Below the pieces are notes generated by a model, which was not told the origin of the DNA, ran no database searches, and saw only the letters and a program-made list of their open reading frames with translations. A program made the position numbers and the translations under genes. From the NCBI GenBank assembly GCA_964017185.1, contig OZ024869.1:70278315-70342314 (forward strand): DNA of 64,000 bases, given 5' to 3'. Shown here one piece after another: positions 1 through 64,000 of this stretch; the first letter of the stretch is position 1, and every line of letters starts with the position of its first letter. The stretch comes from Rugalucina vietnamica (taxonomy: Eukaryota; Mollusca; Bivalvia; Lucinida; Lucinidae).

Positions 1-39
1 ACAATAAATATACTAAGATTAATTTCACTGCTTAGAAAC

Positions 40-350
40 AGTGGTAATAATTGGAGTTAAAGTGCTATCGACGAAGATTTATTTCTAATTCTCTATTCTC
101 AGATCATTGTCTCGCCAAATTTGTTCTCAAGAAATTCCATTATGGAAGACGATGGTCAGTAATGTCGTTGGAAACTCTGTCATTCAGAGTTTTCTCCGAC
201 AGATATAAACTAAACATTGAGAAAGCCAATGTTTCAAAAAACTTATTTCGTCAAATATGAAATTTTAGTTAAAGTATGAACTGTATATGGAAAAAGCTCA
301 AATTTTAAGAACAGCTTTGTTGAAGACTCAACACCCTCTATTATAGGTTA
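40..350 (+). repeat. Rep-A dispersed repeat, copy 1
   Basis: One of about six clear copies in the window of a roughly 200-350 bp unit beginning near AGTGCTATCAACGAAGATT and including CCAAATTTGTT and GACGATGGTCA. Other copies lie at about 6,838, 12,810, 13,469, 17,400 and 23,420. Most carry a small stem-loop, CATTATTGA, nine loop bases, TCAATAATG. The short open frames in it are not conserved between copies, so I read it as non-coding repeat DNA. Confidence 0.7.
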
Positions 351-904
351 GAAGAGGAATGCTTAGATGAGCAATAACAATAATAATACTAGTAATCCAT
401 TTGGCAAATGGCAATTTTACTGAGTATTATTAAGCGTAAATATCAAATAGCTAGATCAGCTCCCGGTGGTAGTCAAACTCTTTAATTGTAAATCAAGAAG
501 GATGTAGGGATTCCAACAAAGTCACCGTGTATTTGTGCTGTAATATGTTGTATGCATAATGAATCATATTGTTAAAGGACATACTGACTGACATTCAGTG
601 CGTATGATGTTTTCTATTCGTATCTCGTATATTGCTTGTCTCCAGAGGACCTTACTAAATGTATTGAATCCGTATAACTGTTGCTAGGTCACACAACCTA
701 ACAGGGCTCAGTACAATTATATAGTTGCGTCTTATTCCAAAATTCAATCTTATTTATCTTTAAGTTTCTGTCTCTTCGCTGCACACTCAAACATCAGTGG
801 TTCTTCGTCACCAAAAAGTATCATGGATCATGTTTGAATTGCAAAGACGCTCTCTCGAGACATGCCTGGCCCAGTGACATTATAGAATTATGGAACAAAT
901 TTAT
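351..904. other. No gene seen; flank of block B
   Basis: AT-rich sequence without convincing coding potential. The last 80 bases (GACGCTCTCTCGAGACA) match about 23,885, so this is the decayed left edge of block B. Confidence 0.5.
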
Positions 905-1284
905 CAAGTTTAGATATCACTAAATTAATTGTCTGGACGGAGCAGGAGGACAGTTGCCTGGTTACTCTGTTGTCAACTTTTTATCACATGATGGGTCAAA
1001 TCTTTGGCGAAGTCCATGTGCCAAGTGTAATATCAAATAGTTCTTTTGCACCCAAGCTATGTAAGATGCAACAGCTTAAACATCATGAGTAACTGACAAC
1101 CGCTATTGATTAGGAATACCCATCCTACAAAGAATTGTATTTTTTGTCAAATTTATTCTAAGGAAATTCCATTATTGAAAGAGATGGTCAATAATAAGAC
1201 CCCCGAGAGAATAGTTGTCCTCGTTAATAGAGATGACGTATTCTCGTTTATTTCAATTATTGTCGAAACATGATTAATTGCAAT

Positions 1285-1332
<48 letters not shown>

Positions 1333-2160
1333 AAGGGGGGATTAGGAGTAGTATGCTGTTATATGGTATTATTTAAGCCACTACCATGTTTAACGCTGGG
1401 TGTTTAATTTTTAAAGACACACTTCATAGTTTCGGGAAACGAAAGTTAGGTTCATTTCTTGGGCTGTTTTATTCACATGTCGTGCTGAAATATCTAACTT
1501 TATCTCTCGTTTAAGTTTCTTCTGTTTTATACGTGGCATTGATTGCGTGAGGAACATAGTGGAGAAATACCATCAAACATAAGCTCACATGTCACTTATG
1601 GGTTTTGACAAGTTACAGTCTCATGACTATACAAATGTAGACTTTAAAATATCTCTGAAAAATTAATTTCAACATGGGGATACATAGCTGCCAAATATTT
1701 ACAGACATACAGATCTTCGGAAGATTGTTTATGAAAAGTTGATAAGGTCTCTGGGGATTGTAAGGCAACGCAACAATCAATGGGATCATGTAATTGCGTT
1801 ATTTTGCTTACTACTGTCTGTAATTTTAAACTGTATTGTTCAAGTTCAGTGTGTTTGGCATAATTATATGAGCATAATTCAATCTATAGTATGTGTCTTT
1901 TGCATTAATTATATTGATATCTGCCCATGTCTTTAACATGTTATAGTTTATGTAAGTTTCTTTTCCTGAAGTTTAGTGAAATCACTTTGCCTGGACTCTA
2001 TGACGTAAGCGTTGTCTCTTTAGACTGTGCAATGATTTGGCTTCCGTTTCGGTACAAAAGGTTACTCGCACAACCAATATTATAAATGTGAAATGTAGGC
2101 GTATTATCACAACCTATATGGAGACCGTTTTTCAACTGGGTGGCGACGAGTAACAGTATT
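905..2160 (+). repeat. Block B, copy I, left part
   Basis: Aligns by eye with 13,905-15,120, and its beginning also with about 23,940-24,345. Shared landmarks include CTAAATTAATTGTCTGGACG, the ATTTACAGACATACAGATCTT stretch (first 20 bases shared) and GAGTAACAGTATT just before the PLE. It holds a weaker Rep-A-like segment at about 1,140-1,275. No coding function is recognised. Its continuation lies at 4,765-6,835, beyond the PLE insertion. Confidence 0.7.
1286..1331 (+). repeat. Poly-T tract (about 46 T)
   Basis: Uninterrupted T run inside block B copy I. Block B copy II has a much shorter T run followed by about 14 G at about 14,327-14,349, so the tract expanded after the copies separated. 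Confidence 0.9.
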
Positions 2161-2175
2161 TCTAAAGGTCCGAAA

Positions 2176-4030
2176 TATAGATTCCTTTCCTACATTAATT
2201 AAGACAAATGTAGGGAGGAGATTGCATCTGCACTGAATGATTTCGGTACTCGATGGTGTAAACGAGAGGGTGTTGAGGATACTGCTCTTAAAGAATGGAA
2301 GAGAAGCATCTTCAATATCGTGGATAAACGTACAAAGTTATATTCACAAAATACTAATCTTTTACCTCCTAAACCCAAATCGTCATTTAGGCATTTGAAG
2401 CAGAGTATCCAAGAATTTCATAGAAAGTATGTCTTGGTGCCAGCAGACAAAGCCGCGAACAATGTTGTTGTCGTTTGTATGCTTCACTACGTTAACACCT
2501 TAAAACAGGAGCTTGATAGTTAATGCTCACTCAAACGATTTACCTGTTAAGTTTTCTGTTTGTGTCAATGAAGGCCAAGACAAACTTCCTACGATGTATT
2601 GGTTACCTACGCTTCACAAAAGACCATACAAAAGTACAAGTAGGCAAAGATCAGGAAAAGGCGCAATCAGAAAAAGACTCCCACTCCAAAAACCAAGGTG
2701 GGAAAAAACCAAACTAACAATCAGGTACTTATACCATGAAAACATTTCGTAAGCCGAATGAGCAGCTATTTTCCCAATAGGTGGCCACTCAGTTACCTTA
2801 ACTTAACTAAAAATATGCAAACACACATAAGGCGCCAACAGCACAAAAATACTAAAGCTAGATTTATTGCAAATTCGAGCTCTTGTACTACGATTTAACT
2901 TTCTAAATTATAAACTTCCTGTCTTACTGCTATCAAATCTCATGCCATAAGATACTGTGAGACAGTGTATGAAACTTCAAATAAAAAATGGTTTTGGTCA
3001 ATAAAAAATTCTGGCGAGGTGCTCAGTAAATTGAAGTGTAGAGGGTTTTGTGCGACGAGCTTGTCCACATATGATTTTTCTACTCTGTATACAGCATTAC
3101 CACATCATCTAATTAAAGAAAAACTTCTGGATTTGATAGAATGGACCTTCAAAAGGGCATTAAAAATATAAATATGGTTCACTTTATTTGGCCTGTAATG
3201 AGAGAAAGGCCTTTTTCACTTCCTCTGACCAAAGTCGGTATACACTTTGGTAATCTCAGAATGTGTGCGACGCCTTATCCTATCTCCTGGATAATATTTA
3301 TATTAGTTTTGGGACCAAATTATACAGACAAATTGTTGGAATTCCGATGGGTACAAATTGCGCACCTCTCGTAGCTGATTTATTTTTATACTGCTACGAA
3401 AGAGATTTCATGGATTCTCTTAACCATGATAATCAAGCTGATGTTATCGAGGCTTTTAATTCGACTTCTAGGTACATCGATGACCTACCCTTATTTTGAA
3501 GATATGGTCAATCAAATTTAGCCACCTGAACTACAGTTGAACAAAGCCAATACCGAAGCGCCATTTTTAGATTTACATCTTTCTGTTGCAAATGGATTTG
3601 TTTCTTCAAAAATGTATGATAAGTGTGATGACTTTGATTTTGACATAGTTAAATTTTCCGTTTTTGGATGGTGACGTTCCTCGTCGTGCTTCTTATGGTG
3701 TATACATTTCTCAACTTACTAGGTTTGCTAGAGTCTACAATCATGTTACGGACTTCAACGCTCGAAATAAATATTTAACGGCCAAACTTCTCCAACAGGG
3801 TTATCGGTATCAAAAAACTTCGAAAAACACTAAATTTCTAAATTTTATCGTAGACACTATGAATTGATTTCCAAATATAATGTTGGGTTAAAGACGCTTG
3901 TAGGTGATGGCCTTTCGGAAACAGAATTTTATGGTGACTTGGTTTACAAATTTAAGAAACTTATAGGAAGGAATGATTTTTCTTTTCAGTTCAGAAAAAT
4001 CATTACACGTTACAGACGTAGAGGTTAAAA
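2176..4030 (+). pseudogene. PLE reverse transcriptase, broken
   Basis: The reverse-transcriptase body of the PLE begins in the conserved N-terminal part (FGTRWCKREGVED region), runs through the YIDD palm motif at about 3,470-3,490 and the thumb (SYGVYISQLTRFARVYNHVT, about 3,690-3,740), and ends near 4,030. Enzymes of this family copy element RNA at chromosomal breaks or ends. The copy is spread over three frames and carries a nested insertion at 2,637-2,850, so no full-length enzyme can be made. Other copies here retain only the end of the gene and the 3' region, as expected from 5' truncation. Confidence 0.8.
2637..2850 (-). mobile_element. PLE 3' tail nested antisense inside the PLE
   Basis: The segment from TACAAGTAGGCAAAGATCAG to AACAGCACAAAAATAC is the reverse complement of the PLE's own 3' region (about 4,535-4,755). 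It splits the reverse-transcriptase reading between YWLPTLHKRPYK and the downstream IANSSSCTT stretch. This is a short, 5'-truncated PLE insertion in opposite orientation, younger than its host. Confidence 0.75.
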
Positions 4031-4764
4031 CTTGAATGCTATGCGACAGTCTGCATGCTTAGTTTTTAATGGTTGACAACTATGCTGCCTTCTTTACTTG
4101 CACGCCGGTGGGTCGGGCGTCAGACTCTATGATGGCACCGACTTAAAGCTATTCATTTTAGTTGGTTGGGGCCGGAGCTTCTTGTCTGTTGCTTGGCCCA
4201 CCGGGGTCCAACTGGTGTTTTTGTTTTGCTCCGGAATTAGTAAGTTATTCGGCGCCCAGGGATGATCTCCATCGTCGGGCAGCTTACTGAATCTGTTGAG
4301 TCCTCGTTTTTGGTTCATCAGGATGTTTATCATAATTTATCTGTTTGTTCTTTATTGTTCATTGACTAGTTAGAGATTCACCAGGAGGACCGAAGAACTA
4401 ACTAAATATCATGAACCACTGCAGAAACTGAGGGTGAGGTTATGGCCATGTAAAATCGATTTAAGCCCGCAAGTAATTTTATATTACTGATCTTTCCAAG
4501 GCGATACTGTTGTGGTTATTTCGTTTTATGTCTTGGTGTTTATTTAAAATTTTTTGTGCTGTTGGCGCCTTATGTATGTTTTCATATTTTTAGTTAAGTT
4601 TAGGTAACTGAGTGGCCACCTATTGGGAAAATAGCTGCCCATTCGGCTTACGATATTAAGTACCTGATTGTTAATTTATTTTTTTTCCCATCTCGGTTTT
4701 TGGAGTGGGAATCTTATTCTGGTAGCGCCTTTTCCTGATCTTTGCCTACTTGTACCTTGATATA

Positions 4765-6835
4765 AATATATTGTATCTTGCTCAATGTCAAGGTCGGAGG
4801 TGAACTACATGTATACGACACTGGAAACCTCAGCCCTAACATTCGACTTCTCATTATTTAAACTATTCGTGAAATGTGGCATCCCATTGTTGTTTGCAAA
4901 ATGTCGCCAAGCCAAATGGCACCATCATAGCTTCCAAAATACATTAGTAACATAAAATACTAAATTCCCTTGGCTCTGTATTGCTCATACTAAGATTAAC
5001 CTCAACGCCCTCTGGGAAAATTGGACAGCTGCAAACAGCTCAGGCGAGACTGATATATACGACACTTATGTTAATAATTTAAGCGAAGCTGACACTTAGC
5101 CAGTAATGTGGCATGTAGCGAAGACTGAGCATCATTTTAGCCAGGCCATACTTTTCGATCTCCATATCAAGAATCATATAGAATCAAATCAGATAATCAG
5201 CAGTACTGAAAGAGTGCAGTAAAATAGCAACAGTTTTATAGAACTATACGACAAGCAAAAAAGGCTGCACATGAAAATATTGGCAATCGATGTTCACATA
5301 CAGTACTGTCACCAAAATAAGAACGAAAATCTGCGATTCGTTTAAACCGATGAAAAAGTACGAATAAAGAAGGCTGAGTAAGAACTCTGTTTTGGTTAAA
5401 ACATAATCGGTGACCGTACAAAATGCCAATTTTAGCCGGACCCATGACAGTCAATACAAAGACTGACATGAGTGAAAAATGTCCCTGAATATCAAAATAT
5501 GCTACAACATTAATGTGAATTTAACGTAAATATATGATTTCTCAGAATACTCTCACAAATTTCAAAAGACCAATACGAAAATTATATAATGTGTGCTAAA
5601 TTTGAGTTTCAGTATCTTTGATTATAAGAATATTCTGTATATAATGTCTTATGAGGTCTCAAGGGAATACAGCTGAAGACGGAAATCAATGTGCTCTGTA
5701 TTTGGCAAGGTCATTTCATTTCAATTGTAACCACTATAACTTTCCTGTTAGAACAAATTGTTTTGATAATTTAAAGTTACATATTACATATAGCCTCTAG
5801 TTCCCCTTTGCTTCGTGACATGTTATATGTAAGTAACAGGAGATGATGGGTACTAATTTTGCTCCAATATATGCTACTCTTGCAATACCTTTTCGCAGGG
5901 GAAAGCTTTATGAAGAATATAATCAAGAATACTCTGGACATTTTAAAGACAGAAATAACAATGGAAATAAAACTACGACAAACACCGAAGTAAATCTAAA
6001 TACACTCCTCCATTTTGATAAAGTCCACATTAACAACTCAATATTAAAAAAGAAGAAATTAACATTAATGCACAAACATTCTTGAGAAGCCACATACAGT
6101 ATTTATATATCAGCAAAAGCACTGCCGTACTGAAAGTCTCGTAACGTTTTGATAATAAACAACTTTTTGAAATGAACATGCCTTAAGGGGACAATATTTG
6201 GCTTTTAAGACGGCTGTTTTCCAAAAGCGCGTACAATACTAGTAAACAGTCCGATAACGAATTGCATATCAAAGGTGTTTTGTTTTCTAAGTTATAATGG
6301 CGTATAAGTAAATTTGGATTTATACTTTTTAAGAACACAAGCTGCACTGTGCTCTTAAGCACGAAATTACTTTCCCTTACCAGAATGTAAAATGGGAAAT
6401 ATAACGACATGAATGCAAATCGTCTAGGCCACATTTATTACAATAATAATCAAGTAACCGTCTTCGAAGGGAATTATCAATTAACTGCAACGGCAGCTGC
6501 TGACACAAATCGTACATATGTATGCGTAACTGATGTCAATTTGTGTCAAAATCAGACACTGCGCAAATTGGTCAGACTTTTGTGAATTATTTAACAACAG
6601 TACCGATATAATTGTGACAACTAATTGTAAATTTTGTCACAAAGCCGTGAAAGAACAATGATATAAATGCTTTGGTTTAAGCCTCAAATCCATGTATTTC
6701 AATGGATAGAAATTAAATGAGAAGCAAACGGGAGCATGCGATGGTGACCTTAATGCCAAATGTGAAAATGTGAATGATTGAAAGGGACATTTTATACAGC
6801 AGTTTGGAGCATAGCGACAATCCCTTAAAACATGC
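4765..6835 (+). repeat. Block B, copy I, right part
   Basis: Aligns with about 15,125-17,390; segments also recur at 20,280-20,370 and 22,560-22,900. Landmarks are AATGTCAAGGTCGGAGGTGA, GAACTCTGTTTTGGTTAAAA and GGGAATTATCAATTAACTGC. It includes a PLE-like peptide relic at 5,838-6,085. Minus-strand open frames near 5,236-5,469 and 6,183-6,434 are not kept open in copy II, so I do not call them genes. Confidence 0.7.
5838..6085 (+). pseudogene. Second-type PLE RT relic (MGTNFAPIYATLA)
   Basis: A short frame reads MGTNFAPIYATLA..KLYEEYNQEY, which matches the conserved MGTxFAPxYA segment of another PLE-type reverse transcriptase lineage, distinct from the GIPMGTNCAPL copy at 2,161. The same stretch, more decayed, appears at about 16,131 and 22,585. 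The rest of the domain, including the DD motif, is missing. Block B may thus derive partly from an old PLE. Confidence 0.5.
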
Positions 6836-6837
6836 CT

Positions 6838-7060
6838 AGGAATAGTGGTAATATTTGGAGCTTAAGTGCTATCAACAAAGGTTGATTTCGATTTCTCTGT
6901 TCTCGCTAAATTTGCTCTGAAGAAATTTAATTAATGAAAACAATGGTAAGTAATGTTGGTGAGCCTTTGTCACAGGAAACCCAATCAAGTGGCTCTTCGA
7001 ACTGCTTCATATCTCTGACATCAGCTGCCCAAGTGGTGCAGTCTTCAATTTAAGATTAGA
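6838..7060 (+). repeat. Rep-A copy at right end of block B copy I
   Basis: Direct-orientation Rep-A (TTAAGTGCTATCAACAAAGG) that closes block B copy I just as 17,400-17,620 closes copy II. It is followed by CATCAGCTGCCCAAGTGGT, which also recurs near 7,540. Confidence 0.6.
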
Positions 7061-7900
7061 CGTATTTGCGCTGTAACGTTTTCTGCATAGACGACTCACA
7101 GAGGGAGATGGTAAATGTTTGTTTTTTCTTATGAATATTCTTGCCTGCAAAGAACCTAATTACTTATCCCTTGCGGTAGGTCTCTTAAAAGGCCACATGT
7201 GTCCAAAACCTATTCCTAGAGGTAATCTTTAATCACAGTATTATTGGTCATTACCTAACTTCCAAGGCAATATTTCTGTTGTGGTTCCATTCGTTTTATG
7301 TTTTGGAGTCGATTTTTTGTGTTGTTTGAACCTTATGTACGTTTTCATACTTTTATTAAGTTCGGCAAATTGAGTGGCCGCCTATTGGAAATAGCTGCTC
7401 ACTCGGCTTACAATATGTTTTCTAACTATAAGTACCTAATTGTCAATTTAGTTTTTACCACCTCGGTTCTTTTGAGTGGGAGTTTCTTTCTGATTGCGCC
7501 TTTTCCTGACTACTAGTACCTTTTTCCTGTCTCTAACACCAGCTGCCCAAGTGGTACAGTATTCAATTTAAGATTATACGAATGCATAATTATTTGCACT
7601 TTAACGTTTTCCGCATAGTTATCATACCGTGTTTTCATTTATTCGCGGAGGACAACTTTGTTTGTTCAATTCAAGAATATTTTTGTCAAGCCTTGGCCCA
7701 AATTACACTGAGAATATTGAAATGAGAACAAAGCCTGTTTAAATTGTCGACTTAAGTTTCAATTTTCTCTGAAAATCTCTTCATAATTATAAGATATGTG
7801 GCATATGTATTGATTGCAAAACAGCTTTACGAAATAGGAGACAATTTCTCTGCAACTCATGTTCAAACAAGGAAGTGTTAAAGTATACTGTACAATTCTA
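7061..7900 (+). repeat. Block C repeat, split by a PLE tail
   Basis: Aligns with 19,120-19,850. Shared landmarks are TATGAATATTCTTGCCT and CCCAAATTACACTGAGAATA. The PLE tail at 7,257-7,530 lies inside it. No coding sequence is recognised. Confidence 0.6.
7257..7530 (+). mobile_element. PLE 3' tail fragment
   Basis: Matches the 3' region of the PLE at 4,490-4,757 (ACTGAGTGGCC-like core, AATAGCTGCTCACTCGGCTT, end at CTAGTACC). Only the non-coding tail is present. The 72-codon open frame across it is fortuitous. Confidence 0.75.
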
Positions 7901-8009
7901 TTGTTAATGCATCAATACAAAAAATAAATAAGTAAAAATAAAATAATGATAAAATACGGTAGGTAACAGCACATGATAGTTCGTCTCTCACTAATGAGAA
8001 AGACCATCA

Positions 8010-11000
8010 TTATTTCTTGAATAGTGCTGATGTGTGTTGGTGAGTTCTTTGATGGCTGACTAGGCCAATTCTGGCTCTAAACTGTCGGTTGCAAGTAGAG
8101 CAAGTCAATGTCATAGAGTCTGTTGGTGGCACATTTGTTTTGGCTTTGCGCTCTCTTCGCTTTCTTTCAGCTTCACAGATTCTCTTCTTTTCATAAAGAG
8201 CTGCTCCTTTGTTGATGAGACCTCGCCACTTTGATCGCTCCTGTGCAGTCTGTTCCCAGGACCCCATTGGTATTTCGAAATCCTTCAGAGAGGCTTTGAG
8301 GGTGTCTTTGTAGCGTTTCTTCTGGCCACCTTGAGAGCGCTTTCCCTCCTGTAGTTCTCCATAGAAAACTTTCTTTGGAAGTCGCGCATCAGGCATTCTT
8401 ATAACATGGCCAGTCCATCTTAGCTGTGCTAGCTTTAAGACTGTATGCATGCTTTGCATCCCTGCTTTCGTCAGGACCTCTGTGTCTGGAATCTTGTCCT
8501 GCCACTTGATTTTTAACAACTTTCTCAAACAGCTTAAGTGGAAATGGTTAAGTCTCTTTGCATGGCGTTGGTATACTGTCCAGGTCTCACATGCATACAA
8601 GAGGGTTGGCAGTACCACAGCCTTGTAGACTTTCAGCTTGGTGTCAAGCTTGATTCCATTTCGCTCCCAGACATTTGCACGGAGTCGTCCGAATGCCACA
8701 CTAGCCTTTGCAATTCTGGCAGTGATCTCATCATCAATATGCACTGCTCTGGAGAGAGTGCTTCCCAGGTAGGTGAACTTGTCAACAACTTTCAGTTTTT
8801 GCCCATTCACAGTGATGGTTGGTTCATTATATGGCTTTCCGGGCGCTGGTTGGTGTACAACCTCTGTCTTTTTTGTGCTGATTGTGAGATCATAGTTATC
8901 ACATGACTGTGAGACTTGATCCATGGCTCTTTGCATTTTTGCCTCTGTGCTGGCATTCTTATCCATATCATCTGCATAGAGGAGCTCATCTAGCACATCA
9001 GTCTGGACCTTAGTTTTGGCTTGCAACCTTCTGAGGTTGAATATGTTGCCATCAAAACGGTACCTGATAGGAAAACCAGTGTCACTGTCCTGAAAAGCAT
9101 CCATAAGCATGGCAGAAAACATCATGCTGAACAGTGTTGGTGCCAGAACACAGCCTTGTTTGACCCCATTTGTTACTTCAAATGGTTCAGAGAACTCTCC
9201 ATCATTTTGCACACGTGCCTGCATGCCATCATGAAACTGCCGCACCATTGCTATGAATCTGGGTGGACAGCCAAACTTGGCCATGATTTTCCAGAGTCCA
9301 TCACGACTAACAGTGTCAAAAGCTTTGGTGAGGTCAACAAACGTCATGTATAGATCTACATTCTGTTCTTGGCATTTCTCCTGAAGCTGTCTTGCTGTGA
9401 AGATCATGTCTATTGTCCCTCTGTCTTTTCTGAATCCACATTGACTTTCTGGGATAAGTCCCGTCTGATCAAGATGAACATTCAGACGATTCAACAGAAT
9501 TTTTGCAAGTATCTTCCCTGCAATTGATAGGAGGGAGATGCCTCTGTGATTGTCACAGACTTGAGGATTTCCTTTCCGCTTGTATAGGTGGATTATGGAT
9601 GCATCCTTAAATTCTTGTGGGATAGCCTCCTTTCTCCACATACAGTGAAACAACTCTGTCAGTTTCTCTGCCATGGGTAGCCCCCCAGCCTTGTAAACTT
9701 CGGCAGGAATTGCATCTGCACCTGGGGCTTTGCCAGATGATAGTTGTTGAACTGCTTTTCTTGTTTCCGTAATGGTAGGAAATTCATCTAACAGAACATT
9801 GCACTCTATCTGTGGAAGTCTGTCGATTGCATCCTCATTGATGCTTGATGGTCGATTAAGCACACTATTGAAGTGTTCTGCCCACCTTTCCAAGATAGCT
9901 TCTTTATCTGTGAGAAGAGTGTTTCCATCTGCACTGAGCAATGTGGTGGCTCCAGAACTCTTTGGACCATAAATGGTTTTCAGTGCATCATGAAATTTCT
10001 TCATGTCCTTTCTATCTGCAAAAGACTGAATTTCTTCTGTTTTCTTCCTCAGCCAGGAATCTTGCATGTCCCTAAGCTTGGTCTGGACTGTCTTACAAAT
10101 GTTGCTGTAGGCTGCTTTCTTTGATACTGAGCTAGTATCATCTTGATGTGCCTTGTGCAATCGGTGCTTTTCTTCAAGAAGCCTCTGAATTTCGTCATCA
10201 TTCTCATCAAACCAGTCTTGATGTTTGCGAGATGGATGGCCTAAGGTGCTTGCAGCTGAAGAAAGAACTGTTTTATGGAAAACTGTCCAGTTTTCTTCGG
10301 GGTCCTCTGAACTGAGATTCATTGCATCCAGTTGGTTGCAGATGTCTGTTAAGAAATCTTGTCTCATGCTGTCTTTATTCAGCTTTGAGACATCCAGTCT
10401 CTTAGGAGCTTTCTTGCCTTGAGGTCGCCTCGCAGGCTGTATTCTTAGGTTGAGTTTGCTGACAACCAGTCTATGATCTGTCCAGCAGTCTGCACCACAC
10501 ATAGTCTTTGTCACTTTAACATCCTGCCTGTCTGTTCTCCGCACTATGACATAGTCTATGAGATGCCAGTGTTTGGAACGGGGATGCATCCAGGATGTTT
10601 TGTTCCTATTAGGTAGACGGAAGACTGTGTTGGTGATTAGAAGGTCATGTTCAGCACACTTCCTGAGAAGCAAGAGACCATTGCTGTTGCACTTTCCAAC
10701 CCCTTCTGGACCTATAACTCCTTCCCAGGTCTGGTGGTCTGTACCCACTCTGGCATTAAAGTCGCCAAGAAGGATAAGCTTGTCTGTGCGGGGTGTTGCA
10801 GAAATAACATTGTCTAGGTCATCATAGAACTTGTCCTTGACCTCATCTGGATTGGTCATTGTGGGTGCATAAGCACTGACAATAGTTGCATGTTTATTGC
10901 CTGACAGAGGAAGTCTCAGTGTCATTAGACGGTCATTAATGCCTTTTGGCAATCCTGACAGCTTACCAACAAGTTCTGTTTTGATGGCAAAGCCAACTCC

Positions 11001-11286
11001 TGCTTCACGCCTCTCTTCACTTTTGCGTCCACTCCAGAAGAAGGTGTATCCAGCACCAACTTCTTTGATCTCCCCAACATCTGCGAACCGAGTCTCACTC
11101 AATGCAGCTATCTGTATATCATACCTCCCAAGTTCTCTGCCCACAAGGGCCGTTCTACGCTGTGGTCTATCTGACCCAGCATTGTCCATTAAAGTACGCA
11201 CATTCCATGCGCCAATCCGTAAGGGGATTACTCTAGCTTTTTTCTTTGTATTTCGACCGCTTAAGGGGATCCCCGCTGATCGCGGT
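8010..11286 (-). CDS. LINE A ORF: endonuclease-reverse transcriptase
   Basis: At least 1,063 codons without a stop. The conserved APE start RIGAWNVRTLMDN lies partly upstream of the GTG at 11,201, and the frame stays open to about 11,286, so the true start is upstream; no ATG is evident. APE landmarks: SETRF (catalytic E, about residue 36), LLGDFNARVG (about 145), DYVIV and TDHRLV (about 215-245). Reverse-transcriptase landmarks: GKAPGADAIPAEVYK, HRGISLLSIAGKILAKIL, VDLTKAFDTVSRDGLW, VKQGCVLAPTLFSMMF and LLYADDM (catalytic YADD, about 740). The thumb has FTYLGSTLS and LYACETWTVY. Near the C-terminus CSTCNRQF and GLVSHQRTH form a C2H2 finger, probably for nucleic-acid binding. The protein would nick target DNA and copy its own RNA there. 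All key residues are present, so it may be functional; plus-strand ORFs over it are shadows. Confidence 0.9.
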
Positions 11287-12171
11287 TAACCAGCCAGGGG
11301 GTTTGAAGCAGGCAATTGTTTAGGGCACCTTTTCTAGCCCCTTCCCCATGCTACGGGGGTGAGCAGTGCGGTCCTAAATAGGTCTGCTCAGTCGCTCAGC
11401 CGACTGCCGAATTCTGCTTACTGCTTCTCCTCACAGAAAACGACCATTAGAACTGAGCCGCCTGTGTGCAGGTCTGCAACTACAGCTCCCAGTGTGTCCT
11501 ACACCTGCTGCTTCGCCACTCGCCCATCGCCACAGGACTTTGTAGGTATGTGGGTGCAAGTGTGATGAAATTGTTGTGTATGCAAGTGCTTGTGTGTTGA
11601 GAAATAAGATGACATGCGCTTTAAAATTGGATTATAGTGAGGAAGAGGTGCGCAACGTCAACCTCACTCTCTAGTCCTCGCCCAGCTGCGCCCAGAGGCA
11701 AGACACAGGTCAAGACGTCTGGATTTGGGTTTGGATGCAGTGGATGACCGTAACATCTTTAGTGCCTTGTCACGCTCTGCATGTTCCACAACATGTTGCT
11801 GTATCGCTTTCTGAACCGTTGAATCAGGTGATTTCTTCCGCTCCATCTACCGAAACAGTCTTTGCATATCTGGACTAGGCATATCCAGACACACAGGTTT
11901 GATTTTGGAGTTTCCTTCTCCTAGATGAATTGCTGGCCACAGCTGAAGAGCTCCATCTACCCTTTCTTAGGTTTTGTTTAGAGACCTGTAAACTCCTAGG
12001 AGGACTGTCAACCAAGACTAATGAGTTCCCCCTGCCCAGCTAGATTTTTGTGTAGAGAACTAGCTTAACTCCTAGATGAGTTGCCTTCCAAGGCTAACGA
12101 GCCCCATCTGCACCGCATGACAACAGGTAGTACTGATTACATGTTACAGTAGCAGTTAAACTGACCTGACC
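11287..12171 (-). other. LINE A 5' leader
   Basis: GC-richer than its surroundings and within the 10-bp target duplication, so part of the element. An in-frame stop near 11,286 separates it from the main ORF. A 60-codon frame at 11,664-11,846 (MERKKSPDSTVQKAIQQHVV) is rich in K, R and E and could be a remnant of an upstream ORF, but I recognise no domain. It presumably contains the internal promoter. Confidence 0.55.
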
Positions 12172-12181
12172 AACAGCACAT

Positions 12182-12552
12182 AATTGTTTACAAAATTACT
12201 AAATTGATAATCGATCAAGAGCAACAATGCATTTCACCACAGGTTGTGTTCTAGAACGTTATATACATGCATGGTCATCTAAAAAGTTAAGTGTGTAATT
12301 AAAACGTTTCAGAACAGCAGTGACAGCATTGAAAGGGGGATGGGGGCGGTGATACTTTCTACAGTATCATACACCAGTGGAAGCATTTAATAAAAATATA
12401 TATGTCATAAATCCACATATTTAATAAAAGTTTTTTTCACAAGGCTGTGACAGAAAAATAATAAAAGCTGATGTAAACATATTTCCCAAACCCAATCCAT
12501 TGCAGAGGTCGGAAAGCAAAAAGGAGAAATTCATGTTTGTCATGTCTGAAAG
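12182..12552. other. No gene seen
   Basis: AT-rich flank between LINE A and a microsatellite. Nothing coding and no clear repeat match within the window. Confidence 0.5.

Positions 12553-12553
<1 letters not shown>

Positions 12554-12636
<83 letters not shown>
12554..12636 (+). repeat. Compound (AC)n(AG)n microsatellite
   Basis: About 15 AC units followed directly by about 26 AG units, without interruption. Confidence 0.98.
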
Positions 12637-12639
<3 letters not shown>

Positions 12640-12809
12640 TTAACAATTGTGATATGTATAGGCATATCAGAAGTTGTAAATAATTAATTGAAATGTTTAT
12701 ATCATGAACATTGGGAAACTAGCATTATTGTAAAATATTTTTACTTCTTCGCATATGTTCCATGTAGTCAACTATGCAAACTTGAACGATGTATTCGCTC
12801 AGAATTTGC

Positions 12810-13183
12810 ACAAATTAGTGGTGTTGAAGTGCTATCAACGAAGATTAATTTCGAATTCTCTATTCTTGGCACACTGTCTGGCCAAATTCGTTTTTCAAGA
12901 AATTGCATTATTGAAGACGATGGTCAATAATAAGGCTCGGTTTGTATCGTCATGGGAAACCCTTCCATTTGGAGTTTTCTCCAGGAACGGTATGCCAAGC
13001 AGCTTATCTCTAGTTTTCGATAAAGACGCTGACTAAAAAGATCAGATAATTGAATAACAATCTTCTAGTAAAGAACTGAGCGATAAGATGACCGATTGTG
13101 TTCAACTATATATTTTGTTATTTTGAATATTTCACTTCGTAATGTTTGGGCGGCAATAAAACAATGGATGCTAGAAAAATAAA
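12810..13183 (+). repeat. Rep-A copy with MITE junction
   Basis: Begins AATTAGTGGTGTTGAAGTGC, the same as at 13,469, and ends GATGCTAGAAAAATAAA, the same as near 13,845. The two units are therefore a tandem duplication with the palindromic MITE at 13,184-13,468 exactly at their junction. The 93-codon frame is a chance frame. Confidence 0.7.
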
Positions 13184-13468
13184 CATCAGGATAACATGTC
13201 CGTGTAATGTATACCCCCTTGAACCCCAATTTTATATAGCAAAACTGGGGTATGCAGGGGTATATCTATTTTTCTTATTTTTGCTTCAAAACATAGATTG
13301 TGGGTACTCGTTAGAACCGCCTCGCCGATGCGGTTCTAACGTGTACCCACAATCTATGTTTTAAGCAAAAATAAAAATAAGAAAAATATCAAAAATTTTC
13401 TGCTGAAAATTTTCAATTTTTACAACTTACGAAAAATCTTTATATTACATGGGCGTGTTTTCGTAATG
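13184..13468 (+). mobile_element. Palindromic MITE (family P), forward orientation
   Basis: One of eleven copies. The ends are imperfect inverted repeats, CATCAGGATAACATGTCCG and, reversed, CATTACGAAAACACGCCC. A small hairpin (ACCCCAATTTT / AAAACTGGGGT) is followed by a long foldback whose arms read ATAGATTGTGGGTACTCGTT and meet at the GCCTCG centre. No coding capacity, so its transposase would come from elsewhere. No target duplication is evident. Confidence 0.85.
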
Positions 13469-13850
13469 AATTAGTGGTGTTGAAGTGCTATCAACAAAGA
13501 TTAATTTCGAATTCTCTATTCTTGGCACATTGTCTGGCCAAATTCGTTTTTCAAGAAATTGCATTATTGAAGACGATGGTCAGTAATGAAGCTCGGTATC
13601 GTATCGTCATGGTAAACGCTTTCGTTTGGAGTTTTCTCCAGGAACTGTATATGCAAAGCAGCCTATCTCTAGTTCTCGACCAGGCGCGGACTAAAGATGG
13701 AATAACTGAATAACCTTCTGAATAATCTTCTGATAAATAACTGATCTCTCAGATGACCGATTGTTCAATTTTATCTTTTGTTATTTTGAATATTTTACAT
13801 CGTAATGTTATAAAACAATAATTCCTGATGCTAGAAAAATAAAGTCGTCT
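13469..13850 (+). repeat. Rep-A copy opening block B copy II
   Basis: Tandem partner of 12,810-13,183; same start and end motifs. The stem-loop CATTATTGA...TCAGTAATG is kept with one change. Confidence 0.7.
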
Positions 13851-13904
13851 TTGGTGGTCCAGATTTTTATTTTCGTTTTGATTCTTAAGTGAACAATTTA
13901 ACAT

Positions 13905-16900
13905 TTTCGGCTACGTTTAGATACTACTAAATTAATTGCCTGGACGGAGCAGGGTTCTGGTTACTCAGTTATCAACTATTCATCATTGTCAAATGTTGCG
14001 TCTAAACTTTACTGAAGTTCATTGACAAGTGAAAAATCAAACATTTATTTTGCCCCTAAGATATGTAAGATGTGTAAATTGTGATAGGTTTAATAGTTAC
14101 TGACAACCGCTTTTGATTATGAATACCCATTCTACAAAGTTTGTCGAAGAAAATTCAATTATTGAAAAAGATGGTCAATGAATAAGGCTCTCGTGAGAAT
14201 AGTTGTCCTCGTTAATAGAGATGGCATGCACTCGTTTATTTCAATGACGACTCTCTTGAAAAAAAAAGATTGATTTCAATGCTTTGCTTTAGAAAAGTGA
14301 GTTTTTGATGTTACTGTAGTGTGTCTTTTTTTTGGGGGGGGGGGGGGGAGAGATAGCAAGGCTTATTATCGCTTGAAAAATGAGTTGTAACATGCTTTTG
14401 GTCCTTTTATTAACATGTTGTGCTGAAAGATCTACCATATCTATCCTTAAAGTTTCCTTTGGTATATACGTGGCATTGCGTTCGTACATGTATATACGTG
14501 ACAATGATTGAGGATCATAGTTGATAAATGCCAACAAACACTTGCTCACATATGAATTTTGGCAAGTTATAGTCGCTTGACTATACAAATGTAGAATTTA
14601 CGTTCGGCTTGAAATAGACTTTCTGAGAAATCAATTTCAACATTGGGTGAACATAGCTGCCAAATATTTACAGACATACAGATCTTCGAATGATTGACTT
14701 AAAATAGCCGCTTAGGTCTCCGGGGATTATAAGGCAACGCAACAATCAATGATCACGGGGCTGCATTATTTGACTTGCTACTTTGAATTCCAAACTGTGT
14801 TGTTTAAATTCAGTGTGTTTGAAATAATTATATGAGCATAATTCAATCAATAATACATTTATTGTATTGATAACTGGTCATATGTAAGTTTCGTTTACGG
14901 TTGATGTACACCTGAAGTTTAGTGTAATCACTAAGCCTGGCATATATGACGTAATCGTTGTCTCTTTGGACGATGCGATGAATTGGCGTCCGCTTCGTTA
15001 CAATAAGATGACTCGTCACAACGAATATTGTAAAATTGTGACATGAAGGCATATTATCGCAACCTATGTATACCGTTAAACTGGTTGGCGATGAGTAACA
15101 GTATTTTATGAATACATGTATATTATTCAGTTGATTGAATGTCAAGATCGGTGGTGAACTACTGGAGAACCCAGTCCTAACTTCTTCACTATTCGACTGT
15201 TCTTTATGAAATGTGACATCCCATTTCTAATTGAAAAATGTCCATCAACCATTTGACATCATTATAGCTTCCAGAATACATTTAGCATCATAAAAAACTC
15301 CAACAGTTCTCTAGGCTTAGTATTTCTCAGTCACAATTAGATTAACCTCGATGCCCTTTGGGAAATGGGCAGCTGCAAACACGAGCAAGACTGATATATG
15401 CGACACTGACGCCCATTATTTAAGCGAAACTGGCACTTAGCCAGCCATCATCAAAACATGTCCGTGCAATCATGGAAATTTGAACCAACATACTATTCTG
15501 TACACTAGTTCTGTAAAATCAGATAATAAGTAGTACTGAAAGAGTGTAATAGAATAGCAGCAGACTGTTCTAGAGCTAAAAGACCAACAAAAAATGTTGC
15601 ACATGAAAACATTGGCAATCTATGTTCAGAAACTGTCATCAAAATAAAAACGGAAACCTGAGAAATGAACAATTATAAATAAATAAGCTGAATAAGAACT
15701 CTGTTTAGTTAAAACATAATCGGTGCCCATACAAACTGCAAATATTAGCATGACAAAGGTTTACATGAGAGAAAAATATCATAGAATATCAAAATATGCT
15801 AAGAACATTAATATGTATATAGATTTAACGTAAACTTCTGATTTTTCAGAATACTCTCACCAATCTCAAAACGCCAAAAGAAAAAAAAAAATGTAATGTG
15901 TGCTGAAGATGAGTTTCAGTATCTTTGATTATAAGGATATTATGAATATATTTTATGAGGTCTCATACTCGGAAATCAATGCTCCCTGTATTTGATTATG
16001 TCATTTCATTTCAATAATAGCCACTATAACTTTCCTGTCAGAACAAATTTCTTTGTTAATTTAAAGTAACATCTTGCCTCTAGTATCCCTTTGCATCTTA
16101 AAATGTTTTACTTAAGTAACGGGAACAATGATGGGTACTAATTTTGCTCAAAAATATGCTACATGTACCCTTGCAATACCAGCTTTATGAAAAAAATCCA
16201 AAGAATATAATCAAGAATACTCCAGTATTTTGAAGAAAGAAATAACAATGAAAATGAAAAGAAACTCTTGAAGACAATGAAATAGATATAATCACACTTC
16301 TCCACTTCTATAAGTCGACATTATCAACTCAATATTAATTATATATAAAAGAAGAAGAAACTACATGTAGCTGTAATGCACAAATGTTCTTGATAAATCC
16401 ATATACAGTATTAGATTCATTTTCTAACCGCAACATTTAATGCATTTGCCCCCCTTTGGATACTACTAGTCTTTGTGTTGACTACCCTCTTGAAAGTTGA
16501 AAATTCACAGTAATTCTCTTTAGCTCCATGTACCAAATCTAAAAGGTCACTGATGAGGCTGATGAGGCGGTGTGACCCACCCCTTTATATGTTCATTGCT
16601 CTTAAAGGATCTAAGTTTTAAATTTTATTAATTATTATATAAGCAAAGGCGCTACCATACGGAAAGTCACAAAACGTTTTGCGTACAAACTACTGTATCA
16701 AATGAGCAGGCCTTAAAGGGACAGTATTTGGGATTTAAGGCAGACAGTCCGATACGTACACATCAAAGGCGTATTGTTTTCTTATTGATTCTGGTGTAAT
16801 TATACTTCATAAGAACACAAACTGAACGAAATTGCTTTCTCTTCATGATCCAAATAATCAGCGGTACCAGAATGTAAAATGTCGAATTGCATTTTTCAAG

Positions 16901-17390
16901 GAAAAACAGCTTAAGGAAAAATAACGACATGAATCCAAATCGTCTAGACCAGATGTACATGTGTATCACAACAATAATCAAATTAACGTCTTCGAAGGGA
17001 ATTATCAATTAACTGCAACGGCAGCTGCAGAAACATATTGTACATATGTATGCATAAGTGATGTCAATTTGTGTCAGTATTAGAGACTGAATTAGCAAAT
17101 TGGTCAGACTTTAGTGAATTATTTAGCAACAGTAACGATAGAATATGTGACAACTATTTGTAAATGTTGTCACAAAGCCGTGAAGGAACAATGTAAAAAA
17201 CTGTTTGAGTTTAGGTCTCAAACCCATGTAATACAGTAGATAGAAATTAAAAGAGCTTATTGCTATGTTGACCTTATTGCAAAATATCAAAATATGGGGG
17301 ATTGAAAGGGACACTTTGTACAGCAGCTAAAATCATACCGACAATCCCATTAAAACATACATTCGTAAATAATTTTCCTATTTATAATTG
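13905..17390 (+). repeat. Block B, copy II (uninterrupted)
   Basis: A 3.5-kb copy that lines up with 905-2,160 plus 4,765-6,835. At the PLE insertion point (about 15,115) it runs straight through, giving an empty site. It contains a T-then-G homopolymer at about 14,327-14,349 and the decayed MGTNFA relic at about 16,131. Minus-strand frames of 60-100 codons (14,289-14,588; 14,843-15,145; 16,763-17,008) are not maintained in copy I and are rejected as genes. Confidence 0.75.
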
Positions 17391-17399
17391 TATTAGGAA

Positions 17400-17620
17400 A
17401 TGTTTTAAAACAACTGAAGTTAAAGTGCTTTCAACGAAGATTTCGAACTCTCTTTTCTCGGCATAATGTCTCGTTAAATTTCTTCTGAAGAAATGTCATT
17501 ATTGAAGGCATTGGTCAGTAATGTTGGTGAGCCATGTCCATGACAGGACACCCAATCATTTATCTGCTCGAACTGCTTCCTGTCTCTAACATCAGCTACC
17601 TGGGGTAACTGTTACAGTCT
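17400..17620 (+). repeat. Rep-A copy closing block B copy II
   Basis: GAAGTTAAAGTGCTTTCAAC through AACATCAGCTACCTGGGG, parallel to 6,838-7,060. Confidence 0.6.
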
Positions 17621-17624
17621 TCAC

Positions 17625-17945
17625 AAAGTTGTGAAGCAGGTGAGGTTAGGCACCAGTGACATTGAATTTCAATTACTGATCGTTCCAATGCGATACTTCT
17701 GTGGTGGTTATAATTGTTCGACGTTACTGGTTGTATCATATGCACGTTTTCATATATTTAGTTAACTGAGTGACCGCCTACATGCATTGGGAAATAGCTG
17801 CTCACTCGGATAACGATGTGTTCTCTTAGTGTTAATACCTGATTGTCAATGTAGTTTTGTCCCAACTTTTGTTTTAAATGTGGAAATATCTTTCTATTTG
17901 CGCAATTTTCTGAGCATTGCTTACTTTTACCTTTTTAATTTAAGA
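17625..17945 (+). mobile_element. PLE 3' tail fragment
   Basis: Matches PLE 3' region 4,430-4,757: GAAGCAGGTGAGGTTAGGC, CGTTCCAATGCGATACTTCT, AATAGCTGCTCACTCGG and the TTGCTTACTTTTACCTTTT end. Non-coding. Confidence 0.75.
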
Positions 17946-18439
17946 ATAGACATATGTATAATGATTTGTCCTATAATATACTTAACACAATTTCTAAATG
18001 AACACCTGAATTTTATGTGATAAAATGTGAACCATGGAATCTGCAGGATTAAAACTTATATAGCTTATTATTTATTTGCTGAACCTTAGTTTGCCATAAA
18101 ATTTAATTTACTTTGCTTGATATTGGCGACTTGATGAATCGATTTACATGGCATCCCCCAAATCCAAAAGTCAAAAGAGTCTGGAGAAACACATGAAAAA
18201 GATTTTGTACCAAATTTATCCACCAAAGCAAATGATAAAGCTTAGCCTGGAACTTCTGGTACAGGTCTGGAGTAACTAAGAATTCAAGTTGAATATTGTG
18301 GAAGCTAAAATTCACCAAAATCCACAACGGGTGTCTTTTATACTGACCGCACATCTTAAAGATATTATTCGAATCAAAATAAACCTTATAAAGTGCTAAA
18401 TTCATAGAAATGATGATAAAATGGCGAATAAAAGCAAAC
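17946..18439. other. No firm gene; short open frames only
   Basis: A 119-codon minus frame (18,103-18,462) and a roughly 50-codon plus frame (MASPKSKSQKSLEKHMKKIL) overlap here. Neither has a recognised domain, splice sites or a second copy. I see nothing else. Confidence 0.4.
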
Positions 18440-19093
18440 ACTCGACGTACTTCATAGTTCAACCTCGTTCAAGCGTGTCATTGGATTTTAAGTAAAGATT
18501 CTTTGTATTTTGCTAGGTGTTACATTACCGAAAACAAATAAAATGCACTTAGATTTTTTTTCGATATTCACTGTCGTTAGAAATGTACGTGTAATTAATG
18601 AAAAACATCACTTTTTGATCATGTTCATGTTGCGAAAACACATCCATCTAATACACTGAAAGTTGTAAAAATTGAAAATTTTCACTAGATTTTTTTTATA
18701 TATTTTTCTTATTTTGCTTAAAACATAGATTGTGTGTACACATTAGAACCGCCTCGCCGAGGTGGTTCTAACGAGTACCCACAATCTATCTTTTAGGGCA
18801 AAATTAAGACTAATAGATATACCCTGCGTACCCTAGATTTGAAAAGTGGGGTATAAGGGGTATACATTGCACGGACATGTTTTCCTGATGCGCTGCGCAA
18901 AAATGAATATTATTAACATTCAAACTCGTGGCAATTTTCTTCCTCCAAAAAGGTTCAGAAATAGTTGTAATATAAGAATTTGAAATTATTTGGTTAGCAA
19001 TTTTAACACTTAGCAAAATACATAGAATCTTTACTTAAAATGCAATGTATGATACGCTTGAACGAGGTTAAACTATTGAAGTACATGTACGTC
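18440..19093. mobile_element. Inverted-repeat element with a palindromic MITE inside
   Basis: Arms of about 85 bp face each other: 18,440-18,530 (CGACGTACTTC...AACCTCGTTCAAGCG) and 19,010-19,093 reversed (same motifs, then TTTTAAGTAAAGATTCT and TATTTTGCTA). Between them lies the family P MITE at 18,626-18,890. No transposase is visible. Confidence 0.65.
18626..18890 (-). mobile_element. Palindromic MITE (family P), reverse orientation
   Basis: A more diverged copy: foldback centre AACCGCCTCGCCGAGGTGG, then CCCACAATCTATCTTTT, the GGGGTATAAGGGGTATAC hairpin and the end GGACATGTTTTCCTGATG. Confidence 0.8.
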
Positions 19094-19119
19094 GCATATT
19101 TCCTCAACTATGCATAGGC

Positions 19120-19850
19120 GATGAACAAATTCGCAAAGCGGGATGGTTACTGCCTTTTTGTATGAATATTCTTGCCTCTAAGGGACCTGACGATAGGTTT
19201 CTTTAAATGCCATTAAACCAACACAAGTGCGTCCAAATCCTATTCTTTGTGTTACTTTATAATCAGATTAGTATTGGTCATTTCGGGTGATTTTACATCT
19301 CTCGGCAGTTGACTCTTAAACGCTTTTAAGTTTCGGACATCAGATTTTAGTTTGAGTTTAAATTGCGTCATATTGGCAGAAAATATCTTCTATAGACAAT
19401 ACTACCTGTACGTTACACTGAACGGAATCAATTTGGTCAGTGCTCATTTTATCCGAAAATTCAATAAATTGCAGAAATTTTCGGTTTGGTATTTAGAGAT
19501 ATATTAAATTAGGTACAAAAATCATTTAAGTGTTAGATGAATACGTGCTTTACACTTGTAATTTATTTATTCATATCATGTTTTCATATATATCTACAAA
19601 TGACAACTTTGCTTTTTTCAATCCAAGACTATTTCTGTCTAGAATTTGCCCAAATTACACTGAGAATATTGAAATGAGAACAAATCCTGTTGAAATTGTT
19701 GACTGAAGTTTCAATTTTCTGGGAAAATCTCTTCATAATTATAAGATACGTGGCATATGTATTGATTGCAAAATAGATTTCAATATATGAGAGACAATTT
19801 CACTGCAACTTATGTTCAAACAAGGAAGTATTAGAATATATTCTACAAAC
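19120..19850 (+). repeat. Block C repeat, second copy
   Basis: Aligns with 7,070-7,900. It lacks the PLE tail found there and has about 250 bp of unmatched sequence at 19,290-19,540. Confidence 0.6.
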
Positions 19851-19861
19851 GTACAGAATAT

Positions 19862-20215
19862 AACTTGAATGTGCAACGACAATCTGCATGCTCAGGTATT
19901 GACACAATCACGGTTGATTGCTATGCTTCCTTCTTTAACTGCATCACAGTGGGACGGGCGTCAGACCCTATGATGGCCACGTCTTTAAAACTATTCGTTT
20001 TAGTTGGTTGGGGCGGGGGCTTCCCGTCTGTTGCTCGACCCATCGGGACTCAACTGGTATTTTTCTTTTGCTCAGTGATGTTGTTTGGTACCAAGTGTTC
20101 TCCTCCAGTCACCGGGCATCTTATTGTATTTGTGAGTCTTCGTTTTTTATTCATCAAGGCGTTTATCATATTTTTTTTTGTTTGTCCTTGTCCCTGTTTG
20201 TAGAATCTCGTCCAA
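19862..20215 (+). mobile_element. PLE fragment: end of RT gene plus tail
   Basis: Starts at AACTTGAATGTGCAACGAC, the last codons of the RT frame, and follows 4,030-4,375 (GGGACGGGCGTCAGACCCTA; TTTTAGTTGGTTGGGGCGGG). It stops short of the ACTGAGTGGCC tail. The 112-codon frame across it is not a gene. Confidence 0.7.
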
Positions 20216-21225
20216 CCTTGTAAGAAAAAATACTTGCTAACATAAGAGGCACGAAACGCGTCTCTATGCTCAGCTTTTCCACATTCAGATTAAGCTAACC
20301 GCCCTTCGGGGAAACTGCAATCACGGGAAAGCCTGATATATACGACACTTATCCTATAATTTAAGCGTTACTATTGTAAAACCTGTGATGGGGCAATGAC
20401 GCACGGCAATTAAACAATGAATTAGAGAAAGCCGTGGGTATCATTTCAGTCTGGCCACTAACCATAATCTCGATGTTTATAATAAGACATAATACAGTAG
20501 TATGACCCTAACATTATTTTGAGGCGTTTTGTCATATAAAATTTACTTCACTATATAAATATATGTGATACATGTAACAACATAATATTATGTGATGGTA
20601 TTTTACCAGTGTCTTTTTGCGATCTTTGGTGATCTTTGGTCATTGTTAGTGGTATGCTCTTAGTAATGGTATAACTAGTCAATAACTATTCGATTTGAAC
20701 TCATATAAGCTCGAAATAAGTTAAAGCTAATTTAAAACAGTGTAAACTTGTGTTTATAATTCATGGAGGATAGGGTAATACATCCAGTTTGTACGACAAA
20801 TGTTTATGTCTTTGACAGTTGCTCAATGGCATTTTACGCTAAATATTCAAACTTGGTTTCAAAACTACCGTGGTATAAAAAGTTTATTTAAAAAGTCATG
20901 ACAATGTGTTCAGGTAATGCTTAGCTTATGTCTGAATGTATGTGTCCTATTCATAAAGTACACATATTAAAGACTCTTAAAGGCTACGGTTTGTCGCTGG
21001 CTGTGTGGTAATACCTACTATAGGCAATAACAGAAGAAACGGAAAGGACAATTCTTGTTAAATATTTATCCAAACAGGCAGTTTCCCAAAATACATCTTC
21101 GTCACATAAAGACTGGAAGCTGAAACAATGACACACAATTTATTTCCATCACTTAAAAGTCTCAAGATTTGGCAAAGCTTTGGCTACAATGCCGTCATGG
21201 TAATCGAACATACAAAAATAAATAT
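20216..21225. other. No gene; small block B remnant
   Basis: 20,280-20,370 matches block B (GATATATACGACACTTAT). The rest is AT-rich unique sequence with no convincing frame. GATCTTTGGT occurs twice in tandem near 20,620. Confidence 0.5.
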
Positions 21226-21229
21226 AAAC

Positions 21230-21975
21230 ACTGATCAGAAAATTGCGCAAACAGAAAGAAATTCCCAAGGTGGGAAAAACTGCATGTCATGACACTCAGG
21301 TACTTATACAAAGAGAACAAATCGTAAGCCGAGTGAGCAGCTGTTTCCCGAAAGGTGGCCACTCAATAACCCGAACTTAACTTACTATATGAAGACGTAC
21401 ATTAGGTGCAAACAGCACAAAAATTCATCACGAAAACATAAAACAATAAGAACCACAACTTACAGAAGTATTGCATTTGAACGATCAGTAATATAAAATA
21501 AATTAAACTGTTTTACAGATACCCAACCTCACCCTTAACTTCTGCAGTGGTTCACACAATTAAGCTAGTCATTCTGTCCTCGTGGTGAATCTCTAACTAG
21601 TCAATGAATCATCAACGACAAACAAATATGATTAACAGCATGATGAATCAAAAACGAGGACTCATAGATCTATATAATTAGCTGCCCGGCGATTGGAGAT
21701 CCCTGGGTGCCAAACAACATCACTGAAAATCTAGAGAAAAAACACCAGTTGAACTCCGATGGGCCAAGCAACAGACAAGAAGCTACGGCACCAACTAACT
21801 AAAATGAATAGCTTTAAGACGTGGTTTACAAAGAGTCTCATGCCCGACCCATCGGTGTGCAATCAAAGAGCAATTAAAGAAGAAAGCATGTTATCAACTT
21901 TGATTGGGTAAAAAACTAAGCATGCCGACTGACGCATCACATTTCAGTTATATTTTAGCCGACACGCTTGTAATG
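21230..21975 (-). mobile_element. PLE fragment, minus strand
   Basis: Reverse complement of about 4,010-4,757: GTAAGCCGAGTGAGCAGCTG, GGTGGCCACTCAATAACC, AACGATCAGTAATATAAAAT, GTCTCATGCCCGACCCATCG. It covers the end of the RT gene and the full tail, truncated at its 5' side near 21,975, and is degraded. Confidence 0.75.
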
Positions 21976-22435
21976 TAGATAAAATAAAACTGAGATGAAC
22001 ATATCAATGAGAAAGGGGATGGGCCATACCGCGGTTTCGGCTACTTAAGCCTCTTCAGTGATCCTAAAGATTTGGCATGATGGAGCCGAAGAGAATAGCT
22101 GTAATTTTGCAACTTTCAAGACGGCACGAAGACTAGTAAAATCCAAATGGGGTCAAATATAATAAACGTTGTTTAGAAAACGAATCGAAATCGATAATAA
22201 TTTTCTGATTTCTCAGAATACCCTCGCTGATCTCAAAGGACCAAAAGGAAAATATAATCTGCATTATGGACATACGGGGAGATTTTTAGGGCTTCCACAC
22301 GGCACAACTAGCAAATAACAACAAAACTGAGATCATTTAAGAGCAGTGAATATATTTTATGAGGAACGGGATGGGCCAAATCGCGGTTTCAGCTACTTAA
22401 GCCTCTTCAGTGACCCTATAGATTTTTCCTTCCTT
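21976..22435 (+). repeat. Repeat D, dimeric array
   Basis: Two units starting AAAACTGAGAT, each with GGGATGGGCC and GGCTACTTAAGCCTC. The first runs on through TCAGAATACCCTCGCTGATC and CACACGGCACAACTAGC; the second stops near 22,435. The same dimer layout occurs at 35,826-36,300 and 60,475-60,935. Function unknown. Confidence 0.65.
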
Positions 22436-22559
22436 CCTATAAGTTTCTTAAATTTGAAACCAAGTCACCATGAAAGTCTGGTTACAAAAGGCCTTCACGT
22501 AAAAGCATCCTTTTACCCGACATTGATTTTAAAAATCAGTTTATAGTGTCTGCGTCATG

Positions 22560-22900
22560 TTATATGCAAATAAAAGCACTGCAATGGGTACAAATTTTGC
22601 TCCAATATATGCATAGCAGGTTTCAATCGAAGGAGAGCTTAATGGGCAAAATATCTTTAGCCAGATTTATCACAATGATAATACAGTTACCGTTTTCTTC
22701 GGAAATTATCAATTAACTGCATCAACAGCTGCAGACACAACATACATATGTATTCGTATTTGATGTCAATTTGTGTCAATATTAAGACTGAATGAACAAA
22801 ATGATCAGACTTTTGTGAATTATTTAGCAATAGTTGGGATATAAAGGTTGGCAACAAAGCGTCAATTTTGTCACAAAGTCGTAAAGGATTAACGAAAAGT
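22560..22900 (+). repeat. Block B fragment
   Basis: Matches about 5,830-5,880 (GGGTACAAATTTTGCTCCAA) and 6,450-6,660 (AATTATCAATTAACTGCA; GTCACAAAGTCGT) with a deletion between. Confidence 0.65.
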
Positions 22901-23275
22901 AAGGATAGACGGACAAGGAATCGATACAATTAAATTTAAAGTCACAACATAGACACCAGGTGGGAAATAAAATACATAAAACATAACAAAACATTTTTCC
23001 GGCAATGCGCTCGAAGAGCAGAATGACTAGCTCTTTCTCAACAAGGTAGCCATCCGGCTGAAATTCAACCAAAAGGCAACGAGCCCAACTTAAACTTAAA
23101 TATGGAAACAAGTCCGAAATCCACCCCATGGGTGCAGAAAAAAGAAGCACGCACGACTTAATTGGCTTACCTTACTTGCGCTCGTGAAATGTTAAGGAGG
23201 GAATATGGGTGGGCCACATGTAAACAAGATACTGATGAGTAATGCATTCGTTATTTATTTCAAAAGTCAAAAATA

Positions 23276-23277
<2 letters not shown>
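22901..23277. other. No gene seen
   Basis: Unique AT-rich sequence; the 108-codon minus frame (22,824-23,150) has no recognised domain and runs into repeat DNA. Confidence 0.4.

Positions 23278-23327
<50 letters not shown>
23278..23327 (+). repeat. (GA)n microsatellite
   Basis: About 25 uninterrupted GA units. Confidence 0.98.
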
Positions 23328-23329
<2 letters not shown>

Positions 23330-23419
23330 CATAGTGCAAGGTAGGAGGAAAGTGTATTATGGATTTTGGGAAGTACATTGTACAATTAAATGAGCTTCTA
23401 AAGAACCAGTATAAATATA

Positions 23420-24345
23420 TAATTGGAGTTGAAGGACTATCAACGCAGACTAATCTCGAATCCTCTATTCTTGACACATTGTCTGGCCAAATTTGTTCCT
23501 ACGAAATTCCATTATTGAAGACGATGGTCGATAATGAGGCTCTGTATCGCTTTGGATTCGAGCTTTCACCAGAAACGGTATTTTCCAAGCTAGTGCTTGA
23601 TAAGGCGTGGACTTAAGGTTGGAAAACGAAAACCACTTTCTTGGAAAAAGATGCTCAATCGGATGGCCGATTTTCTGTTTGTTTCAGCTCGTAATTTTGC
23701 TATACTGGTTGTTTCACGCCTTAATTTGCGGGCGGGAATTAAACATCACTAGAAAAACAAACGCATTCTTAGTGGTTCTATTTTCATCAGGTAGCATTCG
23801 GATTCTTACCTGGGCACTTTAAAATCATCGGTGCGTTTTCTGATGCCGCGTTCGAAATAGTATCACAATTGTTAGAATGGCAGAGACGCTCTCTCGAGAC
23901 AAGTCAGGCTAGCGGTATTATAAAATTATGTCACAAATTTGTCACGTTTAGATCCCACTAAATTAATTGTCTGGACGGAGCAGAGAGACACTTGTCTAGT
24001 CAACCTTTATCAACTATCTGACAAATGTAGGGTCGAAAAACTGACGATTCTCATAGTTTGATATTACCATGCGTAATGTTAAACGGCTTACAGCTGAGAT
24101 GATGATATTCCGAGTTCAGATTTGCTTGCAAACATAATTAACATGATTGATTTAAGAACCATTCTTGGAACTCTGTCTTGCCAAATTTGTTCCAAAGAAA
24201 TTCCATTATTGAAGAGGATGGTCAATAATAGGACTCCCGGGAGAATAGTTATCCTCGTTCATAGAGCTAGCACGATCTCGTTTATTTCAATTATTGTCTC
24301 GTTTGAAAAAAGGTTTGATTGAGGACTTTCAGAAACTGACTGCTG
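23420..24345 (+). repeat. Rep-A plus left part of block B, third copy
   Basis: Rep-A at 23,420-23,770 (GGAGTTGAAGGACTATCAACG), then GACGCTCTCTCGAGACAAG and CTAAATTAATTGTCTGGACG, ending in the inner Rep-A-like segment. It keeps the same order as 820-1,275 and 13,469-14,290, which supports one ancestral unit. Confidence 0.65.
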
Positions 24346-24364
24346 TGTGAAAGAAAGAGGTATT

Positions 24365-24600
24365 ATTAGGAAAACATGTCCGTGTATTGTATACCCACTT
24401 GAACCCCAATTTTATAAACATTTGACCTTATTTTTTATCCAAAACATAAATTGTGGGTACTCGTTAGAACCGCCTCGTCGAGGCGGTTCTAATGTATACT
24501 ACACAAAATATTAAAATTATTAAAAATTTTCCAATAAAATTTTCATCATTTTCAAAGTGCAAAATCACTGTATATTTTGTATGGGCTAGTTTTCATCATG
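24365..24600 (+). mobile_element. Palindromic MITE (family P), forward, shortened
   Basis: Starts AGGAAAACATGTCCGTGTA and ends CTAGTTTTCATCATG, with the GAACCGCCTCGTCGAGGCGG centre. Part of the small hairpin and of one arm is missing. Confidence 0.8.
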
Positions 24601-24639
24601 TAATTCCAAGGTCGCGTTTTTCACTGTTCATATAGTGTA

Positions 24640-24764
24640 GTGCCTTTCGGAACCAGAATTTTATTGTGACTTAGTTAACAAATTTAAGAAACTTATAGGA
24701 AGGAAAATTTTTTCTTTTCAATTCAAAATCATTATACGTTACAAACGTATAGGATATAATGCGA
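24640..24764 (+). mobile_element. PLE fragment, left part (split by a DNA element)
   Basis: Matches PLE 3,905-4,025 (CCTTTCGGAACCAGAATTTTA; first 20 bases shared). It resumes at 27,236 after the element at 24,765-27,235. The motif ATATAATGCGA at its right edge is repeated at the restart. Confidence 0.8.
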
Positions 24765-24935
24765 ATTACAGACACTTCGGCACCACTACGACTTCGGCAC
24801 CTAGACAAATCGGACCCTAGTCAAATCGGCCCCAGTCATTTCGGCCCAGTCACTTCGGACCCTAGATGCTTCGGCACCACTTTCATATCGGCCCCACTTT
24901 TATTTCGGCACCTAGTCTATTCGGCACCACATTTT
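24765..24935 (+). repeat. Left tandem-array terminal repeat
   Basis: About nine to ten units with core TTCGGCACC, ATCGGACCC or ATTTCGGCCC spaced about 17 bp. The reversed right end (27,085-27,235) has the same order at its outermost part. Confidence 0.85.
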
Positions 24936-25510
24936 TCATATTACTTTTTATCAGTCTTCTAGCTATCGTTTGTGGTTGTGCAGTCCGATTTGGGTTCAAC
25001 ACTTCTTCATTAGATGGAACAGAAACTCAGCAGTAACATCAGAAAACATTTTGTGTTTAATCTTTAGTTTTCTTTCCTTTTATTTAAACAAGTAAAACAT
25101 AAAAAAAACAATACTGAAGTGATTCGACTGTGCATCTGTGCATTGACGATTCTTAAACAAGGATCACATGATTCCATGTTTTTAAAACACCATATCAATA
25201 GAAAATAGTTCATTGTCATGCGTTGTCGCTGAAAAATGCATTTTCACTTTATAAGTGCCTACATAGGTAATAAACTTTTTTCAGTATACCTGTATACAGT
25301 TTTTTTGTTTTTTTTTTAATCCTGAGTTGCAACTTGCACTTCATTGTCTTTAGAATGTCATATCACATTCACATAGGCGTGCGGCGCGTAGATGTGCCCA
25401 ACTTCTTGCAGGAACTCTGACGTCTTTAGCTGCTTCTGCTCTTAAGGGTTGAGAAAGAGAATTTGATGGATTTTTCTGAACGGAAGTTAACGGGAAAAAT
25501 CGCACAATTA

Positions 25511-25536
25511 TGTTTTTTTTTTTTTTTTTTTTTTTT
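25511..25536 (+). repeat. Poly-T tract
   Basis: About 26 T in the interior of the tandem-TIR element. The surrounding 24,940-26,220 is AT-rich with no gene seen. Confidence 0.9.
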
Positions 25537-26221
25537 GTCGGATATATTTTGCCTGTATATAGGGCTAAGCGGTTGATGAAAGGATTGCAACATATAAATA
25601 TAATTTCCGTGGCTCGGTTATTTTAAGATTGGTTTGACTGGATGTACTCGTGTATGATTTAAAACTAAAAAAGAGGAAATTCAATTTTCTCATTTGTCAT
25701 TTTAATTTCTAAAATGCTATCTCATTGTCTTAATATACAAATTAATATTTTTTAGGTATGAATGACCAATATATAAATATAGCATTATAGTTGTGACAGA
25801 CGATTTTAATACACGTACATGTACAGGTTTTGTGACACGTGCCGGTAATTGGATTTAATCGTCAATAATCCAATTAAAAAACTAATCGATTAATAATCGA
25901 GTATGTCCAATGGAGTAAAACGACACGCGTCAATAATTGGATTAAATCTTATCCTGATTTGATGACTGTCCCGTATAAACACCATGAAGCAGGATGCAAT
26001 GTATGAAGGGCATAACAATAATTCTTCTCGTATTTTATTCCATGTACAGACTGTTGATGTTCATTTACTTACTTTCATGTGAATTTCTTGTTTTCGGATT
26101 ACAGCAATCACTCAAGTTTTGCTAATTTGACGTTCCGCGTGTTTTGAACAGTGTCATTGTCACTGTATTAGCGATGCAATAATAAAAAACAGTATAAAAA
26201 TTACATGATTCAAAAGTCATT

Positions 26222-26285
26222 GAACAAGGTAAAAGTAGGCAATGATCAGGAAATGACGCAATCAGAAAGAAATTCCCACTCCTAA
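26222..26285 (-). mobile_element. PLE tail scrap
   Basis: Reverse complement of the outermost PLE tail (AGGTAAAAGTAGGCAATGAT; GAAAGAAATTCCCACTCC). Confidence 0.75.
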
Positions 26286-26340
26286 GGCAGATATTGTTAT
26301 TAGATTATTATTGTTGTAATTCAGAATTTTATTTTCAACA

Positions 26341-26392
26341 TTCGATTGAGAAGCGTAGTGGTAGAGCATCTGATTCCAAATCGAGAGGTCCT
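26341..26392 (+). repeat. tRNA-derived fragment (Trp-like left half)
   Basis: GCGTAGTGGTAGAGCATCTG resembles a D-arm/A-box, followed by an anticodon-like loop TTCCAAA (CCA). The T-arm/B-box is absent, so this is a SINE head or pseudo-tRNA, not a working tRNA. Confidence 0.55.
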
Positions 26393-26404
26393 GAGTAGTA
26401 ATGG

Positions 26405-26541
26405 GCGGCGGTATAGCGACTTTTTCTGAAAACTTATAGCGCATTTTTATAGCGACGTTTCTAATAAGCGTAGCGAGAGAAACGGCGCTATATAAAAGGC
26501 GCTGTAAGTTTTCAGAAAAAGTAGCCATACCGCGTACCCTG
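26405..26541. repeat. Foldback hairpin, about 135 bp
   Basis: GACTTTTTCTGAAAACTTATAG on the left (first 20 bases) pairs with AAGTTTTCAGAAAAAGTAG on the right; AGCGACGTTTCT pairs with AGAAACGGCGCT near the centre. A small MITE-like hairpin. Confidence 0.7.
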
Positions 26542-26542
26542 G

Positions 26543-26690
26543 GTGTGGCAGATGTGTAGATGTGCAGAAGTGTAGATGTGCAGAAGTGCAAATGGGTAGA
26601 TGTACAGATGTGTAGATGTGCAGATTGTAGATGTGCAGATGGGTAGATGTCCAGAAGTACAGATGTGTAGATGTGCAGATGTGTTCCTGT
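26543..26690 (+). repeat. Minisatellite, GTAGATGTGCAGA-type
   Basis: About a dozen degenerate units of 10-13 bp (GTGTAGATGTGCAGAAGT). Confidence 0.9.
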
Positions 26691-26699
26691 CTTAACTCA

Positions 26700-26935
26700 A
26701 TGATACTACCTACACATATAACTTAGCTGGTTCATTTTAAACTGAGACCCAAGGTGCGCTATTACTACTGTCTTGGGCTCGATTCCCACAGGCGGCACCG
26801 TGTTGTGTCCTTGAGCAAGACATTTACTCCCTACAGTAATGGTTAAATCCAGGAAGCGTTGGCTCCGTCCCGACATGACTGAAAAATGTTGTCTGGGACG
26901 TTAAGCCTTAATTCAAACAAGCAAACTAATTCTTG
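26700..26935 (+). mobile_element. tRNA-derived SINE
   Basis: B-box-like GGGCTCGATTCCC, then GTGTTGTGTCCTTGAGCAAG, a block I associate with conserved invertebrate SINE cores, and a tail CGACATGACTG...GGGACGTTAAG. The A box is decayed. Presumably mobilised by a LINE. Confidence 0.65.
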
Positions 26936-27084
26936 AAGTTTATGCTGGCATAAATTTATGAAAAATGCGTATATTCAAGTTAGCCATTTCTACTATCACG
27001 AAGCACAACGTCTTAATACCGGGTGCAGGACATTTCGTCTAAAACCATTTCGTCTAAAACTGATTTTTGAAGTGAAATAAAAAG

Positions 27085-27235
27085 GTGCCGAAGTATCTAG
27101 GGTCCGAAGTGACTAGGGTCCGAAGTGACTATGGTATTTTTCTAAAATGGTGCCGATTTGGCACTGGGGCCGATTTGACTAGGGTCCGATTTGTCTAGGT
27201 GCCGAATTCGTAGTGGTGCCGAAGTGTCCGATTAC
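27085..27235 (-). repeat. Right tandem-array terminal repeat
   Basis: Reverse-oriented array (GGTGCCGAAGT, GGGTCCGAAGTGACTA, GGGGCCGATTTGACTA) ending GTGTCCGATTAC. Adjacent at about 27,030-27,060 is a twofold ATTTCGTCTAAAAC motif. Confidence 0.85.
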
Positions 27236-27716
27236 ATATAATGCGACAGTCTGCATGCTTAACTATGCTGCCTTCTTTAATTGCACGCCGGTGGGTCGGA
27301 CATCAGACTCTATGATGGTTCCGACCTAAAGCTATTCATTGCCAGAACATCTTGGCTGTTGCTTGGCCAACCGGGGTTCAACTGGTGTTTTTATTTTTCT
27401 TTTGCTCCGGATTTTAAGTAAGTTATTTGGCGCCAAGGGATCTTCATCGTCGGGCAGCTCACTTATTCTTTGAGTCCACTTTGTGGTTATCATGATTTAT
27501 TTGTTTGTCCTTGATGATTAATTGTCTGGTTAGAGATTCTCCACGAAGACCGAACAACTGACTAAATGCTGTGCAGTAGCTGAGGGCGAGGTAAGGTACC
27601 TGTAAAATTAGTTTAAGCCCGCCGTAATTTTATATTATTGATCGTTCCAGTGCGATATTTCTGGTGTGATTCTTAGTTTTTATGTCTTGGTGTAGACGGA
27701 ATATTTCCATCGGTAT
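27236..27716 (+). mobile_element. PLE fragment, right part
   Basis: Continues the PLE from GCGACAGTCTGCATGCTTA (matching 4,044) through ATTTTATATTATTGATCGTT, and is cut off near 27,716. Confidence 0.8.
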
Positions 27717-27921
27717 TCCGTTAGACCTCTCCATACCGACGGAAATGACTTCTATTGAGCCTTTAGTCGAAAATAAAAAATCATCAAAGACTCCAAAGAA
27801 ATTGAAATTTATGTTATGTTATATCTTTTCTGACTGATAGGACTTAATTTATATATATTCCAGATGTAAAATGACGCAGATTCATAAAATACTCCATGTT
27901 TTCTGTTGAAAATATCACATA

Positions 27922-28874
27922 CGAGGGTCATTCAGGAATTAATGACAATGATTCCATTAAACTTTATTCTTAACACTTGTGTGCTTCTCATATACTAATA
28001 ACCAAATTTGAAGATGTATGCTATTCAATGGTACCTCCAAAAGTTCGCTAACATGCCAGTTCTGTGGTTGCTAGGCAACCAAAGAATACAAGGTAAATGA
28101 GCTTGGACGCGACATACTGTTGTTTATAAAAGCTAGTACTTGCCTGGATAAAAGACCAGTATCTTGGATATGTTAACAACATTTCATGAGGATTAAATAT
28201 GTGGTTGTTGTAAGCATGACTGTCAATGGTATTGATCACAGTGACACTGTACACAGAGTTTCAAAATGAATCAGCACCGCCTCCAGTTCAAATTTAACTG
28301 TATCAAATTTAGCTAGTCTTTTTAAAATCTAATACTTGTTCCATAACAGTCTCAGATTTTTTATTTTTTGTTTTTGTTGAGAAGCCATAGGAATACCTTT
28401 AAAATTAAACACATCACTAGCTGTTGGAATATATTTGATTGTTTCATAATTTGGTTTAAAACACACTGTTAGGCTCAGAATGGGTTTATTTTGTCCTGTT
28501 CTGCTATTGCTTACCAACCACGCGTGTTGCAAATCAGGAAAATGGCATAAATGTTATGGTTGCCCTTGTTGACATCTAGTGCTTTTATTAATCATCACAA
28601 ATCACTGATAAGACTGTCCAAGCAACAATCCTACACGTTTTACTTACCAAACCCCCATACAAAAATAAGTAAAAATAGACTTTTTTGCGTCCATGGACAC
28701 TTCAGGAGCCATATTCAAATTAGCATAGCGTCTAATCTAGACATGATAAAAGCACAAAATTTTCAGCACGAATGCATAATATATGTGTCCACACGTAACA
28801 TATCAAATAAAGCCGAGCTTAATTATACTTTCCGAGATATGGATCCATTGTCATTAATTCTTGAATGACCCACG
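27922..28874. mobile_element. TA-flanked TIR element (Tc1/mariner-like ends)
   Basis: Inverted ends CGAGGGTCATTCAGGAATTA (left) and, reversed, CGTGGGTCATTCAAGAATTA, continuing to about 33 bp. TA lies on both sides (27,920-27,921; 28,875-28,876), the classic Tc1/mariner target. The 953-bp interior has no recognisable DDE transposase; frames of 67, 68 and 105 codons lack domains. I call it a non-autonomous member. Confidence 0.8.
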
Positions 28875-28876
28875 TA

Positions 28877-29169
28877 CGTCTATAAATAGATAAGGGGAGA
28901 CTACTGTAAAATATGAGACAAAAAAGTAGAAAAACGATTGTTTTTGCAAATTTATTGAAATTCTGCAGGATAACCAGATGTTTATTAAAAGATTTATGCA
29001 TTTTTTAACAAAACATAACAAATTTCTGACAATTATCACCAAATAAAGCAGCTATAAGCTTCTTACGAAATCCATTATCTATTCGACCATAGTTTAAAGG
29101 CAACCTATGCTAAGCTGTCAAGGGAGAGGAGCGAGGTCTCGAAGTGTATCGGAGTGCAGGTTAGCCAGC
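28877..29169. other. No gene seen
   Basis: AT-rich sequence without repeats or convincing frames. Confidence 0.45.
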
Positions 29170-29390
29170 TGATCTAGTCTTGGTGTTGAATTTTTGTGTT
29201 GTTTGCACCTTACAATGTATGTACGTTTTCATATTTTTAGTTAAGTTTGTATAACTTATAACTGAGTGTCCGCCTATTAGGAAATAGCTGCTCACTCGGC
29301 GTACTATATGTTTTCTTAGTACATGTATAAGGAATTTCCTTCTGACTATCATTTCCTGATCATTGCCTACTTCTACCGTTGAGAGACATA
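29170..29390 (+). mobile_element. PLE 3' tail fragment
   Basis: TTTTTGTGTTGTTTGCACC, AATAGCTGCTCACTCGGCG and CATTGCCTACTTCTACC match the PLE tail. Only the last 220 bp are present. Confidence 0.75.
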
Positions 29391-29471
29391 AACTGAAAAA
29401 TGAGAAAGAAAGTTGAAGCTATCAGATCTTCCCGTTTTAAGATTATTGTACAGCTGTATTGTCTGAAAAAT

Positions 29472-29620
29472 GAGCCTGTGCGTGAGAAAACCAACAATTT
29501 GGGTTCCGACCAGTTCAGACACAAACCGGCCTGTACAGTCTCTGAAGCAGGCTAGAAGCTTGAAATTTTGTATTTAAGCAGAAGAGGAATTGTACTATCC
29601 TTGTAGCGAAAACAAAGGCT
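29472..29620 (+). mobile_element. Foldback family E, partial copy
   Basis: Starts GAGCCTGTGCGTGAGAAAAC and reaches TAGCGAAAACAAAGGC. It corresponds to one half of the complete copy at 29,951-30,184. The following 29,620-29,940 shows nothing recognisable. Confidence 0.6.
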
Positions 29621-29950
29621 CAAATGCTATAGTTTTATGTTGTTTAAAGTTTGATGCACTGTGGTCGTCCATGTGTTATATGAACTAATCTGAAACATAC
29701 TTTTATTGAATATGCTTATTTGATTGATTTGAGATTCCACGTTCTATACAACAATTCCGTACGAATATCCCAACAAAATAATGTCAAAGTGACAATACCA
29801 GCCCTGGTGTGCCGATGTCACTAATGATTTAGACACAGCTCAGAAAAATAACAATTTAAAGGTATTACTTAGTTTGCAATATAATGGATTGAATATATTT
29901 TAACAAAATTGAAAACAGATATTACTCAGTAAACGTGCATTGTAATAGAT

Positions 29951-30184
29951 GAGCCACCTCGTGAGAAAATCAACAATCTGCTTATGCGAAAACAAAGACG
30001 CAGATCAGGTTCGCGGTAACCGCGAAGCTGATCAGCGCCTTTGTTTTCGCTAATTGGATAGTACAATTCATCTTCTACTTAAATCCGAAATTTCAAGCTT
30101 CTAGCTCATTTCTGTGCTTGTACAGGCTGGTTTGTGTCGAACCTGTTCAGAAACAACATTGTTGGTTTTCCCACGAGGAGGCTC
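29951..30184 (-). mobile_element. Foldback family E, complete copy
   Basis: Terminal inverted repeats GAGCCACCTCGTGAGAAAAT and, reversed, GAGCCTCCTCGTGGGAAAAC. AGAT flanks both sides, a 4-bp target duplication. Inside is a strong hairpin, GCGAAAACAAAGACGCAGAT against ATCAGCGCCTTTGTTTTCGC. No coding. The 4-bp duplication would fit Chapaev-like elements, but I cannot confirm the superfamily. Confidence 0.8.
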
Positions 30185-30389
30185 AGATTTTACTCTGTGA
30201 TAATTCCATACAGCAATCCCATTACATTGATCCCTGATAGTTGAATCTTTGCATGGAATCGTTACATAATTATCAGGAATAGTGCTATTGTTATTGATTT
30301 CAGAGCAAATTCTCGGATAAAATTGACACTTTGAAAGCAAAACAGCAATACGATACTGTCGAATTTTGTATGAAGTAAGCTCCATTTAA

Positions 30390-30650
30390 CATTATGAAAA
30401 CCTGCTCATGCAATATACAGTAAAATTTTAAGCTGAAAAAATTGAACATTTTCATGTGAAAAATGTTGATTTTTTATTTATTTTCACTTAAAACATTGAT
30501 TGTGTGTACACGTTAGGCGGAGGCGGTTCTAAGGAGTACCAACAATCTACGTTTTGGATCAAAAAAAAGAAAACAAGGTTTACCCCTGCAAACTCCAGTT
30601 TTCCTATGTAAACGTGTGGTTCAAGTGGGTATACTTTTCATGGACACCCA
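30390..30650 (-). mobile_element. Palindromic MITE (family P), reverse, decayed
   Basis: CATTATGAAAACCTGCTCAT start and GTTAGGCGGAGGCGGTTCT centre with part of the centre deleted; the right end has drifted. Confidence 0.7.
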
Positions 30651-30896
30651 CGGGATTTAGCTAAGATTTCAAAGTATAGGCGCACGAAAAGAACTTCCTA
30701 ACTTACTTTTAGCTTGGATAACGAGGGTAATTTTTGCATTTTTATTCAGAAGTTTAATTCTGTTAGGAAAAATATGCTTTGAACTTTTGTGTTTAATTCC
30801 TTTATAATTGTTTTATACCCATTTATGCTTTTTATTTCAGTTTTTGTGCCATCAAACTAGAATACAAGAGGTGGACATTCTTTATGGATCTACTTT

Positions 30897-31172
30897 CATT
30901 ACGGAAACATGCCCATGCAATCTACACAGATGAAAGTTGTGAAAAATGAAAATTTTCAGAAGAAACTTTTTGATATTTTTCTTATTTTTGCTCAAAACAT
31001 AGTTTGTGGGTACACGTTAGAACCACCTCGCCGAGGCGGTTCTAACGAGTACCCACAATCTATGTTTTGGAGCAAAAATAAGAAAAATAGATTTACCCCT
31101 GCATACCCCAGTTTTACTATATAAAAGTGGAGTTTTAGGGGGTATACATTACACGGACACGTTATCCTGATG
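30897..31172 (-). mobile_element. Palindromic MITE (family P), reverse
   Basis: CATTACGGAAACATGCCCAT to CACGTTATCCTGATG, with an intact foldback around CACCTCGCCGAGGCGG. It lies just 70 bp upstream of the glutamate-receptor-like first exon. Confidence 0.85.
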
Positions 31173-31242
31173 ACTGGCTTTAAAACAAAAGAGAAGAAAT
31201 TGTTGTGAGTTTGTGGTTAAATAAAAAAAACCCCTTAAAATC

Positions 31243-32349
31243 ATGGTTTCATTCAATCAAATGAGTGTTACAGCATTCTTAGTTGGATTATTTATAGTGT
31301 CCTTCGCCTGGACTAAGAAAATTACTATTCCTATTGGTAAGTTGTCAACAAATTATCTGTTTAACGTTTTGATTCTAAGATATTCACACTTCTTTTTTCA
31401 CAATTTTTCGACCCTTGATCTTCTTCAGGAATGAAAATGTAGATATCCTCAGTTTACCGAAATCTATTTTGAACAATAGTAAATTGAGAAGTGTTTATTT
31501 TTGTTCAAAACGGCTTACACGTAGTTGAGAGAAGGAAGAAGGCCTAAGGTAAAAAAAAAATCGCGAATAAGTGTGAATGTCTTAGACTTTGTTTTCTATA
31601 TCCTATGGAATTTTCAGTTTGAAAATGTTGTATTCGTCTACCTCCTTCTCTACATTTGATTTATCTTTGAATATGCACTCATAACTAGCACCCCTCATAC
31701 ATTCCGTTTAACATCTATAATAATCTGGGTGCCAATGTATAGAGACAGTTGTGTCAGTGTAGATGCATGATATTGTTTTTCGGGCTCTACCTTTATGTGG
31801 AACATACTAAAACAATGAAGCATATTATAATCATTTTACTTGCAAAACAGTATAGACAATATTTTTCATCACAAGTATTATTAAGTCTAACACATTAATG
31901 CATATATGCCGTCGATCACAAATCAATTTTAATCTACGGACATTACATATGTAAAACACTAAACAACCCTCTTTACGGCTAACTTCACATTCATCTCTTT
32001 ACGTTAAATACTGCAACAAAACACCTAGCGTATTTTGATAGTGCGACAAAATACCTACCAATATGCATATATAAACAGTAAGAAGATGACATATATCCCA
32101 CCTTTTCTTTGAATTATATTAGATCTCAAAATGCCTTTATATTGTGAATTACAATATACTAAGTCAAAGAAACATGTTTAAAACAATAATTTATTGTAGG
32201 TGCTATATTCAAACCCGGGGACAAACAAGCCGCCACAGCCTTCAGATATCAGAACTCACTGTTCAACTCTATAGAGACGAATCCGTTTTCATTGGCATCT
32301 TATATAGACCATATAGACGTCGCTGATAGCTTTACCCTCGCCTCACAAA
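31243..32349 (+). CDS. Ionotropic glutamate receptor-like gene, 5' exons (partial)
   Basis: Two exons join in frame. Exon 1 (31,243-31,336) begins MVSFNQMSVTAFLVGLFIVS, a signal-peptide-like hydrophobic start, and ends TIPI plus one base before GTAAGT. Exon 2 (32,200-32,349) follows TTATTGTAG and reads GAIFKPGDKQAATAFRYQ...DHIDVADSFTLASQ before GTAAGTG. The IPIGAIF...AAxAFRYQ...ADSF pattern matches the start of the amino-terminal domain of AMPA/kainate-type receptors, which are ligand-gated cation channels at the plasma membrane. Intron 1 is 863 bp and phase 1; exon 2 also ends in phase 1. The ligand-binding and pore parts are not in the window, so this is a partial gene or a remnant. Exact subtype unknown. 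Confidence 0.7.
31337..32199 (+). other. Intron of the receptor-like gene
   Basis: GTAAGT donor and TTATTGTAG acceptor. AT-rich, no repeat recognised; contains short frames only. Confidence 0.6.
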
Positions 32350-32866
32350 GTAAGTGATTAGTATATTTTGTACTTACATTTATGCATTGCAAAAATGTAC
32401 TTGTACACGTGTGTGACTTCGAAAATTTAGGTAAAGGGTTTTCACGTAGTTGAGAGATTTTCTACAAATAGCATTTTACGGATTTAGAGAAAGGATTCTT
32501 AAGTTAGTTAATCTGCCCATGTAATGCTGTCAAGTTTTCCCTGAACTATGGTAATCAAAAACGTTAAAAGTTCGATATTGAAATTAAACGTACTTTATGA
32601 AAAGATTTTAGTTGCACACTCACGATCTGAGGATACAACATGCTACGAGTTGGTACGAGCTATAAGTCGGCGCTTGTCGCGCGAGTTGCCACGAGTTTAG
32701 TTGGGAAAATCGTATTGATACGATTTAACGTATCATATTAGGAATAAGATGTTTTTACTTTCTAAAGAATCCCTATCGTATCATAAATTGCACGAGCCAT
32801 AGTATATTTATCTCCTGTATCAATTCTCATCACATTTCTAGCGAAATCAGCGTTTGTTATTTATAG

Positions 32867-33016
32867 AATGTCTCCCAGCTTGATGCTTTTGGCGCCAAAG
32901 ACCGTGAGAATAATTTGGTGGATGTCAGTTTTGGACAGCTACGTGTGGCGAAATATGATTACAGTGAACGAAAGCAATTTTCTTTTATATCTGGAAATTA
33001 TGAACAACGACCATAA
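32867..33016 (+). CDS. Possible terminal exon (49 codons), uncertain
   Basis: After a TTATTTATAG acceptor-like site a frame reads NVSQLDAFGAKDRENNLVDV then SFGQLRVAKYDYSERKQFSF and ends EQRP-stop at 33,016. AATAAA signals follow within about 150 bp (33,131 and 33,163). Its composition looks protein-like, but it does not join exon 2 of the receptor-like gene in phase at this acceptor, and I recognise no domain. An overlapping 82-codon frame (MSPSLMLLAPKTVRIIWWMS) is also open, so either frame could be chance. Confidence 0.3.
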   Translation, partial: NVSQLDAFGAKDRENNLVDVSFGQLRVAKYDYSERKQFSFISGNYEQRP

Positions 33017-33119
33017 GCCATTAACCTTCCGAACAATATTATTCATCGCTTGGACAGTGTGTCTTGGTACTGTTCGCAATTTATTTCAGGAAATCGACCT
33101 TATCCTCGTTCCATAGTGT

Positions 33120-33700
33120 TTGTATTTTTAAATAAATTTGTCCATTTCATAAAGACAAAAAAATAAAGAAGACCATTGGTCTGAGATTTGGCCTGTGTCC
33201 GAAGTCTGCACGCACACCACATATGTGTTTTAATGAAACAAGCTAATTATATGTGACTTTCACCAAAAAGACAAGGTAATTATATGTGACTTTCACCAAA
33301 AAGACACATCTAGCTCTTGTACGAGAAAGAACTTCGGAGGAATTATAGTAGAAAACCCACGAAATGTGTCAATTTGTTAGAAATCTTATTCGATCCATGT
33401 ATCAGACAGAATGACGATAATTGGTTAATGTGATAAGATTCAATCAATTTTCTGGATGACCTCATCACAAAGCGTAGAATTATTTCCTTTCCGAGAAAAA
33501 ATCCTCGAGCCAAATAGATTTCTTAAGGTCTTGGGAAATTATCATTTCGTACCAAGAGACATAAAGGAAGTGACTGATATGTAATTTACAAGCAAAAAAT
33601 CATTAAGCAGAATCGAGGGAATAATATAAAAGACCGGGCATATAAGCACAAGAATAAAGAATAAACTTCGCTTGTTGCTAAGGGCAGATCATTTAATTTT
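33120..33700. other. No gene; one short tandem duplication
   Basis: TAATTATATGTGACTTTCAC and the following bases occur twice in tandem (33,244-33,305). Nothing else seen. Confidence 0.6.
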
Positions 33701-33718
33701 TAAAGCTGAGCATTTCTG

Positions 33719-33920
33719 CTAGTCATATAACACAGACATTTTATGGTCAGTATTGATCCCTAATTGCGCCTGCATGATACAAGTGCACGTGGATATAGCC
33801 CGACAAAATTTTGCTTTCACTAGCTTGTTACGTATAATGTATATTTCAAATTCATATTTTTCCCATGAGATGTCTGCAGCATGGCAATGATGTACCGCTA
33901 TTCGGTTTATGATCAAGTCT
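33719..33920 (-). pseudogene. Dispersed coding-like relic (DISWEK family)
   Basis: The minus frame reads MIINRIAVHHCHAADISWEK and continues FEIYI. Related plus-strand frames lie at 55,244-55,400 and 63,680-63,790 (VHQFHASDISWE, NLKIYIKHSD). Three diverged copies keeping one frame suggest an old coding element or gene family. I do not recognise the protein. Confidence 0.4.
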
Positions 33921-34522
33921 GGTCGCTCTTTTGGGATGCCACAAGGCTAATGTTCAGTGCATTTGGCAAAATGATTATTCCTTATAATTTGATCAGAAAA
34001 GACAGAGTTGTGTCAAGAAGAACAATGGTCTGGAATTCATCCTCTTTTCGCCAAGCGATAAGGGGTGACCAACAAAGACTAAAGCCTTTTTAATAACAAT
34101 AATACATAGTGACATAACGTTAAATTTATTATTCCGTCCCGCAGTTAAAGTACAAAAACAGAGCCGAGTCTGGAACTAAAACTGCACATCTTTAATGTCG
34201 AATTTTCTCTCCTACCGGTACATGTTAATATGTAATTTATATAAATTCAATGTTGAGATTGGTTTGAAACATACGTATTTAATTGCAATTGTGATTCCTG
34301 ACATTTGTACATGTGTACTTTTTTTTAAATTTCAGATAGTGAACTCGAACTTCCTTGCATTTTATATCAGTTTCAGCTTGCCTAGAAATGAGAAACTTGA
34401 TGTAATGTTAAGAAAGTTTTGCAATATTGTATGACCCATTTCAGTAACTATTTTCCCCTAATGCACGGCCATGACAACTCAAGCTTAAGCTCATTATAGT
34501 TGACTATTCCGTTAGAAATTGA

Positions 34523-34801
34523 CATTACGAAAACTTGCCTATGCAATATACAGAGATTTTTTGAGCTTTCAAAATTGAGACTTTTGAGCTGAAAAATTAT
34601 GATATTTTTCTTATTTTTGCCCAAAACATACATTGCGGGTACACGTTAGAACCGCCTCAGCGAGGCGGTTCTAACGAGTACCCACAATATATGTTTTGGA
34701 GCAAAAATAAGAAAAATAGGTATACCCCTGCATACCCCAGTTTTGCTATATAAAATTGGGGTTCAAGGGGGTATACATTACACGGACATGTTTTCATGAT
34801 G
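34523..34801 (-). mobile_element. Palindromic MITE (family P), reverse
   Basis: CATTACGAAAACTTGCCTAT to CATGTTTTCATGATG. Also present at the same place in the paralogue (58,418-58,696), so it predates the segmental duplication. Confidence 0.85.
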
Positions 34802-35825
34802 ATATTGGAACAGTCTTCTATAAATAAGAACAAAATGAACAAATGTATCTAAGTCTACATTAATTACACATTAGGACCTTTTCAATCGCGTTCTACCATT
34901 TGGGCTGTGAAACACACCAGCAACGTTTGAACGTCGGTAAGGCATATGGTGAGTTCGTTTGTGGGTGTACATCTCAATTCGTTCAACTTATACGAATGAA
35001 TAATCTTAAGCCTAAGGTGCAGAATGGAAACAAAGGTATATTTGTTTCGTGTATGGGACATATAACTTCTCAATGGAATTAAAAAGAAAACAACATAAAT
35101 TATTCATTTAGGTCCGTTGGATTCAATAGCTATAACATGCGTGTCATTCTGAATTTCGGTGGAGTCGCAAAAACCTGCCAGGTGAAGTGAGGATGTAATT
35201 AGGACATTTAAGACATTTCTGACTAAGTCGCCAGTTCAATTCTGGTAGGGTCTTACTTCAAAGGTATCCGTGATGGAAAATATGCTAGTAGAAACATATG
35301 CTAGTGATATAAGTATAGGATTTGTATGATCATGCATACATGGTGGGAAAGTTGTCTGCTTTTGGCACAGATCATCAACCAAATTAGAATGTAATATTTT
35401 GTGAAGTGACAAGAACTACATTCATAACTATCTCTGTGAAAAGGAAAAGCAGTTCCATTACTTTCTAATAAAGAGGCACATTTGCCGCCGGGTGGCAAGA
35501 AATTTATTACCTGGGATTACCTGTGGAGATTTTAGTGGGCGTGGCTAGGCTACTGGCCTAGGTAACTTTAAGCCTATCGGAATACCTGTAATACTTAATC
35601 TGCTGATAAGAGCTGTCAAAAATTCCACAGGTAACTTTCCTCTCTGATGTTGTCTAAGAAACCTTATTCGTCAAATAGATGGATGGATTAATGCCTTATC
35701 AGATGAACCTTTAGCTGACATTATTTGATCACAAAATCTTATCTTATACTAATTTTCACATTTTTGAATAAACAATTAAAAAGCCAAAGATAGAACAAAT
35801 ATCATTGGTCATGGTCAAAAGCCTA

Positions 35826-36300
35826 CATAAAATAAAAATAAAACTGAGATCCTTTAAGGGCAGTTTTGGCTTCTCAGGTCTCCTCATCAGTGACCCTATA
35901 GATCTGGCAACATGGAGCCAAAGAGAATTACTGTAATTTTGCAACTTTCAACAAGGTTGTCGATACAAAGACTAGTATTATCCAAAGAGGGCCAAATATA
36001 TCAAATCTTGTTACAAAATGCTTTTAAACCGATCATAATTCCTTATTTCTCAGAATATCCTCGCTGATCTCAAAAGACCAAAAGGAAAATTTAATCTGCA
36101 CTATGTATGATGTAGGGGGGACTTTTAGGACCGCCACACGGCACAACACCAGCAGCAGAAATAGCAAATAGCAAATTAAAATTAAAACTGTGATCCTTTA
36201 AGAGCAGTGAGCATATAAATGATAAATGGGATGGGCCATACCATGGTTTCGGCTACTTAAGCCTCATCAGTGACTACCCTATAGATTTGGCAACATGCAG
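35826..36300 (+). repeat. Repeat D, dimeric array
   Basis: First unit from AAAACTGAGATCCTTTAAGG through CCACACGGCACAAC, second from AAAACTGTGATCCTTTAAGA through GATTTGGCAACATGC. Matches 60,475-60,935. Confidence 0.75.
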
Positions 36301-36504
36301 CCTCTTTTGATAGAATACACTTCTTTTGTTTGCAGCATTTTCAACATATAGACATTTAATAACCTTGGTGGCAAGTCGTCGACCAAAGTGAGAAAAGCTC
36401 AAATGATATACTTTGACATAGAAGACAAAAATGGGTTAATTGAGCCAAACTTTCTTATAGAGTTTGGCGCCATTTGATCGACTGAGATTTGATTGTCTAA
36501 TATA

Positions 36505-37644
36505 TACTTAAGGAATTAAAATACGCAACCCACTAAATTTCAACTTTGACGTATGTATTTGACGTTTTGATAAAATCCTTTGATGAAATGAAATACTGAC
36601 CGCTTTTTGCACATGATGAGATAAGAAAACATCATTTTATTGACAAAATTAACGACAGAACGTCAAAAACAATGAAAAACGCAAATTGTGACGTAAACGT
36701 CGGGGCGAAGGGGAAGATGACAAATTCTTTGCATGTTGGTTACGTGACGTCGACTTGATAATGTGCAATAAAGACTAGGATCATTGAATACTTAGGTGCC
36801 GTCCCATGTTGCGTTAAATCTTGTTAACGGAATGCTGACGTTTTCAATAACGAAAAATGATTAATTAACGTCGTTTAAATTATTCGATTTTGGCTATTTG
36901 TACCTAAGCGGTATATATTGAACAAGTATACGACACGACGTGCTTTTAAATCAACAGTGACGTCACAGGTACCATAGAAATGGATCATCGGAGCGTTTGT
37001 TTTGACGTTCGTTAGACAGAATATCACGTTATGTAAAGAAGCGAAACGGATTATATGCTTTGAGTAAACACTTGATTTACGCACTGTAATCAAACGTTTG
37101 GTAATTGATCATTTTTTTAGATCAGAAAAGTTGAAAAACATAATGAGGGTCTTTAAAATGCAGGATATACGATTTTGACGCTATTATGGACGTTTTATGG
37201 ACATCTGAAGTACAAAGGTCATTAACGTTTACGTAAATAATCATTTTATGGAATATAACGCATGCCGAAGGAATTTTTTTCTGGCTTTTTACTCATTTTT
37301 TCGATTGACGTTGGTGACGTTAAACGTCCTATAACATACCCAAATGTTACTAACTGATCAATGGTTACATCTTGAATCAATTTTAGGGCTTTTGGAAACA
37401 AAATGTTGGTTTTGGTTTCAAATTTGACATTTATTGATCATTGTTACAGGGTGTGCTAATGTAGGTCGGAGATGTTACGCGCACGTCATTAAGCATACGT
37501 AACCGAAACAGTGGCTCAACCTGCTGCAATTTGACGTTTAGATATTGTTTTCCTATAAGAAGCTCAGTTATACCACAAAGTTGCATTACAAAGCATGTTT
37601 TTAGTAACCCAAAGTATTTGTTGCGTTTCATTATTCCTTAAGTA
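36505..37644. mobile_element. 1.14-kb TIR element rich in TGACGT motifs
   Basis: Present in duplication X copy 1 and missing from copy 2, where TAATATATTTATG is continuous at about 61,143. The ends are inverted (TACTTAAGGAATTAAAATAC; reversed right end TACTTAAGGAATAATGAAAC, then CGCAAC in both), with TA on both sides. By hand count it holds about 17 GACGT/ACGTC motifs, including GTGACGTCAC. No transposase; the 72- and 66-codon frames lack domains. A non-autonomous DNA transposon of uncertain superfamily. Confidence 0.75.
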
Positions 37645-37955
37645 TATTTATGCCGATATCACACCAGTTCATATCTTGTAAAATCTTCCAAAATCAGTAG
37701 TGTAGAGGATAGAACACAAATTAGTATAATGCAAATACCGGTTGACCTATGGGATAGATAAGCATTTGTTGATCGGACAGTTTAAATAAGTATGTTTTCA
37801 ATCATGTGTCTCTTTGATGTTAAACAATATATGACCATGTGCTTCTCTTGGTACTTGAAACATGTGTAAATCAAATAGATGCCCCTTTTACTTATGTTTA
37901 CAAAACTTTGTCACGTGAGGTCAACCGACACGGTCAAAGTATTTGCACTATATGA
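37645..37955 (+). repeat. Segmental duplication X, copy 1, right part
   Basis: Matches 61,145-61,478 (ATACCGGTTGACCTATGGGA; GTCACGTGAGGTCAACCGAC). Homology stops exactly where the family P MITE starts. Confidence 0.85.
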
Positions 37956-38234
37956 CATCAGGAAAACATGTCCGTGTAATGTATACCCCCTTGAACCCCA
38001 CTTTTATATAGCAAAACTGGGGTATCATGCGGTATACCTATTTTTGCTTATTTTTGCTCCAAAACATAGATTGTGGGTACTCGTTAGAACCGCATCGGCG
38101 AGGCGGTTCTAACGTGTACCCACAATCTATGTTTTGAGCAAAAATAAGAAAAATATCAAAAATTTTCAGCTAATTTTTTTTTAATTTTTAAAGCTCAAAA
38201 ATTTTCTGTATATTGCATGCACGGGTGGGCATCA
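37956..38234 (+). mobile_element. Palindromic MITE (family P), forward
   Basis: CATCAGGAAAACATGTCCGT start, foldback centre CGCATCGGCGAGGCGG; the right end is eroded (GCATGCACGGGTGGGC). It sits at the edge of segmental duplication X. Confidence 0.8.
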
Positions 38235-38770
38235 GGGGAGCTACCTCGAAAATGTGTTAACGCAAATTTGTTCCCACGCCACATCCGGGAACTGTCGAGG
38301 TAGTGGAAATCCTCATAATTGGAAGTACACGCAAAGGTGAGCTCTCGCTTTTTTGTTTTTTTTTTTTTTTCTTTCAAGGGGCGCATTACTCAGAAATCGG
38401 GCGATGCAATCCCATGTAAATATGGTTTAACAATGCATGAAGACCGAAAACCCCATTAAATAGTGGAAAATATGAGCAGGACGACCTAAACATCAGGACT
38501 GTCGGACTGCATTTTCGCCGTGTGTTGACATATAGGCGGGCATCTCAGACAGATTTTGTAGCTCAGATTCAGTTTTGGACCGCTGTCACATGTTTTGGTG
38601 CAAAACATGATCAAATTGACTACAATGACGCAAAAATTTCAGATCCCCTGTTCTCCTGAATAGATTACTTACCCAAAAATGCATTCGTGTTGTTCCCAGA
38701 CCAGCGAGGTAGCGGTAATCTAGCGAGGCAGTTCCAACGCGTTTACCTAGGCAAAACAAAAGCAGTTTAT
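38235..38770. other. No firm gene; related CTACCTCG segments
   Basis: Two minus-strand segments (about 38,265-38,310 and 38,665-38,730) share CTACCTCG followed by GGGAACAA. The second is followed by a donor-like GGGTAAGTAA. This could be a repeat or a decayed exon; I cannot decide. Confidence 0.35.
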
Positions 38771-38935
38771 TATTTGGTTTATTTGGTGTTCTACGTCCCA
38801 CTCAGCAGCTAGGGTCATATGGAGACGGGATCTCGGTTAAAAGTCTCGTCCGAAAGACTAGAGAAGCCTGGGACCGAACCCTAGACCCCTGGCTACGTCG
38901 AGTGACTTGTCCTTTATGCCATTGCTGTAAACAAC
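38771..38935 (-). mobile_element. tRNA-derived SINE, minus strand
   Basis: Reversed, it has B-box-like GGTTCGGTCCC, the block CTTCTCTAGTCTTTCGGACG and a tail CATATGACCCTAGCTGCTGA-GTGGGACGTA with CAAATAAAC. That tail aligns with the 3' region of LINE B (about 42,400-42,450), so the SINE may use that LINE's machinery. Confidence 0.75.
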
Positions 38936-38939
38936 ATTA

Positions 38940-39250
38940 AAATATGTGTGAGTTAATAAGAGCGCTAACACACCGCGCCTATATAGCCAATGCTTTAAAA
39001 ACGTGTTACATTGAACAACAATTTCACACTTTGTAAGCGCGGGGCTATGGCGTCAATTTCAGATGCAAACGTGACGTCAGTTACTGCGACAGACGGGCGT
39101 TACGTCATTTTTACTGATGTAACAAATTCATTGTAGGCATTAATGAAACAGTCTATTTTTTGCGGGATTTCTTTAGTGCAATTGCGTCGAAATGGCACTG
39201 CAACTGAAGGCTTCAAGTGTATTTTTGTCCATGATTGTGTGTTGGAATGT
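38940..39250. promoter_or_regulatory. Candidate CRE-like sites; no gene
   Basis: ACGTGACGTCAG (about 39,069) and TTACGTCA (about 39,110) match cAMP-response-element cores within a locally GC-richer stretch 0.6 kb upstream of the zinc-finger exon. Regulatory use is only inference. Confidence 0.25.
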
Positions 39251-39254
39251 TAAA

Positions 39255-39415
39255 TGATCAGCTCTAGTGCGCGAATTGTTCAGTAATAAATCAGTTTGTC
39301 GGTCAGTCGTAAGCAGATAAATCACTCGCGCTACGCGCTCGTGAATTGATCTGCTTTACAACTGACATCCAAAAAGTGAATTAATACTCAACAATTCACA
39401 GCTAGAGCTGATCTA
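39255..39415. repeat. Foldback hairpin, about 160 bp
   Basis: GATCAGCTCTAG and GAATTGTT at the left pair with AACAATTC and CTAGAGCTGATC at the right, meeting at CGCGCTACGCGC. Arms about 75 bp; no coding. Confidence 0.8.
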
Positions 39416-39699
39416 TTTCTTAAACATGTTACATCTTACATGCATCTTTCTTCACAGCAATTTAAGGAATAGGATTTTGTAACGTTTGGCTGGTGAAAGC
39501 CACAAGATAACCATACGGCTTACATCAGCTAAAAGCAAATAATCATAAAAAGACTGTCCCTCTATACATTGAGAGCACCTCAAATCGACTTCAAATTCCA
39601 TTCTGGTTCTCTAATATTCACGTACGTATGAATCATATATGACGCATGGATTTGTTTTAACGCAGTTTTAACAGTTATTTCTCCTTCTTTCTGTTACAG

Positions 39700-39890
39700 A
39701 TTGATATATTATGGTGGGAAAACGCGATGAGGGGAAAAGTTGCGGAGAAAAGAGAAAGGTGTACCAATGTGATGAGTGCCAAAAGCTATTCAGCACGCGG
39801 TATAGGTGCGCATACCATATTCGGATCAAGCATTCTGATACGCCGTCCAATGAAACTGTGCCTTGTCAGAGACGATCGATATCCAAATAA
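39700..39890 (+). pseudogene. C2H2 zinc-finger exon start, truncated by an inversion
   Basis: A pyrimidine-rich tract and CTGTTACAG precede an exon with ATG at 39,711: MVGKRDEGKSCGEKRK, then one finger YQCDECQKLF...HIRIKHS. At about 39,856 the sequence switches into the inverted copy and the frame ends at 39,890 after 59 codons. The finger is nearly identical in DNA to 40,083-40,187 on the opposite strand. I read this as the original left end of a zinc-finger exon whose remainder now lies reversed next to it. Confidence 0.6.
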
Positions 39891-40187
39891 CCGGTCACAT
39901 TTTTCACAAGCAAATTTATCTTTGTTATGATGCTGCCTCTTATGTCCATTGAGGTCTTTCTTGGAGGCAAATCTTCTCTTGCATGCATTACACTGATGCT
40001 GTTTTTCCGCCATGTGGACCGCTGATATGTGTGTTCTGAGATTGGCCTTTGTACTGTATTTCTTTTTGCAATATCTGCATTCAGTTTCATTGGACGGCGT
40101 GTCAGAATGCTTGATCCGAATATGGTATGCGCACCTATACCGCGTGCTGAATAGCTTTTGGCACTCATCACATTGGTACACCTTTCT
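39786..40187 (-). CDS. C2H2 zinc-finger exon, four fingers, inverted
   Basis: The minus-strand frame begins at the breakpoint near 40,187 (KVYQCDECQKLFSTRYRCAY) and has four fingers: CDEC...H..KH, CRYC...H...H, CNAC...H...H and CEKC...SSLTRH, each about 28-30 residues apart. The fourth lacks its last histidine because the frame crosses into the inverted repeat (SFIGRRIRMLDP is the reverse strand of finger 1). Such fingers bind DNA or RNA. No start codon or splice acceptor lies directly upstream on this strand; that part sits at 39,700 on the other strand. The exon is therefore probably rearranged and non-functional, though an intact parental gene is likely elsewhere. Confidence 0.65.
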   Translation of the reverse strand, partial: RKVYQCDECQKLFSTRYRCAYHIRIKHSDTPSNETECRYCKKKYSTKANLRTHISAVHMAEKQHQCNACKRRFASKKDLNGHKRQHHNKDKFACEKCDRLFGYRSSLTRHSFIGRRIRMLDPNMVCAPIPRAE

Positions 40188-40288
40188 ATTTTATTCTGTC
40201 TCTATTTGAACAGTTTATTGTCATCTAATATCCATTTCCGAAGAATCAATTCACTGTCGGCTTCTTACACAACCGGCGTCAAACAAAT

Positions 40289-40526
40289 GTGCCGCGTCAT
40301 GAGAAAACAAACATTTTGTATATGCGAAAACAAAGGCGCAGATCAGCTTCGCACTGATCAGCGCCTTTGTTTTCGCTACACGGATAGCACTATTCCTCTA
40401 CTTTCTAAATCCAAAATTTCCAGCCTCTAGTCTAGACATCGTCTGTGCTTGTACAGCTCGGTTTGTGGCGGACCTGTTCGGAATCCACAATTAAATGTTG
40501 TGGGGCTGTTTATCATGACGAGACTC
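40289..40526. mobile_element. Foldback family E copy
   Basis: GCCGCGTCATGAGAAAACAA start; reversed end GAGTCTCGTCATGATAAACA; AAAT on both sides (4-bp duplication); inner hairpin GCGAAAACAAAGGCGCAGAT / TCAGCGCCTTTGTTTTCGC. Paralogue at 61,790. Confidence 0.8.
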
Positions 40527-40720
40527 AAATAAAAACTTTCCTGTCCTCTCCTGAAGTGAACAAGAGACCGTCAGTAATTCGCCATGATTAATTTCCTTTT
40601 TATGGAAATGGCGGCCATATAGGATTTGTAACAGTTTGTAGCCTGGAAGAAAACATCCAAAACTCATTCTGGGGAAATAGAGACGCCAGTTGTAATCCTA
40701 AATTATGGAATCAGTGCACT

Positions 40721-40998
40721 CATTACGAAAACATGCCCATATGATATACAGTAATTTTTTCAGGTCAAAAATCGATAATTTTCAGAGGAATATTTTTGAT
40801 ATTTTTCTTATTTTTGCTCAAAACATAGATTGTGGGTACACGTTAGAACCGCCTCGGCGAGGCGGTTCTAACGAGTACCCACAATCTATGTTTTGGAGCA
40901 AAAATAAGAAAAATAGATATACCCCTGCAAACCCCAGTTTTTCTATATAAAAGTGGGGTATACGGGGGTATTTATTTCACGGACATGTTCTCCTGATG
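40721..40998 (-). mobile_element. Palindromic MITE (family P), reverse, with empty site
   Basis: CATTACGAAAACATGCCCAT to CATGTTCTCCTGATG, with a near-perfect foldback around GCCTCGGCGAGGC. In copy 2 the flanks are joined as GTGCACTTTAGTTACAAT (about 62,260), so the insertion added about 279 bp with at most 1 bp duplicated. Confidence 0.9.
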
Positions 40999-41708
40999 TT
41001 TAGTTACAATCTATAGCGTCACTTAATATGTTTGCACAGAATAAACAAAACCAACCTTACATGGCACATAACGATTTGTTTATTCTGATAATATTTTTCT
41101 CTTGATACAAACATATTAGTCTGAAGGTCTTTGATTTGATAATTATCCTGGATGGTTTAGTTTAGCAGGTAGCCGTCTCCGAGTCGACGGCAGCCAAATA
41201 CTAAATTTAAATTTATTAGCAAATTCATCGAAAAATCAAACTGAAAATAAAAGATAAAAATAGAAAATAAGCGATCTCATAGGGAACATATATTGCCTTT
41301 TTGACACTGTGTCCAAGACTGATGTGTCATTTAAAGTGGCTAAAGGATAATTTATATTATATAACTATTCTCTCCTCAAAATAAAATTGGTACTCATTAC
41401 AAGCGAATATACCATTATTGCAAATTTGTCATGGTTTATAGGCATACCATTACATGAACGAAACGAATCTGGATAGTTTAATCTTTACAAAACAATTGAT
41501 ACATGTACTATTCTTGCTTACAATTTGCACAAAACCAATCATGAAAAGCATTTCACACTAACGATTGTGTTGCATGTCAACGATTCAGTCATAATACAGT
41601 CCGTTGTCGATTTTGTCCCTCTTCGTTAACGATGTTTTCTTAGCAAAAGTTTGTTGATGATTGTTCTGATTTAGATGATCTAGCGAGACCTATTAGAACG
41701 AAGTCTTT

Positions 41709-42481
41709 TTTTTTCTACTTTTATTTCTACGATATTCACAAACATTTGAAATACATGTCTATACATAATTTTCATTTTATAAAGTATATGTGCCTAACTA
41801 ACCAATATAAGAAATGCATGGACAAAAAACATTGCTTTCAAATACATTATGCAAAGCGGCTGATACGAACGTTGGAAACGAAAGTCAAGTAATTTTGGAA
41901 AACCATGTCAAAAAGGGTATTTAAAAGGCTTTTGTTTGGTTTTCATTCTGCACACTGCCATATTCGGAGAGAGAAAAATGCCAATCCTTGCAGTATTAAT
42001 ATTATTCTAATCAGAGAAAAAGTGAAATTGCCACATTTACAGTAGTAATTAATAAAACGTCTTCCACAAAACTGTCTTTTTAATTGCGTCCATGACATGG
42101 AATTTATCATACTTTATTTATGTGCTTATATTTGAACGTTATCGAGGTAATTGGTCATCTAGACCAGATAATATTTACCTGTCCGTCATTTAATACGAGT
42201 ATATACATTATTGGATAGATACCATACGCATTTTACGGTTCGATAACTTTATATACATACAAGTCATACGATTGTCTCGTGCAGAGATTTTACATGTAGG
42301 CAAAATTTCGTTTTAAAAATTTACGGATTGTTTTTATGGGGTAAGTTTATAGTTTTGATATGCATATTTTTGTTATATTGTATTTTGCATATTTTTGTTA
42401 TATTGTATTAGTTTGTTGTTTGATTTGGGTTTTACCGCCTCACTAACAACTAAGGTCATGTGGAAATGAGTTTATTATATG
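41709..42481 (-). other. LINE B 3' region with SINE-like tail motif
   Basis: Just after the stop, reversed sequence reads CACATGACCTTAGTTGTTAG, GTGAGGCGGTAAAACCC and AAATCAAAC, the motif shared with SINE tails at 38,771 and 50,680. A 25-bp unit (AATACAATATAACAAAAATA, ...TGCA) repeats twice near 42,355-42,410. About 640 AT-rich bases follow before the A-tract. Confidence 0.65.
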
Positions 42482-43480
42482 CTAGTTGTGTTCAAAGTAA
42501 TTGTATAAGGTAGCCCATTTTCGTAGGAATGTCGCAAAGTTGTTATTCAAGTTCGCTAAATATTTTTCACTCTTGTATTTTCTGTGTAAAATTGACTTGA
42601 AAGATTCTACGTTTAGTCGTCTTCCGGAAAATTTGTTTGAGTATACATAGTATTTTGCTAATAGAAGTATATAGTTTATCAATTTATGTTTTTGTTCATA
42701 AGAAAACAAGATATTTTTGTCATTAAGAGATATTCGCAAATTAAAGTTGTTGATTAACCATGCTTCTAATTCCCTCCAAAATATTTTCACTGTGTTGCAA
42801 TGTACGAAAAGATGGTGTATGGTCTCTGGATTTTGTCGACAATATTCGCATAAGTTATCATCTACTTTATTTATTCTATATAAAAATGATTTAGTAACTA
42901 ATATTTTATTCGTTATTTTATATTGAAAGTCCCTTAGTTTGATTTCTTTTAAAGTTGGTATTACAGAATTGTATATTTTCATCTCTTCCCCACCAATTTG
43001 ACCAATTTCTTGCTCCCATTTCGTACTGGACTGCACGAGCTTTGTCGGTACCATAACATCATATAATCGTCTACATCCTTTTTTATCCCTTAGCAAAATT
43101 TGAAGATATACATTACATCTAACATCATACTTAGTTAACATACATGTTATTCTATTATCATTGATTAAATTTTTCCATAATTCTGGCAGTCTCCTTATAA
43201 ATGCTCGAAAATCTAGAATAGTTCCGCGTAGATTATATTTCGCTTTTAATGCTTCAAAATTATATAAGTTTCCTTCGTCGTCGATTATGTCCGATACAAA
43301 TTTGATGCCCTTTTCATACCAATCCCGAATAAAAAACTTATTACCATTTTCTGCATTCTGATTGTACCACAAAGGTGAATCCTGAACCTGTCTAATTGAT
43401 TCAATTTTGAACTCCTTACAAAATTCCGCCCAGTTTTGTAGAACGTCTTTCCAAAATGGATTTTGCATGTTTTGACTTAA
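42482..43480 (-). CDS. LINE B ORF2, C-terminal part (shifted frame)
   Basis: Continues ORF2 from NLSQNMQNPFWKDVLQNWAE through about 330 residues to a stop at 42,482. It contains the L1-type C-terminal zinc-knuckle region CEYCRQNPETIHHLFVHC and ends KWATLYNYFEHN. The ATG at 43,468 is inside the domain, so this is not a separate gene. A single frameshift, rather than programmed reading, is the simplest explanation. Confidence 0.85.
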   Translation of the reverse strand, partial: LSQNMQNPFWKDVLQNWAEFCKEFKIESIRQVQDSPLWYNQNAENGNKFFIRDWYEKGIKFVSDIIDDEGNLYNFEALKAKYNLRGTILDFRAFIRRLPELWKNLINDNRITCMLTKYDVRCNVYLQILLRDKKGCRRLYDVMVPTKLVQSSTKWEQEIGQIGGEEMKIYNSVIPTLKEIKLRDFQYKITNKILVTKSFLYRINKVDDNLCEYCRQNPETIHHLFVHCNTVKIFWRELEAWLINNFNLRISLNDKNILFSYEQKHKLINYILLLAKYYVYSNKFSGRRLNVESFKSILHRKYKSEKYLANLNNNFATFLRKWATLYNYFEHN

Positions 43481-46286
43481 ATTTTTGGCATCCTATTCCT
43501 AACGTAAACAGCTTGTGGAAGTCGATACCAGATAACGTGTACCATGATACATTTCTATCATTTTGAATTATTCTCCTCAGCCATGTGATTTTAAGCGATT
43601 TGATAAATACATTAATATTGACCATTCGAAGTCCACCTGCGGACATGTCTTTTATGATAGTGTTCCGTTTTATACGATCTGGTCCGGAATTCCATAAAAA
43701 CTTGAAAAATAGCGTATCAAGTCGTTTTATAAGATCCCCAGGAGGGTTTGGTAAGGCTAAGAACGGATGAATAAACTTGCTTAGTGTTAATGATTTGATA
43801 ATAGTGATTCTACCAAAGAGAGTCAGTTTTCTTTTAGACCGTTGATTTAATAGACTTTCAACTTTAGTTGTTATTGGTGGTGCATTTACATCCCATATAT
43901 CAAAAACCTCCGTTGTGAACGTTACCCCTAGAATTTTAAAATGCCCTTTTGTCCAGTCTAGGTTATAATTTCTACAAATCCTGTTATCAGAATTGCTTAA
44001 TGATTCTATCCAAATAGCCTTAGTTTTTTCTATATTAATTTTTAGACCGGAAATAGCATAAAACCTATCTAAAACCTCTAAGGCTGCTCGCAACGAATCT
44101 TCTGTTCCATCCAGAAATATTTGCGTATCATCCGCATATTGACTAAGAAGAAGTTCTTTTGTGTTTATTATTATTCCCTTTACATTTTCATTTTTTCTTA
44201 ACATTTTTCCTAAAATTTCGGCACAAAGTATAAAAATGTATGGGGAGACTGGATCACCCTGTCGACATCCACGTTTTAATTTCAAAAAGTCAGACATGAA
44301 GCCATTTTGAATGATACATGATTCGGATCCTTTCTGAAAAAGTTTAAGCCACGAAATAAATGAAGATCCAAAATTGAAATACTTTAAAACCTTTTCTATG
44401 AATTCCCATGACACCGTATCGAACGCTTTTTCAAAATCAACAGAGAGAGTTAGGCCTGGCAGTTCTTGATTTTTTGTTTCAAATAGTACGTCATAAATAA
44501 GTCTAACATTTTCGGAGATACATCTACCAGAAATAAAACCTTTTTGGTCCTCATGTATAAGACTATCTAACACCGTTTTCATTCTATTTGCAATAACTGT
44601 TGAAGCAAGTTTATAAACCACATTGAGGAGTGATATAGGTCGCCAGTTTTTCAAGTAATTTCTATCTTTATCTGATTTTGGCAAACATGTTATGACACCC
44701 TGTTTTTGAGTAATCGAAAGAGACCCTGTTTCGTAACCATGATTTATAGATAGAAGAAGGAAAATACCTAAGTCAGCCCAAAAACATTTATAAAATTCTG
44801 CAGTGTACCCATCTAAACCAGGACTTTTATCATTTTTCATTTGTTTTAATGCCTGTAATAGTTCTGCATAAGTAATTTTACCCTCCAAGCTGTGTGACCT
44901 CTCCTCTGACAATTTATCTTTATTGTCACCTAATAAATTATTCAGGGTACTATTTTCAGAAATAGGGTTTTTATCATAAAGTTGTTCATAAAACTGTTTT
45001 TGACAATTTAGAATATCTTTAGTGTCTGTATGTTCAACATTATTTGAATCAATTATTTTACTCATAACCTTATTTGTATATTGTCTGTTTTCTAAACCTA
45101 GAAAATATTTAGTGGGCTTTTCACCTAAGTCTTGGTACCTGCTTCTTGATCGTAACATTACGCCTTCTATTTTTGATTTCCTTATTTCCGATAATCTTAT
45201 TTTTTTCTCGCTTAAAATTTCAAGATTTTGATCGCTAATATCCAGAAGGTTGTCATTTACACGAGTTTCTAGATCTTCAATTTCATTTTCAAGTCTTCTT
45301 TCTTCTTCTATAGATTGCTTCTTTTTAAATGAACTATATTTTATCGTATGTCCCCTAATAATTACTAAAAGTGTTTCTAAAAATAGCTGATCGTTTATAT
45401 TAAACTGTACATCTTCGTTTTCGATATTCGGTTGTTCTTGCATGTTAGTAGCATATGTTTGTTTTACTTCATTTATTAATCTTTTACTTTCATTTACATA
45501 TATTTTATCTTTGAGTAACGAATTATTAAATTTCCAGTATCCTCTCCCTCTTTCACTTTCCTGTAATTTAAGTTTTAATACAATTGATGAATGATCAGTT
45601 CTATACCCAGAAGTGATTTTTGCATCCGTGACATAAGGGTAGATACTATCGTGTACCAGAAAAAAATCTAATCGCGATTGCTTTCTCGTCGGATTCAGTC
45701 TACGCCATGTAAATTTTTTCACATTTTCATTCATAATACGCCATGGATCTTTAAACTCATTTTCATTCAATAAGTTTAATACTACATTTCTCGCTCTAGG
45801 GTTATTTATGTGTAAATAGTTTTCACAATCTTTTTCAACATCTAAACAGAGGTTCCAGTCTCCACACATAATCACTTCATCATTTCCGAACTCTGTAACA
45901 TTTCGTTTTATATTTTCGTAAAATTCAGGGTTATCCTCATTGGGTCCGTATAAATTAACAAGTGTTATGTTCTTTCCGTCAATATTCAAGTCTAAAATTA
46001 AAAAATTCCCATTTCTGTCTTGTTTTACACGGTTTACCTTGTGCTCAAATGTATTATTCAACAATACCATAACTCCACGGCTGTTTGTAGTGTAAGAGCT
46101 AAAATACGCTTCATACCCCCATTCCGATTTAATAAAAGCATCTAATTTAGGATTAATATGTGTATCCTGCAAGCAAATAATATTAAACTTTTTTGATCTA
46201 ACATACTGAAACAAATCTCTTCTCTTTGTTGCTACTGACAGACCCCCACGACAGTTTTGTGAAAAAATGCTTATTTCCTCAGCCAT
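43416..46286 (-). CDS. LINE B ORF2, endonuclease and reverse transcriptase part
   Basis: ATG at 46,286 gives MAEEISIFSQNCRGG. APE landmarks: SQNCRGG, CLQDTH (D where many LINEs have E), VNLYGPNEDN, MCGDWNLCLD, SRLDFFLV and TDHSSIVL. A lysine/glutamate-rich linker (about 300-400) precedes the RT: KSPGLDGYTAEFYKCFW, NWRPISLLNVVYKLAS, SVDFEKAFDTVSWEF, RGCRQGDPVSPYIFIL and LLSQYADDTQIF (catalytic YADD). Then come the thumb (LTLFGRITIIKSL) and FFKFLWN...GGLRMVNI. This is the L1-superfamily layout, perhaps Tx1-like. The frame ends at 43,416 after a one-base shift near 43,480-43,490 (an A-run on the coding strand) and the protein continues in the next frame. It is otherwise open throughout, so the insertion is young. 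Confidence 0.9.
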   Translation of the reverse strand: MAEEISIFSQNCRGGLSVATKRRDLFQYVRSKKFNIICLQDTHINPKLDAFIKSEWGYEAYFSSYTTNSRGVMVLLNNTFEHKVNRVKQDRNGNFLILDLNIDGKNITLVNLYGPNEDNPEFYENIKRNVTEFGNDEVIMCGDWNLCLDVEKDCENYLHINNPRARNVVLNLLNENEFKDPWRIMNENVKKFTWRRLNPTRKQSRLDFFLVHDSIYPYVTDAKITSGYRTDHSSIVLKLKLQESERGRGYWKFNNSLLKDKIYVNESKRLINEVKQTYATNMQEQPNIENEDVQFNINDQLFLETLLVIIRGHTIKYSSFKKKQSIEEERRLENEIEDLETRVNDNLLDISDQNLEILSEKKIRLSEIRKSKIEGVMLRSRSRYQDLGEKPTKYFLGLENRQYTNKVMSKIIDSNNVEHTDTKDILNCQKQFYEQLYDKNPISENSTLNNLLGDNKDKLSEERSHSLEGKITYAELLQALKQMKNDKSPGLDGYTAEFYKCFWADLGIFLLLSINHGYETGSLSITQKQGVITCLPKSDKDRNYLKNWRPISLLNVVYKLASTVIANRMKTVLDSLIHEDQKGFISGRCISENVRLIYDVLFETKNQELPGLTLSVDFEKAFDTVSWEFIEKVLKYFNFGSSFISWLKLFQKGSESCIIQNGFMSDFLKLKRGCRQGDPVSPYIFILCAEILGKMLRKNENVKGIIINTKELLLSQYADDTQIFLDGTEDSLRAALEVLDRFYAISGLKINIEKTKAIWIESLSNSDNRICRNYNLDWTKGHFKILGVTFTTEVFDIWDVNAPPITTKVESLLNQRSKRKLTLFGRITIIKSLTLSKFIHPFLALPNPPGDLIKRLDTLFFKFLWNSGPDRIKRNTIIKDMSAGGLRMVNINVFIKSLKITWLRRIIQNDRNVSWYTLSGIDFHKLFTLGIGCQKFKSKHAKSILERRSTKLGGIL

Positions 46287-46292
46287 TATCAA

Positions 46293-47743
46293 ATGTGAAT
46301 ATTATATGGTTATTTCTGAAGATACTGAAGGGCAAATGAAATGTAATGTGTATTTTCCTAACATTATTCCGAACATAGCAGTGTATCAAAACGCCATCCT
46401 CCTTAAAAGAGCTTACCTTAAAAACACTCATTTTCCGGTTGCTGTCAAAGGTACTTTATTTAATGATATCCTCATTGTATTATGGTGTTAAATCTTTTAA
46501 AATGGAACAATTTTGTATAAGGTTTATATTACATGTATTTGCTTTTTTCTAATGTAGTTTAAGGTGTTGCATAATGTAATTGATGAGCAGAAACAAACAA
46601 TGCAAACATATGTACAAAGTGGTGTGCAAATGAAATACAACATATGAAATAAGATTTGAAACAATATGAACATCTAATAAACAATTGGCAAAAGCAATAA
46701 AGGACTGATAAGTACATGCAATCAGTAGATTTGTTTTTCAAATATCACTCGGCATTGCATGGTTTATTAACACCATTGTCATTCAGTACTAAGTCCAGAG
46801 TAAATCATAACTTTTTAAGTATGTTCTTTACTCACTTTTACCCGCAAATGCTAGTAAGCATGGTAAGTATACCCAAGCAATGATTATGAAATGGAAAGGC
46901 TTAAATGTACATTCAGTTGCAATTGCCAAGTTCAGACTGGATCTGAAACTGACAATGACTTTTTCATGGATTTATGCTTCACTCACTATCATAAGCCAGT
47001 CAAAGTGAGCATGCTATACAAAATAGGCAGTTTTCATGCTCTAGGTCACTGAGGGTTGTCAGATAGGTATGTATTCACAGTACATTAACTTGATATTGAA
47101 TAGCATATAATAAGTAAGTATGCTCATTTATCACTTGCAATGGATAAGCACACAAACAACATTTATTTGTGATTTTACTGGTGAGCAGGATCGGACAGGT
47201 GAGCATTATAATTTCATTACATTAGCATTCCAATTTATTGTCAATACTTGTTCATAGTACTAAAATCTACACCAATGTGGACTTTTGTAAGTGCAAGCAG
47301 TATTCATGCTATAGATCACTGACATTTAACCCAAACAGGTAAATAATTATCATGCTTGATATTACATGTCATCTGTTATATTTTTCATTTGGTACATAAT
47401 AAACATGCTCAAATGCAACAGTGATTTATGGTTTTACAGATGAGCAGCTTCAGAAAGCATTAATATTATCATGACACAGGCATTCTACTTTGAATAATAG
47501 TACTTGTTCATAGTATTATAACCTAAATTTATGTGATCAAGTAATTGTAATTTACTTAAGAAAGGTAAGCATTGAAGTTGTCATTTCAATCAGATTACAT
47601 TTTCACTAAAACACATGTGTACAGTATTAATCAATGCTGACAATGGTCAAGCACATATAATTGTAATTTGCTAGTCATAATTTGCATTCCTAAATAAACA
47701 TGATAAACTCATGTAAAACATTTCAAACAGTATTGAGGCCCCT
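46293..47743 (-). other. LINE B 5' region with tandem units
   Basis: Two clear units of about 265 bp (about 47,030-47,295 and 47,297-47,560) share CATGCT(C/A)TAG(G/A)TCACTGA, GTGATTT...GAGCAG and TACTTGTTCATAGTA; weaker related sequence flanks them. Tandem 5' units acting as promoters are known in some L1 families. A 58-codon minus frame (MSVFKVSSFKEDG) overlaps the ORF2 start, and a 74-codon plus frame covers the same bases; neither is convincing. Confidence 0.55.
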
Positions 47744-48005
47744 CTATTAGAACGAAGTCTTTACTGAATGCTGTTTTGTAATCAGGTCATGATGTCGATA
47801 GATTGAACTCATTACATTAACCAATTATCCAAATTCTGTGTGATGAACAAATTGGATGTTTCTTCAATCAAAATTGTCAGTTTGCTTCCATGCTCGATCC
47901 TATTCAACTTGATACAACAATTGTTGGAACCACTATGTCATGCACTTTTAAAGCCTCTGAGTGAATGTTTAGTAGTGCTTATGTCCCAAATATCCTGACT
48001 TAATG
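47744..48005 (+). repeat. Segmental duplication Y, copy 1, right part
   Basis: Matches 62,490-62,745 (GCTGTTTTGTAATCAGGTCA; TTGAGTGAATG-like end). Begins with the LINE B target repeat. Confidence 0.85.
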
Positions 48006-48399
48006 GCTCGTTGTAAACATTCTAATTCTAATATAAGATGGCAGTAATCCATACACTGCTCAGACTGTTAACAAAGGAAACATACGGAAAGGCAACGGGT
48101 ACAATCTCTCATTAAACACAATAGTCTCAACGACAACGGTATTTTGGATTCGCATATCTGTCCGTCAACTGAAGAAACTAACGCACTTTTTTAATTCAAA
48201 AGGTACTACTATTACATAAGTACATAAAAATGTACTATTTAACAGGGTAATTTTGTCTGTCTGCACTAGAACTTATTCTTTAAAATTAATATAAATGTAA
48301 GAACAGACACACTTTTTAATATATACACTGTCAGTCTATTTCAACTAAAGATGAGCTACTGAGGTTTGAGTCTTAGACTTTTTTACCGTAATACCATAC
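48006..48399. other. No gene seen
   Basis: AT-rich unique sequence between duplication Y and the large palindrome. Confidence 0.45.
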
Positions 48400-48950
48400 T
48401 CTTTTTGCATTGTCAAATACATTATATTTGTCTATGGAACGCCAAGGCTGTCTGATGGTAAGGAATAAAAACATTTGATTCATCATCGTCATTATATCCT
48501 GCTCACATTTGATTATATGTTGTATAGTGTGCATTATATAATGAGAAAAGTCCATTATATGTTGGACCAGGTTCTTAATATTATGAAAATTTTCATTATA
48601 TGATGAGTAAACATCTTTATATTATGGTAGACTTACATTATATGATAAGTAAACATCTTTATATTATGGTAGACTTACATTATATGCTGATACAACCTCG
48701 TTATATTATGTATGTTTCTTATTACATTATGGGCTATTGTCTTCATATGCATCAAGTTGATTATATGGTTTAATAACTTCATTATATGCGCAAACTTAAT
48801 TATATGCGCAAACTTCATTATATGCGCAAACTTCATTATATGATGTGACAACTACATTTTATGATGTGGACGATTTTGCGAGAAGAAGAATTACATTGAC
48901 ACCGTTTAGAGAGTTATTGTATACGTGCCGGGACTACCGGACATACTGCT

Positions 48951-48953
48951 GAT

Positions 48954-49026
<73 letters not shown>
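48951..49026 (+). repeat. (ATCT)n microsatellite
   Basis: About 18 units; reverse-complement partner at 49,940. Confidence 0.98.
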
Positions 49027-49102
49027 AATCATTATGATCATGATCGATCATCACCATCATCATCATCATCATCGTCATTATGATCTATCATCATCAATGT
49101 CG

Positions 49103-49149
<47 letters not shown>

Positions 49150-49156
49150 GATCGAA

Positions 49157-49190
<34 letters not shown>

Positions 49191-49939
49191 GACCATTATG
49201 ATCGATCATCATGATCGATCATCATCGTCGATCATGGTGATGATCGATCATCATCATCATCGACCATCATCGATCATCATCATCGATCATCACCATGATG
49301 ATCGATCATCATCATCATGATCGATCATCATCTATCATCATCATGATCAATCATCACCATGATGATCGATCATCATCATCATAATCGATCATCATCACGA
49401 TCGATCATCATCATCATGATCGATCATCATCATGATCGATCATCATAACGATCGAGCATCATGATCGATCATCATAATCGATCATCATCATCATGATCGA
49501 TCATCATCATGATCGATCATCATCATCATGATCGATCATCATGATCGATCATCAGCACGATAGATCATCATGATCGATCATCATCATCATAATCGATAAT
49601 CATCGATCATAATCATGATTGATCATCATCATTATCATCATGATCGATCTTGATTATCGATGATTATCGATCATGATTACTATAAAATGATCGATCATGA
49701 TGATTTAGATAGATCATGATGATGATGATGATGATCGATCATGATCGATTATGATGATCGATCATGATTATTATGATCGATCATGATGATCGATCATGAT
49801 GATCGATCATGACGATGATCGATCATGATTATGATGATCGATCATGATGATGATGATCATGAAGATCGATCATGAGTATCGATCATGATTATCGACCACA
49901 ATGATGATTGATCATGATGATGATGATCGATCATGATGA
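49027..49939. repeat. ATC/GATCGATC satellite-like core
   Basis: Irregular ATC runs punctuated by the palindrome GATCGATC. The left half is mostly ATC, the right half mostly ATG, so the core is itself roughly symmetric around 49,650-49,690. Confidence 0.9.
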
Positions 49940-49940
49940 T

Positions 49941-50010
<70 letters not shown>
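49940..50010 (+). repeat. (GATA)n microsatellite
   Basis: About 17 units, the reverse complement of 48,951-49,026. Confidence 0.98.
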
Positions 50011-50247
50011 ATCAGCAGTATGTCCGGTAGTCCCGGCATGTATACAATAACTCTCTAAACGTTGTCAACGTAATTCTTCTTCTCGCAAAATCGTCCACAT
50101 CATATAATGTAGTTGTCACATCATATAATGAAGTTTGCGCATATAATGAAGTTTGCGCATATAATAAAGTTATCGAACCATATAATCAACTTGATGCATA
50201 TAAAGACAATAGCCCATAATATAATGAGAAACATACATAATACAAGT

Positions 50248-50679
50248 AAAAAATTGCTCTCGGACAGAGCAGAGGAGACAGCGCTGGCAAACCAAGATGT
50301 ATGATCAGAGATGATTATGATGATACACAGTACACATTTTGAATCGTGTCTATAACCAACATTTATACACTTTGATGGCAAAACAGTGGACACCTACTGC
50401 AAACAAATTATTTCTTCCCTAATTATGCATAATCATATTCATTAGTTTGGCGGACGAAGCAAATACACACTACGAGGATTAATAATAATAATAATAAATA
50501 AAATCAAATAAAATATTTTGATAGCTTTCTGGTTTATAGATGCACTAAAATAAACATTGACATGTCAGCAGAATCATGAAAATAAGTTCTAAACTATACA
50601 TACATAAAATAAATTAAACGTCGACCACACATGTATTTATTAAATAGATTCTAAACTTGCAATGCAAATACACATTTGA
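50248..50679. other. No gene seen
   Basis: Start of the insertion in the right arm of the giant palindrome. AT-rich, with a short TAA run near 50,480. Confidence 0.45.
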
Positions 50680-50830
50680 TTTTTGTTGAACGAACCACTC
50701 ACAGACTAAGGTCATCTCGATTTAAAATCTCTAAAGGGTGACTGGAGAATCTCGGGATCGAACCATCGACCCGTGTTTTACAAGGCTAGTGGCTTAAAAA
50801 TTATAACGAGTTCAACACGTATCCGCCACT
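50680..50830 (-). mobile_element. tRNA-derived SINE, minus strand, unit 1
   Basis: Reversed: GGTTCGATCCCGAGATTCTC (B box and core), then GAGATGACCTTAGTCTGTGA and CAAAAATCAAAT, a tail like the LINE B 3' motif. Confidence 0.75.
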
Positions 50831-50839
50831 GTTATACGT

Positions 50840-51000
50840 TTAGTAACACATTTATCTGTGAAAGTCTCGGACCAAAGGACTGGAGAAGTCCGGGACTTAA
50901 CCCATGACCCATGTTTTACAAGGCGAGTGGCTTAAAACTTAAAAATGAGTTCAGCACGAACCAACCACTATTGCGTTTTGTTACCCATTTTTCTCATGTT
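50840..51000 (-). mobile_element. tRNA-derived SINE, minus strand, unit 2
   Basis: Reversed: GCCACTCGCCTTGTAAAACA, GGGTTAAGTCCCGGACTTCT and CCAGTCCTTTGGTCCGAGAC. Same head as unit 1, with its tail lost at the junction, giving a head-to-tail dimer. 51,001-51,364 shows nothing recognisable. Confidence 0.7.
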
Positions 51001-51364
51001 GTATCGCCTCTGGTAGCCGGTCGAAATTGATCGACGTAATTCCGCATTTTTACGTCGGGTCGTTATTCTTTGTCAGTGACCGAAAGTTGTAAGTCGGTCT
51101 TTCATCAAGGATCGAACGACTACTGAACTTTATGTTATAAACCACTCTAGAACCGGAAGGCGCGGAACAAGAACAGAACCTTACGCGTCTGCAAAACCGT
51201 TTCAAGACCCCAGTAATTTTATAATACTTTTTGCATTTTAAAGGGTTATACATTATAGCACAAGGGAGCAAACGTTAACCTTGCAGTTATTGAAAAGGGT
51301 CGGTATCGTTTGTAAAACAAATATGATGGTTTGAAGGCGCAAATCATACATTCCGGGTTTGATT

Positions 51365-51672
51365 AAAAAGGTACAAGTAGGCAATGATCAGGAAATGGCG
51401 CAATCAGAAAGAAATTCCCACTCTATAAACCGAGGGGTGGGAAAAAGCTAAAATGACACTTAGGTACATACGAGTATACCAAGAAAACATATCGAAAGCA
51501 GAGTGAGCAGCTATTCCTCAATAGGCGATCACTCAGTTACCCGAACTGATCTAAAATATGAAAACGTACATAATAGGGCTCAAACAGCACAAATATTCGT
51601 CTCTAAAACATAAAACAATTTGAACCACAACAGAAGTATCGCCTTGGAACGACTAAGTAATATAAAATATCC
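51365..51672 (-). mobile_element. PLE 3' tail fragment, minus strand
   Basis: AGGTACAAGTAGGCAATGAT, GAAAGAAATTCCCACTC, GCAGAGTGAGCAGCTATT and GTAATATAAAAT follow the reversed PLE tail. Confidence 0.8.
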
Positions 51673-52639
51673 CATAACGTGTTTGGTCACTTAAAAACCC
51701 GCCACGTTTTTATTTGATATGGGTACACAGATTAACGCACTTAGCTTTTTGCAAAACGCATTTTGCATAATTATCAGTCTGTACAAGAGAAAGTATCCGT
51801 AGATCTACTAATGTTAAGCTGTGGTAGATTTACCTGATCTTTGATCCCCAATCAAGTCGCTCGAAAAATACACAAAAAAGGAATCTATGTTTTAGCGACT
51901 GAAACAAAATACCAAGTCCTGTTAACACTGAAAAACAAAACGGGATTCCAATTCCCCAGGGTTCGCGAAACATCTAGAATGTGCTTGTTTTATGTACCTA
52001 TGATCGATATCTACATGTACAGATACTTCTACAAATAGCCCCTGAAATTCCACAAACCATAAGACATAATCTAGGTTTTACTCTAACACGGTCATCTAAT
52101 TATAGATAGTAGAGGATTATGATACGGAATCTAGGTCAGTTATATAAGCACGCGAAGAGTTCTTAGCAACGTTGAAAAACCGAAAGGGCTGTCTGCGAGG
52201 GTTTTTACACACGCAGCGAAAAAATGGAAAAAAAAGTAAAAATGATGCGGTAACATAAAATAACATTATATCTATCGTATTTATAAAAAATAATTTAGAA
52301 GAAATTTTGCAAAATAACTTTTTGTATCATAGTTTTATAGACGTTTTTTTTATTGATTTCTTTCGAAGCCGACCACCCTTTCGATATAGTCTTAATGAAA
52401 AAATAGTTCCTCAATTTTTATCATCAAATTTAATTAAAGTCAGTCATTTAAGACAAAAAACATGTTAAGATGCAGATCAAGATATATTTGATGTTTTGAC
52501 AAAATGATTTCGCATGTATTGAACCAGGAATGGAAGTAGCCGCTCAAATCAAAGCTGCTTATAGCAATGAAGAATCAATTAATTGTGCCCCATAACCCTT
52601 GCTCAAACTAACCACAAATAGCACTGGCTTGGGAGCCAG
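51673..52639. other. No gene seen
   Basis: AT-rich; a 65-codon frame at 51,841 has no domain. Confidence 0.4.
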
Positions 52640-52905
52640 CGCAATAATGAGGTTGTACCAGCATATAAAGATGTTTACTCATCATATAATGTAAGTCTAC
52701 CATAATATAAAGATGTTTACTTAACATATAATGAAAATTTTCATAATATAAAGAACCTGATCCAACATATAATGGACTTTTCTCATTATATAATGCACAC
52801 TATACAACATATAATCAAATGTGAGCAGGATATAATGACGACGATGAATCAAATGTTTTTATTCCTTACCATCAGACATCTTTGGCGTTCCATATTTGTC
52901 CGTTT

Positions 52906-53222
52906 TCTACTTCGTTATTTGTCTGAAATTTAAATGGAAGAAGACCTCAGAACAACTTGCATTTTTGTATGCCACATATTATTTTATTGTGTTCCTTCTC
53001 AGGAAATGTTTCCCCTTATCACATGATGCTGACACAACTCGAAGCTCAATCACATTAGAACTGTCTTTTCCGGTTGAATTTGATCCTAAATATGACGAAA
53101 GCTAGGAATTATTGTTATGCGCATTACACATTTCTACGCTTGGTTTTAGGAGTGCTTTGGCCAGTTGGTCTAGAACCATAAACACCCAAGATAGCATTCT
53201 TTGTTTTGGGGATTTTAGTTCC
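52906..53222. other. No gene seen
   Basis: Flank of the giant palindrome; a 69-codon plus frame overlaps the arm end and is not supported. Confidence 0.4.
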
Positions 53223-53501
53223 CATTACGAAAACTTGCCCATGCAATATAAAGAAAATTTTTTAGCTTTAAAAATTGAAAATTTTTAGCTGAAAAATTTT
53301 GATATTTTTCTTATTTTTGCTCAAAACATAGATTGTGGGTACAAGTTAGAACCGCCTCGGCGAGGCGGTTCTAACGAGTACCCACAATCTATGTTTTGGA
53401 GCAAAAATAAGATAAATAGGTATATCCCTGCAAACCCCAGTTTTACTATATAAAAGTGGGGTTTACGGGGGTATACATTACACGGACACGTTTTCCTGAT
53501 G
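53223..53501 (-). mobile_element. Palindromic MITE (family P), reverse
   Basis: CATTACGAAAACTTGCCCAT to CACGTTTTCCTGATG, with a foldback around GCCTCGGCGAGGC. Well preserved. Confidence 0.85.
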
Positions 53502-54254
53502 GTTTGAACATGTTCCTGATTATTGAGATGTTCTAATTTTGACACGTTTAGGCGTTGAGATTCGTGTATTTCCGTACGGACTGTGATATCAGCCGTCTAC
53601 GTTTGAACGCCTGTCGATGAATATATTCTGGGCTTCAGTGACGCATTCGCCTGTTTTGCTTGAATGATGAGAATATTTATGTGCGTGTATTTAAAAGGGC
53701 TTAGCCATTAATGAACACTTTGTCTAAGAGATAAGGCACATAAGTTAAGATAAATATTTTCCTTTCTGGGATGTAACTTTCAATATTGAAATTGAACGGA
53801 TCTAAAATTGTAAACTTTTTTTTACTCAATAGATAAAGCATGCGTTTTTCGCTGACATCCACGGCAAAAACTCTCGCCGCATGTCTCACAAGAATGGCCC
53901 GAAAGTTGGGTGTGGGGTGGTAACTTGATTTAAATCTTTAAGAGGTAATTGACTGAGTTTCCATTCCTGGCTTACTCTGATTTTTAAACGCCATTCAATT
54001 TTGAATTGATGCTTGAAACACCAATATAGGAACAGTATTATTGTGTGTGACGAGCCAAGATTTACATCCATTAGTGTTTCTGTGAATCAGTTTCAGCTCC
54101 ATCTGTTAACCAATTAAGTATATCACAATTCGGACGGACTGCTATTCACTCACTGTGTATAACAAACTAAATTCCATAAGGTCTAATATATGGATTGACA
54201 CACTATCAACGGGCTCTTCCAACTGACATTACCTTGATTGTTTTGTTAAGAAAT
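53502..54254. other. No gene seen
   Basis: Unique AT-rich DNA; minus frames of 61-62 codons without domains. Confidence 0.4.
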
Positions 54255-54510
54255 GAGCCGCATCCTGAGAAAACAGGATTTTTGCCTTTGCGAAAACAAA
54301 GGCGCTGATCAACTTTGCAGTTACATTTGCGAAAAAAGGCGCAGTAACTGCGAAGCTGATCAGCGCCTTTGTTTTCGCTGCACGGATAGCACACCTTTTC
54401 TTCCTAAATCCGAAATTTCAAGCTTCTAGCCTTTTTTCTGAGACTGCACAGGCCGGTTTGTGTCGGATCTGGTCGGAAACCCGAAGACCGGTTTTCTCGC
54501 GTCGCGGCTC
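54255..54510. mobile_element. Foldback family E copy
   Basis: GAGCCGCATCCTGAGAAAAC start and, reversed, GAGCCGCGACGCGAGAAAAC end; AAAT on both sides. The inner hairpin is partly duplicated (GCGAAAACAAAGGCGCTGAT and GCGAAAAAAGGCGCAGTAAC). Confidence 0.8.
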
Positions 54511-54679
54511 AAATAGTAAAACAATGTCCAGGCTTCTAAACCATATGCTACCCTCACCTCTTATTCCTAAGCAGTTTATCCGTAAGGACCTAGCATTTTT
54601 AAAAGTATATAGTATATGTCATGACAAAAACAACCTAAGACCTAGCCTGCATTATTCAAACACCAGACAATAGGTTAGT

Positions 54680-55440
54680 TTCGAGCATTTGCAGCATGGT
54701 TCCGGAAATAGGGAAATTTGAAAACCTTGGTCGTAAGTCGTCGATCAAAATTAAAATAGCTCAAATGATGTATTTTGGCATTCAAGACAAAACTGTTTAG
54801 TTGATCCAAACTTTCTTATAGTGTTTGGCGCCATTTGTTCGACTTACATTTGATTGTCTGAAAGATTAAGGGCGATATCACACCAATTCATATCTTGTAA
54901 ATTGGCTGCTAGATGGTTTTACACTCCTACAGTTCCAAGAAACGTAGATATTCGGATAGAACATAAAACTGTTAACATGTAAGAGCAAACAAAACAGTCC
55001 TAATACTCCTACCTTATATGTCTAACGTACAGTTTCACTTCGAAGCCCACTTCAGATGGTGTATAGCATGAAATCTTTAACATCGAGATGAATTATTATT
55101 ATTTTTTTCTTTTATTGTGTGTGTGTTCTAATTGTTTAGAGAAAAAAAGAGCACCCGGACATTGCTCTTTGTGAATAAGCTTTGTCTTTACTCATCAAAT
55201 TATAAATGATAATCGTTTATCAAATCAGCAACATGTCCTCCCCAAAGAGCCAGACTTGATCATAAAGGAAACGTCTGTACATCAATTTCATGCTTCAGAC
55301 ATCTCGTGGGAAAATAGGAACTTGAAAATATACATAAAGCATTCCGACGACGGCAAAATTCTATGGGCGATATTTTGTCCAGGCATTTGTATCAGACAAA
55401 CGTTTAGGAAACCGAATTTTACGCATTTTAGCCTAACTCC
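54680..55440 (+). repeat. Repeat G, copy 1
   Basis: Aligns with 63,090-63,790; its first part (AAGTCGTCGATCAAAA; TTTGGCGCCATTTGTTCGAC) also with 36,360-36,500 and 61,000-61,140. Ends in the DISWEK-type relic. Confidence 0.75.
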
Positions 55441-55528
55441 CTATTTTTGGGACATAGTCAAACAGAATAGCCCAAGATGTGACGCCATTGAACGCGGCGT
55501 CCCATCTGTGGCAATTCTGTTTGCTTAA
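55244..55528 (+). pseudogene. Coding-like relic (DISWEK family)
   Basis: The frame reads VHQFHASDISWENRNLKIYI then KHSDDGKILWAIFCPGICIR, longer than the other copies. Related to 33,719-33,920 (minus) and 63,680-63,790. The protein is not recognised. Confidence 0.4.
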
Positions 55529-55529
55529 T

Positions 55530-56230
55530 AAAAAAAAATGAATAAAATTCAAAATCACTCTTGACACCTCTAAAAATAAAGGTGGACTCATCCAAATGAT
55601 AAGATGGGCAAGTCCAGTCGTCATTAATGGGTTAAACGCGCGCACTGCATGATCAGCTTAGATGCTCAGCTACTGTTTACTGGTGATCTGCCGTAAGCAT
55701 TGACAATTACCAATCGTTGGCAACACTTGCTCTCGTTATTTGAAAAAAAAAAATGTTTTTTAGAACAGTGTTAGTCAGCAACTAAATTACAACATCATTT
55801 ACAGTAACTACATAAAGTGGTATGCTTCAATCATCGCGTGGAATTGCACTATTTCCAGAGTCAATAAAATGATTTCATTTTCTCCGCTTCTGTTTTCTAT
55901 AGAATGTTTCTTATAGAAAACAATATGATTGTTTGATCATTTGATGGTATAACGACTCAAAGAAAATCTTAATGATAGGATCATGTATCATACGTCTACT
56001 TTAAAACGGTTCAGTCATTTGTCAATGTATACATAATTATAGACATTATTATCAAATCATTTTTGTTGCTCTACTGTAAAATATGTCTGGTAACTATTCC
56101 ATCAAGATTCACTTTTGGAATCGTCAAGTAAGCATAAAGACACTATGATACGTATGAACTGGGGATTTTCGAGTTTCATGGTAAAACGATGATAATTTCA
56201 GGTATGTTGCTGTATGATTCCTATTCTTGG
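55530..56230. other. No gene seen
   Basis: AT-rich unique sequence, AATAAA-like motifs near 55,528 only. Confidence 0.4.
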
Positions 56231-56953
56231 AAAAAAAAAATAATGTTTCCGGTAACCCGACCGACCCTGTCAAAAACTCCCCGACTCGAATATTTTTTCC
56301 TGTTTTCCGAAAATTAAAACTCAAAAATCAAAAAAGATCGTGTTTTTCAAGTACCGGACCTGCAAAAGAATACCGTAGAATATCACCGTCGATTATACGA
56401 TCAATACATGCGCATGTGCAGTACTGATAAAATGGGGCCTCCAGTGGCAGTGGCCAACAAATTCTCAAAATTTTGCAGTTTGCACATTCAGCAAGGACTG
56501 TTCACTGGCATGTCTAATCTGAAAATGATAGCAAAGGACAAATGAGTTGAAATGACAATATTTTTTTATCTATAACATATACTATATTTGTGAGCAGTAA
56601 AATATTGCCATTTGCAGAATCACTATGTACGCTTACAGGCACAACTGGATTCACAATGCAAAGATTGAGTGCTTTGAAACAGTAATGCATTATCACCTGT
56701 ACCTTAAGTGTTTGCTGAAGTATCATGTGGACCAAGTGAAAGCTTCATCCAAATAAAAAATATTGAATTGAAGTTTTAACTAAGAAGCTGTGCATGTGCA
56801 CTGGAGGTGAAAACAGTTTAATTCTGATTAAACTGTATATATATGTTCAGGTATTTTACATGGTAAGGCTTCCCTCAAAACAAAAACAAAAAAAATCCCT
56901 ACCTGTCGACCCATTTTTTTCTGGCATGTTACCGGAAACATTTTTTTTTTTTT
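56231..56953. mobile_element. TIR element, ATGTTTCCGGTAAC ends
   Basis: A-run then AATGTTTCCGGTAACCCGAC at the left and, reversed, A-run then ATGTTTCCGGTAACATGCC at the right. The 0.7-kb interior is non-coding. Likely a MITE; the target duplication is masked by the homopolymers. Confidence 0.7.
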
Positions 56954-57756
56954 GCCTTTCGATTAAAATTATATAAGAAAATGTTGTCATCTAATGCGAA
57001 TCGGGAAAGATTTGCTCTGCGCATGCGCAAATTTTTTAGCCCCCATATGATGAAGAAACAATGTCAGCTACTCCCTCTCTATAATGCATGAAAAAGAAGT
57101 AAAGTTCTAAGACAAACAAGCTCGAAATTAAACCGTCAAAATCCCTATATGTTTAATTGAAAGGGGGATAATTTCAATTTTATTCATTTTATTTCTTCAA
57201 TGTGTGAGTTATATGCTGAGCGGTATAATGTGATTTTGAATGGGGGTTTTAGCAATTTTAAATCGTAACACTATTGTAATGCTTGCGCATGCGCACTGTG
57301 TGTTTTACTACTCAAGTTCAGCATGCCTGTGGTCGGCATTGAATAACTCCGGAAATACTCATCAATTGAAAATGAAAATCGGTTTCTTGCTTTCGGAAGT
57401 CTGATGTCTAATGCAGAAGCAGAAAACGCAATGATTTCTGATTATATCATAGTTTGCTCAAAGTTCAAGTATATTTTTCTTGTTATCTCCAGTTTTATAT
57501 ATTATTGATGAATCTCATCCATTTTCCTACACTATTCTCAGTCATTTATCAAACAACACCAAATATCGCGGGTAAATATCTCATCTTGAAGAACCGATTT
57601 TTCTACATTGATATTTGCTCAGACGTTTCTGAAGAAACAACAACAAAAGTAAATAAAGGTTGTTATTTGCATATCATTCATAGAAAATGGAGAATTATCA
57701 ACATAACCATACATGGTGTTGTGGTAATATTTTTTACAATATAGTCAGAAGCATAA
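56954..57756. other. No gene seen
   Basis: AT-rich; contains TGCGCATGCGC palindromes near 57,020 and 57,290. A 96-codon frame at 57,454-57,744 has no domain. Confidence 0.4.
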
Positions 57757-58235
57757 AAAAAACATGTCCGTGCAATGAATATCCCCTTATACCCCGTTTT
57801 TATATAACAGATAAAATAAAACTGAGATCCTTTAAGAGCAGTGAACATATTAATGAGAAAGGAGATGGGCCATACCGCTGTTTCGGCTACTTAAGCCTCT
57901 TCAGTGACCCTATAGATTTTGCAACATGGAGCCAAAGAGAATTACAGTAAGTTTGCAATTTTCAACAGGGGAGTCGATACAATGACTAGAATAATCCAAA
58001 TGGGTCCGAATATATATATATATTAAACGTTGATTAAAAAATGAATATAACAAAACTGGGGTATGCAAGGGTATAGTTTTTTTTCTTATTTCTAATCCAA
58101 AACATAGATTGTGGGTACGTGTATCCACAATCTATGTTTTGAGCAAAAATAATTTAAATTTCGATTTTTCCAGTAAAAAGTTTCATTTCTACAAGCAGGC
58201 TTATTTCCATACATTGCATGGGCAAGTTTTCTTAA
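57757..58235 (+). mobile_element. Palindromic MITE (family P), forward, split by repeat D
   Basis: AAAACATGTCCGTGCAATGA start, small hairpin interrupted at ATATAACA, foldback shortened to GTGGGTACGTGTATCCAC, end GCATGGGCAAGTTTTCTTA. Confidence 0.8.
57810..58044 (+). mobile_element. Repeat D unit with 8-bp target duplication
   Basis: ATATAACA occurs at 57,802-57,809 and 58,045-58,052; the other MITE copies have this target once. This defines D's ends: GATAAAATAAAACTGAGATC and CGTTGATTAAAAAATGA. No inverted ends and no tRNA-like head are visible, so its class is open. Confidence 0.8.
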
Positions 58236-58319
58236 AGATTTCAAGTTACCACACAAACATCAAAGCTTAAGCACTTCCCTTTTTGCAAACTTCATTTAAA
58301 GCAGACATTTTTGCACCCC

Positions 58320-59480
58320 CACAACTGACTTTCAGTAACTATATATTTTCGCCTAATGCACGGCCATGACAACTCAAGCTCAAGCTCATTATAGTTGACT
58401 ATTCCGTTAGAAATTGACATTACGAAAACTTGCCTATGCAATATACAGAGATTTTTTGAGCTTTCAAAATTGAGACTTTTGAGCTGAAAAATTATGATAT
58501 TTTTCTTATTTTTGCCCAAAACATACATTGCGGGTACACGTTAGAACCGCCTCAGCGAGGCGGTTCTAACGAGTACCCACAATGTATGTTTTGGAGCAAA
58601 ACTAAGAAAAAATAGGTATACCCCTGCATACCCCAGTTTTGCTATATAAAATTGGGTTCAAGGGGGTATACATTACACGGACATGTTTTCATGATGATAT
58701 TGGAACAGTCTTCTATATATAAGAACAAAATGAACAAAATGTATCTAAGTCTACATTAATTACACATTATGACCTTATCAATCGCGTTCTACCATTTGGG
58801 CTGTGAAATACGCCAGCAACGTTTGAACGTCGGTAAGGCATATGGTGAGTTCGTTTATGGGTGTACATCTCAATTCGTTCAACTTATACGAATGAATAAT
58901 CTTAAGCTTAAGGTGCAGAATGGCAACAAAGGTATATTTGTTTCATGTATATATGGGACATATAACTTCTGAATGGAATTAAAAAACAACAACAGAAATT
59001 ATTCATTTAGGTTCGTTGGATTCAATAGCTATAACATGCGTGTCATTCTGAATTTCGGTGGAGTCGCAAAAACCTGCCAGGTGAAGTGAGGATGTAATTA
59101 GGACATTTAAGACATTTCTGACTAAGTCGCCAGTTCAATTCTGGTAGAGTCTGACTTCAAAGGTATCCGTGATGGAAAATATGCTAGTAGAAACATATGC
59201 TGGTGATATAAGTATAGGATTAGTATGATCATGCATACATGGTGAGAAAGAATGGTTGTCTGCTTTTGGCACAGATCATCAACCAAATTAGAATGGAATA
59301 TTTTGTGAAGTGACAAGAACTACATTCATAACTATCTCTGTGAAAAGGAAAAGCAGTTCCATTACTTTCTAATAAAGAGGCACATTTGCCGCCGGGTGGC
59401 AAGAAAATTATTACCTGGGATTACATTACCTGTGGGGATTTTAGTGGGCGTGGCTAGGCCACTGGCCTAGTTAACTTTAA
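58320..59480 (+). repeat. Segmental duplication X, copy 2, left part
   Basis: Matches 34,430-35,571, including its MITE. Few differences by eye. Confidence 0.9.
58418..58696 (-). mobile_element. Palindromic MITE (family P), reverse
   Basis: Paralogue of 34,523-34,801, sharing its flanks. Confidence 0.85.
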
Positions 59481-60216
59481 GGGGATGTCAATTGTTAAAA
59501 TCTAATACTTGTATAATTTTACCTGTATAAAGAAAAATGACAATTTTTCCAAGGAGACTGGATATTCTTGAAACATTCTTGTATGAGTCATTCAAACATC
59601 GAATACAGATTATTTTATGCCCAAAAACTCAGCTCTAGAGGGCTCAGCAGCACGCTTATCAGCATTGGTCAAGTTACTTCCTGGTTTGATTCCGTTGTCA
59701 TCTGTCTGGCATGCTGGATAAGTTTTACTAAAAAGCTACCACCATAAACATGATCTCCAAACGCCAGACTACAATCTGTGAAAGTTTGTCCACTCGGAGA
59801 TGATTTCTTCTCGGGGAAAACATGGTATTTATCATATATGCTGAAAACCTTATACAGCAGATACAGTAAATAGTATGATTTCTCCCAAAATATTGACTTT
59901 TTGTTCAAAATACTTTCACAGATTGTAGTCAAGACATTGGAGATTATGTTTACGGTGAAAGCTTTTAGTAAAATTTATCCGGCATGCCAGGCGGATGACA
60001 ATGGAATCAAACCAGGAAGTGACTTGAACAATGCTGATAAGCGTGCTGCTGAGCCCTCTAGAGCTGAGGTTTGGGGCATAAAAGAATATGTATTCGATGT
60101 TTAAATGACTCATACAAGAATGTGTCAAGAATGCCCAGTCTCCTTAGAAAAATTGTCATTTTTCTTTATACAGGTAAAAATTATACAAGTATTAGTTTTT
60201 GACAATTGGCATCCCC
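59481..60216. mobile_element. 736-bp foldback element in a TTAA target
   Basis: Two arms of 305 bp each (59,481-59,785 and 59,912-60,216) are imperfect reverse complements around a 126-bp loop. Ends GGGGATGTCAATTG and CAATTGGCATCCCC. TTAA lies on both sides (59,477-59,480; 60,217-60,220), and duplication X copy 1 has one TTAA at 35,568, the empty site. TTAA targets are typical of piggyBac-type elements. No transposase; the 87- and 67-codon frames are arm mirror images. Confidence 0.9.
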
Positions 60217-61480
60217 TTAAGCCTATCGGAATACCTGTAATACTTAATCTGCTGATAAGAGCTGTCAAAAATTCCACAGGTTACTTTCCTCTCTGATGTT
60301 GACTAAGAAACCTTATTCGTCAAATAGATGGATGGATTAATGCCTTATCAGATGAACCTTTAGCTGACATTATTTGATCACAAAATCTTATCTTATACTA
60401 ATTTTCACATTTTTGAATAAACAATTAAAAAGCCAAAGATAGAACATATATTATTGGTCATGGTCAAAAGCCTACATAAAAATAAAACTGAGATCCTTTA
60501 AGGGCAGTTTTGGCTTCTCAGGTCTCCTCATCAGTGATCCTATAGATCTGGCAACATGGAGCCAAAGAGAATTACTGTAATTTTGCAACTTTCAACAATG
60601 TTGTCGATACAAAGACTAGTATTATCCAAAGAGGGTCAAATATATCAAATCTTGTTACAAAATGCTTTTAAACCGATCATAATTTCTTATTTCTCAGAAT
60701 ATCCTCGCTGATCTCAAAAGACCAAAAGGAAAATTTAATCTGCACTATGTATGATGTAGGGGAGACTTTTAGGGCCGCCACACGGCACAAACCAGCAAAT
60801 AGCAAATTAAAATTGAAACTATGATCCTTTAAGAGCAGTGAGCATATAAATGATAAATGGGATGGGCCATACCATGGTTTCGGCTACTTAAGCCTCATCA
60901 GTGACTACCCTATAGATTTGGCAACATGCCGCCTCTTTTGGTAGAATACACTTCTTTTGTTTGCAGCATTTTCAACATATAGACATTTAATAACCTTGGT
61001 GGCAAGTCGTCGACCAAAGTGAGAAAAGCTCAAATGATATACTTTGACATAGAAGACAAAATTGGGTTAATTGAGCCAAACTTTCTTATAGAGTTTGGCG
61101 CCATTTGATCATTTGATCGACTGAGATTTTGATTGTCTAATATATTTATGCCGATATTACACCAGTTCATATCTTGTAAATTGGCTTCAAGATGGTTTTA
61201 CACTCTTGCTGTTCCAAAATCAGTAGTGTAGAGGATAGAACACCAATTAGTATAATGCAAATACCGGTTGACCTATGGGATAGATGAGCATTTGTTGATC
61301 GAACTGTTTAAATAAGTATCTTTTCAATCATGTGTCTCTTTGATGTTAAACAATATATGACCATGTGTTTCTCTTGGTACTTGTAACATGTGTTAAACAA
61401 ATAGGTGCCCCTTTTCTAGTGTTTACAAAACTTTGTCACGTGAGGTCAACCGACACGGTCAAAGTATTTGTTCTATATAT
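60217..61480 (+). repeat. Segmental duplication X, copy 2, right part
   Basis: Matches 35,568-36,504 and 37,645-37,955; includes the D dimer at 60,475-60,935 and the empty site (61,143) of the TGACGT-rich element. Confidence 0.9.
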
Positions 61481-61684
61481 GGAATGCATTATTACTTTTA
61501 TATAACGGTATTCCTTTTTGTTTGTGCTTTCAATAGCATCCAAACACCGGTATTCATAGTAAAATTACTATTTTCCAGTATTGTACTGCATGATACTCAG
61601 TACGAATATTATATCAGGCTGTGTGAAATTAAAAAAAAAAAAACTCTATACAAGGAGATTGGCTATTGTGGTAACAGTCTCTGT
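61481..61684. other. No gene; junction between duplications X and Y
   Basis: About 200 bp of unmatched AT-rich DNA; short frames only. Confidence 0.5.
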
Positions 61685-62750
61685 CACTATTTTATTCTGT
61701 CTCTATTTGAACAGTTTATTGTCATCTAATATCCATTTCCGAAGAATCAATTCGCAGTCGGCTTCTCACACAACCGGCGTCAAACAAATTAGCCGCGTCA
61801 TGAGAAAACCAACATTTTGTATTATGCTAAAACAAAGCCGCAGATCAGCTTCGCACTGATCAGCGCCTTTGTTTTCGCTACACGGATAGCACAATTCCTC
61901 TACTTTCTAAATCCAAAATTTCCAGCCTCTAGTCTAGACATCTTCTGTGCTTGTACAGCTCGGTTTGTGGCGGACCTGTTCGGAATCCACAATTAAATGT
62001 TGTGGGGCTGTTTATCATGACGCGACTCAAATAAAAACTTTCCTGTCCTTTCCTGAAGTGAACAAGAGACCGTCTGTAATTCGCCATGATTAATTTCCTT
62101 TTTATGGAAATGGCGACCATATAGGATTTGTAACAGTTTGTAGCCTGGAAGAAAACATCCAAAACTCATTCTGGGGCAATAGAGACGCCAGTTGTAATCC
62201 TAAATGGATTAATTGATGTGTGAAATATGCTAAAGTGCTAATGCCATTTTGGAATCAGTGCACTTTAGTTACAATGTATATAGCGTCACTTACAAGCTTT
62301 ACAAAACAATTGATACTATTCTTGCTTACAATTTGCACAAAACCAATCATGAAAAGCATTTCACACTAATGATTGTGTTGCATGTCAACGATTCAGTCAT
62401 AATACAGTCTGTTGTCGATTTGTCTCTCTTCGTTAACGATGTTTTCTTAGCAAAAGTTTGTTGATGATTGTTCTGATTTAGATGATCTGAAACGAAATCT
62501 TTGCTGAATGCTGTTTTGTAATCAGGTCATGTTGTCGATAGATTGAACTCATTGCATTAACCAATTATCCAAATTCTGTATGATGAACAAATTGGATGTT
62601 TCTTCAATCAAAATTGTCAGTTTGCTTCCATGCTCGATCCTATTTAACTTGATACAACAAATATTGGAACTACTATGTCATGCACTTTTAAAGTCTTTGA
62701 GTGAATGTTTAGTAGTGCTTATGTCCCAAATACCCTGACTATATACACTA
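61685..62750 (+). repeat. Segmental duplication Y, copy 2
   Basis: Matches 40,188-41,689 and 47,744-48,005. It lacks the MITE at 40,721 and LINE B and so supplies empty sites for both. Contains a family E copy. Confidence 0.85.
61790..62025. mobile_element. Foldback family E copy
   Basis: AGCCGCGTCATGAGAAAACC start and, reversed, GAGTCGCGTCATGATAAACA end; AAAT on both sides. Paralogue of 40,289-40,526. Confidence 0.8.
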
Positions 62751-63089
62751 CTAACGATCACGTGGTATTATCTACATACAAACTGATACATGATCGGTGA
62801 CACACACTGCAATTGAGACAAAATTTGAGGTTAGATATTTGAGTTTTCTCATATATCGTGTACTCTACTGAAAAATAGATGGGTTCAGTCCATGCAGAAA
62901 TTGAACATTTATTGAAAGAAAGTAACATGAGAAGTCCCAGTTATTTTGTTTTCGCAAACACTTTAATGTTATTGTGTTGCAAGCACTTTATGTTCATGGG
63001 GCAGAAGTGTTTGCAGAAACGAAATAACCTGGATTTCTGGTGTTATTTTCATTCAATAAATGTTCAATTTCTGAATTGACTGTGCCTAT
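62751..63089. other. No gene seen
   Basis: AT-rich unique DNA; a 66-codon frame at 62,879 has no domain. Confidence 0.4.
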
Positions 63090-63790
63090 CTATCAGTGCA
63101 TTTACAGCATGGTACATGAAATATAGACATTCGAAAATCTTGGTCGCAAGTCGTCGATCAAAATGAAAATAGCTAAAATGATGTATTTTGGCATACAAAA
63201 CAATGTTGAGTTAATTGAATCAAGCTCTCTTATAGAGTTTGGCGCCATTTGTTCGACTTAGATTTGATTGTCTGAAAGATTTAGGTCGCTATCACACCAA
63301 TGCATATCTTGTAAATTGGCTACTAGATGGTTTTACACTCCTACAGTTCCAAGAAATGTAGATATTTGGATAGAACATAAAACTATTAACATGTAAGAAC
63401 AAACTAAAACAATCCTAATACTCCTACCTTATCTGTCGACCGCTTCGACATTTACCTGCTGTTTCAATTCGAGGCTCATTTCAGATGGTGTAAAATCTTT
63501 AACATCGAGATGAATTTAAATCTACAGAGTGTTTGTTTGTGTGTTCTTGTTGTTAAGAAAAAAAAAGAACCCGGACATTGCTCTTCGTGAATAAGCTTTG
63601 TCTTTACTAATCAAATTATAAATGTTAATCGTTTATCAAATGCACTGAAAATCAACAATATGTCCTCCCAAAAGAGTCAGACTTGATCATAGACCGAACG
63701 GCGGTACATCAATTTCATGCTTCAGACATCTCGTGGGAAAAAAGAAACTTGAAAATATATATTAAGCATTCCGACCTCGGCAAAATTGTG
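63090..63790 (+). repeat. Repeat G, copy 2
   Basis: Aligns with 54,680-55,440. Ends with the DISWEK relic (VHQFHASDISWEKRNLKIYI) at 63,680-63,790. The last 200 bp of the window show only GTGACGTCATGTGAC and TGATGACGTCAC, CRE-like palindromes near 63,880. Confidence 0.7.
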
Positions 63791-64000
63791 TTAATTTCAT
63801 GTATGCTACTATTATTTATGTTAGGTAACTCTTCTATTTGATGAAAAATGCTCTTCTTTAGAAAACCACATTAAGTGACGTCATGTGACTTGATGACGTC
63901 ACAATTGAAACCATAGTAACGTGTTTAGAGTTGAACTGTCATGCCTACCTAAAGTGTTTGTTTTTATGTGCTCTATTAAATATTCAGTAATTGGAGTTTG

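Follow-up and report, generated by a model that had tools for sequence, protein, structure and literature searches.

A probable foldback DNA transposon with motif-array arms and IS3EU-like ends in the bivalve Rugalucina vietnamica

A 64,000-nucleotide stretch of the Rugalucina vietnamica genome (assembly GCA_964017185.1, contig OZ024869.1, positions 70,278,315 to 70,342,314 of the forward strand; hereafter the window, in whose coordinates all positions are given) contains a very long palindrome whose arms carry regular arrays of a short motif, and the question raised by this locus is whether it is a mobile element, the product of a rearrangement or a fault of the assembly and, if mobile, to which group of transposons it belongs. 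The palindrome announced in the original prediction is real: an inverted-repeat search of the window paired 48433-48683 with 52644-52894, 48701-48824 with 50122-50245 and 48793-49023 with 49941-50171, and careful alignment of the left with the right arm, GATA arrays left out, found 457 of 476 positions to be the same (96.0%). The left arm (48433-49026, + strand; delimited by inverted-repeat search, BLAST and alignment) measures 594 bp, near the approximately 570 bp of matching arm that had been claimed, and BLAST found no further copy of it inside the window. The right arm, on the - strand, lies in two parts, an outer part with CCATA at its end (52644-52894; inverted-repeat search and alignment) and an inner part (49941-50241; alignment), the edge of which was taken from a 5-bp ATAAT repeat and is uncertain by a few bases. 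Both arms share one plan, consisting of a plain end of about 57 bp, a motif array, a unique stretch of about 85 bp and a GATA array; in the left arm the plain end occupies 48433-48489 (the first motif unit begins at 48490) and the unique stretch, its length counted from the last motif, 48878-48953, both on the + strand.

In the same alignment, the outer block (48433-48705 against 52649-52894) showed identity at 237 of 246 positions, the inner block (48706-48953 against 50011-50241) at 220 of 230, and the GATA arrays of the two arms at 70 of 70. The right arm is without one 21-bp and one 18-bp stretch present in the left, each as long as one motif unit, and further small gaps of 6 and 1 bp occur at the junction with the insert described below. 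Misassembly is common at palindromes and simple repeats, and an assembler that copied one arm inversely could have produced such a structure; this is scarcely credible here, because the arms differ by 19 substitutions over the 476 positions as well as by whole-unit indels, the insert is present in a single arm and a duplication flanks the outer ends. The exact length of the core in the assembly could still be wrong.

The two parts of the right arm are held apart by a 2402-bp insert (50242-52643, delimited by alignment), which is absent from the left arm and corresponds to the block of about 2.4 kb that had been described as splitting one arm. The candidate duplication at this insert, ATAAT (5 bp), is weak, since 4-bp alternatives fit too. 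A dispersed repeat within the insert (approximately 51362-51669) recurs in diverged form, in full or in part, at 2.6, 4.5, 7.3, 17.7, 21.2, 26.2, 27.6 and 29.2-29.4 kb (9 BLAST rows within the window), and as ARAGORN and Rfam returned nothing in the window, these dispersed copies are the whole basis of the earlier SINE label for the insert.

Towards the centre of the palindrome, a TCTA (GATA) tetranucleotide array of 73 bp in the left arm (48954-49026, + strand) and its 70-bp counterpart in the right arm (49941-50010, - strand), both delimited by TRF, enclose a 914-bp core of degenerate ATC/GATC repeat (49027-49940; repeat finding and sequence), which contains 74 of the window's 237 GATC tetramers and 27 copies of GATCGATC. 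On the + strand the core is ATC-rich up to approximately 49650 and GAT-rich thereafter. This switch from (ATC)n to (GAT)n divides it unequally, TRF giving 618 bp for one side and 257 bp for the other, so that the switch point lies off the centre between the arms; the length of the core has probably been changed by slippage. Palindromes do arise through rearrangement, and the dominance of simple repeats in the core would suit an origin of that kind, in which template switching or an inverted duplication at a hot spot of simple repeats produced a palindrome that is not mobile, and the arrays are ordinary minisatellites. Rearrangement alone, however, gives neither a 6-bp direct repeat placed exactly at the outer ends nor termini resembling those of a transposon superfamily, and with both found at this locus we judge such an origin to be improbable.

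The similarity between the arms starts at TATGGAACGCC on both sides, the termini read TATGG...CCATA, and the first 25 bp of the two ends match at 23 of 25 positions. Immediately outside both arm ends stands the direct repeat TTTGTC, its left copy at 48427-48432 and its identical right copy at 52895-52900 (both + strand), which we read as a 6-bp target-site duplication; an alternative 8-bp duplication, TATTTGTC, starting from 48425, can be read if the ends are taken to be unequal by TA. In a control test, each of the 813 TAYGG/CCRTA pairs that lie 60-8000 bp apart in the window was checked for matching 6-bp flanks, and only the palindrome's own pair had identical ones (1/813, where random 6-mer pairs match at a rate of 0.000375), with the reservation that the signature was picked after the ends were known and the control gauges the rarity of the combination and is no blind discovery.

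The features of a foldback element can be traced in this structure: long inverted arms form most of it (the 594-bp left arm and its mirror image about the core), tandem repeats lie within the arms (19 units in the left arm) and a duplication stands at the outer ends. IS3EU elements are described in general as having TA..TA termini and duplications usually of 6 bp (sections of PMC10045372), and fungal IS3EU families as having 6-bp duplications and TAYGG..CCRTA ends (sections of PMC12730594). Because the TATGG...CCATA ends and the 6-bp duplication match these published elements, a foldback insertion of IS3EU type is the most likely explanation, and the locus can with good reason be regarded as a non-autonomous foldback DNA transposon, likeliest of the IS3EU (IS3EU/GingerRoot) superfamily, that inserted once and was later split by the 2.4-kb insertion. 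Among the frames of the window, none of at least 130 residues overlaps 48427-52900 and no transposase gene was found in the element, as would be expected of a non-autonomous copy. The termini of hAT, P and Polinton elements would be expected to differ from TATGG..CCATA; Polintons were considered on account of their 6-bp duplications and long arms, and were dropped on their termini, AG..TC. It is nevertheless conceivable, if unlikely, that the element is a foldback of another superfamily (Mutator/Phantom-like, P/Galileo-like, or hAT with 6- or 8-bp duplications) that carries TATGG..CCATA by coincidence, in which event the mechanism would be alike and the transposase different. The 8-bp reading of the duplication would accommodate this, as would the hAT groups with 6-bp duplications mentioned in PMC12730594, against which stands the joint fit of the terminal pentamer and the duplication length to IS3EU. 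The IS3EU placement itself takes five terminal bases and the length of the duplication as its entire basis, and should be read with the 8-bp alternative in mind.

The left motif array (48490-48877, + strand) comprises 19 units of CATTATATNATG type, which is about the number originally predicted, at a spacing that is not the predicted 25 bp or so: of the 18 intervals between units, 13 measure 21 bp, four 18 bp and one 20 bp, with the first 12 made up of eleven of 21 bp and the one of 20 bp, and the last six running 18, 21, 18, 18, 18 and 21 bp towards the core. Seventeen of the 19 units are within one mismatch of TTATATG, and the two weaker ones (at 48576 and 48722) were counted by hand because both sit in the 21-bp frame. 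Exact TTATATG occurs 10 times in the left arm and 11 times on the opposite strand in the right arm, as compared with at most 2 per 528 bp per strand elsewhere in the window and a mean of 0.44 (maximum 4) in 2000 first-order Markov copies of the arm. When 11 rows from the outer part of the array, excluding the 20-bp unit, were set in a fixed 21-bp frame, the columns held 21.6 bits; 5000 random row rotations gave 8.1 on average and 12.5 at most. Two pairs among these rows are, however, near-identical recent duplicates, and the rows are thus not independent. The conserved columns spell CATTATATNATG, a near match to the perfect palindrome CATTATATAATG, which occurs exactly at 48532, and TTATATG is thus one half of a near-palindromic 12-bp site. 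Within two mismatches this 12-mer is found 30 times in the window (20 inside the element, 10 outside) and in 12 of the 19 left units, while the units around the 18-bp spacings show 4-6 mismatches to it (mostly 4-5, with 6 in one) and keep half of the 12-mer. A search of IMG/VR returned 13 stretches with three spaced ATTATATG, and the matches of the left arm to them by BLAST were short (best E 0.004, 58 bp, 72%) and were attributed to chance.

The outer units recur about every two turns of B-DNA, so that the sites would all face the same side of the helix, and the 18-bp spacings break this two-turn phase in the inner third of the array. Substitutions between the arms were not depleted in the motif (5 of 17, the motif representing 124 of 447 positions), giving no sign of selection after insertion; this counts against the idea that the units are binding sites, though a dead copy would show the same. 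The whole-unit differences between the arms fit repeat slippage and selection for phase alike, without separating the two. We suggest that the element would be moved by a transposase supplied by an autonomous relative elsewhere, for which the near-palindromic 12-bp units are predicted binding sites arrayed along one DNA face. If Galileo is a guide, recruitment of the transposase is the probable role of the array, and many sites together could make end recognition tighter and more specific and help to pair both ends, which multimers of the transposase would then join before insertion yields the 6-bp duplication. Units would be gained and lost in whole steps through slippage or unequal exchange, and the core may be filler grown through slippage. 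A more specific proposal, which we advance tentatively and would not yet bet on, is that an IS3EU foldback lineage has ends built as long, helically phased arrays of operator-like palindromic sites on which a transposase multimer assembles, with changes in whole units keeping the phase.

The surroundings of the palindrome, in which G+C varies between 31 and 47% in 2-kb steps, contain many dispersed inverted repeats. A second foldback-like insertion (24754-27246) consists of inverted arrays of TCGGCACC/TCGGACCC-type units of 16-17 bp, with arms pairing 24771-24836 with 27163-27228 (98.5% over 66 bp) and 24834-24878 with 27084-27130, a degenerate minisatellite of the 8-bp GCAGATGT at 26548-26684, and on its flanks a direct repeat of 11 bp, ATATAATGCGA, in two identical copies (24754-24764 and 27236-27246); a duplication of this length would suggest a Mutator-like element. 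At 59477-60220 there is a near-complete palindrome of 744 bp (85% self-complementary) with TTAA just outside GGGGATG..CATCCCC on both sides, which looks like a palindromic MITE that inserts at TTAA. Self-complementary hairpins of approximately 112-129 bp were located at 13261-13388, 30974-31089, 34603-34718, 38039-38155, 40800-40915, 53303-53418 and 58500-58611, and several are mutually similar, pointing to a family of short hairpin repeats with many members in the window. Reverse transcriptase and an endonuclease domain (Pfam RVT_1, Exo_endo_phos) occur together in two frames, as they do in non-LTR elements; the elements concerned lie on the - strand at 42482-46301, as two overlapping frames with RVT_1 and the endonuclease in one and zf-RVT in the other, and at 8010-11285, as a single 1091-residue open frame. 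A 134-residue frame with C2H2 zinc fingers (39786-40190, - strand) is accompanied by a 111-bp inverted repeat (39748-39858 and 40082-40192, 98%).

The original prediction had proposed an undescribed foldback element with motif-array ends. The foldback part is upheld by the duplication at the arm ends, by the arrays and by the fact that everything apart from the core is inverted repeat; 'undescribed' is too strong in that foldbacks with internally repeated arms are known and the termini match a superfamily already described, IS3EU, and may hold for the combination of the two, which was absent from the literature searched. When IS3EU and foldback were sought together in full texts, only PMC8268682 came up, the available sections of which draw no link between them, 'foldback' occurring within a reference title and IS3EU as the table label of two satellites. 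A foldback with an IS3EU signature is new relative to that literature, and the element may belong to a repeat family that has already been catalogued. Reading the locus as a foldback turns an odd palindrome into an ordinary insertion event, so far on the evidence of one locus. If the proposal of an IS3EU foldback lineage is true, the design seen in Galileo and FB would have originated independently in a superfamily to which bacterial IS3 and IS481 are related. A further foldback case in IS3EU, with a far more regular array, would open to direct testing the question of why transposons grow ends of this kind, since multimer assembly could be tried in vitro on many short sites that keep a near-fixed helical phase.

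As far as the consulted sections of the cited papers extend, reports of foldback ends cover at least Mutator and P, two superfamilies that are unrelated (PMC4079207, PMC3688188, PMC3169594), and the foldback structure is thought to have arisen in separate lineages, with most members assigned to Mutator (PMC4079207). Galileo, a P superfamily foldback of Drosophila, resembles the present element in its long arms with internal tandem repeats, and its transposase domain binds the repeats inside these arms, which hold extra binding sites (PMC3688188); it differs in superfamily and in having few binding sites, one proximal and two more in the arm, against the 19 units at near-fixed spacing here. An outer domain followed by internal arm repeats is also shared with Tetris and with the FB, sea urchin, Chironomus and FARE foldbacks, the last four compared through their citation in PMC4079207, whereas the repeats of Tetris are approximately 220 bp long (TIR-220; PMC4079207). 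Tm1, a Mutator/Phantom foldback of root-knot nematodes, likewise has composite arms with a variable number of a motif of about 14 bp, but its duplications are 9 bp and its terminal 7-bp motifs asymmetric (PMC3169594). For IS3EU/GingerRoot elements, the sections of PMC12730594 and PMC10045372 mention inverted repeats of more than 30 bp and make no mention of long motif-array arms, and these elements have, unlike the present copy, a transposase; the TATGG..CCATA ends and 6-bp duplication found here fit their TAYGG..CCRTA termini and duplication length.
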